Positions 1 to 64,000 of a DNA stretch of 64,000 nt are shown here, in pieces (the stretch's first letter is position 1; the number at the start of each line of letters is the position of its first letter). The notes under the pieces were generated by a model that worked only from the letters and a program-made list of their open reading frames with translations, ran no database searches and was not told the origin of the DNA. Made by a program: the position numbers and the translations under genes. Origin of the DNA: Chiridota heheva (lineage: Eukaryota > Echinodermata > Holothuroidea > Apodida > Chiridotidae); the NCBI GenBank assembly GCA_020152595.1, contig JAIGNY010003802.1, positions 1 to 64,000 on the forward strand. Direction: 5' to 3'.

Positions 1-228
1 ATTTAAGTTTAAAGTTTGATATTATTTCTGTAAAAACGACGGAAATCAGACTAGTTGTGATGTGATAACCTCGGATTCCTCAAAGTCTTTATGTATTCTA
101 TCATATTTTGTCCTATGATTTTGTGGCTTAAAAACCATGGGATATGTCAAAAAAGTAGTAAAGCTGAATCTAGGAAGGTATTTATAACATACCACCTGAA
201 GAAAGTTTGAAGGAAAAAAAATTTAAAT
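1..228 (+). repeat. MITE family A, truncated copy at window edge
   Basis: The first ~228 bases match the interior of the element at 27659-28162 (shared words include AGACTAGTTGTGATGT, TATTCTATCATATTTTG and AAAAACCATGG). The same sequence lies inverted at 33080-33410. It is non-coding, and its left end is cut by the window edge. Confidence 0.6.
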
Positions 229-2200
229 ATTGAAAAAATTAAATAAACTTTATTTCCTTTTCAGCCATTCCGGGTGCAGGACTTTTTTCTTTTGCTTAAA
301 TATCCTGACAAATCGGACAATAATTACATTTCTGGGAGTTTTCAGTTGAGGTACAGTATGTTGCAATTTTTATCAAAATCACGAACAGTTGTTTTTTTTC
401 CTATTGACCACTAATGATAGTGCCCCTATGGATTTTCATTTCGGCTTTAATTCGGGGTGATACTAAAAGGAATGCCAATCGAATGTCCATTGAAATACAC
501 ACAGAAAACAAATGCCCATTGAGTTTACTGCATGTACAAATTGTCCATATTGCGAATGCCCATTGAGTAACATGAACAGTTATAACACTATAACGGATAG
601 CTACAAAATTGTATAAGTACTTTAGCATGACAAACTCAGGTTAGGTTAGGTTTAGTAATTAGTCATATCCCACAATACACTTTTTGACATACATGTACTG
701 GTGGCATGTACACTACAATGGGTTATTACACTTTCCATACATACAGTAGGTGTGTTAAACGTTAGGCTACCAAGCTTAGGCCCATGGTCGATGGAGTGAA
801 TTTGCTCCAAACTTGCTATCTTACTATATTATGTACCTTTCTTGCTTTAATTCTTATACGTAGTTCTTTAAAGTTGTTTTAGTGCTCAAAAAAGCAAAAT
901 TAGAAAACCCTTTATGCTTGTTTTGGCAAAAAAGTTTTTCCCAGTCGGACCTTTGAAGTTTCTGTCACTCATGTCAAGCTTGTGTTGTTTATATTGACGT
1001 CATATTACTTCGATGATTTTCATACAGCTTGATTGGCTTACAACTCGTGCACATTTAAATAGAATCAACTAACATGTAAACATTTTTATTAAACTTTGAT
1101 CTCATGAATAATCAATACAATTTTGTTCCGCTCTTAAAGTAATGGCTGAATAGTTGTTCGCATCACCTACAGAAGACTCACAGAAAATAAATCCTACCAT
1201 TTCCAAGTAAATTTCATACGGGATTATTTTGTGGTTAAACAATAAGTTTGTTGTGAACCTAGTGATAAAAGATTTTTAATATTTTAGTGAAGAATATTTT
1301 CAGGAAAGTTGTGTAAAGCTAAGACGTAAATCTCACAATTTTTGTCTTTCATCTCCAATAGTGGGCAAAGAAAAAAACATAACCAACAGCAATCACACAA
1401 TATTAGCATACAGAAACGTGTTAAAGTGAAAGAAATTATGGCAAAACGATGGTAAATGATTCCATAACTAGGTTAGGTTGGGGTTTAGGCTAACCCTAAC
1501 CTTAAGAAATCGATATTACTATCGACTACCATACTGCGTAATTGCCATAACACAAAAGATTTACAGTACAGCAGTAGGTATTGGCATTCATGTTATCAAT
1601 GGGCATTCGTTTTAGTACTATTATTACCCTCAATTGGGAGAGGTCTAAAAGTGGATTTCGGAAAACATTTGCAATAAAAATGTGGTTTTCGATAGGTGGT
1701 TCTCCATTGACTTAAGACGCGAAGTTACGCGGTAACTTCGCGAGTACCCTTTCACGGAGGCTACCGTAGTTTTGTCGCCTATTTGAATCCTTTGGCATCC
1801 AAATCCCTCATTTTTCGTGGAATAGGTATTGGTCCCATCAAGACAACAAAAGCTTACAATTGGCAAACACCAGAAATATCCGACAATCTTTTCAACAAAT
1901 CTTCACTCTTATCTTCACTTGAGTTTTCTCCTGACTTCTTGTCACTCCACGTTACTCGAGAGGCCATACTTCTATAATTTTGCAGATAACCATAAGAAAC
2001 ATGCAAAACAACCCTGCATGAAGGTAAAGGTGGTACATTATAATTATGCTGCTCATGGATCCTCAAAAATAAAAATATATTTATTTTTTTAAATTCATAA
2101 AGTACCTTCTTCAAAATAAATATTTAGGAAGCTACTTCTATTAACGCCCTAATACATTAAAATGTATGAATTGTTCAGTTTCAATTACCTCCGTGTGATG
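229..2200. other. AT-rich intergenic stretch, no gene recognised
   Basis: I see no conserved coding sequence here; open frames are short and on both strands. The word TGCCCATTGAG recurs near 510 and 557, with a related ATGGGCATTCG near 1600. AGGTTAGGTTAGG-like words occur near 640 and 1470. A perfect hairpin lies at 1718-1742 and is listed separately. Confidence 0.5.
1718..1742. repeat. Perfect 11-bp inverted repeat with 3-nt loop
   Basis: The arm CGCGAAGTTAC is followed by GCG and then by the exact reverse complement GTAACTTCGCG. It is GC-rich and CpG-rich in an AT-rich context. It could be a transposon terminal structure or a recombination scar. No T-run follows that would suggest an RNA terminator. 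Confidence 0.85.
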
Positions 2201-2211
2201 TCTAATGTAAT

Positions 2212-4850
2212 ATGGTTAGAAGTGTGCTAAGTAGCGGTAATGTAGGATGTAGTGATCATGACCTTATTAATTTTGATCTATATTCTTTCACAAAGGCTTC
2301 TCCAGCTGATAAACTGGTTTTAGATTTTAGGAATGCTGACTTTGCTGCACTTCAGGATAATTTATCATTCGATGGGACTTCTTTGCTCGTGACTTAGATC
2401 CTTCCAAAGCATGGAATGTTTTCCAAACTATAGTTTTGGAGGGTGTAGATAAGTTTGTCCCATTAAAGAAAATATGTAGGCGTAATCGGCCAGTGTGGAT
2501 GTGAGGTTTTGAAGGCTGTTCGGGAAAAGAAGATATAAAAGAAGAAGTTGTGGCGTTGTTATAAACACATTGGGTGTCCTGTGGAGCTTGCTATGTATAA
2601 GGATCATGAACAGTTTACAAAGGGTTTAATAAGAGATACTAAACGTTTTTCCAAAGAGTTTAAGATTAATCCTAAGTCGTTTCATTCTTATGTTCGAACA
2701 AAGTAAAAAAAACAAGGAGACTGGCTGTTGGTCCCCTTCAGGGTAATGATGGTGTTACTATCAATAGTAGTAAGGATATGGTTGAGATTTTGAATGAATA
2801 CTTAATGTCTGTTTTTACTAAGGAGTCCCTTGCTGATGATGTTGTGGATTATCTTAGCCTGTGCACTCTCCAGTATCCATCATTAAAAATGTTGATTTTT
2901 CAGGTGATGTTGTGTCTAAGAAGTTGTAGGGTTTGAACTCAAATGAAGCACCCGGTCCAGATGGTATACATCCTGCTGTCTTACGTGATTATTCTGATGT
3001 TATTTCTGTTCCCATGAGTATTATCTTTTCAAAGTGCTTTAATGTTGGTGTTGTTCCCAGTAATTGGAGAATTGCTAAACTGAAGTCACTCCTATATTTA
3101 AAAAGGGTGACTACAGTTTGCCTTGTAATTATAGGTCAGTGAAATTTACTAGTGTTATGTGCAAGGTCATATCATCCATATTTAAGGATGTTGTACTAGA
3201 TCATTAACTGGTCAATAGTTTGTAGAATTTGTCCCAGCATGGGTTCTTACCTAAGAAGCCTTGTGTTTTTAATTTACTGGAGTTTCTTGATGATGTTACT
3301 AAACTAGTTGATTCTGGTCATAATGTGGATGTTAACTATTTCCCAAAAGCATTTGATCAAGTTCCATTGGGTAGGCTCATGATGAAAACAAATGCACTTG
3401 GTGTGGAGGGAAAGCGTGCTAGTTGAATATATTCTTGGCTTGTTGACAGGTCTCGAAGAATTGTTTTTAATGGTGAAATATCTCCATGGATGAAGGTTAC
3501 AAGTGGTGTTCCTCAGGGTTCTATATTGGGTCCGCTTCTTTTCTTAATCTTCATTAATGATATTGATGTTTCCCTTGGCGCCAGGATTTGTAAATTTTTC
3601 TGATGACACTAAGCTGTACAGGATTGATGCTAGGGATTATTCACGTTTGCAAACTGATCTGGATAAGTTAGTTTCTTGGTCCCAAACATGGCAGATGTCA
3701 TTCAATGTTGATGAATGCGAAGTTATTCATTTTGGTCAGAACAATTTGGTTTTTGATTACTGCATGAATGATTCAAATCTTGGTTGTGTTGATCAAGAAA
3801 GGGATCTAGGAGGTGTTGTCATTAATAGCAATCTGAAGCCTTATAAACAGTGTGCTAAAGCAAATAGGATGCTTGGTTTGATTAGAGGAATTTTTTGCTT
3901 TCTTAGTAGAGAGGTTGTTCTTAATTTGCATAAGCAGTTAGTCAGGCCTCACTTGAGTACGCTATTTAAGCTTGGAGTCCCTTTTATGAGAAGGATTAGT
4001 TCGTTTTGGAGCAGGTTCAGCGTAGAGCCATTAGACTCATTCCCGAAGTAAGGAATCTCTCTTATGAATCTAGGTTGCGAAATCTTGGTTTGACCACGCT
4101 TGACTTGAAAAGAGTACGTGGCGATATGATTCAGATTTTTAAATTCCTATCGGGTAGTGATGCTTTGACTTCCTGTTATTTGTTGCATGTTTCAGCTAAT
4201 CCTCATGTGACACGTGGCAACAGTTTGAAGTTGACCAAAGAATTCTCACGGATAGATAATCGGCGTTTTAGCTTTTCGCAAAGAGTTGTTAATGAGTGGA
4301 ATGGTTTGCCTGAGTGGGTAGTTAGCTCCAATTTTGTTCACAATTTCAAAGTCAACATTGATAATTTCTTTACCAACTCTGGGCGTCTTTGATTTTTTTT
4401 TTTTTTTTGTGGTGGTGGTCTTAGTTTGGGATTTATATGGGGTGACTAACCCTTCTTAGTCCGTAATCTTGTTATATTATGTTATGTAAACAAATTTATC
4501 AAAATTATTAGTGAGAAGTTAATAAGCAAGTGCAGCATATTCCCATGTATCCACCCAATTTTTTACATCATAAACTTTTAATTGATTTCGTGTTACCTCT
4601 TTCACCCCTGTTGTATATGATTATATTGTGTAGTTTTTATGTACTTTATATCTTCCATTCAATTTCATTTTCTTTTCCTTTTTCATTACATGTATATAGC
4701 GTAAATACCTCTTTTCACCTTTTATTACCTCTTATTATTATTTTCTTTCTTTTTATTCTTGCATGGCATCTGTATTTTGTTATGTTCTTTGAACTCTTAT
4801 ACCCCGGAAGGGGTCGACAGAGTCTGAAATAAACTTGTATACACTTGTAA
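2212..4850 (+). pseudogene. CR1-like non-LTR retrotransposon (LINE), decayed
   Basis: Translation gives the end of an apurinic-like endonuclease (GCSDHDLINFDL, about 2245-2285), then a reverse transcriptase. RT blocks include APGPDGIHPAVLRD near 2947, FPKAFDQVPLGRL near 3344, [14 protein letters not shown] near 3500 and a catalytic box degraded to FSDDTKLYR near 3596. The tail reads FSQRVVNEWNGLPEWVV near 4276, the C-terminal signature of CR1/L2-type LINEs. Stops and frameshifts separate the blocks (near 2397, 3140, 3426, 3555 and 4010). The last frame ends at 4392, followed by a T-rich 3' UTR and a tail ending near 4850 (CCCCGGAAGGGG then AAATAAAC). It is a dead copy; clade assignment is from motif memory. 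Confidence 0.75.
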
Positions 4851-4859
4851 CTCCATGAG

Positions 4860-5425
4860 CAGCATACTGTCATTATTTCTTGCCAAAGTTGAGGTTAAGT
4901 CATGTAGACTAATGCTTGCTGCCTTCCTACAGATCATGACTTGCAGTCTTGTAGACAGGTTTTGCGAACACTTCAAACATGCAGTGGTCAAGAGCCAGCA
5001 GTTACAGGCAGTCAGGGTTGAACTTTGACGGGTGATCATTCCAAAACACATTTAGCAATGATTTAAAACTGTTAATTGATAGGGCATTAACAACATGACC
5101 ATTCAAACTGTTCCAAGTATTGATGATGCGAAAAGCAAAAGTAGATATGTGTCGTGCACGGTCCTGCATGTACCTTTCTTTTTAAATTCCAAGTGTGACC
5201 TTTTGTCCTGGAAGCTTTATTTTGCTAAAATAAAGGGCTCAAACCTAATGTCTTCCAAACCATGTAAAATTGTATACACTTGTATCATATCATTTCAGAC
5301 CCGTCTATACTGAAGTGAAGGTATGCCAATAATTCTTAAACGGTCACAATACAGAAGATCTTGAATAGAAAGAATCAACTTGGTTGCTCTTTTCTGTACG
5401 TTTTAAATTTCCTGGCATCTTACTT
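4860..5425 (-). pseudogene. CR1-like LINE C-terminal remnant, antisense
   Basis: Read on the - strand from about 5420, translation gives QKRATKLILSI, then YCDRLRIIGIPSLQYRR, then NDMIQVYTILHGLEDIRFEP and a weaker HDTYLLLLFASSI...LGT segment. This is the same post-RT region (RATK..., LGLP.L..RR..GDMI) as the + strand LINE at 4006-4392, but diverged and broken by stops. The two CR1-like tails therefore face each other at about 4850. Confidence 0.6.
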
Positions 5426-5429
5426 TGTA

Positions 5430-6340
5430 TACGGATTCCAAACTGGTGTACAGTATTATAAAACTGGTCACACTAAAGCTTTGTGAATAACTCGGAATAT
5501 ATCCGCATCCATACACTGATGCTATGTAAGCTTAGATGTGGTTATATTAAATTTCCAAGTAATCTGAACATATTTAGGGAAATTCTTAGTGACACAAATT
5601 GTACATTATATGCTGTGCGTGATGAGTTTTATTATCTATTTGTTTGCACTGCCTTTAAAAATACTAGACTTAATTAGGCTACATTAACCCGTATTATACC
5701 ATCCGTCCAAAAATGTTCCAACTTTTTAATTATAAAAATGCATTAAAGCATAAAAAGTTAGTTAGGTTTTCCAAAGTTTTGTATCTTAAGTTTAACTAAC
5801 ATTTCTGACATGTCATGTGTCATTAAAAATATATAAATACTCCTTCTTTCCCCAAACACTCAAAGATTGAAATGTTTTATCGCCAGCCATTACCAAAGTC
5901 TGAACTGTTTAAAATCTTAACTTACTAAAGATTGTGTTGTGTTCAAATATGCTCAGATTAGCATTATATAAGGTTACCACTTCTGATCAGACAGACTGAC
6001 AGAGGAGATTTTACTCCTAAAAACTGAAAAAAATTCTGCCAAAATTGTTGGGTTAATGGCTTAAAACTAACACAAAATCCAGAATGTAATTGATGAAAAG
6101 ATGAACATTTTAAACTCTTATATTAATAAAATCTATTCAGCTCGGCCAACTTTTCTAGGTTCATGGACGCAGCTCTGTATGACTGCATGATAGGATCCAG
6201 TGGTGAATTATGAAGATTTATAGTTTTAGATGCCCCAAATGGTTCCTAATCATCGGGGCTATGGATTTTAAGCGTTTGTGGGTGGGCATCTTTCATATAT
6301 ACATCCTAGTTGCCAAATCATAGCCATCAGTATCATACTG
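5430..6340. other. AT-rich intergenic stretch, nothing recognised
   Basis: Only short open frames are present, without family motifs. I see no RNA gene, and nothing here extends the flanking LINE remnants. Confidence 0.4.
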
Positions 6341-6349
6341 AGTGCATGG

Positions 6350-6725
6350 AGATAATTCTGACATCTATGACGATTCGGGCATGATTGAGATGTATCTCTG
6401 ATTTAAACAGTATAACCGGCTTTTCACATCTCTGCCCGACTAGGTGCCCAGTATGATATTGTCAGCAACGTGATGCCGAGTCGGGAGGACATGATTTTGA
6501 TATCTATATACGAATCGAACACGGTTGAGATGTATCTCTTTAAACCAGTACATCCGACTTTTCACATCTTTGCCCGACTAACAGACTAAGTTTGCAATTA
6601 TGATGTAGTCAGCATCATGCCGCATCATAATATTTATCTGACTCGGGCATGACTGAGATATACTCTGACAGTCTAACATACTCCGGACATTATATACATC
6701 TCTGCCAAACTAAGATCAGTATTCG
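6350..6725. repeat. Degenerate tandem units of roughly 120-170 bp
   Basis: A module containing GAGATGTATCTCT, then TTTCACATCT and TGCCCGACTA, recurs from about 6388, about 6510 and, more weakly, about 6650. Each follows a TCGGGCATGA-like or CGAACACGGTTGA word. No coding potential is evident; it is a diverged tandem repeat or nested repeat fragments. Confidence 0.5.
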
Positions 6726-7109
6726 GCCAATTAGAAGAAAAGGAAGGAGGGGCGGGGGAACTCGTACGGCCATGGAGAAAAACAACTATGACATTATGCA
6801 TATTAGAAAGTATTTTGATTTTTTGCAGCTTTTGTGAAGAAACAATAACAAAAAGTTATACACATTTTAAGTTTCCCACAATTTTTGTTCAATACTGGGC
6901 CATTTTTTTGCAATACGAAATAGTCAAAATTGGAACTGTGCGGCGAAAAAAAATACCTGGGAGTTTAAGCACCCCAACCCTTTTTTTGTCCGAAAAAAAG
7001 TTTTACACCAACTTGTTGGGTCTTAATTTTTTTTTTACCCATTTTCTAAAAGCTTAAAGGGTTTGAAATTGGTTTTTTCTTAAAAAAATTACGATTTTTC
7101 CCGGAAATT

Positions 7110-7672
7110 CACTAATTTGTTAAGATAATTGGCAAAAAGAGAAGCTCAGAAGCGGGCCATACATCAGTACATACCGTAGATAAGTCGCCCAAAGGGCCGA
7201 GGAGCAACCGCTCCCACTCAGTAAACTCCGAGAGCCAAGGCGGGCGTGCTGGCAGGGGACCAGAGCGGCAACTGCACCCCTGCGATGCTTTCTGAGAGGG
7301 CGCCAAGTGCCCAGAGGGGCGCAGAAATCGTCCTGAGAACATATTTTTAATGCCCCTAAAACATTTACGTGTTGATCAATATTTTTTCTTTATCCTATAT
7401 TAAGCACGTAATATTCCAATTTTTGAGTCCAAAAATGCATGAATTTTCTACAGAAAAGACCAAATTTTCCGGGGACTTCGCCCAAACCCCCACACTATTG
7501 GCACTTGAGCTCGGACAGTAGCCAATGCATGACGATAAGTTGTTGGCAATATTTGATATCTGTCCCTGCCATGAAGGGCAAACAATTTCATTGAATACAC
7601 TTGGTAGAAGAAGCCTTTCGAGAGGGCGCCGAATGTTCACAGGGGCGTAAAAATTTTCATGAGAAATATATT
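7110..7672. repeat. Two related GC-rich repeat units
   Basis: Two blocks, about 7135-7345 and 7455-7672, share the end GAGAGGGCGCC(A/G)A..G followed by AGGGGCG and a TGAGAA stretch. They stand out as GC-rich islands in AT-rich DNA. The - strand frames across them look like low-complexity translation rather than a protein family. They are probably ends of a dispersed repeat. Confidence 0.45.
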
Positions 7673-8139
7673 CTTATACACTTTTTATTCTCAACGTCGT
7701 AAATGTGTTTTTTCTTTCTTTCTCAAAGCTTTATTCAAAAACATGAAAACCATTTCTAGACCCCAACTAAATACATATATTGTAGTGAATGGGATCCTAT
7801 TTATTTGTTTCAAGATATATATCCCTTTTAACTAACTTTAGTGTGGAATTGACACGATTTTAAGTAATATTTTGCTACCAAACTCACAATAAAAATTGCT
7901 ACTAGCTTCCCGGGGCTAGATCTGACACAATATTTATAAATTTTCTGCTACCAAAATCGCGAGAAATACATGGGATTCCGAGGGTTTCGCCCCCAGCGCC
8001 CCTACCTGCAACTTTGCCTCATAGATGTGACAAGGCTTCCTGTAAAACCCCGGGTCTCCGGTCCCCTCCAGGGCTTTGCGGCCTTCACCCTATAGCATGG
8101 CTAAAGTTGACACAATTTTGGCCCCTAATAATGAACGCC

Positions 8140-8770
8140 TACCGAAATCATTTTCTTCGGTCAGGAAATCTTCAATTTCTGGAAAATCTCGGTCCTTCAA
8201 TTTTTTAGGAAATTCCCTTTATTTTGGGAATATTTTTTTATTTGGGGGAAATTTTCTTCAATTTTTGGAAAGTTTTCTCTAATTTTCTGGAAATTTCCTG
8301 AAATCTCGTGAAATTTTTGGCCTTTTTGGGATTTTTTTCTTCTTCACTATTTGTGAAATTCATTGCTTCCATTTTCGTGAAATTTCCTTCATTTCTTGGA
8401 TAATTTCTTTAATTTTGGGGAATTTTTTTCCAATTCTTAAAAGTTATCTTCAATGTTTTGGAAATTCCCTTCATTTTGGGGATATTTTTTTTTAATTTTT
8501 GGGAAATTTGCTTCAGTTTTGGCAATTTTTTTTTTAATTTTCGGGAAATTTCCTTCATTTCAAGTTGGAGATATTTTCTTTAATTTGGGGGAAATATTTT
8601 TCATTTTTCTGGAAACTTGCTTTATTTTCGGGAAATTTTGGGTCTTTTCGAGAATTTGTTCTTTTTCACTTTTCGGGAAATTTGTTTCCATTTTCGTAAT
8701 CAATTTTGGGGAAATTTCCTTCATATCCGAACTTTTTCTTCTTCTTAATTTTTCAGGAATTTTAACAAAG
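8140..8770. repeat. Degenerate array built on GGGAAATTTCCTTCA
   Basis: About 600 bp consist of imperfect ~20-nt units of the form TTTTCGGGAAATTTCCTTCA. Open frames here translate to Phe/Ile/Gly-rich low-complexity peptides and are not genes. The same motif builds the arrays at 9010-9480, 9930-10200 and, on the other strand, 17285-17690. Confidence 0.65.
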
Positions 8771-9009
8771 CTGCTTTGCCCCTTGGACCCCCTTGCATGG
8801 CTTTCTCCCTTGATCAGTTGATTGAAACACTGATTTTAAGCAATTTCCTAAACGGTGCCATCTAAACAGTCATGCCAATTTAATCTATGTGCCAATCGTT
8901 TTATATTAGCATTTTTTCAGGGGGGTGCCAAAATGCCCTTGCCCCCCCCCCCTCCTAAGTTAAACATGATTCACCACGCCATTGGCCCGTGGATATCTTG
9001 GAGACACGG

Positions 9010-9480
9010 GCTAAAAATCAAGGAAAATTGCCCCAAAAGAAAATTTTCGGAAAATGAAGGAAATTTCTGGGGGGAAGCTAATTACAGAGAGGATTTCACC
9101 ACTGTTGTATCCTTTCTTCTCGCAGTCTTGGTTGGGAGGTCAAATTGGGAAATTTTTGACACAGAATTGGTAGACTAAAGAAAAAAACTATTTAAATTAT
9201 TTAAAAGTTTGGAAGAATTTTGCAAGATTTCCAGAAAATTTGAGAAAAATTGAAAAAAAAATCTGCAAAAATAAAGGAAATTTCCCGAAAATGTCCGAAT
9301 ATCAAAGAAAATTATACCTAAGAGAATTCCTCCTTGGTTACTTTTTCCGGCTGGGAGGTCAAATTGGAAAAATTTTAAACTATAAGTTGGTAAATTTTAA
9401 AGGGAAATTTTGTAACAACTGGATATTTTGACAAAATTTGGCAACATATCACGGAAATTGCAGGAATTTTTTTGATTAGC
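9010..9480. repeat. GGAAATTTCC-type degenerate array, second block
   Basis: Repeated GGAAAATT, GGAAATTTC and CGGAAAATG words are spaced about 20-30 nt apart, with two copies of a GGGAGGTCAAATTGG(G/A)AAA segment (about 9133 and 9353). It is the same low-complexity family as 8140-8770 and is non-coding. Confidence 0.5.
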
Positions 9481-9929
9481 AGTGGAAAATAAAGCAATTT
9501 GCGCGTTTCTTAGCCCTAGGACTGTAGGTGCCATTTCGGTTTTAAGAACACCAGCAAGTACTTTAATGAAAGTGCGCGTAACTTGGGCAGATATACTGTA
9601 CATTAACATTATGAATACATTACACGGAAAATAATGCTCGGGTCTTCTGTCGAAAACGAAGTTATTGTGATTTCCATTCATTTCAAGTTTAATTTACTGT
9701 CAGTCCTATACGGACACACTATTTAATAAGGAATTTTACGCAGGGAGTTGCCATTTAGACTCCTGGTTAAAGGTTATTTTAAATTTTACGGGCCTCCTAC
9801 CACCCGGGTCCCCTACGACCTCAGGCCCGGGCCACCCCTCCCCCTCCCGAGTCGGCGGCCGTGTTCCCGATGCTCTCCCTAGGTCTAACTGCGTTCCCAT
9901 AGATAAGTGAGTCACAAATACAAACATTT

Positions 9930-10200
9930 TCGGAAATTTTGTTTCATTCAATTTTTCTTCAATTTTCGGAATATTTTTCTCATTTTCGGAATATGTTGCT
10001 TATTTTCAGGAACTTTTTGGCCAATTTCGGGGTAATCTCCTTCAGTTCCGAACAATTTTTTTCGCTTTTTTTGGTTAATTTTGCTCACTTTCGGTTAATT
10101 TTGTTAACTTTGAAAAAATTTGGGCCATTTTGGGGGTAATTTCTTTCATTTTTCGATAAATAGAAAAATTTTCTTCCATTTTCAGAAGAAAAAAAAATCA
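9930..10200. repeat. GGAAATTTTC-type degenerate array, third block
   Basis: Imperfect units around TTTTCGGAATATTT and TTTCGGTTAATTTTG are repeated with ~20-30 nt spacing. A GC-rich patch (about 9790-9890) precedes it. No coding potential is seen. Confidence 0.5.
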
Positions 10201-10686
10201 CCCTTTTATGTGATGGGTATCTTAACGGATTTAGGAGTCAAGTAAATCCACCCCACAAAAATATGTTTAACTACTACATCATTGATGTTCTAGTTCTTGT
10301 TAATGGTACAAGCGCTTATGGACATTGAGTTAAATCAGGGAAATGGCAACTCCCTGGTTGAATTACATAAATCCAGACTATTAATACTTCTGCTAGGCCT
10401 ATTGCTACACATAATTTTTTTCACAGAGAGTAATTGATGTATGGAATTCTTTACTAGAATCAGTTATAACCTTTCCATCTCTTAATTGTTTCAAGTCAAA
10501 AATGGAAATCTCAACCTGGACTTTACAACTACAGAGTCGAGGTGATTTAAGAGCGATGAAATGGTTAGCCAACAACATCATGATGATGATGGTGAACACA
10601 AACACAGATTAATATCTGTAAACGAAAATACCGCCACAAACTTCAATTTCGTCTTCTTCAAGTTCTTGCCGACTCAATTTCTCAAC

Positions 10687-10809
10687 ATGGATGATAAATA
10701 TATTTACTGCGATTTGTGTCGTAGAAATGACTCAAATGGCAAAAGACATGTATTTTCAAGACGACACAAAGAAAAGCTAAAAACTATTTTAAGCAGATTT
10801 GCAGAAAAG
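10687..10809 (+). CDS. CENATAC: CENATAC exon 1 (start, zinc finger 1)
   Basis: This exon encodes 41 residues containing YCDLC, then [14 protein letters not shown], the first C2H2 finger. It ends in phase 0 at AAG followed by the donor GTAGGT. The 5' UTR and any upstream non-coding exon are not resolved. Confidence 0.92.
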
Positions 10810-13800
10810 GTAGGTGTTATCTCTCGATCATTTTCAGAAATTTACAATAAATCTTTTCAGTAACGTTAGGCCTAACCAGTTTCACGAGGCCCTAGGCCTA
10901 ACGTTTAAGCCTATGTGAATTCTTTAAATCTGTCTTCACCATAGACTGATGATACTGTGAATGGGTACATTACCATTACCTCAATTCCAGGATAGAGGTC
11001 CAGCTGAGGAAAGTATAACTTCTATTTCTATCTGAGGAAGGGATTCACAGAAACTTACTAGCCTACATGTAGAACGTAACCAGACTTACCTGTGTAAATG
11101 ATTAGTTCAGTGGTCAAGCAACTTTATTTTATGAAAACAAAATGATGAATAAATCGTTTAAAAACCTTGTTCTTTTAAGGAGATATTTAAGTTTCAAGCT
11201 TAAAGTTGAAGTCGGTTTTATCTTTGTTGTATAAATTAAATGACTGGTGTAACATTTGTAAATCTACTATAGAATGCTGGCACCCTTATCAATTGTTAAT
11301 GTATTTTAAAGAAAATACCTAGGCCTATTTAACTTTTTTCCTATTTCTATTATTTTCCCTCAAACTTTCTTCAGGTGGTAAATTATAATTATCCTTACAA
11401 TATTATGTTTTACTACTTTCCTAAAATAGCCTATCTAATGGTTTTTATGCCACAAAATTGAAGGTCAAAATCAGTTTGGGCAAAGTTGGAATTCAGAAAC
11501 GTTGCGGAATTTGACAAACATGCGTTTCCGAATTCAGCAACGGTTCCAAATTAGGAAACTTCTTTCCGAATGCGGCAACCTAATGTTAGCCTATGCTTTG
11601 GCATTTTGGTATGAGTAACGTTGAGTCGTAACAAGTTTTAAAATCAACTATAGCTGCTAAACTCACTTTTCATCCAAGGAAAACAAGTTGGTCTGAGCTT
11701 TGACGGAATTTCGGCACATTTAACGTTCAAGCAGATAATTCCATTTTAAGAAAGATGAAGATATACACAGCGTTTTAATCATTTTGAATGAAATCCTTGT
11801 CAGGTGATGTCTGCCTTTCACATACCTCGTTGATATGTTCATAAAGTTCAATGCATTCCTTCTTTAGAAAGCGCAAAATTTTCTTTAGCATTTCAGCATA
11901 AAAGTGTGCATTGCCATCATCTCCAATTTGTTCAATTAATTTACTAGTTATTAATGTCATTGAATTCTTTCTCATCTTCAAGAGTTACAAAGAGGGGAAG
12001 CAGGTCTACATCACCTGGTGAAGATTTGTACCTTGAGTAATTATCTAGGCAAAGGTACTAAACATTGACTAGGTCAAGATGAAGATAATGCCCTGAAATT
12101 GACCTGAAAGGGCTTTCCTGGGAGGGATTTTGAGCATTCCAAAGGCACAAATTTCTTGCCGAACCATCTTCTGGACTTCCATGTCATGTTTGAAGATTGA
12201 ACTTTTTTGCTTGCCTGGGTCTAAAATTCTTACCCGACCAAAAACAGCATTGCGACTTTCTTTTAACTGTGTGTTGCAGCGACTGGAAGTTATCCAACTT
12301 TGTAATGTTGGAATACTAGGTGGCAAATGGTTCTTTAGTGCACGATTTTCATTTTCTGTGACATAGTCACCCCCTTCACCACTTCTTCTATCTCCTGATG
12401 TAGAAAATGACTCATTTCTTGTTATATACAGTGATACCTTTGGTGGACACTCAACTCTTACTTGCATGTGAGAGTAAAGTAGATTTTGGTATATTACATG
12501 CTTACTAATGTACATCAGGGGGGCTACATTCTGACGCCCAGCCAAAGCATACTAACAGTTCTTCTTCCTAATACCACTACGATAACACTTCTATCCTAAA
12601 AAGTACTGAAATATAAATTATATAGACCTGAATCCAGTATATACTTTTTTTTATATTTTTTATTTCTTCTTTTTTTTTTTTTTAAACATATTCATTCAAC
12701 TTTCAAAACAATAACAATCAACAGCTCAAGAAATATACAAAAGTGACGGTTTTACAAAGCAAACAATTTCAAAGAAAATATAGAAGAAAAAAAAGGGAAA
12801 TTATGAAAACTGTTACTTTCAAAAAATGTATTCTGAAACAATGAAAAATAATCATAAATCCTTTTTTTTTATCATAAAAGTTTCTTTCCATCTCGAGCAT
12901 CATCTTCATAGCTGTTTTAAATCTATAAAGAGTAGGTATGGTATTGGTATATTTACATGTGAAAATAAAATACTTAGCGTGAAAAATAATGTAATTGTAT
13001 TTGAAATAGTTTTCATCAGTATAACCAAAAGCAATAAGTTTATAATTTAAACTTGAAGTTACATCACTTAAAGTATCAACAAAAACAAAGATGAAATATT
13101 ACATGACCAAAAAAGATGCTTGAGGGTTTCACTGTCATTACCACAAAAGGAGCAAAGGTCATTATCTAGTATTTTTAACTTGTGGAGGTAGCTATTTACA
13201 GAAAGTATTTTGTGAATGAATTTAAATTGGAAATAATGGATTTTTGTTTCGCGGACTGCTATAAAACAATTAGAAAAAATAACCTGCCATTCTTTGTCAT
13301 TTATATCAAAAAAACGATCCCAGTAATATTTAGTAATATGTGTCGCCCTGTTTGAATGAGATAAATGATTATAACTTCACTTTGTGACTTTATTAACCCG
13401 TACAATGTTACTTAAAAAGTTTTCTTGATAAGAAGGTATTTTCCTCTGAAAGGTACAAATATCAGATTTCCATTGCTTAGGAATGGCAGAGATCAACCCA
13501 TAGAAAAATGTAAAATTCTTAGAATTCATATCCTAAACATCATTAAAAGATTCAAAATTATAGATATGACCAGCGCCGGAGTATAGATCTGAAATATATT
13601 TAACACCCTTTGAAACATAATTATTACTAAAAACTGTAGAATTGCCAATACAAATAGAATGATTGTTCCAAATAATTTTGGAGTTAAAATTACAGGTAGG
13701 TTTGACATGACTTAATTTACTCCATGAGACACACACATCTCTCACAAATTGATTAGGAATCTTAACAACATCAAATTCACTGAAATTGCATCTAAATATA

Positions 13801-16800
13801 AAATCTTTGCCAAATTTACTGAGATATAAGTCAAAAAATAATTTCCATGGCTTAAACATAGTATCAATATACCTCTTCACCCACAATAATTTAATGGCAT
13901 GAATAAAATTAGACAGATCAATCATATTCAAACCTCCCTGATTATAAGGGAGGCACATAGTCACACGATGTACTTTGTCTGGTTTTCCCGACCATATAAA
14001 CTTGAAAAGAAAAGTATTTACTTCTTTAACAAAACTGATATTTGGGTTAGGTAGAACAGAAATAAGATAAACAAGTTGGGATATCCCAAAAGATTTAATT
14101 AATGTAATCTTCCCCAAAGGGGTGAGATCTCGTTGAGACCAAAGGTTGAGCTGAGTTTTGAGACGAGACAATTTGGGTAGATAATTGAGACTATAAAGAT
14201 CAGCTTTCTGGTGGGTTATATTAATACCTAGGTATCGTAATGGCCCATGTGTTATCTTAAAACCGTAATTTTGAAAATGAGGTGCGACATTCTCAACAAA
14301 CGGTCCTAATGGAAACAAATTAGATTTAGATGAATTGATAGTGAGCCCAGAAACCTGGGCGAAATCATGAAGCATTTCTAAAACAGCTTTTAAAGAAGAT
14401 ATGTTGTCATTTAAAATCAAAGTTGTATCATCCGCATATTGAGTTAACTTAAGTTCAGTATTGTAAACATGTATACCAATAAAATCATCGTTATGACGTA
14501 ATACAATAGACATAATCTCTATACAAAGGACAAACAAGTATGGACTCAATGAACACCCTTGCCTTACACCACGAGTTATTTTAAAGAAACCTGAGGAATG
14601 TCCATTGTTCAAAGCACAAGAAGTAGGAATAGAATAAAGGGTTTTGATCCAGCGTTTAATGTCATTACCAAAGTGAAAATAATCCAGAGTTTTAAACAAG
14701 AATGGCCATTCAAGGGTATCAAAAGCTTCACGAAAGTCTAGGAAAAGAAGAAAGCCTGGAATATTATTTTCATTGGTAAAATTGATAATGTCAAGAATGA
14801 TACGAACGTTTTCCCCTATATACCGGTTTTTAAGAAAACCGGTTTGATCATGATTCACTATAACATCTAAAACATTTTTCATACGCTCAGCGATGCACTT
14901 GGCTGCGATTTTTTAATCCACATTAAGCAGTGAGATAGGTCTCCAATTCTCTAATTTCGTTGAATCTTTATCGGGTTTGGGAATTAATGAAATAACACTT
15001 CTACCTTGCTCATGACTTAAATGACCACAAAAAAAAGCAAAATTTAGCGACTGTACTACCATTATACCAATATCATCCCAAAAGGTTTTATAAAATTCAA
15101 ATGGTAGCCCATCGGTACCAGGAGATTTATTTACCGCTTTTTTACATTCCTTATATGTAAGAAAGCCTTCACAAGGGTCCCGCTCGTTATCACTTAGTTT
15201 TACGGAGGGAGGTAAATCATCAAAATAAGAAGATAAAAACACATATTTCGAATTGTCCACAAAAGAAGACTTGTAAATATTACTGAAATAATCTTTCTCT
15301 AGTTTTAATATATCCTTAGTACTGGTAATGAATTGGCCATCACCACGATCTAATTTACGAATAACATTATACTTTCGATTACGATTTTCTAGGTTTAAGA
15401 AATAGCTAGTATTCCGTTCACCATCTTCCGACCACCTTGCTCGAGAACGGATTATGATACCCTTGATTCTCCTGTCATATATATCTTTGAGTTCCTGTTT
15501 TGCTTTATCAAGATTAGCTTTAGTATCAGGGATAGGATTTTGGATATAATTTTCTTCTAAAAGAACAATATTATTCATTTTTTTTATTTTATCAATTCTA
15601 TGTTGACGGGCTTTTACGCTTGAATAACTCTTTGTCTCAGACCTTACTCGATATTTGATTAACTCAAAAACAGCATTGGGATTAAGGTGCCTGTAAGTAT
15701 GCAAAGTATCCTGAATGACATTTTTGATCATCGTCACATAGCTTGCGTCAGTTAGAAGCGAAACATTAAATTTCCAATACCCCCTTCCACGAGATTCATT
15801 ATTCGGACTGAAGCAGAAGTATATACTGATCAGAGGCTGAAATTACTTTTATATTTCAAAAAATTATTTCAGATAAAGTACCTTTAAATTAGATAACATA
15901 AATTTAGATTATAGTTTCACTTAAATCAAATTATAAAGAAAATCACAACAGACTGCGTTTGTAGTTATAAGAGATTGTTGCAGAATTTGTGACTGCTCCA
16001 ACGAGTTTTGTCCAAGATAGTAGTTGCGATCATGACATATTCACACAATATCCTGAAGTAAGTTGTTTATTTTGGGAATACAATTAGCCTGCTCTGTTTT
16101 TCTGTCATGGCCCTCAGGATGCGACAGGTTTAGTATTGTAAACTCCATGCTCAAAATCCGCCATCTTTTAATTGAGAATTACTTTTAAATTTCATATAAT
16201 GAAGAGAATATGGACTTCAAATTAAGTGCTATTTATTGAAGATTGTATTTTAATGGTTACGACACTACATTAAATTTCAGCAATGCTAATTAAAAAATTG
16301 ATGGCATTTTTATTTGCAAAAATCATGTAAATTGGCAACATTGGGGAATGGAGACGAAAAGTTCTGGTGCAATTCTGATATTTTAATAGCCACCTCCCAA
16401 ATTTGATATGAAGAATAGTATCATTTAAAAAATTTTACTGTTTCAGAAACATAATAGAAAATATTTACTACACCAAAATATTTTTTGAAGAGTCACCAAG
16501 AGATAGTGAAATTTGAAATGATTGAGGCTAGTTTAATCAGAAACTTTAACAGCTAAGTTAAGAAATTGTTAGCATGGGTATGTACGTCAATTTCCATCTG
16601 CTGAAGCAATCTTGCAACCTGAATCTGAATAAACTTAAGGTATAATGCACATTACTGTATGAACAGTCAATGTTGCTCTGTAAACTTACAGGTGAAGTCA
16701 GCAAAAATCCTTCTGGACATGAACGACAACCGAGCGTAACAAGTATGAGGAAAAACAGTTAACAAATTAGTAGGCGAAGTTTAGCTTTTAAACAGTTTAG

Positions 16801-19800
16801 ACTTGGTGAATGTATATCAGTGTCTGGCAGTAAAGCATTTCAATCTTTTAGTGTTTGAGCAGTTAGGGAAAGAATGAGTATTTACATTAATTTTAGCATA
16901 AGGAACGTGGAATTTAAGATATCATGATTATTTCTTGTATTGATTATTACATTTGGGATTAGGTTATCATTATCAATGGCGATGATTGTTATTGATTTTA
17001 CATAGCATATGGAAGCAGATGTTCTTTCTTCTTGTTTTTAGCAGAGGACAATATGTTATTTATGACATCTTTATTTATTGTATCTATTCTATTTTATGAT
17101 AAATTAATTATTATCCACATCACCTTATCTTTCTTTGATTTTCGTTTTTGAGGAAACTGACTAAGCGCTGGTTTCAGATTAGAGAGGACAGACTGACAGA
17201 GGCACGTATGAGTTAGAGACAGCCCTGAAAGGGTTTCCCGGTTCCATGCATGCTTTATTTTGAAAACAAATTGTGAAATTATTAACATAAAATTGAAATT
17301 TTGTTGAAATGTTTTTCGATTTTGGCAAAAAATTCCTAAAATTTTTTTTTTTAAATTGACAGTGCTTTCCTGGAAAGTGAAGAATTTTCGTGGAAATTGA
17401 AGAAAAATTCCCGGAAATTAAACAAGATTTCACGAACATGCAGAAAATTTCTCGGAAAATAAAGGAGATTTCCCCCAAAAAGTCAGAGATTTCCTTTAAA
17501 TTATTGAAATTTTCACATAAAATAAAGAAAATTTTCTGAAAATAAAGAAAACTTCCTTGAAAATAAAGAAAATTTCCTGAAAATGAGAAAATTTCCTGAA
17601 AATGAGAAAATTTCCTGATAATGAAGGAAAATTGCTGTAACTGCAAGGAGAATTCCGAGAAAAAAAATTCCCATGATTTTTCCAAAGGGTGGGAAAATAG
17701 ATAAAGGCCTATTTTAAAATTGTATTGCTTTTAAAATTCATCATGGTTCCCATGCGCCCATGGCCCTGATCGATGATAAGAACTTCTATATTCTATATTG
17801 TAGATTATTGCCCTTAAAAATTTCAGTCACCTGAGTGACTGGGGGGTGCATCAATGTACATGTTTTGACCACCCACTTTTGTGCAATGACTCATCTTGTC
17901 CGGGGGTGTAGGGGTGAGTCACACAATTGATAAGTGCATTACTGCCACTGGTCATTTAGGCAATAATTATTTGAAAAGCTAAAATAACATATTTATACTG
18001 TAGTTCTGCACCTGTAGTTCTGCACCTGTAGTTCTGCACTTGTTTTGGGTTTTTTTTGTTTAGAAAAATCGAATTTTTTTATCTATCTTTTGTGATGAAT
18101 TTGTAACTTAACCTTTACTCTACCAGCACTCTTTTGAAAATGCGCTTGGGAGGCGGGGCCAAAGTTGGGGCACCCAAAACGGCGATAATATCGCTGCGTA
18201 GTAGAGTAAGGGTTAATCAAGGGCTGATTATTGAAGGGTCTTCTGTCTTTCAAGTTGGCGCATTTGTCATGGGTTGATTAACCCTTACTCTACCAGCACT
18301 TTTTTGAAAATGCGCTTGGAAGGCGGGCCAAAGATGGGGCACTCGAAACGGCGATAATATCGCTGCGTGGTAGAGTAAGGTTTAAGATATGTATTTACAT
18401 TTCATCTTTCTCTGAGCATTACATTATTTCTGATTACCTCTGCTAATGAAGTTGAAAGGAGTTATGTTTTGGCTCGCGTTTGTCTCTTTCTTTGTCTGTT
18501 TGTCATAAAGATATCTCAAGAACTGATAGTTGGAATATTGACGGAGGATATGTTTTCGCCTGCGTTTGTCTGTTTGTTTGTAAGCCAACAAGGTATCTTA
18601 AGATATGATAATTGGATTTGGATTAAATTTTGTGTGTGTTGTGTTTGCTGCTTAAGGAAGAGGTGAATAAAATTTGAAGACATTGGAAGAGGGGAAGGGC
18701 ACAAATAGGAGGATGGGGATGATTTTTAATAAGATTTGTCAAGACTCGTAGTTTGAACTTTCCAATAGAATGTGCTGAACAATGAATTCATGCCCTGAAA
18801 GGATTTTCAGACAATCCATTTTTCCTGGACTCAAAATAAAATAAAGTCTGGTGGTGGGGTATCGAAGAAAATCAAAACAATTGTTTTGGCATTTATAATA
18901 TTGGAAAAGAATGGAATGTGAATCTTGTCTGAAAATAACTAGAACAATGAATGCTTAGCCTGAATAAAACTGAAAACAATGAAGGTAGATTTCTTTGAAG
19001 TGTCTATAATGCAAATTGCAAATACTGATTAAAAGTGAAGAAGAGATTTGGGGATAAAACTTAGTGGGTCTAGGATTTCTGAGATAGATTATATTGGGGA
19101 TGTGGGTGAACTTTTTTCAAAATATTTTGCATGTTTGAATTATCAAGCGGGTGAAGGTACGCACTCCACAGAATGCTAAAATTCTAGTTTCTTTTTGCAT
19201 TCATAGGTAGTGGAGGCAGAACAGGCAATTTCTAGCCCCTTTGTGACCGCCATTTCCAGTACTGAGTTAGATGCCAAGTTTTGGTGCACGTTTTGCTCAC
19301 AGGAGGTTGTAAAGCACAGCAGCCAGGGAGAGGTGGTGGTGCATTTCACCAACTGGATTGAACATCTTTGCGGGTAGGAAGCTAAGGAAATATATTGTCT
19401 TTTTCAGTTTGCAAAGTCTTGGTTTTTTCTCATTTTGTAATTTTGTAGCGATTCTTGTTCCTTTAATATATTTATATTATGTTTTACAGAAAGAATTGAC
19501 AATTGACACAAAGTAATTTATATCTTACCATCTAGAGACAACTCCAGGTAAAGTATATTACAAACCATGAAGGTAGCAACAATTTCCATCATAATCATTA
19601 AAAAAAAAAGCCCTGTGTCAGCTTTTGAATCTCAGCATCTATTTGCAAATTTGTGATGTATTACAGGAGTAAAGCTATCTTGGTATTTTCTTTTGTAAAT
19701 GCGTATGTTTTTTAAATGTCTATCACTCTGCCACAATTCCTTGGAAGTGGTGCACAGCAATACCTTATAGCATTTGCCAATTGTGTGATTCACCCTACAC

Positions 19801-22800
19801 CCGAGGAGAAGGTGAATCATTGCACCAAATTTTCAGGCTCACCATTCGTGCCAAGCTTGACTATGGCAATATTGTTTACTGTGTCGCTCACAACTCATAC
19901 CTCAACCACATTAACACCATCCATTAACACCATCCAAAATGAAGCCCTCAGGCTTTGTCTAGGAGCCTACAGGACCTCCCCAATCACTAGCCTTCATGTT
20001 GAAGCCAACGAACCCCCCTTTCTACTTAGATGTAAAAAGCTTAGCCTCTCCTATGCTTTTAGAGTCCTCACCAACACCCAGAACCCTGTTTACAACCTCA
20101 TTAGGTACCCCAATTTCTCCTCCCTCTTTGATAGGACTAAAACCCTTTCGCCCCCTTCAGCTTACGATTAAATCAGACCTCTTTCAACTTGGCATCAACC
20201 CCGCCACTCGGCGCCTATTCCTGGCCCACTTTTCCGCCTTGGGCCACCCCCCTTCCTTCTGTCCACCTTGACCTCTCCACTTATAACAAATCTCAAACTC
20301 ACCCTAATCTCTTCATCAATCTCCACAACCAAATCAAAGACCAACTCTCAAATTACACCTCCATCTATACTGATGGCTCCAAGGAAGGCAACAAGACAGC
20401 TGCTGCTGCCATCATCCAAGACATCACCCTCAGTAGCAGACTTCCTGACCACTCATCCATCTTTTCAGCCGAGGCTAAGGCCATTCTCCTCGCCCTCAAC
20501 TTTATTGAGTACTCTCCTCTTAGTCACTTTGCCATTTTCTCTGACTCAAAGGCTGTTCTTACTTCATTACTCAATCTTAAATGGGATAACCTCACCTGCC
20601 ACCTCCTCCTCCGGAAACTCTTTTCTCCCACCCTCTGCAGGAAAAGTGTTCTTTTCTTCTGGATACCCAGCCATGTTGGCATCCCTGGCAATGACAGGGC
20701 TGATACAGCCGCTAAGCTTGCCCTTAACCTCCTCCCTTCCCCTTTCCCAAAACCCTCTCTGACATCAAACCGCTTATCGCTTCTCTTGTTCGTGACCGCT
20801 GGCAAACCTTATGGAACTTCCAAATTGATAACAAACTCCATGTTATCCAGCCCACAATCCCGATCAAATCCACCATTAACAACCTTTCTCGTGACGACAA
20901 CGCTCATATTACCCGCCTTAGAATTGGTCACACCCACCTCACTCACTCCCACCTCCTTATTGGTTCCCCCAACCCCTCTGTAACAATTGCCACTGCATCC
21001 TTACAATCCATCACGTTCTCCTTGCTTGCCCCCTGTACAACCTTCCCAGAGCTTCTCTCGCCCCCACAACTCAATTGCTGAGTTCTTCCAAAAAAATCCT
21101 CCAGATAAAATAGTCTCCTTCCTCCAGCATGCATCCTCTACAATCATATTTAATCCTCCTCTTCCACCCCCTCTCTACTCTGTTTTTAGTTTTACCCATG
21201 CACCTCCTCTCTCGATCACAGCTTTCTGGCTTTTGTTCTTGAATTTCTCTCATTCTTCCCCTGGTCTCTTTCCTTACTACCTCTAAAATGATCTGACCTC
21301 TCAGGCACAATTTGACCTTCGTTGTCGTGGTGCCGTTAAGACCTCATCAAACAAACAAACAAACCAAGGTGGGTCACTAAAACATGTACATTGACGTACC
21401 CCTCAGTCACTTAGGTGACTGACATTTCTTTTGAAATGACTCACCACAAATCACACACCTGTGCAAAGTGAATTGGTCTGAATTAAATTTACACACCTGA
21501 GGTCACTCTGGTAAGTGACAATTTGGTACATTGATGCACATGTGTGTCACTGTTTCATATGTCAATGACTGGGTAGGAGGGGTGATTTATACAACTGACA
21601 AGTGCATTACCATACTCGCAATCAAATTCAAGCAGGAAAAGACTTGCCTATCATTTTCAGTGATTGAGATTTAGGAGTGAAATTTGAAGACTCACAGTAT
21701 GTTAAGATTTTGAGGTGTCTGCCATGTCATACATACATACATACATACATACATACATACATACATACATACATACATACATACATACATACACACACAC
21801 ATACATACATACATACATACATACATACATTCGTTCATCCATCCATCCTCTTTGGTCTTCAATAGGTGTAGTCCTGTTGACCGGTCGTATCGTGGTGTCA
21901 TCACAATCCAAAATTTGGTAACTTCACAATCAAACGTACGTGAGGTTTGCATAAGGAAAACATTCCCAGCAATAATGTCCTTACAATTATAAAAAAAAGT
22001 CATAAACAACAAATTTAGCATAAATTGATAATTGATCAAAATTTGATCAGCCATAGCCTAAAAACTAAAAGTACCATTTTTAGAATTCACTTTCTCTCCA
22101 TCCCCCTATCCCACCTCTCTTTTTCTCTGTGTTCTGACTCAAGCACCTTAGTCTTTACACATTTCTTGCAGTGCCGTTAAACATCAACAAACCAAACCAA
22201 ACCAAATCATCGAAAAAGTGATCTGTTCAGATTTAATACCCTTTTGACCAAACTAGAAATTGTTTCATGTTATATGAGTTTTGAATAATTTCTTCCTCCA
22301 TTTGTTTCATTGTCCTTTATGACATTTAATGGATGGCAGAGAATGGGGTGTCCGTGACCAAGGGCGGATCCAGATTTTTTTTTTATGGGGGAGGCAAATT
22401 TGAACTTAAATGATGATCATTATGTGTTTGATGCAATTTATTTGCCGCCCTTGACGGCATTGTGCACACAAAGCGGCATGGGGGCCAGGGGCCGTTTGAG
22501 GGCCCTGGTGGGGTTTAGGGGCAAAGCCCTGGTAAGGGGCACAGGGGGCGAAACCCCAGGAAGCTCTGAAGATTCTGTCTCTTTGATGCTCCCAAATGGA
22601 CATTTGGTTTCAAGTTTCCCTGAACTCGATTTTTCTTTTGAGGTTTATGTTGAGGGGAAAATCATAACTTATATATCTTACTTTTTGAGAAAGAGAAATG
22701 ACAGCACACTGTATATTTGAGATTATAGATATTTTATCTGTATAGTTCTTCACAAAATACAAAAGCATCAACTTGAATTGTATTGATTGGGTTATATGTT

Positions 22801-25800
22801 ATGAGGGGCAAAACGGAGGTCAGTCCGCAGTCACAAAAACCTTTCCAAGATTGCCAAAACAAAAACAAAAAATTTAAGGGGGGGGGGGTGCCCCCCGCCC
22901 TCTATGGATCCACTTTTGTCCATGACATGGTCATATTTTGTAACAAAATTTCATTGTCCAAAAATCTGTGACATTTTGAAGATTTTGTGATAAAATGAAC
23001 ATACACAGATGTATCATTAATTGTCTGACATTTTGTGACATGTTTTACCCCTTCACCCACTCTTATTGGTAATTTGATGTTGCATTTTAGTGGTGGATTT
23101 CATTTTTCATGAGACAAACATACAGTAACCAAGTGATCCTTTCTATGAGTATCACCTTCCAACTGGTCATAATGTGTGAATCTATGCCATTGAAATGTGA
23201 CAAAGGCAAAACTGATGTGACATTCTGTGCAAAAGGTGCCAAAAATTAGGCGACATTTGAGACATTTATGTGACAAATTTGAAATTTTGTGACGACATTT
23301 TGTGACAAGCCATCAGTCATCACTTTATTCTCTGGGATTGCCGTCTTACCACTAAACTCACCCTTGAATCTGATTTTAATGAAGGCAGACAGTAAAGGAA
23401 AAAACTGAATGTACAGATTGCAGATTATGACATTTTTGGTTGTTCAAATAATTATATGAAGTGTACAGCTGCGTACATGTTTTATTTATTTTTATTTACA
23501 GTATTACCCATTCCAAAAATGTGCACAAATTTTTCTGGACAAATAAACTTGACCATCAAAAGAAAGTTAAATACAAACTGAGTGCAGAGGATCTACAGGA
23601 CTTTCAAGCCAAGGTTGAAGAAGCTCATAAGAAATATGTGGAGGAGAAGAAAATGCAGCTTAAAGCAGTAAGTGTCCATGATCATGTGGCATGTGCGTCT
23701 TGAACTTGTTACACAACCATTAAAATGTTGCTCTATTGTTTCCATCCTGCAGCAATCATAACGTTGCAGTAGGCATGTAGTAAAATGATGGTTAATCATT
23801 AAAGAAATATTCCCATGGATTTGCATTTTTTAAATATGATAGAGAAAATTTGTAGAAACAAAGTGATAAAAAAAACTGTTGTTAATATCCTATTCTGTTT
23901 AGAAGTTATAACAATTTAAAACGTAACAAAATGTTCTTTCACCTTCTACAGTATACTGTATGTCCTTCAGCATGGTGATGTCATGAAGGCAATTCCAGCA
24001 CAGTTATGTATTTCTTATCAATTTAATTACACTTTTTTTACATTATTGAAGAACATTTTTGATTCATTATAGAGATAGGTGGAATATATAATTTACAAGA
24101 AAACATTTTGTTTTTTCTTGGTGTACATCACATTTACAATGATAAAAAATCCAAATCATTTTCAAAGAAATACAAAAATTTGTTGTTGAAATTGTCTTTA
24201 TGACATCACAGATGTTGCCAATCAAGTCACTTTTGTTCAAATTAAAAATACTCTAAAATTTTGTAACTTCTAATGGAATAAGATATAAACATAGTTTTTC
24301 ACCACTTTGTTTTGAAAAATGTTCTCTGTTATTAATGAAAAAATAAAAATCCATGGGAATATTTTTTTAAAAGATATTTTCAGCTGTTTGATGAGTTTCA
24401 AGTGATTTGGATCTGCAATTATAACAACACACTTATAATTTATACCTCAAGGTCACTTTACAACAAACTGGTGAAATCTCATAAATAGAATAAGATATCA
24501 ACATGGTCTTTACACCAAACTGTTTCTTTGCTAGTGTACTATCATATATTTGAAAACAAATAAAAAATTCCAGGAATATTCCTAAAAGATATTGATGTAG
24601 TTCTTTGGACCATTGAGCTAATCTTTTAGCTTTCCCTAATTTCCTTCCAGATGTAAATTTGATCAAGACAGCAACAGGTTTTATCAAAGCTTATGGTTGG
24701 GGCAGGAGGAGGGGGACATGTCTTCGCCCTGTTTGTCTGTCATCAAGATTTCTCAAGAACTGAAGATTGGATTTGGATTTAATTTGGTGTGTGGTTTTGT
24801 TACTGCTCACGGAAAAAGTGATTTAAATTTGAGACATTGGAACAGGGGAAGGGTGAAAATGGAGGTGGGTAATGTTTTTGCCTATGTTTGTTCGTCTGTC
24901 ATCAATATATCTCCAGAACTGATGATTGGATTTGGATTAGATTTGGTGTGTGGTTTTGTTACTGCTTACGGAAGAAGGCATTGAAATTTGAGACATATTG
25001 GAACAGGGGAAGGGTGAAAATGGGGGTTGGGGACATGTTTTTGCCTATGTTTGTTTGCCTGTCATCAAGATATCTCCAGAACTGATGATTGGATTTTGAT
25101 TATATTTGGTGGGTGGTTTTGTTACTGTTTCATGAAGAAGTGATTAAAATTTGTGACTAATTGGAACTGGGGAAGGGCAGAAATTGAAGGGTTGGGATGT
25201 TTTAGGATGAGATCTGTCAAGACTAAGTTGTCAAGACTAAGTTGTCAAGACTAAGTTCAAACTTTCCAATGGAGTGTGCTGAACAATGACTTTGCGCTCT
25301 GAATGAAAATCCGAACAATCAATTTTCTGGACTCAAAGAGACTTATGTCAAGTGTTCTCTGGAATTAATGAAAATAAAACAATTTGTTTCTGCCATGAAT
25401 GGAAAATGATGGAATGTGAATCCTGGCTGAATAGAGCTTAAACAATGATGCTTTACCTAAATGAAACTAAAAACAATGGTATGGCCTTAGAAGAAATACA
25501 GTCAGAAGCTAATCTTGAAGTGTTTAGATTGCAAATGTTCATTACAGATAAAAACGGGATGAATCTTGATTTGCTCTAGAGAGTGCTAATATTCTAGTTA
25601 TGTAAGAGATGCTGCTATAAAATTTAAAGGAATTTCCATTTTCATATATATATGCTAGAAAGAAAGATGCTACAGAAACAATTTGGTGTAAAAATCTTGT
25701 TGATATCTTTTTCCGTTTAGGCCTTTTTGCATTTCAAAAAATGCGCCAGTGTGTTGAAAAGTGACCTCACAGTGTAAAATGTGATGTCGTAAAGGCAGAT

Positions 25801-28800
25801 CCAAGACAATTCTAATGTATTTCTATAAAATAAAAAAAATTCTTCTTTTACTTTAGAGTGTAAGGTTCATGAGCAGATGGGCAAATCACATTCTTATATG
25901 TATGTTATAATCCATCTTAATGAAAAAACAAAAATGCTTCTAATAATGTTGGAAAAGACAATTAATTTTCAAAGAAATACACAAATATTGTCCTGGATTT
26001 GCCTTTATGACATCACACAGGTCACTTTTCAGCACACTCACGCAATCTTTGAAATGCAGTAACTCCAAAATGGAAAAAGATTCCAGCATGATCTCTACAC
26101 TAAAATGTTTCTCTATACTAAAAATATATATATATATATATATTCATGAAAATTAATCTACATAATGCAAGCAGGGATTTAGCTATTTTAGCTAAAGTAA
26201 CAAATACCTGATGCAAATGGGCATTTACAGTCCCATATACTGGTACTGTACCTAAACATGTAAATTTGAAAATTAATTGCAACCAGTATAAACTAGAACA
26301 TCAATGATGTAGTAGCTCAACATATATTTTAAAATGGTTACTAGCCTGTTTTTATTGGCAGGTAGTAAATTCGAATAGTCTGGGGTTGTTAGGAAAAAAA
26401 TACATGTTTGATGTTTATTTTATTTTTGGGAAATGCAAGTGGGAGCTTTAATATCGTTGTGATGCTATGACATTAATGATGTAGTAGCTCAATATATGTT
26501 TTTGGGGTGGGTATAAGACTGGTTCCGACATTGCTGCAGGGGCCAAAATCCCCACGGGCCCCCAGGCCTGCCAGGACTCAAGTTGCCTCACTGTGTATTG
26601 GAGCTTAAATATTGTTTGAATATGTACTTGAAAGATTAGTCATACATAATAGCTTTAGTTAAAAGTGTATACAGCGATTTGTATGCTGAAGTAACAACAC
26701 CTGGTGTATTTCACTTTGTGTGTTCCCTGGTCACATTCCTATGATGTAAGTCTGGTATCCCTAAAATTTTCCAAACCTGACCTTCATTTATGACCATATG
26801 TGGAGGAGTCCTCTTAATGGGCAGCAACCAGTGTCCTTGAATGTCAGGAAGGATCATCAATTTGTAACCAATCAGAGGTAGTAAGGGGATGTGAGTGTTA
26901 CTGAATATTCATAACCCCCATGTGAGATATGGATGGTACATTCTAAAGGACCATGTGGTCGGACAGAGGAGATAAGAAATTCAAGGCAGATACATGTATC
27001 TTCTGTATTGCCACTTATGTATTATACCTTGAAAGTATCATCAAGGATTTATCACTCCATATCCTGGATTATGAATTTTTTTATGGAGTATTTGCATTGT
27101 TATGATCTGTGCATTAAATCCTGTAAATGTACGACCATGATTATTTGGTTTATTCCATTTTAAAAACAGGTAAGTTTTTTAATACAGCGATAAAATATAT
27201 TGAAACTTTTCTCGATTTTCATTCTTTTTAGTTGTTTTTTATGCATTTAAACATTCTAACACAGAAATTTTATATAAAGATCAATGTTTTGGCATTGTGT
27301 TTTGGCATTGTGTTTATATGCGTATTAATGCACGGTTCAAAAGACTTTGCACCCGCAAATTACCCTCCTAAAATCGAGCCATTCCACTAGTGTCAAAGTC
27401 CTTTTGCTCCGTGCATTAAATCATGGAGCGTACATCCTGGAGCACAAGATGGAAATTGCTCACATTAGTTAGAAATTGTTTTGACCAACTTGAGCACTCA
27501 GTCAAAATGCAAGAACGTATTATGTTGGAGTCTATTATGTAGGATACACTTTTCTTGCATGTAATGATACTGATGCCATAAAAATGAATGTTGAAATCAA
27601 CCTTAATCATGTGTAAAGATTGCTTAAATTATTTTCTCAACGACAGCTGCATTTAGCTGTTCAGGGGTTAAGCAAATCTATCTTATGAAAAAGAAATTTA
27701 AAAGAAACAAAATAGTGAAGAAAGCATTCAAACCTCTTCTTCCATTAAGGAGATATTTAAGTTTAAAGCTGGGTTTCATTTGTGTAGAAACGACTGAAAT
27801 TAGACTAGTTGTAATGTCATAGCCTCAGACTCCTCAAAGTATATATGTATGTATTCTATCATATTTTGCCCTGCAATTTTGTGGCCTAAAAACCATGGAA
27901 TACCGTAGGTAAAAAAAGTAGTAAAACTGAATCTAGAAAAGGTATTTATAATAAAGCACATGAAGAAAGTTTGAGGAAAAATAATGGATAAAGATGTCAA
28001 ATTTCCATAGTAGGTGTAGTAATACACCAGTTATTTCTACCTGCATAAGACAGAACTTTAGAAACTTGAATATCTCTTGAATGATTTCTTCACCGTTTTT
28101 TTTTTTTTAAAGTCCTCTTTCATATAAGATGAACCCTTTTGACCACCGAATTAATCCTTTAAGAATGAGACCACTATTATCTCAAATTCCCATGAATTAG
28201 TAAAAGAAGATGCTCTAACTTTCAGTTGAGAGCTCCTATAACCTCTTGTTTCCTTAATGGTACAAATATACTCTATTACCATAAGCTCTCATAATTATCA
28301 TAACTGCTTCAAGCCCCCAAAACATATTGTAAATTTTAACGATTTGTTATCATATTTCCATACAGGATGCAGCAAAGATAAGATTAGTTGAACAACAGAG
28401 AACACAGTTTTTTGCTTCCCACAATGCATCTTTTACCAAAGCGGTTGAGGTTTGTGCAAAGGGACATATTAACCTGTATCCTCTTCAATTCAATTCATTA
28501 TTTTATTTTTAATTTGGGAGTTACTCAATTAATTTTAATGTTTAGAGTTTTTGGTAATTAAGAGGGGATTTGATAAATGTATAGTTGCAATTCTTTTTTA
28601 TTTGTGTGGATAGGTAAGGATGTTTTTTATTCAGCAGAAAGAATTTTAAAGAATAAACATCAAACTTACAACAGAAGCATGTGTAGTTTCGGAGTTTTGA
28701 CAAATCAAAGTTTGAAAAAATATTAGAATTATTATTATTATCCCGGTGGATCTGCAACCAGTAAGTTCACAACTGGTTATCAAGGCTGTGGCCGTCTTGA

Positions 28801-31800
28801 TATAATGTCCAGCACTGGATGCTTTGGGGCCATTAAACCTTGCTATGCTATGCTATTAGTGTATGCAAAAGTTATATGAAACACAAGAACGCAAAAAATA
28901 TCTGTAATGCAACAACTGTAAATTTCTGTCCTAAATATCATTCATTGAAAATTATTTCACTCCTAAATTTGAAGATTCACAATCTCTTGGTCATATTCAA
29001 CTGCTCCCCTTCAAAGAATGTTAAAGGATATTAAAAAACAACAAGTTGATATAAGAAATTCATAAGTTTTGTTTTTCTTATGTCATAAATTTACTTTCAA
29101 ATTTGCATAATTTATTACAATATGTATCTTGTGTAAGAATTAATGTAACACCTATTCAAAGTAAGGTACAGATGACTGGTATATGTCAGTTGTCTTTTTG
29201 TCCATTTCATCAAGAAGCATATTTGCGCATTTATTTAGATGTATTGTTTAACCACCTGGTTCACTCAATTGATACCACTTTCAAGCCAGAAGGTCATGGG
29301 TTCAAGCCAGAAGGTCATGGGTTCAATCCTGGTCGAGTCATGCCAAAAACGTGACCTGCTTGGGGTCAGCATACATGGCAAGGGAGTGGAGCAGGGTAGT
29401 AATACGGACTTGTGCGACGTCTGTTGGCTGCCGCTTTAAGCCTCAAAGCTTCCATCGTTAAAGTGTTTTGAACGCACGGTGCCCTTGGTAATGCACTATA
29501 TTATAATTTGAAATTATTATTCAATAAATGTCCTTTTGTTAGAGAGATTTTATCGTTTCCTGAATACCTTTCAGACATCCTCTTTTGAGCAGACCCTGGA
29601 TACTGATCGCCGTAAGAATGATCACATGACAACCCCAAACGTGGAAGTCTCTGTAGCCGATACATCATTACATGAACATTTAACAAATGTCACCCCCTCA
29701 GTACCTAGGGGTTCTTTATCATCCATGAACAATTATGCTGGAGGGAATGAATCATTCCAAAATGAAGCACCAGTTCTCGTAAGAAATGGGAGAGAGGGCA
29801 TGGAGACAGTTCCTGTTTGGCATAATGCAAGTGGGTACCCTTCTTTGGTTTACAATATATTCAGCAGCATATTATTCTTTCAAATCAAAATTCAATTTCT
29901 TCAGAATAAAAGAAAAAAGCACTGTAAGGGACAATTAGGGATGTAAATTCATGTCTGTAAACTAAATAAAAAAATAAAAAAAGATAATTTTTAGAGATTG
30001 AAAGTATATGTATCAATTTAAACATCCTGCTCGTCTTTAAAAGAATATTCCCATGTTTTTTTATAAGAAAGATACAAATTTTAGAAACAATTTAGTACAA
30101 AAATCATATTGATATGTTATTCCTACCAGGAGATATTCAAAATTTAAAATTCACAAAAAATGCTTTTAAATAAATAGGAAAAGGCTCAGTATGACATCAC
30201 AGCAACACATTCTCCCACAAAGTTTGTGTATTTCATTAAAATCTATCATCCTTTTTTATTAGTAAAACTTGCTAGAAAAATAAATGGATGAAAGTTATGT
30301 ATGTATATACATTGCCAAATATACCCTACTTCAATAACTTTTGGAAAATAGTTTCTAATCATACAGAAACAACCAATTAACGTTCAAGAAAAACAAACAT
30401 TTGCAATGGAATTGTCTCTATGACATCATCAAACACGAATTGATCATACTGTACAAAAACTTCAAAATTCAATTAAGAACTCTTTTAAAATCCATATCTT
30501 CTGAATGGAATATGATATCAACCTGATTTTTGTACCAACTTGGCTCTAAAAGTATGCTCTTTCAATTAAAATTTTACAAAAAACCATGAGAATATTTCTG
30601 TAAAATCACAGCTAACTAATTTCTCAACATCAAACAGAATTATTGTTATTATGTTATGTAGAAATATTTATGTAATGTTAGAAATATTTTTTATTTTAGT
30701 GTTAGTACATAGAGGATTAAAGATTTAATTTTAGGGATAACATAACAGTGTTTTACCTCTTAGAGGTGGAGTGGCTCAGTGGTTAAGGAGTCATGCTCGT
30801 ATGCAAAAGTTACCGGGATTTGATTCCTGCTGTCAGTGCTGCATTGTGTCCTTGAGTAAGGCACCAGCCTTATGGGCCTAATGGCTCGGATGGACTCACC
30901 TTTATACCCTTAGGGGTTTTATGTACACTTTTGAAGTAAAGCATTAATAAGCCCAAAATAATGAATTAACTGGTATTGGTTTATTGTATCATGTAAAAAT
31001 AGGACAGGTAGATAGTAAGGTGTCAATATTTTGATTTCCTTTCAAATCAGGTATTTCTGTAATTCTTTTAATTGATGTAGAATTTATGTTTAAAGGGGTA
31101 TGCATGCTTCATAGATGCAGAATGAGGCTAGCTTATGAGTACATTTACATGAATATACATTTTTAATAGGTGTTGATGTGCTATTGGTTTCTGTTGTTTT
31201 CATAAAACAAACTTTTCTTACTGATGAATCAGGGATTAAGTTTCAATTGAAAGGATTAGTTCAGTGGTCAAGCAAAGTTTATCTTAAATGAAAGAGAGTC
31301 TTCAAAAAAAAAACAATTGGTGAAGAAAGCATTCAAAAACCGTATTCTGTTTAGGAGATATTCAAGTTTTAAGCTCTGTCTTACTTGTGTAGAAATGACT
31401 GTTGTAGTAAATTTATAAATTTATATAAAGGAGGACAAACGCTAACGCATTCCAGACTTGAATAGCAGCAATTAAAGGATTTGTTCTGGGATGAAAAAAA
31501 TTCAATATTAGATCTGACGACTGAATGGAATTTATAATAAAGTGTCTTGCGAATGAATAGCAGAAAAACAATAAGTATTTGCTGAATAGAGGGACACATA
31601 ATAGACTTGTGATAATCTGCATATTAATCTGCACTGAATTTTAAAAGTTGAATAATAGATCTGGGGACTGAATGGAATTTATAAGGAAGTGTCTTGCGAA
31701 TGAATACCATTGTCTTGCGAATGAATACCATTGTCTTGCGAATGAATACCATTGCCTTGCGAATGAATACCATTGTCTTGCGAATGAATACCAAAACCAA

Positions 31801-34800
31801 AAGTCTGCTTGAATAGAGTGGACACATAATAGACTTTTGATAATCTGCAAATTGATCTGTACTGAATTTTCATTCTGATTTGGTAGAGAAATCAGCTCTA
31901 TCTGGTTTATAAGAGGAAAAAAAGTTGAGTATGTTTCTATTGCAAGTGTCAGATTTAGGTAAAGGCTGAAGGGAGGGGGAGGCTGTAGTGCAATGGAGAG
32001 TGGAGGTTATAGTGAAGGTTGGAATGATGAGTTGGTTAAGAGTATATTTGGTAGATGAGTGGATGGCAAGGTGGGGTGGGGTAGTAGGTGAATGGATGAT
32101 GGTAGGTGAATGGGGGGATATTAGGTGAATGGTACAGTGATGGGGTATGTTGGGGAATAGAGGATGGCAGGTGAATAGAGGATTGTAGGTGAATGGGGGA
32201 TGGCAGGTGAAGGGGGATGGTAGGTGAATGGCACATTTTGAGTTGATAGAAGTGAGGGAATGGGAGTGAGAGGAAAGAATGTTGGCAGAATGATTGGTAG
32301 ATGTAGAAATTAGGATGAAGGTGTGATGGTATGGGGGACGGGATGGGATGAAATGTGGGACAGGGTTGGATGGCATGTGGGACAGGGTGGCGTGTGGGAC
32401 AGGGTACCATGGAATGTGGGACAGAATGTCATGGCATATAGGACATGGTGGGATAGCATGTGGGACAGGGTGGCATGGCATGTGAAACAAGGTAGTGTCA
32501 TGGCATTTATGACGGGCTGGGATGGCATGTGGGACAAGGTGGGATGGCATGGGGGACAGAGTGTAATGACATGTGAGACAGGATGGCATGTCATCTGATT
32601 TCGGGTGGGGTGGGATAGCATGTGGGATTGGATGGAATGGCCTGTAGGACATGATGTGATGGCACGTGATACATGGAGGGATGGCATGTGGGACAGGGTA
32701 AGATGCCACATGGTACAGAGAGGGATGAGATGTGGGACAAGGTGGTGTGGTGTATGGGACAGGGAGGGATGGCATGTGTGACAGAGTGGCTTGGTATATG
32801 GGACAGGGTGGCAAGGTATATGGTGAGATGTCATCTTGATTGCAGGTGTGATGGCATACAGGTCATGTTGTGGAAATCTTGATTGCAGGTGTGATTGCAT
32901 ACAGGTCATGTTGTGGAATGGTATCTGGATTTCATGTATGATTTCCTGCAGGGAGGGAAGTAGCATGTTATAATATGTGGAACAGGGTGGGATGGCAAGT
33001 GTGACAGAGGCTGGAAAGCATATTATTAGCGGCGAGGGGATGTGTTTCATTTGCAATGTCTGGTTTATTTACATTTAAAAAAATTACTATCTAAATTATT
33101 TTTCTCAAATTTTCTTCAGGTGGTATATTATAAATATCCTTTCACGTTTTATTACTTTTTTGCCATATCCCATGGTTTTTACCCCACAAAATTGAGGGAC
33201 AAAATATGATAGAATACATTAAGACTTTGAGGATCCTGAGGCTATGACATCACAATTAGTCTGAAATCATTTCTACACAAATGATACCAAACCTTAAACT
33301 TAGATATTCCTTAAGAGAATAAGATTTAGAATGCTCTCTTCACTATTTTGTCTTTTGAAGTCCTCTTTTATATAAGAAAACTTGCTTGACCCCTGAACTA
33401 ATCCTTTGAAAACTATGTTTTTATGCAGGTGAGCAATATACAAATTTTTTTTTATTGTTTAACATTAGTAATTAACAGTTGATGTGAAATCTTTCTTCAA
33501 GGTTTATCAATGGAAGCTCAGCACTCTGCCTCTTCCTCCTCATCATGTTCTTGAGGACCAAGGGAGGAATTTCAGGGGGCAATCATTCAAGACGAAGGCT
33601 GTTGGTAAAAGGACATTACAGGTGAAGTCAGCAGGAGGTCTCACAAGCCATTGGTGTCCATGTTAGTGTTGTTTTGTTCTTATTTCCAAAATGTTCTAAA
33701 TACTCTTCTTTATCATCCTTTATATGGACAGGTGGATATTTTATATCCACAAAAAAGAGCTGTAAATTTGATAGAAATTAGTATGTACATCACGTCAAAA
33801 GAAAAGCACCTTTAGTTTCTGAGTTCTGGTAGTAAAAGTTTGAAGAATTATTAATGTATGCACAACCTGTTATGTATGACAGAAAGGACAGCTCAGAATC
33901 AGTAATATTCAGGTTTTTGTAAACTTTTATAACAAAGAAAAATGTTGGAAACAATTTAGTACAAAAATCATGTTGATATTTTATTACTACCAGAAGATAT
34001 TCAAATTTTAAGGTCACAAAAATGCCAATTTAGGAAAAGGCAGTATGACATCACAGCAACACATTCTAAAATTTTATGTATTTCATTAAAATCTTTCATT
34101 TTTATTAGTAAAATAGAAAAATAAATTGATGAAAGTTATGATTGCCAAATATACCCTACTTTAAAAAACTTTTGGAAATTTGTTTCTCATCATACTGAAA
34201 CAACCAATTAACATTCAAAGAAATACATAAACATTTGCAATGGAATTGTCTTTATGACATCATCAATTCAATACTGTACAAAAACTTTAAAATGCAATTG
34301 GGAAATGTTTAAAAATCCATATCTTCTAGACAGAATATGATATCAACCTGATTTTTGTACCAACTTGGCTTTAAAACTATGCTCTTTCAAATAAAATTGT
34401 TCAAAAAACTATGAGAATGATTCTTTAATGTAATTCTTTAAATTTCTGGCCGAGACCTAATTCGCTGAAAATCATTTGAATGTTTTCTTCCTCTTAATTT
34501 TGATTGGTTGTATTATGTTGGAGATCCAAAACCTTTTGATTATATTCAGGGGCTCCCAAACAAATAACTTTGGTGAAGGATTAAAAAACAATAAGCTAAC
34601 ACAATAAAATTTGTAGCTTTTCTCTTCGTGATGTCACAAATTATCAATCAAATTTTTATAATTTATTAAAATAAAGCCATAAATTTCAAAATGCTGTAAA
34701 AAGGACAATGTTTCAGCGATTGTTATGAAACTAGTTTCATGGTTTGTAGCCTGTTGTCCAATTGAGCTTTTGTTACCTGTCCATATATATTTTAAGTTTT

Positions 34801-34855
34801 GAATATGTTACCTTAACGGGTACATTTTGACTTATTATTGTTATTATTATTATTA

Positions 34856-34934
<79 letters not shown>

Positions 34935-34936
34935 CA

Positions 34937-34970
<34 letters not shown>

Positions 34971-37501
34971 TGTATTATTATTATTATTAATACACTCATA
35001 CAGCCCACATTAATACGTAAGAAAACATAATATATGGCACTAAACAAATAACAAAAAAAATATAAAAATAAAAAGACTAAATATAGACTAAAAATGTAAA
35101 ACTAAAAACCAAAGCAAATATATGCAGACCAAAACAAACTAACTTAGACTAAAACAAGATTAAAGTAAGTTAAGAAATTAAATAGTGGTCAATAAAAACT
35201 TTGGTATAGAAGAGCACAAATAGTTACAGCTTTAAAATAAGAAATAAACAAAAATTATAATTCAAAAATATAATAAAAATCAAGGCTGCACGAGACTGAT
35301 GAGAAAAAAATTATATGAACACTTAAAAATATGTGTTTTGAGATGATTTTTAAAAGTGGCAACAGTATCTAAAAGTTTAATCTTAGTAGGGAGGGCATTC
35401 CAAAGTCTGGGGTGCCAACTGAGAAGGACCTGTCACCGAAGGTTTTGCATCGGGTACGGGGGACATTTAAAATACAATTATTATGACTGTATGGTTGGTG
35501 TGATAATTCATAAAGGTAGGAGGGGGCCATGCTATGTAAAGCCTATGTTAACACTAAAGTTTTAAAATTGATATGTTCTTTGATTGAAAGCCAATGAAGG
35601 GACCTAAAAGCAAGGGATATACTGGAGGACTTGTCTAGGTTCAAAATGAAGAGTTAAAATGGGGCTTAAACCTCATGTATGTATATCATTTACATTGATT
35701 CAGTGTCAAAAAGTAGTACATATTTTTCAGTATGTTGAGCAGGCACACATGAAATTTACATTTCTAATCCCTGTGTGAAAGATGAAACTGAATAGAAGTC
35801 CCTTTTCAGGATGCTATGAATTACGGAAAAACAATTTTTCAGCGTCTTTTTGAGGAATGTTCTTTGAAAACCACTTCAATGAACAAAACAATCAACAGGT
35901 CAGTTAGTTGGTTTGTTAGTCAGTCAAAAAAGTGGTCAGTCAGTTTGTATTATTATAATTAAACCAATCAACATCAGTTAATCATGTGATAAAAATCAAT
36001 CTTGATACACAAATTTTATGTAATTTTGAAAAACTGGGAAGAGGTTAAAATTGATCATTTCTTTAAGCTCAAAACATTAGGTGAGGATGATAACGCCTAT
36101 TTTGATTTAATAAAGACATCCAATATTCTACCATACATACAATACAATTTGAAATAGTGGATATTTTTGAAGAATTATTTTGAGGAGAATTTTGTTTTTT
36201 GTTTTCAGTGGAAGATAGATTGAGGTTGGTATAATGTCTTAACAAATGATGAATTTTGTTTGAGTGTTGGTAACATAACAAAGTGACTTATTAAAAAAAT
36301 GATTTTATTGGACACAAAACACATGACAGAATAGGGGCCTTTTCAGAAATTAAAGAGGGCAACGTGGATTGATTTCTCACATACTTGCTTTTAAAGTTGA
36401 TAGAAATTTAAATTGAAAAGAGCACTTGGTTGGAAAGTGAGGGATTGTAGTCAAATTCTCTAGAATATGAATTTTTGCATGTGATGGTACTGATATGTCT
36501 TCATTTGAATATTCAAATGGTACTAATATGTCTTCATATGAATATTTAAATGTACAATTAATGTTTCTCATCAATGCTTGTTTCACTTTTTGCTACACAT
36601 GTACGGAGTCAGAAATAATTATGAAATTTCCTACGGATTTGGATAAAGGTGTCAAAATTCTCCCCACAAAAAATTGCAACAGAAATAATAATAATGTAGT
36701 AAATACATCTTTATATACTTTCCTCTTTTGCACAATTACGTTGGGGACATTTTAAGAGTGCCTATTTACCACATATAACTGTGGTTTACTTAAGAAATCT
36801 AAAAAAAAAAAATTGTTTTGATGTTTTTTTTTCTTCCTTCAAATTCCCAATTTTTCCCAGCTCTGCATATATGTACTGGGAGTAGGAAAATAAAACCTGC
36901 AAAAGGATGAAAATTCAAAGACAAAATATCTTTTAAAAATCCTAGCTTTTGGATCAAGTGCTCCTTGAGATAAAGCTTTGTACAATTAAAAGCATCCAGT
37001 GTTTTGTTCCTCTTTAACAGAAAGTACCAAGAGGGGGGAATATCCACACTGGAGCACTTCCTCCATGGATGTGTGATGAGGAAGAGGAAGATGACAATAA
37101 CGAGAAGGCTGAGGGCTCTCATCCGATGCTTGGTCCATCAGAAGAGGATTTCAAGAGACATTGTAAGAGAAATAGTTTAAACATTTGAAGAAAAAAAGTG
37201 ATTTGGAGTGTCAAGAATGTTTTTTTCTTCCAAATAGTTAAAATGTATTATAAATTATTAGAAAATAAAAAACAGTGGGAGTGTATGATCTGACTTAAAA
37301 TTATCATCACATGCTTTCCACTACCTTAAACAATTCACATCTGAGACATGTCTGACAAGTAGATCATTACGTGTTCAACCCTCTGCAGACAGTTCAAGTG
37401 CCTAACCACAGTTTAGATTACTTTAGAAGCCTATTATAAAGGAGTGTTCACACTATAGGTCATTTTTTTTTTTGTAGGAATTTCCCCCCTTGTGTAATAT
37501 A

Positions 37502-37537
<36 letters not shown>

Positions 37538-37569
37538 TGTATGTATGTATGTATGTATGTATGTATATA

Positions 37570-37666
<97 letters not shown>

Positions 37667-39184
37667 CTTAAATATTTATATATATGTGTGTATATAAAAA
37701 AAAAATTGGGGGCAGGGGAGGGTAGGATTTTGAAAGAAAGGGGTGATTTATTTTTTTGGAAAAAATGGCCAAAAATACCAAAAGAGGCCCAAATATAAAA
37801 GAAAACCAAAAATACTAAAAAATGCCAAACATTGTCTGGAAAAGGTCAAATGTGCCATTTTGCAGGAATTTTGCCCTTCAATTATTTTGAACAGGAATTT
37901 GATAACATGCGGGAATTCCGCAATTGTGCACCTTAATGTGAACACTGGCCTCAAGGCAAGGTTTTTTAAATATCTTTGCTTTTTCTTCAAAGATATAAAG
38001 GATGAAAAGTAGAATTGAAAATGAATTTTGCTCAGAGGGTGTCAAGAATATAGCAGAGCATTTTCAGAAAAAAGAAGGTACTTGAAAAGTGTTCACTTTA
38101 AAATGGCATTGAAACTGACCACTACATTTTCTAAAATTCTTCTAATTCTTGGTTTATTGCTGTACACACTTTGACTAACTAATTGTGTTGTAATATTTGC
38201 AGTGTCATTATGTGTCTCTTCTTCTTTGCTTTAGCATAGGAATAAAACAGATTATAATTCACTTTTTTGTACTTTTTACATTTGATTTTGGAAAAATTAA
38301 CATGAAGTCATTGATTAAAAATATAAGTTTCTGGTGTAAGTCCTAAATCCTTTTCACACATACCTTGAATTTAGTGGAACATCAAGCAAAGAAGAAGTTG
38401 AATCCAAATAGAGTTGGCGCTAATTTTGATCACAACGCCACCACCTCATCTGATTGGCTGCCTTCATTTGGACGAGTGTGGAATCATGGACCAAGATCGC
38501 AGTCCAGGTGAGTAACGGTTTTCTTTGTGATGATGTAGAATAACATAGATGACATGAAGAGCAGTATATAATAAAGATATGTGGACCGCTTATAGAAATT
38601 AGAGAGAAGGCTGAAGCCAACATTTATTTCTGAAAGTCTGCAATTATCATAATTTTTCCCCATTGTCCGATTTCGAAAAGTACAAAAATGGAAAATGCAA
38701 AATTTGGAAAAATTATTTGAATGAATAAAATGCCCGGCTTTTTGATATTGTTAATAATTTTACACATTTATCATAATACCTTGTAGATTAGATTTTTCGG
38801 GACAATATTGATTATTTTAAGTGTTTATGTTGCCGCAATTTTACGCTGAGCCGATATTCACGGCCTAATGTTATATATTAAAGCTTCATAAAATGGGGCT
38901 TTCTAGCTATCTTTCAATATTTAACCCTCAGTGGATGCCGAGTATAAAATTGCTCATATGAAAAGATCTTCAAAACTTAATAAGTCATTACTCAGAAAAT
39001 ACAGGTACTGCTGTTGTTATTTAAAGATAGCTCTGTTCAGAATTTAAAACTCTCTGTTGACTGCAAAATATCTACCTGTCCTTATACCTTCAAATCATTG
39101 TATTCTCTTTGATGTAGGAAACAATACAGAGGTGATACAGAGAAGTTCAAAAAGAAACGCTTCACCTACAATAAAACAGCCTGA
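10687..39184 (+). CDS. CENATAC: CENATAC/CCDC84 orthologue, nine exons (413 aa)
   Basis: Spliced reading: 10687-10809, 19207-19373, 23502-23667, 28366-28449, 29575-29834, 33522-33621, 37021-37162, 38375-38507, 39118-39184. All introns are GT-AG, and phases join without a break into 413 codons plus stop. CENATAC (formerly CCDC84) is a nuclear zinc-finger protein of the U12 spliceosome that promotes splicing of AT-AC minor introns; human loss causes mosaic variegated aneuploidy. Seen here: finger 1 (C8, C11, H21, H27), finger 2 (C68, C71, H94, H100), a charged helical middle (about 120-180), a divergent linker, the conserved block [13 protein letters not shown] (305-317), and the C-terminal block RVGANFDH...WLPSFGRVW (360-383). 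The human protein is about 332 aa; the extra length lies mainly in exons 5-7. An in-frame ATG exists at 10561, but 10687 matches the family start just before finger 1. Exon 5-6 boundaries are the least certain. Confidence 0.93.
10864..11098. other. Start of CENATAC intron 1
   Basis: Intron 1 runs 10810-19206 (8.4 kb). This part has TAGGCCTA words (about 10867 and 10893) and no other recognisable element. Confidence 0.5.
11099..11485. repeat. MITE family A, rearranged copy
   Basis: The left part (11099-11240) matches the TIR (ATTAGTTCAGTGGTCAAGCAA) and the AGGAGATATTTAAGTTT block in + orientation. The right part (about 11335-11480) matches the interior in opposite orientation (CAAACTTTCTTCAGGTGGTA...ATGGTTTTTATGCCACAAAATTGA). 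This is a broken or folded-back copy compared with 27659-28162. Confidence 0.5.
11775..12545 (-). pseudogene. Transposon-like ORF remnant, DUF6589-like (tentative)
   Basis: Two - strand frames (12545-12069, then 11981-11775 after stops and frameshifts) read as one decayed protein. Blocks seen include [50 protein letters not shown] and, downstream, [19 protein letters not shown]. The composition looks like real protein. The order 'A-GRQNVAP ... D-VTEN-NR-LK' resembles DUF6589-type transposon-associated proteins of invertebrates, but I recognise this only weakly. It lies antisense inside CENATAC intron 1 and cannot be a CENATAC exon. Confidence 0.4.
12636..12645. repeat. Left target-site duplication of the L1-like LINE
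   Basis: AGTATATACT here is repeated exactly at 15818-15827, flanking the LINE between them. The left copy abuts the T-rich (poly-A in element sense) end. Confidence 0.8.
12646..15817 (-). mobile_element. L1-like LINE insertion, 5'-truncated, flanked by 10-bp TSD
   Basis: This - strand insertion in CENATAC intron 1 runs from its 5'-truncated end (about 15810) to an A-rich tail (T-rich on + at 12645-12690). Both sides carry AGTATATACT. It lacks the endonuclease and begins in the linker before the RT (RGRGYWKF near 15780). Preserved duplication and a nearly open frame indicate a fairly young, dead-on-arrival insertion. It is antisense to the host gene. Confidence 0.8.
12760..15806 (-). pseudogene. 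L1-like ORF2 remnant: reverse transcriptase and C-terminal Cys region
   Basis: One frame stays readable from about 15806 to 13060, interrupted only by in-frame stops at 14913-14915 (TAA), 13533-13535 (TAG) and 13377-13379 (TGA). RT signatures: [25 protein letters not shown]...[53 protein letters not shown], the catalytic box YADDTT (about 14430), then [12 protein letters not shown] and GPLRYLGI. The C-terminal region has [18 protein letters not shown] (about 13110-13165), the zf-RVT-like motif. A frameshift near 13095 leads into a further coding-like tail to about 12760. The domain order fits the L1/Tx1 group. Catalytic acids are intact but the stops make it inactive. Confidence 0.8.
15818..15827. 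repeat. Right target-site duplication of the L1-like LINE
   Basis: AGTATATACT, identical to 12636-12645, abuts the truncated 5' end of the LINE. Confidence 0.8.
15828..17280. other. CENATAC intron 1, AT-rich, nothing recognised
   Basis: There is no coding motif, clear repeat boundary or RNA gene here. It would have been contiguous with 12635 before the LINE inserted. Confidence 0.5.
17285..17690. repeat. GGAAATTTCC-type array, opposite orientation
   Basis: Imperfect ~20-nt units of the form GAAAATTTCCTGAAAATGAG and TTCCCGGAAATTAA fill about 400 bp. They are the reverse complement of the TTTTCGGGAAATTTCC arrays near 8-10 kb, so the family is dispersed and inserts in both orientations. The - strand frame over it is a shadow. 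Confidence 0.6.
18000..18042 (+). repeat. 15-bp tandem repeat, three copies
   Basis: CTGTAGTTCTGCAC is repeated three times in a row, the last copy slightly short. Confidence 0.8.
18108..18216. mobile_element. Short TTAA-flanked MITE, copy 1 (piggyBac-like ends)
   Basis: About 101 bp lie between TTAA tetranucleotides (18108-18111 and 18213-18216). The ends are inverted: CC(T)TTACTCTACCAGCA on the left and TAGTAGAGTAAGGG on the right. The inside is GC-rich with a CGATAATATCG palindrome. TTAA targets and CCYT-type ends are hallmarks of piggyBac-mobilised elements. No transposase is encoded. Confidence 0.6.
18278..18385. mobile_element. Short TTAA-flanked MITE, copy 2
   Basis: A near-identical second copy of 18108-18216, in the same orientation, is bounded by TTAA at 18278-18281 and 18382-18385. 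About 60 bp of unrelated DNA separates the copies. Left end CCCTTACTCTACCAGCAC; right end GTGGTAGAGTAAGG. Confidence 0.6.
18437..19190 (+). repeat. Dispersed repeat family C (TACCTCTGC...ATTCTAGTT)
   Basis: This block starts TACCTCTGCTAATGAAGTTG and contains GATATCTCAAGAACTGAT, TTGGATTTGGATTAAATTTTGTGTG and GCTTAAGGAAGAGGTGAATA. It ends near a GAATGCTAAAATTCTAGTT word. Related copies lie at 24690-25600 (+) and 57960-58400 (-). It is non-coding; the Cys/Phe-rich frames over it are translations of the repeat. Confidence 0.6.
19207..19373 (+). CDS. CENATAC: CENATAC exon 2 (zinc finger 2)
   Basis: The acceptor TTGCATTCATAG precedes the exon; the donor is GTAGGA. It encodes [10 protein letters not shown] at the start and [13 protein letters not shown]...NWIEHLC at the end, matching the second Cys/His finger of CENATAC. 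It ends in phase 2 inside a glycine codon. Exon extent is set by phase and homology. Confidence 0.92.
19831..21366 (+). pseudogene. I/Jockey-like LINE, 5'-truncated, with RNase H
   Basis: The element starts inside the region after RT ([11 protein letters not shown], then [29 protein letters not shown]), frameshifts, then encodes a readable RNase H at about 20330-20720. All four acidic sites are visible: D in YTDGSK, E in FSAEAKAI, D in FSDSKAVL and D in [10 protein letters not shown]. The 3' end is CGTGGTGCCGTTAAG followed by a (CAAA)n tail at 21345-21366. The domain order suits I/Jockey-type LINEs carrying RNase H. It lies in CENATAC intron 2, in sense orientation. A second 3' copy is at 40560-41235. 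Confidence 0.75.
21727..21835 (+). repeat. (CATA)n microsatellite
   Basis: A near-pure tetranucleotide CATA run of about 100 bp is interrupted by a short CA run near 21791. Frames reading Tyr-Ile-His-Thr or Cys-Met-Tyr-Val are artefacts of the repeat. Confidence 0.95.
22370..22620. repeat. GC-rich dispersed repeat fragment
   Basis: A GC-rich block (GGGGCCAGGGGCC, GGGGCAAAGCCCTGG, GGGGGCGAAACCCC) sits in AT-rich intron 2. Related words in the opposite orientation occur near 7985-8095, suggesting a dispersed element. No gene is supported. Confidence 0.4.
23502..23667 (+). CDS. CENATAC: CENATAC exon 3
   Basis: After acceptor TTTTTATTTACAG, the exon encodes [18 protein letters not shown] (completing finger 2 with His100), then a Lys/Glu-rich helix with [20 protein letters not shown]. 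Donor GTAAGT; ends phase 0. It matches the HKK-ATNKFWW block of vertebrate CENATAC. Confidence 0.93.
23797..24376. repeat. MITE family B, complete copy
   Basis: Inverted ends AATATTCCCATGGATTT (about 23802) and AAATCCATGGGAATATT (about 24347) bound ~570 bp of AT-rich non-coding sequence. Related copies are at 25625-26140, 30040-30605 and 33935-34425, and a right-end fragment is at 24440-24620. All five lie in CENATAC introns. Confidence 0.65.
24440..24620. repeat. MITE family B, right-end fragment
   Basis: ATAAGATATCAACATGGTCTTTACACCAAACTG and a CCAGGAATATTCCT end match the right part of family B. Confidence 0.45.
24690..25600 (+). repeat. Dispersed repeat family C with internal triplication
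   Basis: This is the same family as 18437-19190. A ~160-bp module (TTTGTCTGTCATCAAGAT, then GAACTGATGATTGGATTTGG, then GGAACAGGGGAAGGG) occurs three times in tandem from about 24715, 24880 and 25045. A further triple of TTGTCAAGACTAAG follows at 25213-25258, and the block ends near GCTAATATTCTAGTT. Confidence 0.6.
25625..26140. repeat. MITE family B, diverged copy
   Basis: It shares GAAACAATTTGGTGTAAAAATC and TTGTTGATAT near the left and GATCTCTACACTAAAATGTTTCT near the right with 23797-24376 and 30040-30605. A (TA)n tract of about 20 bp sits near the right end. Confidence 0.5.
26145..27650. other. CENATAC intron 3, nothing recognised
   Basis: Short open frames only. TTTTGGCATTGTG is duplicated at about 27290 and the phrase 'ATGATGTAGTAGCTCAA' recurs at about 26305 and 26477. 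No splice-bounded conserved coding piece is seen. Confidence 0.4.
27659..28162 (+). mobile_element. MITE family A with ~120-bp terminal inverted repeats
   Basis: The left arm (from TTCAGGGGTTAAGCAA, through AAATAGTGAAGAAAGCATTC and AAGGAGATATTTAAG) is the inverted counterpart of the right arm. The right arm runs from CTTGAATATCTCTTGAATGATTTCTTCAC to TTGACCACCGAATTAATCC. Long imperfect TIRs and lack of coding capacity identify a foldback or MITE element. Partial copies: 1-228, 11099-11485, 31250-31402, 33080-33410. Confidence 0.65.
28366..28449 (+). CDS. CENATAC: CENATAC exon 4
   Basis: A short 84-nt phase 0-0 exon encodes [16 protein letters not shown]... and ends TKAVE. Acceptor TTTCCATACAG, donor GTTTGT. 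It corresponds to the AAQIREVEQSRQE helix of vertebrate CENATAC. Being a multiple of three, it could be skipped without a frameshift. Confidence 0.88.
29247..29470 (+). repeat. tRNA-derived SINE-like element
   Basis: A CCTGGTTCACTCAATTGATA segment resembling an A box is followed by GGTCATGGGTTCAATCCTGG, which contains a B box (GGTTCAATCC). A 21-bp segment ending GGTCATGGGTTCAAGCC is duplicated at 29287-29328. It lies in intron 4 and is not a functional tRNA as far as I can see. Confidence 0.5.
29575..29834 (+). CDS. CENATAC: CENATAC exon 5 (variable linker)
   Basis: After acceptor GAATACCTTTCAG, about 87 codons are poorly conserved, Ser/Asn/Pro-rich, ending VPVWHNAS. Phase 0 start agrees with exon 4. 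I place the donor at GTACCC (29835), leaving phase 2, because only then do exon 6 and the conserved exon 7 stay in frame. The donor is weak. Confidence 0.7.
30040..30605. repeat. MITE family B, copy in intron 5
   Basis: It begins AAAGAATATTCCCATG, contains GTACAAAAATCATATTGATAT and GACATCACAGCAACACATTC, and ends AAACCATGAGAATATTTC. It is closely similar to 33935-34425. Confidence 0.65.
30762..30975 (+). repeat. tRNA-derived SINE
   Basis: GGAGTGGCTCAGTGGTTAAG (A-box like) and GGGATTTGATTCC (B-box like) are spaced as in tRNA genes. They are followed by a GTGTCCTTGAGTAAGGCAC segment typical of many SINE bodies. It sits in CENATAC intron 5. Confidence 0.6.
31250..31402 (+). repeat. MITE family A, left-arm fragment
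   Basis: AAGGATTAGTTCAGTGGTCAAGCAAAG through AGGAGATATTCAAGTTTTAAG matches the arm of 27659-28162. The rest of the element is missing. Confidence 0.55.
31430..31870. repeat. Diverged tandem duplication with inner 21-bp minisatellite
   Basis: Two ~190-bp units share TAGATCTG(A/G)(C/G)GACTGAATGGAATTTATAA and GGACACATAATAGACTT. In the second, a 21-bp unit (GTCTTGCGAATGAATACCATT) is repeated five times at about 31690-31793. Frames that read through it in all three phases are repeat artefacts. Confidence 0.75.
31970..33030. repeat. Degenerate minisatellite, GATGGCATGTGGGACAGGGTGG-like
   Basis: About 1 kb of G-rich + strand sequence has imperfect ~20-22 nt units. TGGTAGGTGAATGGGGGA types (31970-32240) grade into GGCATGTGGGACAGGGTGG types (32320-33030). 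Long open frames on both strands (up to 314 codons on -) are Pro/His/Ser-rich and encode the repeat. I do not call them genes. The array lies in intron 5. Confidence 0.75.
33080..33410 (-). repeat. MITE family A, inverted partial copy
   Basis: It is the reverse complement of the interior and one arm of family A: TTTTCTTCAGGTGGTATATTATAA, CCATGGTTTTTACC, GACATCACAATTAGTCTGAAATC, and the arm end TTGACCCCTGAACTAATCC. Confidence 0.6.
33522..33621 (+). CDS. CENATAC: CENATAC exon 6
   Basis: Codes for [17 protein letters not shown]...KRTLQ, a Pro-containing linker. Start at 33522 (after GAAGCTCAG) is chosen because it takes one base to complete exon 5's last codon. An alternative acceptor at 33501 would break phase with exon 5. 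Donor CAG|GTGAAG; ends phase 0. Confidence 0.7.
33935..34425. repeat. MITE family B, copy in intron 6
   Basis: AAACAATTTAGTACAAAAATCATGTTGATAT, GACATCACAGCAACACATTC, and the end AAACTATGAGAATGATTC match 30040-30605 almost throughout. Confidence 0.65.
34836..34990 (+). repeat. (ATT)n microsatellite
   Basis: A trinucleotide ATT run of about 150 bp, with single interruptions near 34935 and 34970. Confidence 0.95.
35280..35660. repeat. Probable dispersed repeat fragment
   Basis: A GGGAGGGCATTCCAAAGTCTGG ... ACTGAGAAGGACCTGTCACC phrase resembles a widely dispersed animal LINE-associated sequence. This is from memory and is weakly supported. It lies in CENATAC intron 6. Confidence 0.3.
37021..37162 (+). 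CDS. CENATAC: CENATAC exon 7 ([13 protein letters not shown] block)
   Basis: After acceptor TCTTTAACAG, the exon encodes [17 protein letters not shown], one of the two best conserved CENATAC motifs, then an acidic stretch [12 protein letters not shown], ending [10 protein letters not shown]. Donor GTAAGA; ends phase 1. A - strand open frame over this region is a shadow. Confidence 0.94.
37494..37695. repeat. (TATG)n and (TA)n compound microsatellite
   Basis: A TATG tetranucleotide run (about 37509-37565) passes into TA dinucleotide runs to about 37680. All open frames here are artefacts. Confidence 0.95.
38375..38507 (+). CDS. CENATAC: CENATAC exon 8 (VGANFDH...WLPSFGRVW block)
   Basis: The exon encodes [19 protein letters not shown], then [18 protein letters not shown], nearly superimposable on the vertebrate CENATAC C-terminus. 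Acceptor CTTGAATTTAG, donor GTGAGT; phase 1 in, phase 2 out. Confidence 0.95.
39118..39184 (+). CDS. CENATAC: CENATAC exon 9 (C-terminus and stop)
   Basis: After acceptor TTTGATGTAG, the exon gives [14 protein letters not shown], then FTYNKTA and TGA at 39182-39184. This matches the basic C-terminal tail of the family. Confidence 0.92.
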
Positions 39185-39893
39185 GGCGGTTGTGAATGGA
39201 ATACTCTACCAGTGAGGTCAGAGGTCATCTCAGAGTTATCAGTCCCGTGATCAAGATTTTATTGAAAAAATTTGTAGTCTATCTGCGGAATGATTTCCAC
39301 ACGTTATTCCTTAATTGTAGTCATAAATTGGTTGAAGCTGAGCAAACTATTTTGTTTAGTTTGTAATGGAATTACTTTGATATCCGCAATAGTAGCAGAG
39401 AAAGGGAAGCAGAAGTATGTATACAATTTTTGATTTGATAGAGTGGTGCTGTGCAATAAATTCCAAATGAAATTGGATCATTGCAGTCATTAAATTTTTT
39501 ACAGCAAAGCAAATATGATATTTTGTTTTAGTTTGTCATGGAAATACTTTGCGATCTGCATTAAAAGCAGAAAGAGAAGCAGAATTATGTGCAAAATTCC
39601 TAATTTTATAGAGTGCAACTTTAGCATTCTGCTGAGATGGTAAATGTGGTATTTGATTGTCTTATATCTTCCCTTGGATGCTGTCTTTGAATGTAAACAC
39701 TATAGAAGAATATCATCTCTTCATGTTTGAGTTTTGAGCTGCTTATGTAGGGATCAATGTCATGTTTTTGATCCATGAATATTATCTGCATAATGGAAAT
39801 ATGCTCATTTTAACATAAAAGTATCACAAAATATTAGTGTAATTTGTAGCTATGTGACTTTATATATATAATCATTGTAATTCTTGTAATAAA
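39185..39893 (+). other. CENATAC: CENATAC 3' UTR with candidate poly(A) signals
   Basis: AATAAA occurs at 39455-39460 and 39888-39893. The region has a diverged ~180-bp tandem duplication (TTTTGTTTAGTTTGTAATGGAA near 39350 and TTTTGTTTTAGTTTGTCATGGAA near 39522). Which signal is used cannot be told from sequence. Confidence 0.5.
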
Positions 39894-40559
39894 AGGGAAA
39901 GTGTTTAGAGTCAGAAGCAGTCAAAGGAACGTATTAAATGAGTGTGATGGTTGTTGCACAACATGTAATCAACACCAATTTGTATTAAGTACAGTACATA
40001 TGCAGCAGCAGCTTCATATGAAATCCATTTAGATGCTAAATCGAAGTAAACATAGTAACTAAAGGGTTATGAAAAGAAACGTTCAGGCATTTTTTCAAGT
40101 TTTGGAGAAAATGGTATGATTTAGAGATTTTGAGGTGTATAGGGGCTAAAGTGGCCCGTAGCCAATGTCCTTTTGCAATGGGGCCACAAACATTTTTTGG
40201 AGGAAGGAAAGGGAGGGGGCATTAACACTTTTAAGTGGGATGCCCAGCAAGGAGTGGGACAAAACCAAAGGGTTTCATATTATTTCAAATGTATTACATA
40301 TTAAGATAATATTCAAACTTTGAAACAGTAAGTTCTTGTTTAATCTCTCCATTATTATGGGAAAATACTAGAATTAAATATTACATAAATATCTTTATGA
40401 TATTCTTGTTGATGTCAGAGAATTAAAGCTGCACATGCTTTCTGGATCATTCCATTTATTTAGTACACAGGGAATTTTAAGTATCAGCCCAAGTGTGGAT
40501 GATGGTTTCAATGACCTTGAATAGGCTTTAATTGTGTTCAGTCATATTCAGTTTGTGAT

Positions 40560-41235
40560 TTTTGTTGGCATCCCTGACAATGACAAGGCTGATGCAGCCG
40601 CTTAGCTTACCCTCAACCTCCCCCCTACACCTTTTCCTAAAATCCTCTCTGACATCAAACCCCTTGTTTATGACAGCTGGCAAACCTCATGGAACTCCCA
40701 AATTGATAACAAACTCCACGTCATCCAGCCCACCATTCCGATCAAACCCACCATTAACAACCTCTCTTGTATCGACAACGTTCATATTACCCGTCTTAGA
40801 ATAGGTCACACTCACCTCACTCACTCCCACCTCCTTAGTGGCTCCCCCAACCCTCTGCAACAATTGCCATTGCACCCTCACAATCCATCACGTTCTCCTT
40901 GTTTGCCCCCTGTACAACCTTTCCAGAGCTTCCCTCGCTCTACACAACTCAATTGCTGAGTTCTTTCAGAAAAATCCTCTAGATAAAATTATCTCCTTCC
41001 TTCATCATGCTTCCCTCTACAACTGTATTTAATTCCCCTCTTCCACCCCCTCTCTCTACTTTGTTTTTGTTTTAGCCATGCACCTCCTCTCACAGCTTTC
41101 TGACTTTTTGTTCTTGAATTTCTCTCATTCTCCCTGTTTCCTTTCCTTTCTACCTCTAGAGTAATCTGATCTCTCAGGCACAATTTGACCCTCGTTGTCG
41201 TGGTGCCGTTAAGCCCTCATCAAACAAACAATTAA
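40560..41235 (+). pseudogene. I/Jockey-like LINE 3' end, second copy
   Basis: The copy starts in the last RNase H motif (GIPDNDKADAAA, with an in-frame stop) and follows the 3' part of 19831-21366 to the same tail (CGTGGTGCCGTTAAG then CAAACAAACAA). Strong 5' truncation is typical of LINE insertion. It sits about 1.4 kb downstream of the CENATAC stop. Confidence 0.75.
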
Positions 41236-41296
41236 CAGTTAGGCCCTTAGTGCTTTCAAAATTTGATGTGGTGAACGGTAAGCATGATTTCAAGTT

Positions 41297-42335
41297 TTAG
41301 TTTTTAAGTTGAATGTTTAGTTTGCCGTAAAAATTGCACCCACTGAACGATAAGGGAAGCTGATCTTGCGATGTATAGTTAGGGCTAACAATGTTAGCGC
41401 TGGTGGTACAAGGCCTGTTGTTATTAACGTTCAGGTTGAAAGTGTTGCTAGTGTTACTAAGTCTAACGCTGGTGCTGTTGTTATTTCCGACAGTTTTACT
41501 CATGGTCAGAGCATATAATAAGAACTGCTTCTGACTGTTGATAAGTTTATTGGTGTAGCTCCGTACACACGCCTCATTTTTGTGGCCAGTGACCGCCATT
41601 ATTTGATGAGTATTTGTCCCAGCTTGGTCTGGAACAATGATGTCGTTGCCTTTATGCAGTGATTTGTATATTTGCATGACAATTCTGCATCACAAGATAT
41701 CTTTGACATCATTTTTGAAAGTGTTTTCTCCCCCACTGGAGCATTGGTGAACCATGGGTTATTGTCTGAATTTGGTTTCTCTGTTTTTGGCCATTGAAAA
41801 AAGCGACATACAGTTTGAAGGCTGCAACCGACATGTCATTGGTGAGTTTTATCCTCATACATTCGTCTAAACTGATGCTGCTTGTCAGATGTTGCCCCTG
41901 GGTGGTTCTTGTCTTTTTCGTTGACAGCCAGCTCTATGTATTCTCTCCCATCATCATCTTTTTATTCCTGAAGGATTTTCTTTGCACTTCTCTCTGTCCT
42001 TCTCTGCCTTTTCTCCCAGAGTAGAAGCTGACGTCAAACCAAACCTTTCGTAGCAAAGACAGTGGGTCCTTGCAAGACAGAATCTTTAACTCTTCCAACT
42101 TTTCAAATCAATGTCATTTATGGGCTCATGGTGCTTTGTAGTATGCTTGCTTGATGAGACCCACGAACATATTGATTGCTTGTCGAAATTCTCGATCCTG
42201 GATTATGTTAATGGGTCGGTTCCAGGGATTGTCAGTTATGTGCCGGTGGATCGCTGCTCTTTTCCATGCCAGAGCAGACTTACTGTACTGCCCCCCCATT
42301 CTTGTTACATTATTCTGCATAGAGTGTTCTAAGAA
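41297..42335 (-). pseudogene. Crypton-type tyrosine recombinase remnant (DUF3504-like)
   Basis: On the - strand the order is: RMGGQYSKSALAWKRAAIHRHI and NIIQDREFRQAINMFVGLIK (42320-42126); a frameshifted stretch with FYSGRKGREGQREV and MYEDKTH (about 41990-41830); ENTLSKMM-like and LSCKYTNHC words near 41690; and the C-terminal catalytic block HQIMAVTGHKNEACVRSYTNK (about 41600-41540) ending LSFSGCNFYGKLNIQL. This is the layout of Crypton/DUF3504 proteins, which use a tyrosine recombinase fold and have domesticated relatives (ZMYM, QRICH1, KCTD1 families). Several frameshifts make it inactive. Confidence 0.65.
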
Positions 42336-42490
42336 GAATTGTTAGATCTTCTGCAGGTAGCTCTTCAAACTCAGGTGGCTTATCATTTTCTTGTAGCCAT
42401 TCTGTGGAGAAAAAAAATAAACAGGTTTGTCAGGCAACTGATAATTAATCATTTTAGATGTTTGAAAAGAAGTATTAAAAGGAGGCATAC

Positions 42491-42618
42491 AATAGGTTGC
42501 TCATTGTTGGGTAATAACAGGTCGCTCATTGTTGGGTAATAACAGGTCGCTCATTGTTGGGCAATAACAGGTCGCTCATTGTTGGGTAATAACAGGTCAC
42601 TCATTGTTGGGTAATAAC
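42491..42618 (+). repeat. 25-bp minisatellite, five copies
   Basis: Unit GTCGCTCATTGTTGGGTAAT plus AACAG is repeated five times with few changes. Related single copies in inverted and direct form are scattered to about 43640 (GGTCGCCCATTGTTGGCTGATAAC near 42849), suggesting the array grew inside a dispersed repeat. Confidence 0.85.
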
Positions 42619-42639
42619 TTGGCTCATCATAGAATTTAA

Positions 42640-43950
42640 AGAAAATGAGATCAACTAGGCCTATACTATCCCTCACCCATTAATCTTCAAATTCTTTGGA
42701 CTTGCCTGGTTATTATTTGGCAATTGTTTTGGCAATCTTTGGGCCGTTCATGGAGTAATAATCAGTCAATGGAATCAGCTATTTTTCATCTTCCAAAAAG
42801 GTATAGCTTGATTTGAATAAATGGACAATAGGGATGATAGAAAAAAATGGTCGCCCATTGTTGGCTGATAACCTGGCTTGTCCAAAAATTAAAAGAATAA
42901 TGGGCTCGGCTTCGCCTCGCCCATTAATCTTTAAATTGTTTGGACTTGCCGATTATTAGCCAACAATAGGCATTCTATGGAGTTTATAACTTCAATTCGT
43001 TGAACTTGCTGTTATGGTGTTTACCTAATTTTTTTAAACATGGTAAGGGGCCTAGGTGATTATTTTCATCAAATTAATATTTTGGCAATCTTATTTTGTA
43101 TCAAATAGACAAATACCTAGGCCTAGGCCTATGTTACATAACTGATCATATTTTCAATGTTTATCATTTTTGCAAGTTACTATTGATATTTCATACTTGT
43201 TCCATGGAAGCAAAATACTGTGCTATTCACCTTAAAAAATCTTTATTCCCAACTTCGTTTGCTTGATTGTTGATTTCTAAGTCTTGGAATCTTCTATGGC
43301 TTGCATATCTTCCTTGGATAGTGGGTTGAACCTTTTCTGTTTATTGTCACCTAGCAGCTCATCAATTCTTAAGTCAAACTTTATTTTGTACGTCAATATT
43401 TTACAGCTGATATAGAACGATGTAGTACATAGAATGTAATATGATGGGATATGATGGCTTATTTTGTAGTTGGTAGGGTGGTTGTTATGATATGTTGGAG
43501 TGAAGCCAAATTAGAATTGGTCAAGCTAATGAATATGCAACTGCCCGTTTATTGACTGGGAGGGCTGTCATTGGTCATTTTTTTCAGCTACTGTCCATTC
43601 GTTGAGTAATAACCAGACAGTAGGATTATACAAATGAGGCTTGTCAGCCAATCAGGTAGCTAGAAATGAATAACCGGACACTAGTGGTGATACAATTTGT
43701 GGTTTATAGTTAAATAATAGAATAATAATGAAAGACTGATAGAATACACAAATGCAATTCTTGCTTATTGCCAATGGTGATGAATAAATAACATACTGAG
43801 AACATAAATATTTAACTTAGGTTACAGTTCAAGAGCTACACTTTTATACGAGTATAAGCTTTACAGAACTATTTTAAACAATCATTCGTATTCAGAGTAC
43901 CCCAATCCCGCAATGACAGAAAGTTAAAACCAGGAGAAAAAAATGAATAA
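42640..43950. other. AT-rich repeat-derived stretch, no gene recognised
   Basis: Two ~80-bp pieces (GGGCTCGGCTTCGCC...CCCATTAATCTTTAAAT near 42900 and CCCTCACCCATTAATCTTCAAAT near 42670) are related to each other. TAGGCCTAGGCCTA is at about 43123. No coding motif is seen. Confidence 0.45.
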
Positions 43951-43960
43951 AAATGAATTC

Positions 43961-44332
43961 TTACATTTGGCTTCCCAGCATACTCTTCACATCATATAGC
44001 TTCTGGTCCCCTGGATGTGTTGCCCGTATGTATTCTCTGCCTTCTGCTGAGGTTGTGTTATGTAAAGTTCTCTTTACAGATTTAATACTTGATTCTTTAT
44101 CAGAGTATTTTATCTTAGTTCTTAGTTGTTGCATACATGCTTTGTTTACTTTCTGTTCTTTGGTTTTAAACACACCATTATTGCGTAATGCATACATTCT
44201 TGCTCTGTTCTTGTTTCTTTCAGGTTTTAAAGACTTTTTAAAACAATGTGGCCAAATACTTAACCTTGTCTTTAAAACCTTCAGTTTAAATTCATAGTTG
44301 GCCAGCCGTGAAAACACTGTTTCAAGTCTCAT
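43961..44332 (-). CDS. Unrecognised 123-aa ORF
   Basis: A Lys/Arg-rich open frame (MRLETVFSRLANYEFKLKVL at the start) has no family motif that I know. It lies between a Crypton remnant and a pogo remnant, so it may be part of either element or chance. A + strand frame overlaps it almost fully, which lowers confidence that either is real. Confidence 0.25.
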   Translation of the reverse strand: MRLETVFSRLANYEFKLKVLKTRLSIWPHCFKKSLKPERNKNRARMYALRNNGVFKTKEQKVNKACMQQLRTKIKYSDKESSIKSVKRTLHNTTSAEGREYIRATHPGDQKLYDVKSMLGSQM

Positions 44333-45009
44333 ATATGTTCTTATATAGTTTATGAATACACAATGATGTCATAAAGTAAACAATACACTGATTAAAGTTA
44401 AGGTCCCCTTGGAAAGTGGCTGGGGCATTTGTGGGGACAAACACCATTCAGTTACACTCTTATAGGCCCAGTGGGGTGAAAGGGTAAAGGCTGGCTTGGC
44501 CTTGTCCTTCTCACTCATATCCAATTGGAAGTAACTAGACCTTAAGTCGAGGGATGTAAACTACTTGGCACCGCCGAAGGTGTTAAATGATTGTTTGATC
44601 TTAGAAAAAGCAGACAAATCTATTTTCGTCTGTTTATTCTACAAATATAAACATTTACAGGAGAAAGAATCAAGTCAAGAACATGATAATGCAAGATTTC
44701 TTGAGGAGTTCTGCCATATGGGAATATCAATTTAAAAGGATGTATAAACTATTGCATATGAAAGCACCAGCTAAAATCTATGTAGTATTTATTAAAATAT
44801 ATTGAAAACTACTAGGGTCACGTCGGTCAATCGCGGACAGTTAATGTTTATTGCCGATTGGTTCTTACATTCTACACCTAGCAATCCATTACTACACATT
44901 CTAATTTTGCACCCTCCCCTTTATTTATCTAAAGCAGGGTATACCCAAGTAATGTTCTTTTCAACTAGTTTTAACCCACTTACAACTACATCCATTGAAA
45001 TGGCCTTTA

Positions 45010-45835
45010 CTCAGGTCTCTTAATACAGAGCCGCAAACATACCCTTTGTGACAACTTGGCCAGGATTTGTGTCTACAAACTTATCAACAGCCTTTTTCCA
45101 CTGTTCCTTTTTCGGTTTGAAAAATGACACATCTAATGGTTGGGTTAAGCATGATGAGTGGAGAGATAGATTATACAGGAGTATGTTGTTGACTGATATG
45201 TATGTCAGTATAACTGCTATGCCCATCAAGTAAAGAACTACAGGCCTCTGTTGTGGATGTGATGAGTGAATATATTAATGAGCCATCCATAAAAGAGGGA
45301 TGTGTCTATCCAGCCACTCCTACTGACCTCAAAATGCATTGTCTACTGAACTCCAATCAGCTTTGCCCCTGAAAATAAATGAAAGAGAGGGAAGAACATT
45401 TGCACAAGCACACACATCAGTAGTAATAGATTGTTTGGAGTCCTGATGCAACCTGGTACGAATGCCTTGCCGCTTGGTTCATGACAACCCTACCAGATTT
45501 CACCTGAAGTGCAAAGCTTGACTTATCAACGTAGATTTGAGAGGCACTGGTGATATTGAGACGTAAAAATCTTCTGAAAACCAGTTGTCTGTGTTTCCCA
45601 GTGCTACACGAAATCACCCTGCTCAATTGTAAGGCCTCTGTATTACACAAAAATAGTTCAGGATGACATAAAAAGGTACCACCAATCTTTACCTGCCTTA
45701 TTTTCTCCAAAACAGGACATCTATTTACCTGTTTTCTGAGTAATCTATTACACAATTTCCAAAATCTGCTCCCTGGTTCTTCCGTACTGGATTAGATTCA
45801 TTTCCACAGCCCACGCTGCAATGTCATTCTCTACA
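45010..45835 (-). pseudogene. pogo/Tigger-like DDE transposase remnant
   Basis: On the - strand: DIAAWAVEMNLIQYGRTREQ (45830-45770, after the N-terminal HTH), AGKDWWYLF near 45690, KSSFALQVKSGRVVMNQAARHSYQVASG (about 45525-45435), a gap with SGWIDTSLFYGW and DGHSSYTDIHIS in other frames (about 45340-45190), then LTQPLDVSFFKPKKEQWKKAVDKF (about 45150-45075) and VVTKGMFAALY. This matches the DDE_1 order of pogo/Tigger transposases (…SGW…DGHSSH…QPLDV..F.P.K..W). At least three frameshifts and stops inactivate it. Confidence 0.7.
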
Positions 45836-46932
45836 GATGGAGGCAAAACTGGGTTTTATCCTGGCTTGGCTGCCAGGTCAAAATTTCCACTCACTATATC
45901 GTCTTGGTCCATTGTTTCTCCTTGGTCTAAATTGGCCTTGTTGTGTTTGGACAGCTTTAATCAAGTCCTCGATTTGTTTCTGCTGGGCCTTGATCTGCTC
46001 AGTTTGCTTCTCAACAATTTTGGCTAGTTGACTGTCTGCTCTCACTTCCTCAGCAGCCCCATACCTTGTCCTACTGGTTGTCTGTTTCGTTGCCTTTCCA
46101 AACCATTCAAGAGCTTGGTCTCTTGCTTTGGAAGAAATTGATATCTGGCTTCTCTAAATTAAGACGCCGCAACTCCCTCCGGAGGCCTTCATCTCGTGCA
46201 GCTTCAGCCAATCTCCCTTTGAGATTCTTTCCTCTGCAAGGTTGGAAGGAGGGATCCTCTGCAAGGTTGGAAGGAGGGATCCTCTGCAAGGTTGGAAGGA
46301 GGGATCCTCTGCAAGGTTGGAAGGAGGGATCCTCTGCAAGGTTGGAAGGAGGGATCCAGCTGAACAATACGGTCATACAGATCCACCAGCTCTAGGGAGC
46401 AAGCTATCAGGTCTTCGCCCTCCCTCTGCCTGTACGAGAAAAAACGCTGTTGTAACTGGGCTAGGCTCTCTCCCTCACTAAACACTTTAGAGAGAATGCT
46501 TAGAATCATCTTGGGGTCATTTAGGATAGCTTCCCCTGGTCCTGCTATCTCCCTCCTGGCTTTTCCTCCCAGGTGGTCTATTATGAAATTTGCTTCTTCC
46601 CTGCTGCTGAGCCTTCTGGCAGTGATCTGTCCTCGAACATCCCTGATCCATTCCTCTATTGTTGGATCTAAGGGTCGCTGTGGCCTGTCTCTGAAGCGTT
46701 CGACTTTCCGATCCGTTGAAACATAAACCAGCTGCTGTATCGGAGAAGTAACATTTTCCGTTTCAGTGTCTGATGAAGCGGCATCTCTCTTTAGGGCCTC
46801 AATCTCGGTAGCAGCTTTAAGGGACCTAGCCCGCTCCCTCTCAAGGGCCTCTTTGAAGGACAGCAGTTCGAGTTTAAGGTTAATCAACTTTAGACATTTT
46901 TTAACATTCACTTTAGCGTTTACGATAAGCAA
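45836..46932 (-). pseudogene. Ty3/Gypsy-type gag fragment
   Basis: The frame from 46932 reads a coiled-coil-like N-terminus, then RKVERFRDRPQRPLDPTIEEW, LSSREEANFIIDHLGGKARREI and IVQL, a retroelement capsid-type (PNMA/Gypsy gag) pattern. A 25-bp minisatellite (46235-46355) then scrambles the frame. Downstream pieces continue as LAEAARDEGLRRELRRLNLEKP (about 46200-46135) and QTEQIKAQQKQIEDLIKAVQ (about 46000-45940). No protease or reverse transcriptase follows; pogo sequence begins instead. It is a broken copy. Confidence 0.65.
46235..46355 (-). repeat. 25-bp minisatellite inside gag, five copies
   Basis: CCTCTGCAAGGTTGGAAGGA plus GGGAT is repeated five times almost exactly. Because 25 is not a multiple of three, translation cycles through three frames, giving the alternating PSFQPCRGS, LLPTLQR and IPPSNLAED peptides. 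Confidence 0.9.
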
Positions 46933-47030
46933 AATGGATCCTACCTCAAATGAGCCTCACAGCCTTATTCACCAGCAGCCTTTGTACCCAAACCATGCTG
47001 TCTTGAAGAGGGGTTTCAATCTTGACACAT

Positions 47031-47048
47031 GTCCTGCCGACTACGCCA
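47031..47048 (-). other. Candidate primer binding site of the Gypsy element
   Basis: On the - strand, TGGCGTAGTCGGCAGGAC begins two bases after the candidate LTR end (TGTCACA). A TGG start, complementary to a tRNA CCA end, at this distance is the expected layout. The tRNA was not identified. Confidence 0.45.
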
Positions 47049-47050
47049 AA

Positions 47051-48331
47051 TGTGACAGGGTGGTGAAATAACGACACAACAGTTCTATTCTGCTTGCACC
47101 ATTATATTGTTGTTCTTGTGTCAACCAAAAAAAAACCTACAAAATACCAAAAAAAAGAACGACACTAATATAAGCGTATAGTATGATACCTGAATATGAA
47201 AATTGATATGCACAAGATGATACATCGATGAGCTCAAAACTCTACATTCCAGGCAAAATACAAGATGAATGCTGCAAAATAAATAAATTCTGTCCTTGGA
47301 AGTACAGATGTGCATCCCTTTAAAGGTCTCACAGATGTGACTGGCTCCGTGGAGAAGACATGTTCCTCTAAAGAAAACCTATACATGCGCAAGTAGAATA
47401 GTAGTCTATATCATATGCTGTTCACCATAACGTCAGCGAAGCACCACTGAATACAGGGAAAGTCCCTATAATATTAAGCTAACTCATGCATGACATCCTA
47501 ACAACACCTGAACATTAAGTATACGGACTTTAAGAACCCTTAAGGAATCCTAGATAAGGAACAAGGAAGCATGCTACCCCTAAAGAAAGTACCGTAATCA
47601 CGAAAATAACCAATGTTCACCAGGCCCCTTCAAGGTCATCCAAAACAACATGAGGATCTGGAGGTGAGGGTAACCCCATAAATTTATCAGACCAGGCCTA
47701 CAAATACAGCATCTATATGATAATTGATATGACTGGCAGAACTATATAGTCTTAACAAGAACTTAAGCACTAAACATATGATCATATGCATCAAATTAAC
47801 TTTTATAGAGTCGATTAACAGCTCATTTGATATAAATTGATGTAGAGGAGCCCTTTTATCAGGCTAAGAACTCATGACAATACCAACATTTCACATCTTG
47901 CAATTATACATACTCATGTCTAGCTCATAAATAAAGTTGTGGTAATTAATCACCTAATAAGGGAGCCTACACTAAGTGCTTAGCATATGACTACAATGTT
48001 AGCCTATGTACACTGGAGTTGAGAAATCAATAAAACTTGCAGTAACTCACCCCTCTTCAAAGTACAAATAAACTTCCTTTTAAAAGATCATCACTTTTGT
48101 GGTTGTTCTTCAGATGCATAAAAAACCTTTCACTTAAAAATCAACATCAGAAGGTAAGTTCTCATTCAGAATCGAAAGGATTATAGACATCAGGTAAATA
48201 ACTCAACAGGTAAGAAAATAGGTTAACTAAGTGGTCCTAAAAAAAGAGGGCTCCTAAAAAAAGAGGGCTCCATTCACAAACCACTTGGAGGTGGCATACA
48301 ACAATTAGGCCTTATGAACCTCTATGTCACA
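47051..48331 (-). mobile_element. Candidate 5' LTR of the Gypsy element
   Basis: The block has inverted ends TGTGACA (47051) and TGTCACA (48325-48331), starts directly upstream of a plausible primer site, and precedes gag by about 120 bp in element sense. The second LTR is not in the window as far as I can see, so the boundary rests on the end motif alone. A 17-bp direct duplication (CTCCTAAAAAAAGAGGG) sits near 48237-48271. Confidence 0.4.
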
Positions 48332-51300
48332 CATGATTAAATGTAAAAATTCAGATTGAACTCAAATTTTGAAGAGCTTTAAATGTATGCAAACTATTTT
48401 TAACTGATTTTTATTAAAAGTTTGTTATTTGTATGTTTATTTCTTTCCAATTTAAACACAAGTTGTTGAACATGGCGAATATTGTGAAAAATATTATAAT
48501 GCGCATGACACAGATGCACGCTAATTTCAATGGGAATTAATATTATTTAAGAAAATTACAGTAAATGTAGTAATAATATAGGGTTACCATAATGCAAGTT
48601 AAAAAGTATATTGCTGTGCATGTTTAATACATTTGTTCTCTTGAAATGGGACAAACTTAAAATATTGTATCGATATATGTGGTCCTGATTCAAGGCCCAC
48701 AGGAGCACTTCGGTCATAATGAAATTATTTTCATCAGCTCAAATTTGATTTTCACCAGAAAATTTAAACGGCCAGTTATCGTCTCTAACATAGAGGATAT
48801 TTCAAGTCAAGCATTTTGATTGGTTGAAATACAATGGTCCAATGTGCACTCATAGTGATTGGCCAATCAGTAATCGTTTTGGAATAAAATGCTGTGTAAA
48901 TACCATTACTACAATTGATCAAAATATCGCCTTATGGCGGATTTCAAAAAGCTCATTCTTGCTTGTCAAAAACCACAATAATTTCTGAGATATTAGCCGT
49001 CTAAACTTTCTGCTTTGCTGATTCAATGAAAGGATCTATTGTTAACCAGCTTCATCACACAAGTGTGCAGTGTATTTGCTTGCCATATTAGTTCAGGATA
49101 GTGGAGCAGAAAGCTTACTGAGCAACAATAATTGGTTGTTTATTGGCATTTAGAGTTAAAGGATTTGTCTGGAGTGGGAATGCATGACTACCTTAATTGA
49201 TACAGTTAAGATGTAGAAATATTTTCAGCACAGAGCCTAACGGTCTTTACTCTTATAAGGTCACTGCTCGCAATTGATTACCTCATGGTGTTGCTGCATT
49301 TTGTGAGGCGGTTGAATAACATTGCTCAGTAATAAATAAATCTGTTTAGATTGACCACAATTACCAACTAAACCAACAATTCGGTAACAAATCATTTATA
49401 TTCTCAACAACGAGTAAATATGTTTTATCACCTTTGTTTATTAACACAGGAATTATATTAAAACAAAGGAAGTGGTCATGAAAAAGACTGACATTAGCTG
49501 TACCTTTATTATAAGAAAGTATGGATATTTTAGACCTCTTCACAAATTTTCAGGGTTCCTGGATTAGTGGCAATTGGATAGTTGCCCGGGGCATTTCATT
49601 TACGTTCCAGTGTATGCATATTATTGTAGAAAATTGCATTTCTCTATAATGGTTGATATTTTCATTAAAAACATATATACACAATTGTTGAGTTTAAATG
49701 CTTGATATGAAGTCAATAATCAACAAGGGGATAATAAAATTTGTCTGTAAATGTCAGTTTCAGGGAGAGAATTTCCCTCAGTAAAGTTACAGAACATAGA
49801 TAAGATTTATACGGGATTGCAATGTGGTGATGAAGAGAAAGGGGAGGGGGGGATGTAAGTTTTTTTTCCGTATGTTCATTTTTTTATGATAAATTTTGTG
49901 TATCCTTGTGTATTTCATGGTTTTGCCCACCCTGTTTCAGTAAGCAAAATTAATTTTTATGACTGCTATTGCATTGTTTATTTGTATACGGCATTCTAAA
50001 ACTTGTCCTCAACCCTTGCAGAAGCTGCACCAGGATTTTGATGCTAGGGGAAAGAGAGGGGAAGCTTTGTCTCATTTTAGGCAAATTTATCAGACAAAAA
50101 TTGTGACCTTACAAAAAATATTGGAAGGAGGAGGAGGGGGAAGGATTTTATGAAATTTCCTCTTGCCCCGTCACTGGGATTGTCACCCTTTCTCAAGATA
50201 TCTTGGACATTGGCCTACACAGGTGAGGATAAAGGGAAGTTAACACAAGACATTTTTTATTTAAATATTTTAAGAGCATATGAATATTTTAAAATTTTCC
50301 CCTCCCCTGGTTCTAGGTCAGTATATGCTGGCTTAAAAAAATTCAATATAAGCCTGGGCTACGGTTATGAAAGCTTTACGGTGAAAACTGGTGCTAAATT
50401 TCGCCGCTCCGTGTTAAGTTTAATTAGATCCTATGGGCTATGATATAAACTAGAAACAAACGCTTTTATTTTTCAGGGTTTGATCAATTCACAAGTTGAA
50501 GTTTTTTTGTTTTGTTGAACTAAAATAGGCCTAAACCTGTAAACTTTGTGAAAAGAAAAGACACAAAACAAACTAGTTTCTAATTTATTTCTCCATTTAC
50601 GTTTTGTATGAAAACACACAAATGCTTTGAAAATGTATTAATGCTCTGAAAAATGGAATAGCCTATTTAAATTGATTAAGACGATGATTTATCTGTTGGA
50701 ATTATAAAATAAGAGAGTGAAAAAGTTGAAAATCAGTATATATATATTTTTTTATGCATTTTATCAAATCCTGTGAAACAATTTTAATGTAGCGCCTGCT
50801 GTACACTTGCTTTAAAAGAACCAACATATTGAATTTGTAACATAATATAGCCTATAGTACATGCCACTTTTCACTTCAGAAAGTCAAATTTAAAAAAAAT
50901 GATAATTTCACCAACAAACAAAGGGCAAACAAAAGAGATTATCTTTTGTTGAACTTTCGGAGTTAATCCCCATTCATACCTAGATGAACTTAGTAAGCTT
51001 ACACACATTGTACAGTGCATTAGTTGCATGCAAACTAAGAGTGAATGCGTACGCTCGTTTTTTGAGTTGACTTTGACTCAGGAACTGATAAACACTAAGG
51101 GGCAATGAACTCCTTTGTTTAAGGGAAAATATGGATAAACATGTCATTTAGGGAGAATTAAACTATTATGGACTTAACTAAAAAGTTACAAATTGTAACA
51201 ATATGATTAGGGAGTTGTTATAGAAAGAGAAATCTCTGGTAAAGCCCTTTTTGTAAGGGTGAGTTTACCACATGGCCAAAACTATTAGCACTCTCAGCAT
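48332..51300. other. Intergenic, nothing recognised
   Basis: About 3 kb of AT-rich DNA with only short open frames and no conserved motif. Non-coding repeat fragments are probable but not assigned. Confidence 0.4.
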
Positions 51301-51339
51301 CTCCATAATACCCACAAAAAAAAACAGTGGACTCCATTT

Positions 51340-51600
51340 GGGATTTCCGAATGGTTCCAAATGGTTTGATAATTTCTAACTGTTTCCAAATGGTTTTACT
51401 ATTTCCCAAATGGAATTTTTTTATTTTCCAAATGGAAATTCTTATTTCCAGTTGAAAATTATTTTTTCCATTTGGAAAATTGATTTTCATTTGGAAATTA
51501 TGTGGGACCATTTGCAAATTGAATGTTTCCAATTGGGATTGAAATGGGATTTTCTTAAAAACCATTTGGGATATCATTTTGTAAACTGGAGATTCCAATT
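51340..51600. repeat. Cluster of CCATTTGG / CCAAATGG words in both orientations
   Basis: Within about 260 bp the word CCAAATGG or its complement CCATTTGG, usually extended to TTCCAAATGG, occurs about a dozen times, alternating in orientation. The open frames over it are Phe/Gln/Lys-rich and reflect the repeats. It is a short-period, partly palindromic degenerate array. Confidence 0.6.
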
Positions 51601-51881
51601 ATACAGAATAAACTTTAAAATTTGAATGCTGATGGGGCTATAGTGAGGGCATATTTTTCTTGAGTGTCAAAAATATTTGAATACACTATATACCTTATTG
51701 GTTGGCAAGCACTTCCGACAGTCTGAATCACATGTGCCAGGCTCAATTATTTGACTCAAAAACTTTAATGAAGAAAACAATGAGTTGTAGAACGTTGTAA
51801 AAAACCCAAATATTTTTAAAATATTTTTGATGCTCAAATATTTACAGCCGGACAAAATTGTTTATATACTTTGTAATTATG

Positions 51882-51969
51882 CTCATTGTTTATATACTTT
51901 AGTAATTACTACAGCCGAGGCAAAGCTCATTGTTTATATACTTTAGTAATTACTACAGCCGAGGCAAAG
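51882..51969 (+). repeat. 44-bp perfect tandem duplication
   Basis: The unit from CTCATTGTTTATATACTTT to GCCGAGGCAAAG occurs at 51882-51925 and 51926-51969. A partial diverged copy precedes it (about 51856). Perfect identity suggests a recent event. Confidence 0.9.
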
Positions 51970-53103
51970 TATTAAGTGCATTATTAATCATGAAAGTTGC
52001 TCTTTGGGTAAGCTATTTTAAGCCTAAAAAGTTTTCAGTAGAAAATCTTGCAACAGACAATATCCTTTTGTTCCTGTTTTAATGTCACCAACATTGCAGA
52101 ACTTTCATCTACCATTTTTAGAATTAAATTTTGTATACCAAACAGCCAAATTCACTCTTCGTTAATGGAAATTGTCTGGGTTCCAGTATCTCTTCCTTAA
52201 AGAGATGGTTTTATATATAAAAAGAATTATGTGGATGTTAAAAAACAAATAAATGTTCCTGTTTTTTTTTAAATTTCTGATATCTTTAAGCAGGAAGCTG
52301 TTATTTAGACCCATATGATACATTTAAATACATTTAAATGTCAGCAACTTTTCAGCTGAGTGCTCTTTAGAATGCAAAACACGAGTGGGTCTATAAAAGG
52401 CCCCACAACTTTACATTCTTAGCCAAATGGGTAAGAGTGTATACATTGTGTATGTTATCACTTGTACACTATATCAAACTTAAATCTAACAAACAAATGA
52501 TGTAAAGATAATATTTGCTTCATTTAATTCTGCACATGAAATGGATTTTTGTAGAAGAAGATATTATGCCTGCACTAAAATACCAAAATGATTGAAGTAA
52601 TTGTCTGGTTATATGCCCAGCATACAAGAAAGCCCAAAAACAGCAGCCAGTTATACCACTCACTGTCCTTCCAATACTTTCTTTCTGTGACTGGCCGAGA
52701 AAATCTTGTAATCACTGAGGGGGGCATTAATGTTGTCCATTTTCTCATTAAGTAGAGAGAGGTTGTTTGGTGTACCTTCATAGAAGTCACTCCTTGCAAG
52801 TGAGTCAAACCATAATTCTGTAATTTGTCGAGTCACACCTAGTAGTAAGCAGTGCATAAAGTTTAGGGGAAAACCTTTTACTACAAAAGAGTGAGGCAAA
52901 TTTAACAGTGGAGTTAACCTTTAACCCCCCCTAACATTCCTTCCCTCCTCTAATGCAGACTGCATGTTCTGAAGCATGCCCTCTTCCACTCTATTGGTGT
53001 AGTCACAGACATCAACAGGATATCTCACAACTCTATCTAAACATTTCCTGGGTTGAAGCACTGTGAACACCCATAGTACCCATTAAATTGGACAACATTT
53101 TCT

Positions 53104-53595
53104 ATTTGAGCTTTAGCAGAGGCATCAACATAAAGGGAAAAGTTTACTATGAAAGATTTCATCATTATCATTCCATGTTTATCCTTCATTAGACAATTTC
53201 TTTGCCTCTTTGACAAATTGATTGAGAAAGATGGTCATGTTTGGTTTTGTGTTACCACACTATGCTCCATATAAAGAACCAAATTCTCTTTTCTAAGTTT
53301 TGGGGTAGCTCGTTGATTATCAAGTAAATAGGTCATTAAGAAAATTTTGAAGAACAAAAAATAGGCATGACAACATTTTGCATTTGAGCTTTAGCAGAGG
53401 CATCAAATAAAGGAAAAAGTTTACTGAAAGATTTCATCATTATCATTCCATGTAAATCCTTTGTAGACAATTTCTTTGCCTCTTTGAAAATTGATTGGGA
53501 TAGTCATGTTTGGTTTTTGTTACCACACTATGCTCCATAAAGAACCAAATTCTCTTTTCTAAGTTGATTACCATTAAGAAAATTTTGAAGAACTG
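53104..53595. repeat. Diverged tandem duplication within the EnSpm remnant
   Basis: TTGAGCTTTAGCAGAGGCATCAA to AAGAAAATTTTGAAGAAC occurs at 53104-53352 and, with small deletions, at 53383-53595. The copy with more deletions is frame-disrupted, so the duplication probably followed loss of function. Confidence 0.8.
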
Positions 53596-54061
53596 ACTGA
53601 ATTGAAGTTGTATGAAAAATTATTTTTCTGACATATTTTCTGGTATACATCTCCATCAAAAATTTTCAATATTATCTTCATTCATTTTTATCCTTGAAGA
53701 TTGATATCTAAAATTTTCTCTGATATGAGATTCTTGAAAAAGAGTCTGTATTTGTGGAATGAGTAAAGATATTATAAAAAAATTCCCAGGAGATAAATCT
53801 TTCGTCACACAAGGTTGGTTACAATGAGGACATGGTGTTGAGTCATTGACATCAGAATCATAAATACAAACTGGCTGAAAGAACATGCATTCCCAATAAT
53901 TCGTTTACAAGCTGCAGAAGATTTACCAAAGCTACAGCCGGAAGCGAATGCCTCATAACAAAGGACAGTATCATCAAAATTGCTTCAGCTTTTGATGTCT
54001 GAATGCCAGGAAAAATTGGCTCATTCAAACTCCCATCGCAATCAAAGAAGTTTGAATCTAC

Positions 54062-55122
54062 ACCTTGATCACCTTCACTATTTTGATCACCTTCACCTTC
54101 TTGATCTCCTTCACTTTCGTGATCACCTTCACTTTCTTTATCACCATCACTTTCATGATGATCACCTTCACTTTCTTGATCACCTTCACTTTCTTGATCA
54201 CCATCACTTTCTTGATCACCTTCACTTTCTTGATTACCTTCACTTTCTTGATCACCTTCACTTTCTTGATTACCTTCACTTTCTTGATTACCTTCACTTT
54301 CTTGATCACCTTCACTTTCTTGATCACCATCACTTTCATGATCACCTTCACTTTCTTGATTACCTTCACTTTCTTGATTACCTTCACTTTCTTGATTACC
54401 ATCACTTTCTTGATCACCTTCACTTTCGTGATCACCTTCACTTTCTTTATCACCATCACTTTCATGATGATCACCTTCACTTTCATGATCACCTTCACTT
54501 TCTTGATCACCTTCACTTTCTTGATCACCTTCACTTTCATGATCACCTTCACTTTCTTGATCACCTTCACTTTCTTGATCACCATCACTTTCTTGATCAC
54601 CTTCACTTTCATGATCACCTTCACTTTCTTGATTACCTTCACTTTCTTGATTACCTTCACTTTCTTGATCACCTTCACTTTCTTGATCACCATCACTTTC
54701 ATGATCACCTTCACTTTCTTGATCACCATCACTTTCTTGATTACCTTCACTTTCTTGATCACCTTCACTTTCTTGATTACCTTCACTTTCTTGATTACCT
54801 TCACTTTCTTGATCACCTTCACTTTCTTGATCACCATCACTTTCATGATCACCTTCACTTTCTTGATCACCATCACTTTCTTGATTACCTTCACTTTCTT
54901 GATTACCTTCACTTTCTTGATCACCTTCACTTTCTTGATCACCATCACTTTCATGATCACCTTCACTTTCTTGATTACCTTCACTTTCATGATCACCTTC
55001 ACTTTCGTGATAACCTTCACTTTCTTGATTACCTTCACTTTCATGATCACCATCACTTTCGTGATCACCATCACTTTCATGATCACCTTCACTACCTTGA
55101 TCACCTTCACTTTCATGATCAC
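54062..55122 (-). repeat. 18-bp coding minisatellite, about 59 units
   Basis: The + strand unit GATCACCTTCACTTTCTT, with variants (GATTACC, CCATCAC, TTTCATGATC), runs about 1.06 kb. In the transposase frame it encodes Glu-Ser-Glu-Gly-Asp-Gln variants (ESEGDQ, ESDGDH, ESEGNQ). Two imperfect insertions add three bases (CATGATGATCACC near 54157 and 54463), keeping frame. Because the unit has no stop in several frames, long false frames also run on both strands; those are not genes. Confidence 0.93.
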
Positions 55123-55524
55123 TGCTGTCTGCATCCTGAAAGTCAAAAGGAGGTTCTTGATAGTTGTCATCACTGTCATCATTATGAGTTTCCTCAGCTT
55201 CATAAAAGACATCATAGGCAACTCCATTTGATGGGTTTATTTCAAGGTTTGAATCATCAGAACTGTCTGGAAAGAATAGGTTATTTTGTGACAAACCAGT
55301 TGCATCCGAGCTGCATTCATCACTCGCTGTTTTTATTTTGTGTTAAAATGTCCTCTTCGATTACTTCACTTATACACTAAAAATTCTTTTATTGTTGTTT
55401 CAGAAGTGTATTTGGCATTTTTCCCCTTTGTTATTTTTCCAAGTATGTCCACCCCAAGTAAAGCTCCCAAGTTGAGTAGCTTAGGGAAGTTGGTTGTGTG
55501 CGCTAAATTATTTTTAGCTAAAAA

Positions 55525-56075
55525 TTAAAGGCACTGGAATGCTTGCACCATTCCAACTTCTGGAATTTCAACTGGAACTTTTAAGATGGCAACCACATTT
55601 TTTGAATGAAGAAGATCATTTTTCACAGAGTCCTTATGCTCAGAAGATTGTTCATGTTTCTTTACTGTTTGCAACCTAATCCTCACGCTAGGCGTTGTAT
55701 TCCACACAGTGCGACCAAATGGGGTTTTGTTGTATTTTTTACAAAGAGTACAATACATGCCCTCGTTTTCTTTATAAATTAGTTAGGGTCGATTTTTTTT
55801 CCATTTCAGGTAAAAATTGATGGGCAAGCTTTTTATTTTTATGAAGAACTAGTTCCACTGGTGACGGTGTGTATAGGCTTGATTTCCATGTCCAACCCAG
55901 ACCCAGCAGTACAGCTGCTTTTTCCCATCCCCATAGCTACCACTGCTGCGCTAGTGGATTCCCCATGATCATCCGCTTCACAATCACTTGTGACAATGTG
56001 ATCACTATTGTGTTCATCATCATCAGGTTTTTTTTTGCGTTTTCCAAAAAAACTAGTGATGGTTGATTGAGACAT
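55525..56075 (-). pseudogene. hAT-like transposase N-terminal fragment (KIAA1586-type)
   Basis: A frame from 56075 starts MSQSTITSFFGKRKKKPDDD, like many hAT-derived genes that begin with a short 'ITSFF' peptide. After a break, 55758-55525 encodes MYCTLCKKYNKTPFG...W...RIRLQTVKKHEQSSEHKDSV, a C2..HH zinc finger of the TTF/BED-like kind before hAT catalytic cores. No catalytic domain follows; the EnSpm N-terminus comes next. It is probably a truncated element. Confidence 0.5.
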
Positions 56076-56079
56076 AATT

Positions 56080-57950
56080 CAACAAGTTTAAATTCCAATT
56101 TTCAACAAAAAAGCTAACACTCCATTCCAAAACTTTCCAAAATTTTGCTGAAAAGTAAGCCCCGCTCAATAAAAACAGTTTGTCACATGCAGACGTGTGT
56201 CCACAACAACACGATGCAAACACACACGCAATAACCAACACCATGCACATTAATGCTATATAAAAATTCACAAACATATGCCCAATACGCTGCGCGGGTT
56301 ACACACAAAATACTGAAATATGACCTTCAACTTTCCGGCTGCACATGCGCAAAGCAATGAATTTGAGGAAATTCACAATGACGACTTGATTGGCAGTCGC
56401 GGGGTGGAGCGTTCATTGCTTGTTGAGTGCATTGCATATGCAGTATTGCCGCAAGTTTATCTGATTAGCCTCTCATTATGCAAATTACCCGTTGCATATT
56501 CATATAGCGAGCGCTCAACATGTAATCAATGGAAGATTCGCCCTGCGTCTGTCGGTCAGTTACACACATTGTGGATTAGGCCTTCGTTCACCTGGTAAAC
56601 AAGCTACAACTCGGGCCGTTTTTCACGTTATTTTGTGCTGACGTCGTGAAGAATGTACCAAAAAAGCAAGGTTGAAGTTCTCCGGTAAAGATATGGTAGC
56701 GATCAAAAGTTAGAGGATTTTTAGGTGATCGTTTGGTCTCTCTCCCATACATATATCATATACCGTAACATTAGGACATTTGTCCCTATCAGTGCAGTGC
56801 TTCATTATGATCGACGGTCGATAACGTTGTTGTTGTACGTCGGTTTGGTAACTTCGACTACCAAAAAAATATGTTAAACGGCGAAACGAATGATTTTCTT
56901 CATTGGACGTGAAAAAATGTTAACTGTCACATATTTTATCATAAAATATTGTTTGCTTTCTTGATAATCGTTGGTTTTTGCAGTAAATTTGTGCCGGTCG
57001 CTAGGTTGTTTTTTCACACTTTGTGCTGGTTGTACATTGCAAGTGCCGGTTTATCCCGACCGGCATGGCTAGAACACTGCCCATGCTATAACTGCTTTTT
57101 AATTTTGAAAAGAAATAAGTGAAGAGGACTCTTCTTTCTTCATCCTGCTTCTTCTGTACAACTGCACATCCTTCCAATGAAAAGCACAAAAAAAAAAAAA
57201 AAAAAATATACCTAATTATGGCAATTAGTAAATAGCTGTCAATGTATATGACAGCTATGTATACCTAATGCTTTTAATGGGACCTCCTATTGTGTTAGTC
57301 TGGTCAAAAACTGATCACGTAAAATAAATGTCCGGTGCAATTTATTGCAGTATGTACTTCTTGTCATTCAGAATGCAAAAAAGATTTCGAAAAATCACAT
57401 TGAATATTTCCAGGTTACAGTAATTGGCAGGCAAATTAAAAGATGATAATACTTCTGAAATTTATAGAACACAGTTTCAATGCTTTACAGTGAAACTATA
57501 AACCATCAACAATAAGTCAAATTCAACACTGGTTTTCCTAACAATTTGGTTTAAACCTGTAAAAGGAAAAACAGGATCACACTTTCAGCTTTACTGCCAT
57601 CTTCTCTTTTGTAAAATTCATACCCACTGTATACTGTCCCTATGAAATTAAAAACTTTAAAGAAGGTAATCTTATCAGCCTTTTTAAGAAATGAGAAATG
57701 GATTAAAAAAAATATGATATAAATTAAAACAATTAAAAAACTAAATTAATGAAAAAACTTGAGAAAATAAGGTAATGTAAAAAGAACTAATCAAAAAAGT
57801 TATGAAAATTTGTAAAAAGAATGGAAGATGGTTATTTAGATCATTAATAAGTAATCCACTATTAACAAATGTTAAAAGCATAGTAATGTATTCAAAGAGT
57901 TGATTATAAAAATAGATGAAGAAAACGAAGCAGAAACAAATGATAAACTC
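56080..57950. other. Intergenic, no gene recognised
   Basis: A CpG-containing stretch (about 56280-56600) lies upstream of the hAT-like fragment and could be its promoter or end. The remainder is AT-rich with an A-run near 57189. I see no coding motif. Confidence 0.4.
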
Positions 57951-57959
57951 AACACATTC

Positions 57960-58400
57960 TGAACTAGAATGATAGCACTCTGCATAACGCATACCTCCGC
58001 CCTCTGTTAATTCCACATTTAGAATATAATCCACCACAGAAATCCTGGGCCCACCAAGTTATAATCCAAAACAATCTCTTTCTCACTGTAGATCTACATT
58101 TTAAACACTTCAGGATCTACCCAATTATCATTGTTTGCACATTCAATTAGAATCCATTTGAGAGTTTTAACTATATAATGACAGATCTTATCCTAAAAAC
58201 CCACCCTCCACTTGTGCCCTTCCCCTCTTCCAATGTCTCAAATTTTATTCACCTCTTCCTTAAGCAGCAAACATAACACACACAAAATTTATTCCAAATC
58301 CAATCATCAGCTTTTGAGATATCTTGATGGCAAATAGACAAACAGACCAACAAACAAACAGACAATAACCTCTGTCCAACTTCATTGGCAGAGGTAGATA
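57960..58400 (-). repeat. Dispersed repeat family C, inverted copy
   Basis: The sequence contains CTTCCTTAAGCAGCAAACATAACACACACAAAATTTATTCC and AATCATCAGCTTTTGAGATATCTTGATGG, ending CAACTTCATTGGCAGAGGTA. This is the reverse complement of 18437-18700. It has a CTAGAATGATAGCACTCT end near 57963. Confidence 0.6.
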
Positions 58401-58931
58401 TTGAATGAACAAATCTTGTATACATTTCAATGAATACACCTCCAAGCAAAGAATTACTTTTATTCTTAAATGACACTTTCTTTTCCTTTTATCTACATGT
58501 AGTAAACTATAAAAAGTGATTTTAAAAGATAGCAAAGGGAGGATATAAGTTAGACATTTGTAATGATCAATGATTTTCAAAAAATTTGACCTAGTTAATA
58601 AATCAGCAGCATCAAATGCTGAAATTGGGGTATCAAACTTTAGAATTAACAAGTTATTCCAAATTTATCATTTTACCAAAAACTCTTTCTAAGTTTATGT
58701 TAGGCAATAGTGAGATCAATATTCTAAGAAATGAAAGTTCATGATTTGATGAAGTTCTTGCATAGACTTGTCACTTGATGTTTAAATCAAATTACATACT
58801 TTGTGCCTTACCAACACAGGTATGTCTATTACTTTCCACGGCAGATAACAAACATTTGAAAACTCAAAAGCGCTGTAACTAAAGTAATCCTGAGTCTAAC
58901 CTTGAATGGATCGGTACTTCTTTATCACATG

Positions 58932-59804
58932 CTAAGTGGGTTGTGCGACTTCTGCCAAATTAAATCCTGTCAATGGTGCTGGCAGATTATTACAAGATGC
59001 ATTTAGTTTAGTTGTACATTCTTTTGCATATTTTTGAAAGTTTTTTCCATGGGTTTCTTTGAAAATGCCATTCATATTCATGAATGCATGGACCATCGCA
59101 TGAACCAGGGTTCTATAGAGTACATTGTGATCTTTGATAACATCTCCTCGAAGCAGGATAAAATCAAAGCCATCTGGATGACTTTGATCTGTCATGGTTA
59201 AGCTCATTGTGTGGTCATTTGCCCATTGGAATGACTTCCTCCAACTGCGAAGGACAGCTATTTTACCGTGAACATTCGGAAACAGGTTGTCGAATGCAAT
59301 GAGGTTTATGCTGTCATACAGCTTTTCTGCCAGTTGTTGTTTTTCTGGAGAAACTCCACACTTCTTTGTTACAGCCTCCAGTTCCTTCAATGTTTCACCA
59401 ATTTGTATTCTTTTGCTGACAGCATTGCAACCTTCTGCCTGATGTTTACGCTTCCTGCATAACCTACTTAAAAACATGCCAACTGGCACATTGCCCACAC
59501 ATTCTGCGTGAAACCACTTTCGACAAGAATCACACTGGACCATCAACCTCCCATCATCGGGTCCTCGACAGGTACAATAAATATTAAATGAAAATGATCT
59601 ACATTTTTGTGATTTCTTACATCCATTAAGTCCAATCAATCCAATCTTTCCACTGGAGAGGCAAGTAATCAATTCATCAAACATCACAGATTGTTTAAAA
59701 TTAATGCAAGCTGGATCCTGTTGATGGCATAAAGCAATTGCAAATGCCAAAGAAAGCACACCACATGCAGTTCCACCTGTTTGTTGTGTGACATCCATCA
59801 CCAC
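58932..59804 (-). pseudogene. ULP1-like protease C-terminus, partial PHD and SprT-like domain
   Basis: Residues 1-60 of this 290-aa frame carry DVTQQTGGTACGVLSLAFA, the Gln and catalytic Cys14 end of a ULP1/C48-type peptidase. Residues 77-105 (YCTCRGPDDG...CDSCRKWFHAECV) are the first three metal pairs of a PHD finger; the final C-x2-C is missing. Residues 155-265 follow SprT-like metalloproteases: a LYDSINLIAFDNLFP start, a W-containing strand, TLVHAMVHAF and THGKNFQKYAKE. The metal-binding His pair (235, 239) and a third His (252) are present, but the catalytic Glu of HExxH is Ala236. The frame lacks its own upstream half, which lies in another frame up to 60020. Confidence 0.65.
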
Positions 59805-59814
59805 ACAATCAATT

Positions 59815-60022
59815 TTCTTGTCATTAGAGAAAAGAAGAATGCTAATATTTTGTTAAATCTGAGAGGATACGTTGGCCCTATCAAGCTGTCATAGACCTTC
59901 ACTTGTGATCGCTTGCATCCAATAGTTGACACTGTGATCCAATGATTACAAAAGTGTATGATTTGAATAAATTCACCCGCTTCTATATCAAAACCACATG
60001 GGGCCTGACTTTTACATGGGGG
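59815..60022 (-). pseudogene. Middle of the ULP1-like protease domain, between frames
   Basis: A stop-free frame not starting with Met reads GFDIEAGEFIQIIHFCNHWITVSTIGC (His at about 59943) then QVKVYDSLIGPTYPLRF (Asp at about 59890). These are the His and Asp of the C48 catalytic triad. The block continues the 59983-61926 frame after a single-base slip and reaches the 59804 frame after another. Confidence 0.7.
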
Positions 60023-61926
60023 CTGAAGTCCCCAATAAATGGAAATTTCTGAAACAAAAGATCTTGTCCAGCCTCGATGATACTATCTGTTAAGCACTGT
60101 CTCTGTTTTAATATATCATGTTCACGTGTTGTCAATTTTAAAGTTGGTATCCAATAATCCTCGCATTTTATCTCTGTCTCCACTGAAGTAAGATCCACAA
60201 GTGGGATGGCTTCATCCTTTACACTACATCTTTCTGAGGAAGAAACTTTTGCTTTGGAAAAAGAATTAGTCGTAACATTCCTGTGCTCTGGTCTCCGTCC
60301 ACTATGTTTGTGTGAAGTAGATATGTTTGTACTTGCATTTGAATCAGTTGACTCAAAGATTGATGAAGATGGTGCAGTTGATAAAAATGATGTCACAGGA
60401 TATGCTTCAGGTGGTACAAATAATGGCAATGTTGATGATGATAGAAATGATGGTGCAGTTACTGGACGTGAAGACGATGATGTGGTGGTTAATAAATGTG
60501 CTTCAAATGTTGACTTTGTTGATGAAATTGGTCCTATGGGTGCAAATAATGGAGCCACTGAAGGAGTAGGTTTAGATGATGTGCATGATGTTGCTGTTGG
60601 TGCTAAAGGGGGAAGATTAGATGACTGCAGATGTGCATCAGGTGAAGCTAAATCTGTTGCAGCTGTCAATGTTGGTTGGCTATTTGATGTACCTTCATCA
60701 TCTGAATCTGAGTCAGATAAATCCTTGAGTGGATCTACAACATGACAAATTTGTGAGTGGGTGGGAAATTGATGTTGACTGTTGACATATCTAGGCAGCT
60801 GGGCTCTTCCAAACATATCGATGGTCACAAGATATCCAGTCTTTTGCTCAATATTACTCACTTCTCTTGTATTGATATCATTGTTGTGTAAGTCCATAAT
60901 GTGGCGGTGCATGAAAATCTGTCTGACTGGGCCCATTTGTGTAAGAAAGTGGTTGTTTCGGTTTATCTCTTGATTGAGCTGTTCAACCACTTGAGTATTA
61001 TAAAATCCATATAGCTGTGGCACATGCGTAACTCTCCTCAGAATTTCCACTTGGCGCTTGCTGTTTTTTTCATGAAAGCGATCAAACAGGCAGTAATGTT
61101 CATTGCATCCTGTAACTGGATGTGTGTTGTCAGGCACTTCTTCACTACAAATATTGTTCTTCAACCAAAGCATATTTACACACAGTTCCTTTTCCTTGGC
61201 TTGTTTAAGGTACTCTTCTCTTACTGGAGTCAGCCGTCCTTCATTAGGACCAAACATATTTGGGAACCTATTTTTAGCATGAGTGGCAACCATATGTGCC
61301 ATATCAACGATTGTTATGTTGGGCAGATGCTTAAAAGATGCCAACATATCCACATAATCTCTGGGGCTTTCTGCTGGTATAACATATTTTAGTCCATACA
61401 CAATCCCATGTGGACAAACTAATGATAACCAACCTCCTGAGTTTCCCCATGCTTTAGTAAAAACTTTGTTGAACATGGAATCATCTGCTGAAATCACTGC
61501 ACGAATTGATTTGACGATGTCATTCTTTGACATTTTAGCAATGCCACGAATCCCGAGACCTTTTCCAAGTTCTTTTAGGTATTTTGAAGTGCTGTTGTTG
61601 AATAACTCAAGCAATCTCTCCTCCGACATGTCATGCACCTCAGCTTCTAACTCTCCAGTGGATATGTTGACTTTCTTGTACTCAGAATTAACTAATACAT
61701 TCCCTTTTCTTGTTTTTGGTGAAATATAAGGTGCCCAATTCTTAAAACCAGGCTTAACAATGAATGGGTTATTAATGCCTGTTTTAAGCAAACCAGCAGC
61801 TACTTGATTGCTCTCCACTTCTTCCCAAAACTTCTCTGTGTCTACTAACTCACTTTCAGGGTTATCCTCTGGTAAGGGCATATCTTGTACATTGCAGTGA
61901 AAAGATCCCTTTCTGTTCAGATCCAT
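59983..61926 (-). pseudogene. KDZ-like transposase core and start of ULP1 domain
   Basis: The 647-aa frame starts MDLNRKGSF, whose Asp2 probably is the first catalytic acid. Upstream, the same frame reads FNCVICGFHPSVLI, so the Met is not the true start. Core motifs: FWEEVESN, PFIVKPGFKNWAPYI, LVCPHGIVYGLKYVI (169-183), ESPRDYVDML (186-195), VDMAHMVATHAKNRFP (207-222), GRLTP, HPVTGCNEHYCLFDRFHEKN (269-288) and FYNTQVVEQLNQEINRNNHFL (308-328). A Ser/Thr/Pro-rich linker (about 400-560) leads to YWIPTLKLTTREHDIL and FPFIGDFSP, the beginning of a ULP1 domain. The frame ends at a slip in a C-run. Confidence 0.7.
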
Positions 61927-63407
61927 GATAAGAACTGAAGGATGAAATCCACAAATGACGCAATTGAATTCATATCTACATTACACATCGAAACAAAATG
62001 CAGATAAGCACTTAAGAGTGTGCTTGATTTAAGCTTGGAATCAAAAGTTTTGTTGATGCATTCAATCTGACTTCCAATGGCTATGTGTGAGGAAATGCTT
62101 TTTTCCATAAAATCCAGCAATTCAAAGGTTATCAGCAAGAAATCATTAAAATTATGTACACCATCAGTAGACTCCTGGTAACGATATGGCAATAAACAAT
62201 GTCCACATTGTTTGACATATATTGAGACTGATTCTACAATACCACGTAGAGTAACTATTTTACCTTTAGAAGTGACAAGAACTGGCTCTGATAGTTGCTG
62301 CTTACAAAAATGGCAATGTGTTTCAACAGGAAAAAACTCTTGCGGAAAATCCATTTTTTTCTTCATGCTATCAGCTAAAGGATACAAAACTCTTTTTTTA
62401 TCACGTAAATACATTGTCATTTTCTTAATAGTATTCCCATCTTCAGGGGGATAAATCATGTGTTTTAAATTCAGTAGAGTGTCGTTACATGGTTCTTCCT
62501 CTTGAAAATGTTGAGTATCAGGTAAAATTTCATCACTTCCATCCGCTGCTACTACAATAACATCTTTATACGATAAAAATGATACATCCCCACCATTCTG
62601 TGCAATATACCATATGACCATGGCTTTATGGACACATGACCTCTTTCGTCTACAACAGGCACAATCCAGTCTTTGTTCTTTGGTATCAAATGTTGCAGTG
62701 CACCGTTTCAATTTTGCGTAATCATGGACATAACCATCAAAAAGAGAAAAGTGATGGTACCTGTCATTCCCATCACAAGGGTACTGGATGACTGCTTGTT
62801 TGTGTACCTTGGTAGCTTTGTTTCTTAACTTCATTACCTCCTTCATTCTTTCTGTCGTTAAAATTTTGTAGGGGCCTGTTTCTGATAAATCATTTAGCAC
62901 ATCATCCTGTAGTTGAATTTCTGCTGGCTCTGGATCACACTTGGAAGCTATGGACAGATGATAGCATTCAAATGACCTAAAACAAGATCTCCCTGCAATG
63001 TCTGCAGCGTTGATGCATTCTTTTTGTTCGCACAGAAGTACTTGCTCCTGCACCCCACAAATCTTCTTCTGTACATGGCATGGATAGTTCACTCCTCTTG
63101 GGGCTTTAAGAACAAAGTATACACCCTCAGCACTATCCACACAGATACCAAACTTTTTGAATTCAATGCTGTGAATGTTCTTGTGGTGTCTGAGTAAACT
63201 ATTACGTTGCATTTGCAAGCCACATATTTCACAGGAGACAGTGTCGTCAACGCGCTTTCGTATCTTCAAATTCATAGCAGGCACTCTTTCCTCATTCTCC
63301 ACTGGTCCTTCATCTTCTGATATCTCATCTGGAACTAACACATCCTCATCTTCTGTCTGGCCCATTCTGTCCTCCTCTTTAACCTCTTGTTGGCACACAC
63401 TCACCAT
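61917..63407 (-). pseudogene. N-terminal zinc-finger and CxC-cluster part of the KDZ protein
   Basis: The 496-aa frame starts MVSVCQQEVK after an acidic leader. A C2H2 finger lies at 59-79 (C59, C62, H75, H79). A SWIM-like cluster follows at 249-260 (C249, C251, C258, H260), within YHHFSLFDGYVHDYAKLKRC. A second cluster has C365, C368, C401 and C404 (HCHFCKQQ...VKQCGHCLLPYRY). These resemble the CxC4 and CxC5 modules linked to KDZ transposases. The last ~15 residues are out of frame: the family-like FNCVICGFHP continues in the next frame, placing a one-base shift near 61970. Confidence 0.7.
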
Positions 63408-63825
63408 TTCTTACTACTTATATATGACAAGGATGGAAATCCCTTCATCTTCCAACACTTCACAAGATGAGATTAGAAGTCAATTTTCCTGTGAAGTGTT
63501 CTGTCACACACAAAACAGTGATAATGTGATGCTAACGAATATGATGTGCAATCCCTTTTACAAGGGAGACAATGTATACCATTAAAGCTCACCTAACTGG
63601 TGCTTTTCAATGGGAAACTTTGTGTCTATTCATCCTAAGACCTTCTTTGCACAGAGGAGGCATTCTTCATCATCCACAATAATGTCGTCTTCTTTGAGAA
63701 CCGTAGATCCTGTGAAAAAAATATTGAACACTCTTGCAGGAATTATTCATATTTATTCTAATTAGATCATTTGATACTGTATTTAATATAAATAATCCAA
63801 AATATGCAAACTATTCTTACAAATT
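63408..63825. other. Upstream flank of the KDZ-type element
   Basis: About 400 bp has no conserved coding motif. It may hold the promoter and end of the element. I found no matching inverted end downstream of 58932. Confidence 0.4.
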
Positions 63826-63828
63826 ATG

Positions 63829-64000
63829 GAAAGGACCATTAATCAGAGACTAAACTGGTTTCTTGAGACCAACAGAATCCTCTCCCCTGACCAAAGCGGC
63901 TTCCGTTACCCTAGACCAGTTAATTACGCTCGACACCGCTATCCGGGAATCCTTTGCAAAAAAGGAACACCTCATATCTTTTTACCTTGAGAAAGCTTTT
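63829..64000 (+). pseudogene. I/Jockey-like LINE reverse transcriptase, cut by window end
   Basis: Translation reads RTINQRLNWFLETNRILSPDQSGFRYPR, then after a one-base shift QLITLDTAIRESFAKKEHLISFYLEKAF. This is the segment of a non-LTR RT that precedes and begins the catalytic D-x-x-K-A-F motif, with the Asp apparently replaced or lost (YLEKAF). The family could be that of 19831-21366, but the two pieces do not overlap in the window. Confidence 0.65.

Follow-up and report, generated by a model that had tools for sequence, protein, structure and literature searches.

The region 58932..63407 on the minus strand of a contig of the holothurian Chiridota heheva probably represents a decayed transposase gene from a large KDZ-like (Zisupton-type) DNA transposon, residing in a repeat-rich genome. 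The window, i.e. the whole stretch of DNA that was analyzed, comprises 64,000 nucleotides (JAIGNY010003802.1, positions 1 to 64,000). The broken coding region runs through four overlapping frames from the first ATG (MVSVCQQ...) to the final stop codon, and extends over 4,476 bases or about 1,490 codons. As judged from its sequence, the protein ends in a SprT-like metalloprotease, which is an unusual module and lacks its catalytic residue in this copy. The SprT-like addition is possibly a new domain variant.

The minus strand of 58932-63410 contained four overlapping frames that were free of stop codons, in the following order: 497 codons (61917-63410), 665 codons (59983-61980), 94 codons (59798-60082), and 306 codons (58932-59852). 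The reading frame shifted three times, near 61966, 60035, and 59855. The longest frame of 665 codons compares with a maximum of 212 and a median of 114 codons in 500 first-order Markov sequences that were built from the region and had the same composition. The G+C contents at the three codon positions were alike across the four blocks, i.e. 0.49/0.32/0.34 for the block in the 497-codon frame, 0.47/0.40/0.31 for that in the 665-codon frame, 0.47/0.43/0.38 for the third block, which comprises only 53 codons and is the shortest and least similar, and 0.47/0.38/0.33 for the block in the 306-codon frame. Read in order, the four frames give a single protein of about 1,490 residues with three frame changes. 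Because adjoining frames overlap, no introns were evident over the 4.5 kb of coding region. The frame changes resemble small indels more than they do introns, as the frames overlap and the similarity to Peptidase_C48 spans a break. In addition, the Peptidase_C48 score rose from 15.6 bits to 20.4 bits once the pieces were joined, and this speaks for a single original frame. A preliminary description of this DNA had proposed a single polyprotein of about 1,490 codons. The length and the order of the frames agree with it, whereas the three frame changes are at odds with one intact frame, and no sign of cleavage into separate products, as the term polyprotein would imply, was found.

In the predicted protein, the zinc cluster CxC4 (PF18717) was found at 62034..62354 (minus strand), with 47 bits against a Pfam cut-off of 26.9 (E 2.9e-12). 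Of the two zinc clusters named before, CxC4 is borne out, whereas CxC5 had no Pfam match. Neither the KDZ profile (PF18758) nor CxC5 was matched by any of the four frames at E up to 1, nor by the 407-residue core at E up to 5; most weak matches are dropped by the HMMER filters, and a divergent KDZ member could escape detection. Integrase families were likewise unmatched in the four frames (Pfam, E up to 1). A C2H2-like motif, SCEICGLQMQRNSLLRHHKNIH, at 63171..63236 and a SWIM-like motif, CxC-x6-CxH, at 62625..62666 (both on the minus strand) were discerned by eye, in a region for which no Pfam family was found. The putative DDE transposase core, at 60964..61965 on the same strand, was delimited by three acidic motifs, namely LIMDLNRK (within 61909-61965), TIVDMAH (within 61288-61320), and VVEQLNQE (within 60964-60990), which by eye provide plausible D, D, and E residues. 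All these motifs were read by eye from known patterns. Within the core, a possible helix pair resembling Rho_N/SAP (61504..61614, minus strand) matched with E 0.0084, below the Pfam cut-off, and the unrelated DUF674 reached a better E-value (0.0072) on the same piece of the core; the Rho_N/SAP-like match may be due to chance. Weak Pfam matches to E7, DUF674, Rop-like, and PSI_PsaE were also set down to chance. A linker rich in Ser, Thr, and Pro (60200..60740, minus strand) connects the core to the protease module. For the proposed KDZ transposase, CxC4 is present and the KDZ profile is not matched. Since PF18758 did not match, formal membership in the KDZ family is not established, and the label KDZ-like is suggested by CxC4 together with the acidic motifs read by eye.

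The module that resembles ULP1 (Peptidase_C48) was located at 59712..60035 on the minus strand, where it spans two frames, with a marginal profile match at about 59712-59962. The 94-residue frame alone yielded 15.6 bits (Pfam, E 0.015), and three pieces joined by X at the breaks yielded 20.4 bits (E 4.9e-4), which is just under the cut-off of 20.7 and was obtained without a shuffled control. The X-joined piece matched no solved structure at E up to 5. Three motifs typical of ULP1-like proteases were recognized by eye on the minus strand, i.e. a His motif at 59927-59950, an Asp motif at 59882-59902, and a Gln/Cys motif at 59757-59786. As controls, eight of ten shuffled or reversed sequences, four each of the 94-residue frame and of the SprT-like module, were scanned at E up to 0.1. 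None of the four derived from the 94-residue frame matched Peptidase_C48, and none of the four derived from the module matched SprT-like. However, two of the eight matched other families by chance, with E-values of 0.034-0.064, and therefore the single-frame match to Peptidase_C48 (0.015) and the Rho_N match (0.0084) weigh little when taken alone.

The PHD finger at 59493..59582 (minus strand) was detected clearly above the cut-off (PF00628, E 3.1e-8, 33.9 bits against 24), as had been claimed for a chromatin reader. The match, at 59493-59576, covers only positions 1-29 of the 47 positions of the profile. When the 306-residue frame was compared with solved structures, the 60 listed of 79 matches all fell on the PHD region, and the PHD fingers of DIDO1 were the best among the matches listed. 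One of the last cysteines appears by eye to be Ser, and thus a cysteine of the PHD finger has probably been lost.

The SprT-like module occupies 58935..59456 on the minus strand, and the stretch 59004-59171 matched the Pfam profile PF10263 above the cut-off, in line with the domain assigned before (E 5.6e-6, 26.6 bits against 25.6; 27.8 bits with the module alone). Among 177,635 solved sequences searched at E up to 10, the sole match of the module was SPRTN (6mdw) with E 1.3, and the alignment lies over the active-site helix. A fold model computed from the one sequence only was poor, with a mean pLDDT of 41. The site, within 59082-59111, reads HAMVH...H, whereas the family has HExxH, the Glu of which is the catalytic residue. 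In SPRTN, the E89Q variant serves as the catalytically inactive form (PMC6375733). In summary, the previously noted order of CxC4, ULP1-like (marginal), PHD, and SprT-like holds.

An explanation that we regard as unlikely is that the SprT-like end is a captured or neighboring host fragment, which is in frame only here with a transposon gene encoding CxC4, ULP1, and PHD. One copy was examined, and with the catalytic Glu gone the module bears no sign of kept activity. In addition, no transposon bearing SprT was found among the literature matches listed, as judged from titles, the starts of abstracts, and term counts, with the founding Zisupton and KDZ papers outside the scope; a few of these matches contain both SprT and transposase terms, and their titles are on other matters. 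However, the SprT-like module, the PHD finger, and the Cys motif of ULP1 share the common 306-codon frame, which is devoid of internal stop codons and ends in its own, and the similar codon-position composition of the blocks also argues against such a local accident.

The copy is decayed and its protein is broken. It is unlikely to yield protein as drawn, because of the frame changes, the HAMVH sequence, and the defects of the PHD finger. The three frame changes could in principle be assembly errors in an intact frame, which would be compatible with the other explanations and would fit the occurrence of stop codons only past each frame change. Nevertheless, we deem this improbable, because the catalytic Glu of the SprT-like module and probably also a cysteine of the PHD finger are substituted, which indicates decay and not insertion or deletion errors alone.

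The interpretation as a KDZ-like transposase gene was compared with known systems. KDZ/Zisupton elements occur in fish, fungi, algae, and nematodes, and the CxC4 cluster, the Pfam title of which names KDZ transposases, is common to their transposases and the present protein. Long proteins are another common feature, with up to 1,400 amino acids for Zisupton of Pristionchus (PMC9297572) and over 1,300 for KDZ in general (PMC12477816). In contrast, the present protein is devoid of a PF18758 match and no ends were found, and it looks intronless, whereas Zisupton is described as multi-exonic (PMC9297572). Accessory functions are reported to be common in KDZ elements (PMC12730594, PMC12477816), some of which carry TET/JBP dioxygenases (PMC12730594), and an F-box domain was noted in one isoform of a Zisupton protein (PMC12062965). 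The words SprT, PHD, and ULP1 do not occur in the searched texts of PMC12730594, PMC12062965, PMC9297572, and PMC12477816. The pair of ULP1 and PHD on a transposase is already known from Ginger1, which represents another transposase type: the Ginger1 transposase has a C-terminal Ulp1, and that of Hydra Ginger1-9 (Ginger1-9_HM) carries Ulp1 as well as PHD (PMC2836005). The core of Ginger1 is of the Gypsy-integrase type, a match that the present protein does not show, and the term SprT does not occur in the Ginger paper (PMC2836005). With SPRTN and other SprT-like proteases, the present module shares the profile match and the alignment of the site region with 6mdw. It differs from them by HAMVH, in which the catalytic Glu is replaced, and by its placement behind a PHD finger on a transposon-type protein.

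By analogy with the respective families, the zinc clusters would bind the transposon ends or chromatin, the DDE core would cut and join DNA, and the PHD finger would tether the complex to histone tails. The ULP1-like protease and, in any intact relatives, the SprT-like protease might trim SUMO and protein, either from the transpososome or from silencing complexes of the host. The present copy is incapable of these functions as read. A tentative and somewhat doubtful extension is that it is a dead relic of a KDZ-like lineage of animal transposons with a fixed C-terminal ULP1-PHD-SprT cassette that strips SUMOylated silencing or transpososome proteins. If this were true, a single transposase would combine a cysteine protease of the SUMO type with a metalloprotease like SPRTN. 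The handling of SUMO-marked or protein-crosslinked DNA, as proposed in the preliminary description, is unsupported for this copy, because its frame is broken three times and HAMVH is found instead of HExxH. DDE/RNase H-type transposases cut and join DNA without a covalent protein-DNA intermediate, and therefore the crosslink idea is also weak in principle. A function in crosslink repair is speculative, and the clearing of silencing factors or of complexes that are not covalently bound would seem more plausible. A role of ULP1 in transposition has already been suggested in the Ginger paper, and the proteases on transposases described there are of the cysteine type and act on ubiquitin or SUMO (ULP1, OTU, C19 peptidase; PMC2836005). 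If the SprT-like module turned out to be conserved within a transposon family, these would be joined by a metalloprotease of the type that frees DNA of bound proteins, and transposons would seem to borrow this strategy from the host. With one broken copy to go by, this amounts to no more than a lead.

The boundaries of the element were sought in the flanking DNA. On the left, a copy of a dispersed repeat (58179..58351, minus strand), which is also found near 18564-18717 and 24730-25219, probably bounds the element. On the right, a possible reverse transcriptase fragment at 63796..63990 (plus strand) was noticed by eye; its RVT_1 match (E 0.05, 13.7 bits against 29.6) ranks below an unrelated family in Pfam. 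If these two are the bounds, the element lies within about 58352-63795. Zisupton has been described to have terminal inverted repeats and an 8-bp target duplication (PMC12730594), and target duplications were not detected for Pristionchus Zisupton (PMC9297572). A search of 55500-64000 returned 228 inverted-repeat pairs, and no convincing terminal inverted repeats were among the 25 listed of the 228. A joint search for ends and an 8-bp duplication gave a best score of 11, which was equal to the best of six mononucleotide shuffles of the flanks; with 7 bp and 9 bp the best scores were 12 and 9, respectively, neither with a null, and the best eight were considered for each length. A 20-nt pair, 58607-58626 and 63760-63779, was rejected, as it was without a matching 8-bp duplication by eye and one among 228 pairs. 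No ends of the element were found by these searches. No tRNA or Rfam family was detected in the window. No relatives of the 306-, 665-, and 479-residue frames were found in viral contigs, none of the 306- and 665-residue frames in prokaryotic genome contigs, and none of the 306-residue frame in phages (tblastn); the collections were viral and prokaryotic, and these results are therefore of little bearing on an element from an animal. A multidomain gene of the host or a processed pseudogene of such a gene, perhaps transposon-domesticated and not mobile, would account for the failure to find ends, for the host-type domains SprT, PHD, and ULP1, and for the unmatched KDZ profile, but is quite improbable in view of a CxC4 cluster named for KDZ transposases, three frame changes, repeat-rich surroundings, and no evident introns over 4.5 kb, though the multi-exonic Zisupton differs in this last respect too.

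The window is repeat-rich and contains further retroelement fragments. A LINE-type element is the probable source of the reverse transcriptase frame at 13533-14912 (minus strand; RVT_1, E 7.3e-32). For 20141-20983 and 40563-41231, a retroelement RNase H frame was recorded (E 2.7e-11), and the stretch 20674-21358 is repeated at 40563-41231 with 86% identity. The end of an open frame at 41297-41689, for which Pfam gave no match up to E 5, resembles a tyrosine recombinase by eye (TGHKNEACVRSYTN). About 58 tandem copies of an 18-bp unit, encoding repeats of the type SEGDQESEGDHE, fill 54064-55122; this array sits in a 494-codon open frame on the minus strand (53858-55342), for which no Pfam family was matched up to E 0.1. 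Lastly, a PNMA/Gag-like frame at 46204-46956 scored 24.3 bits against a Pfam cut-off of 25, and it enters a perfect 25-bp tandem repeat at 46230-46357.
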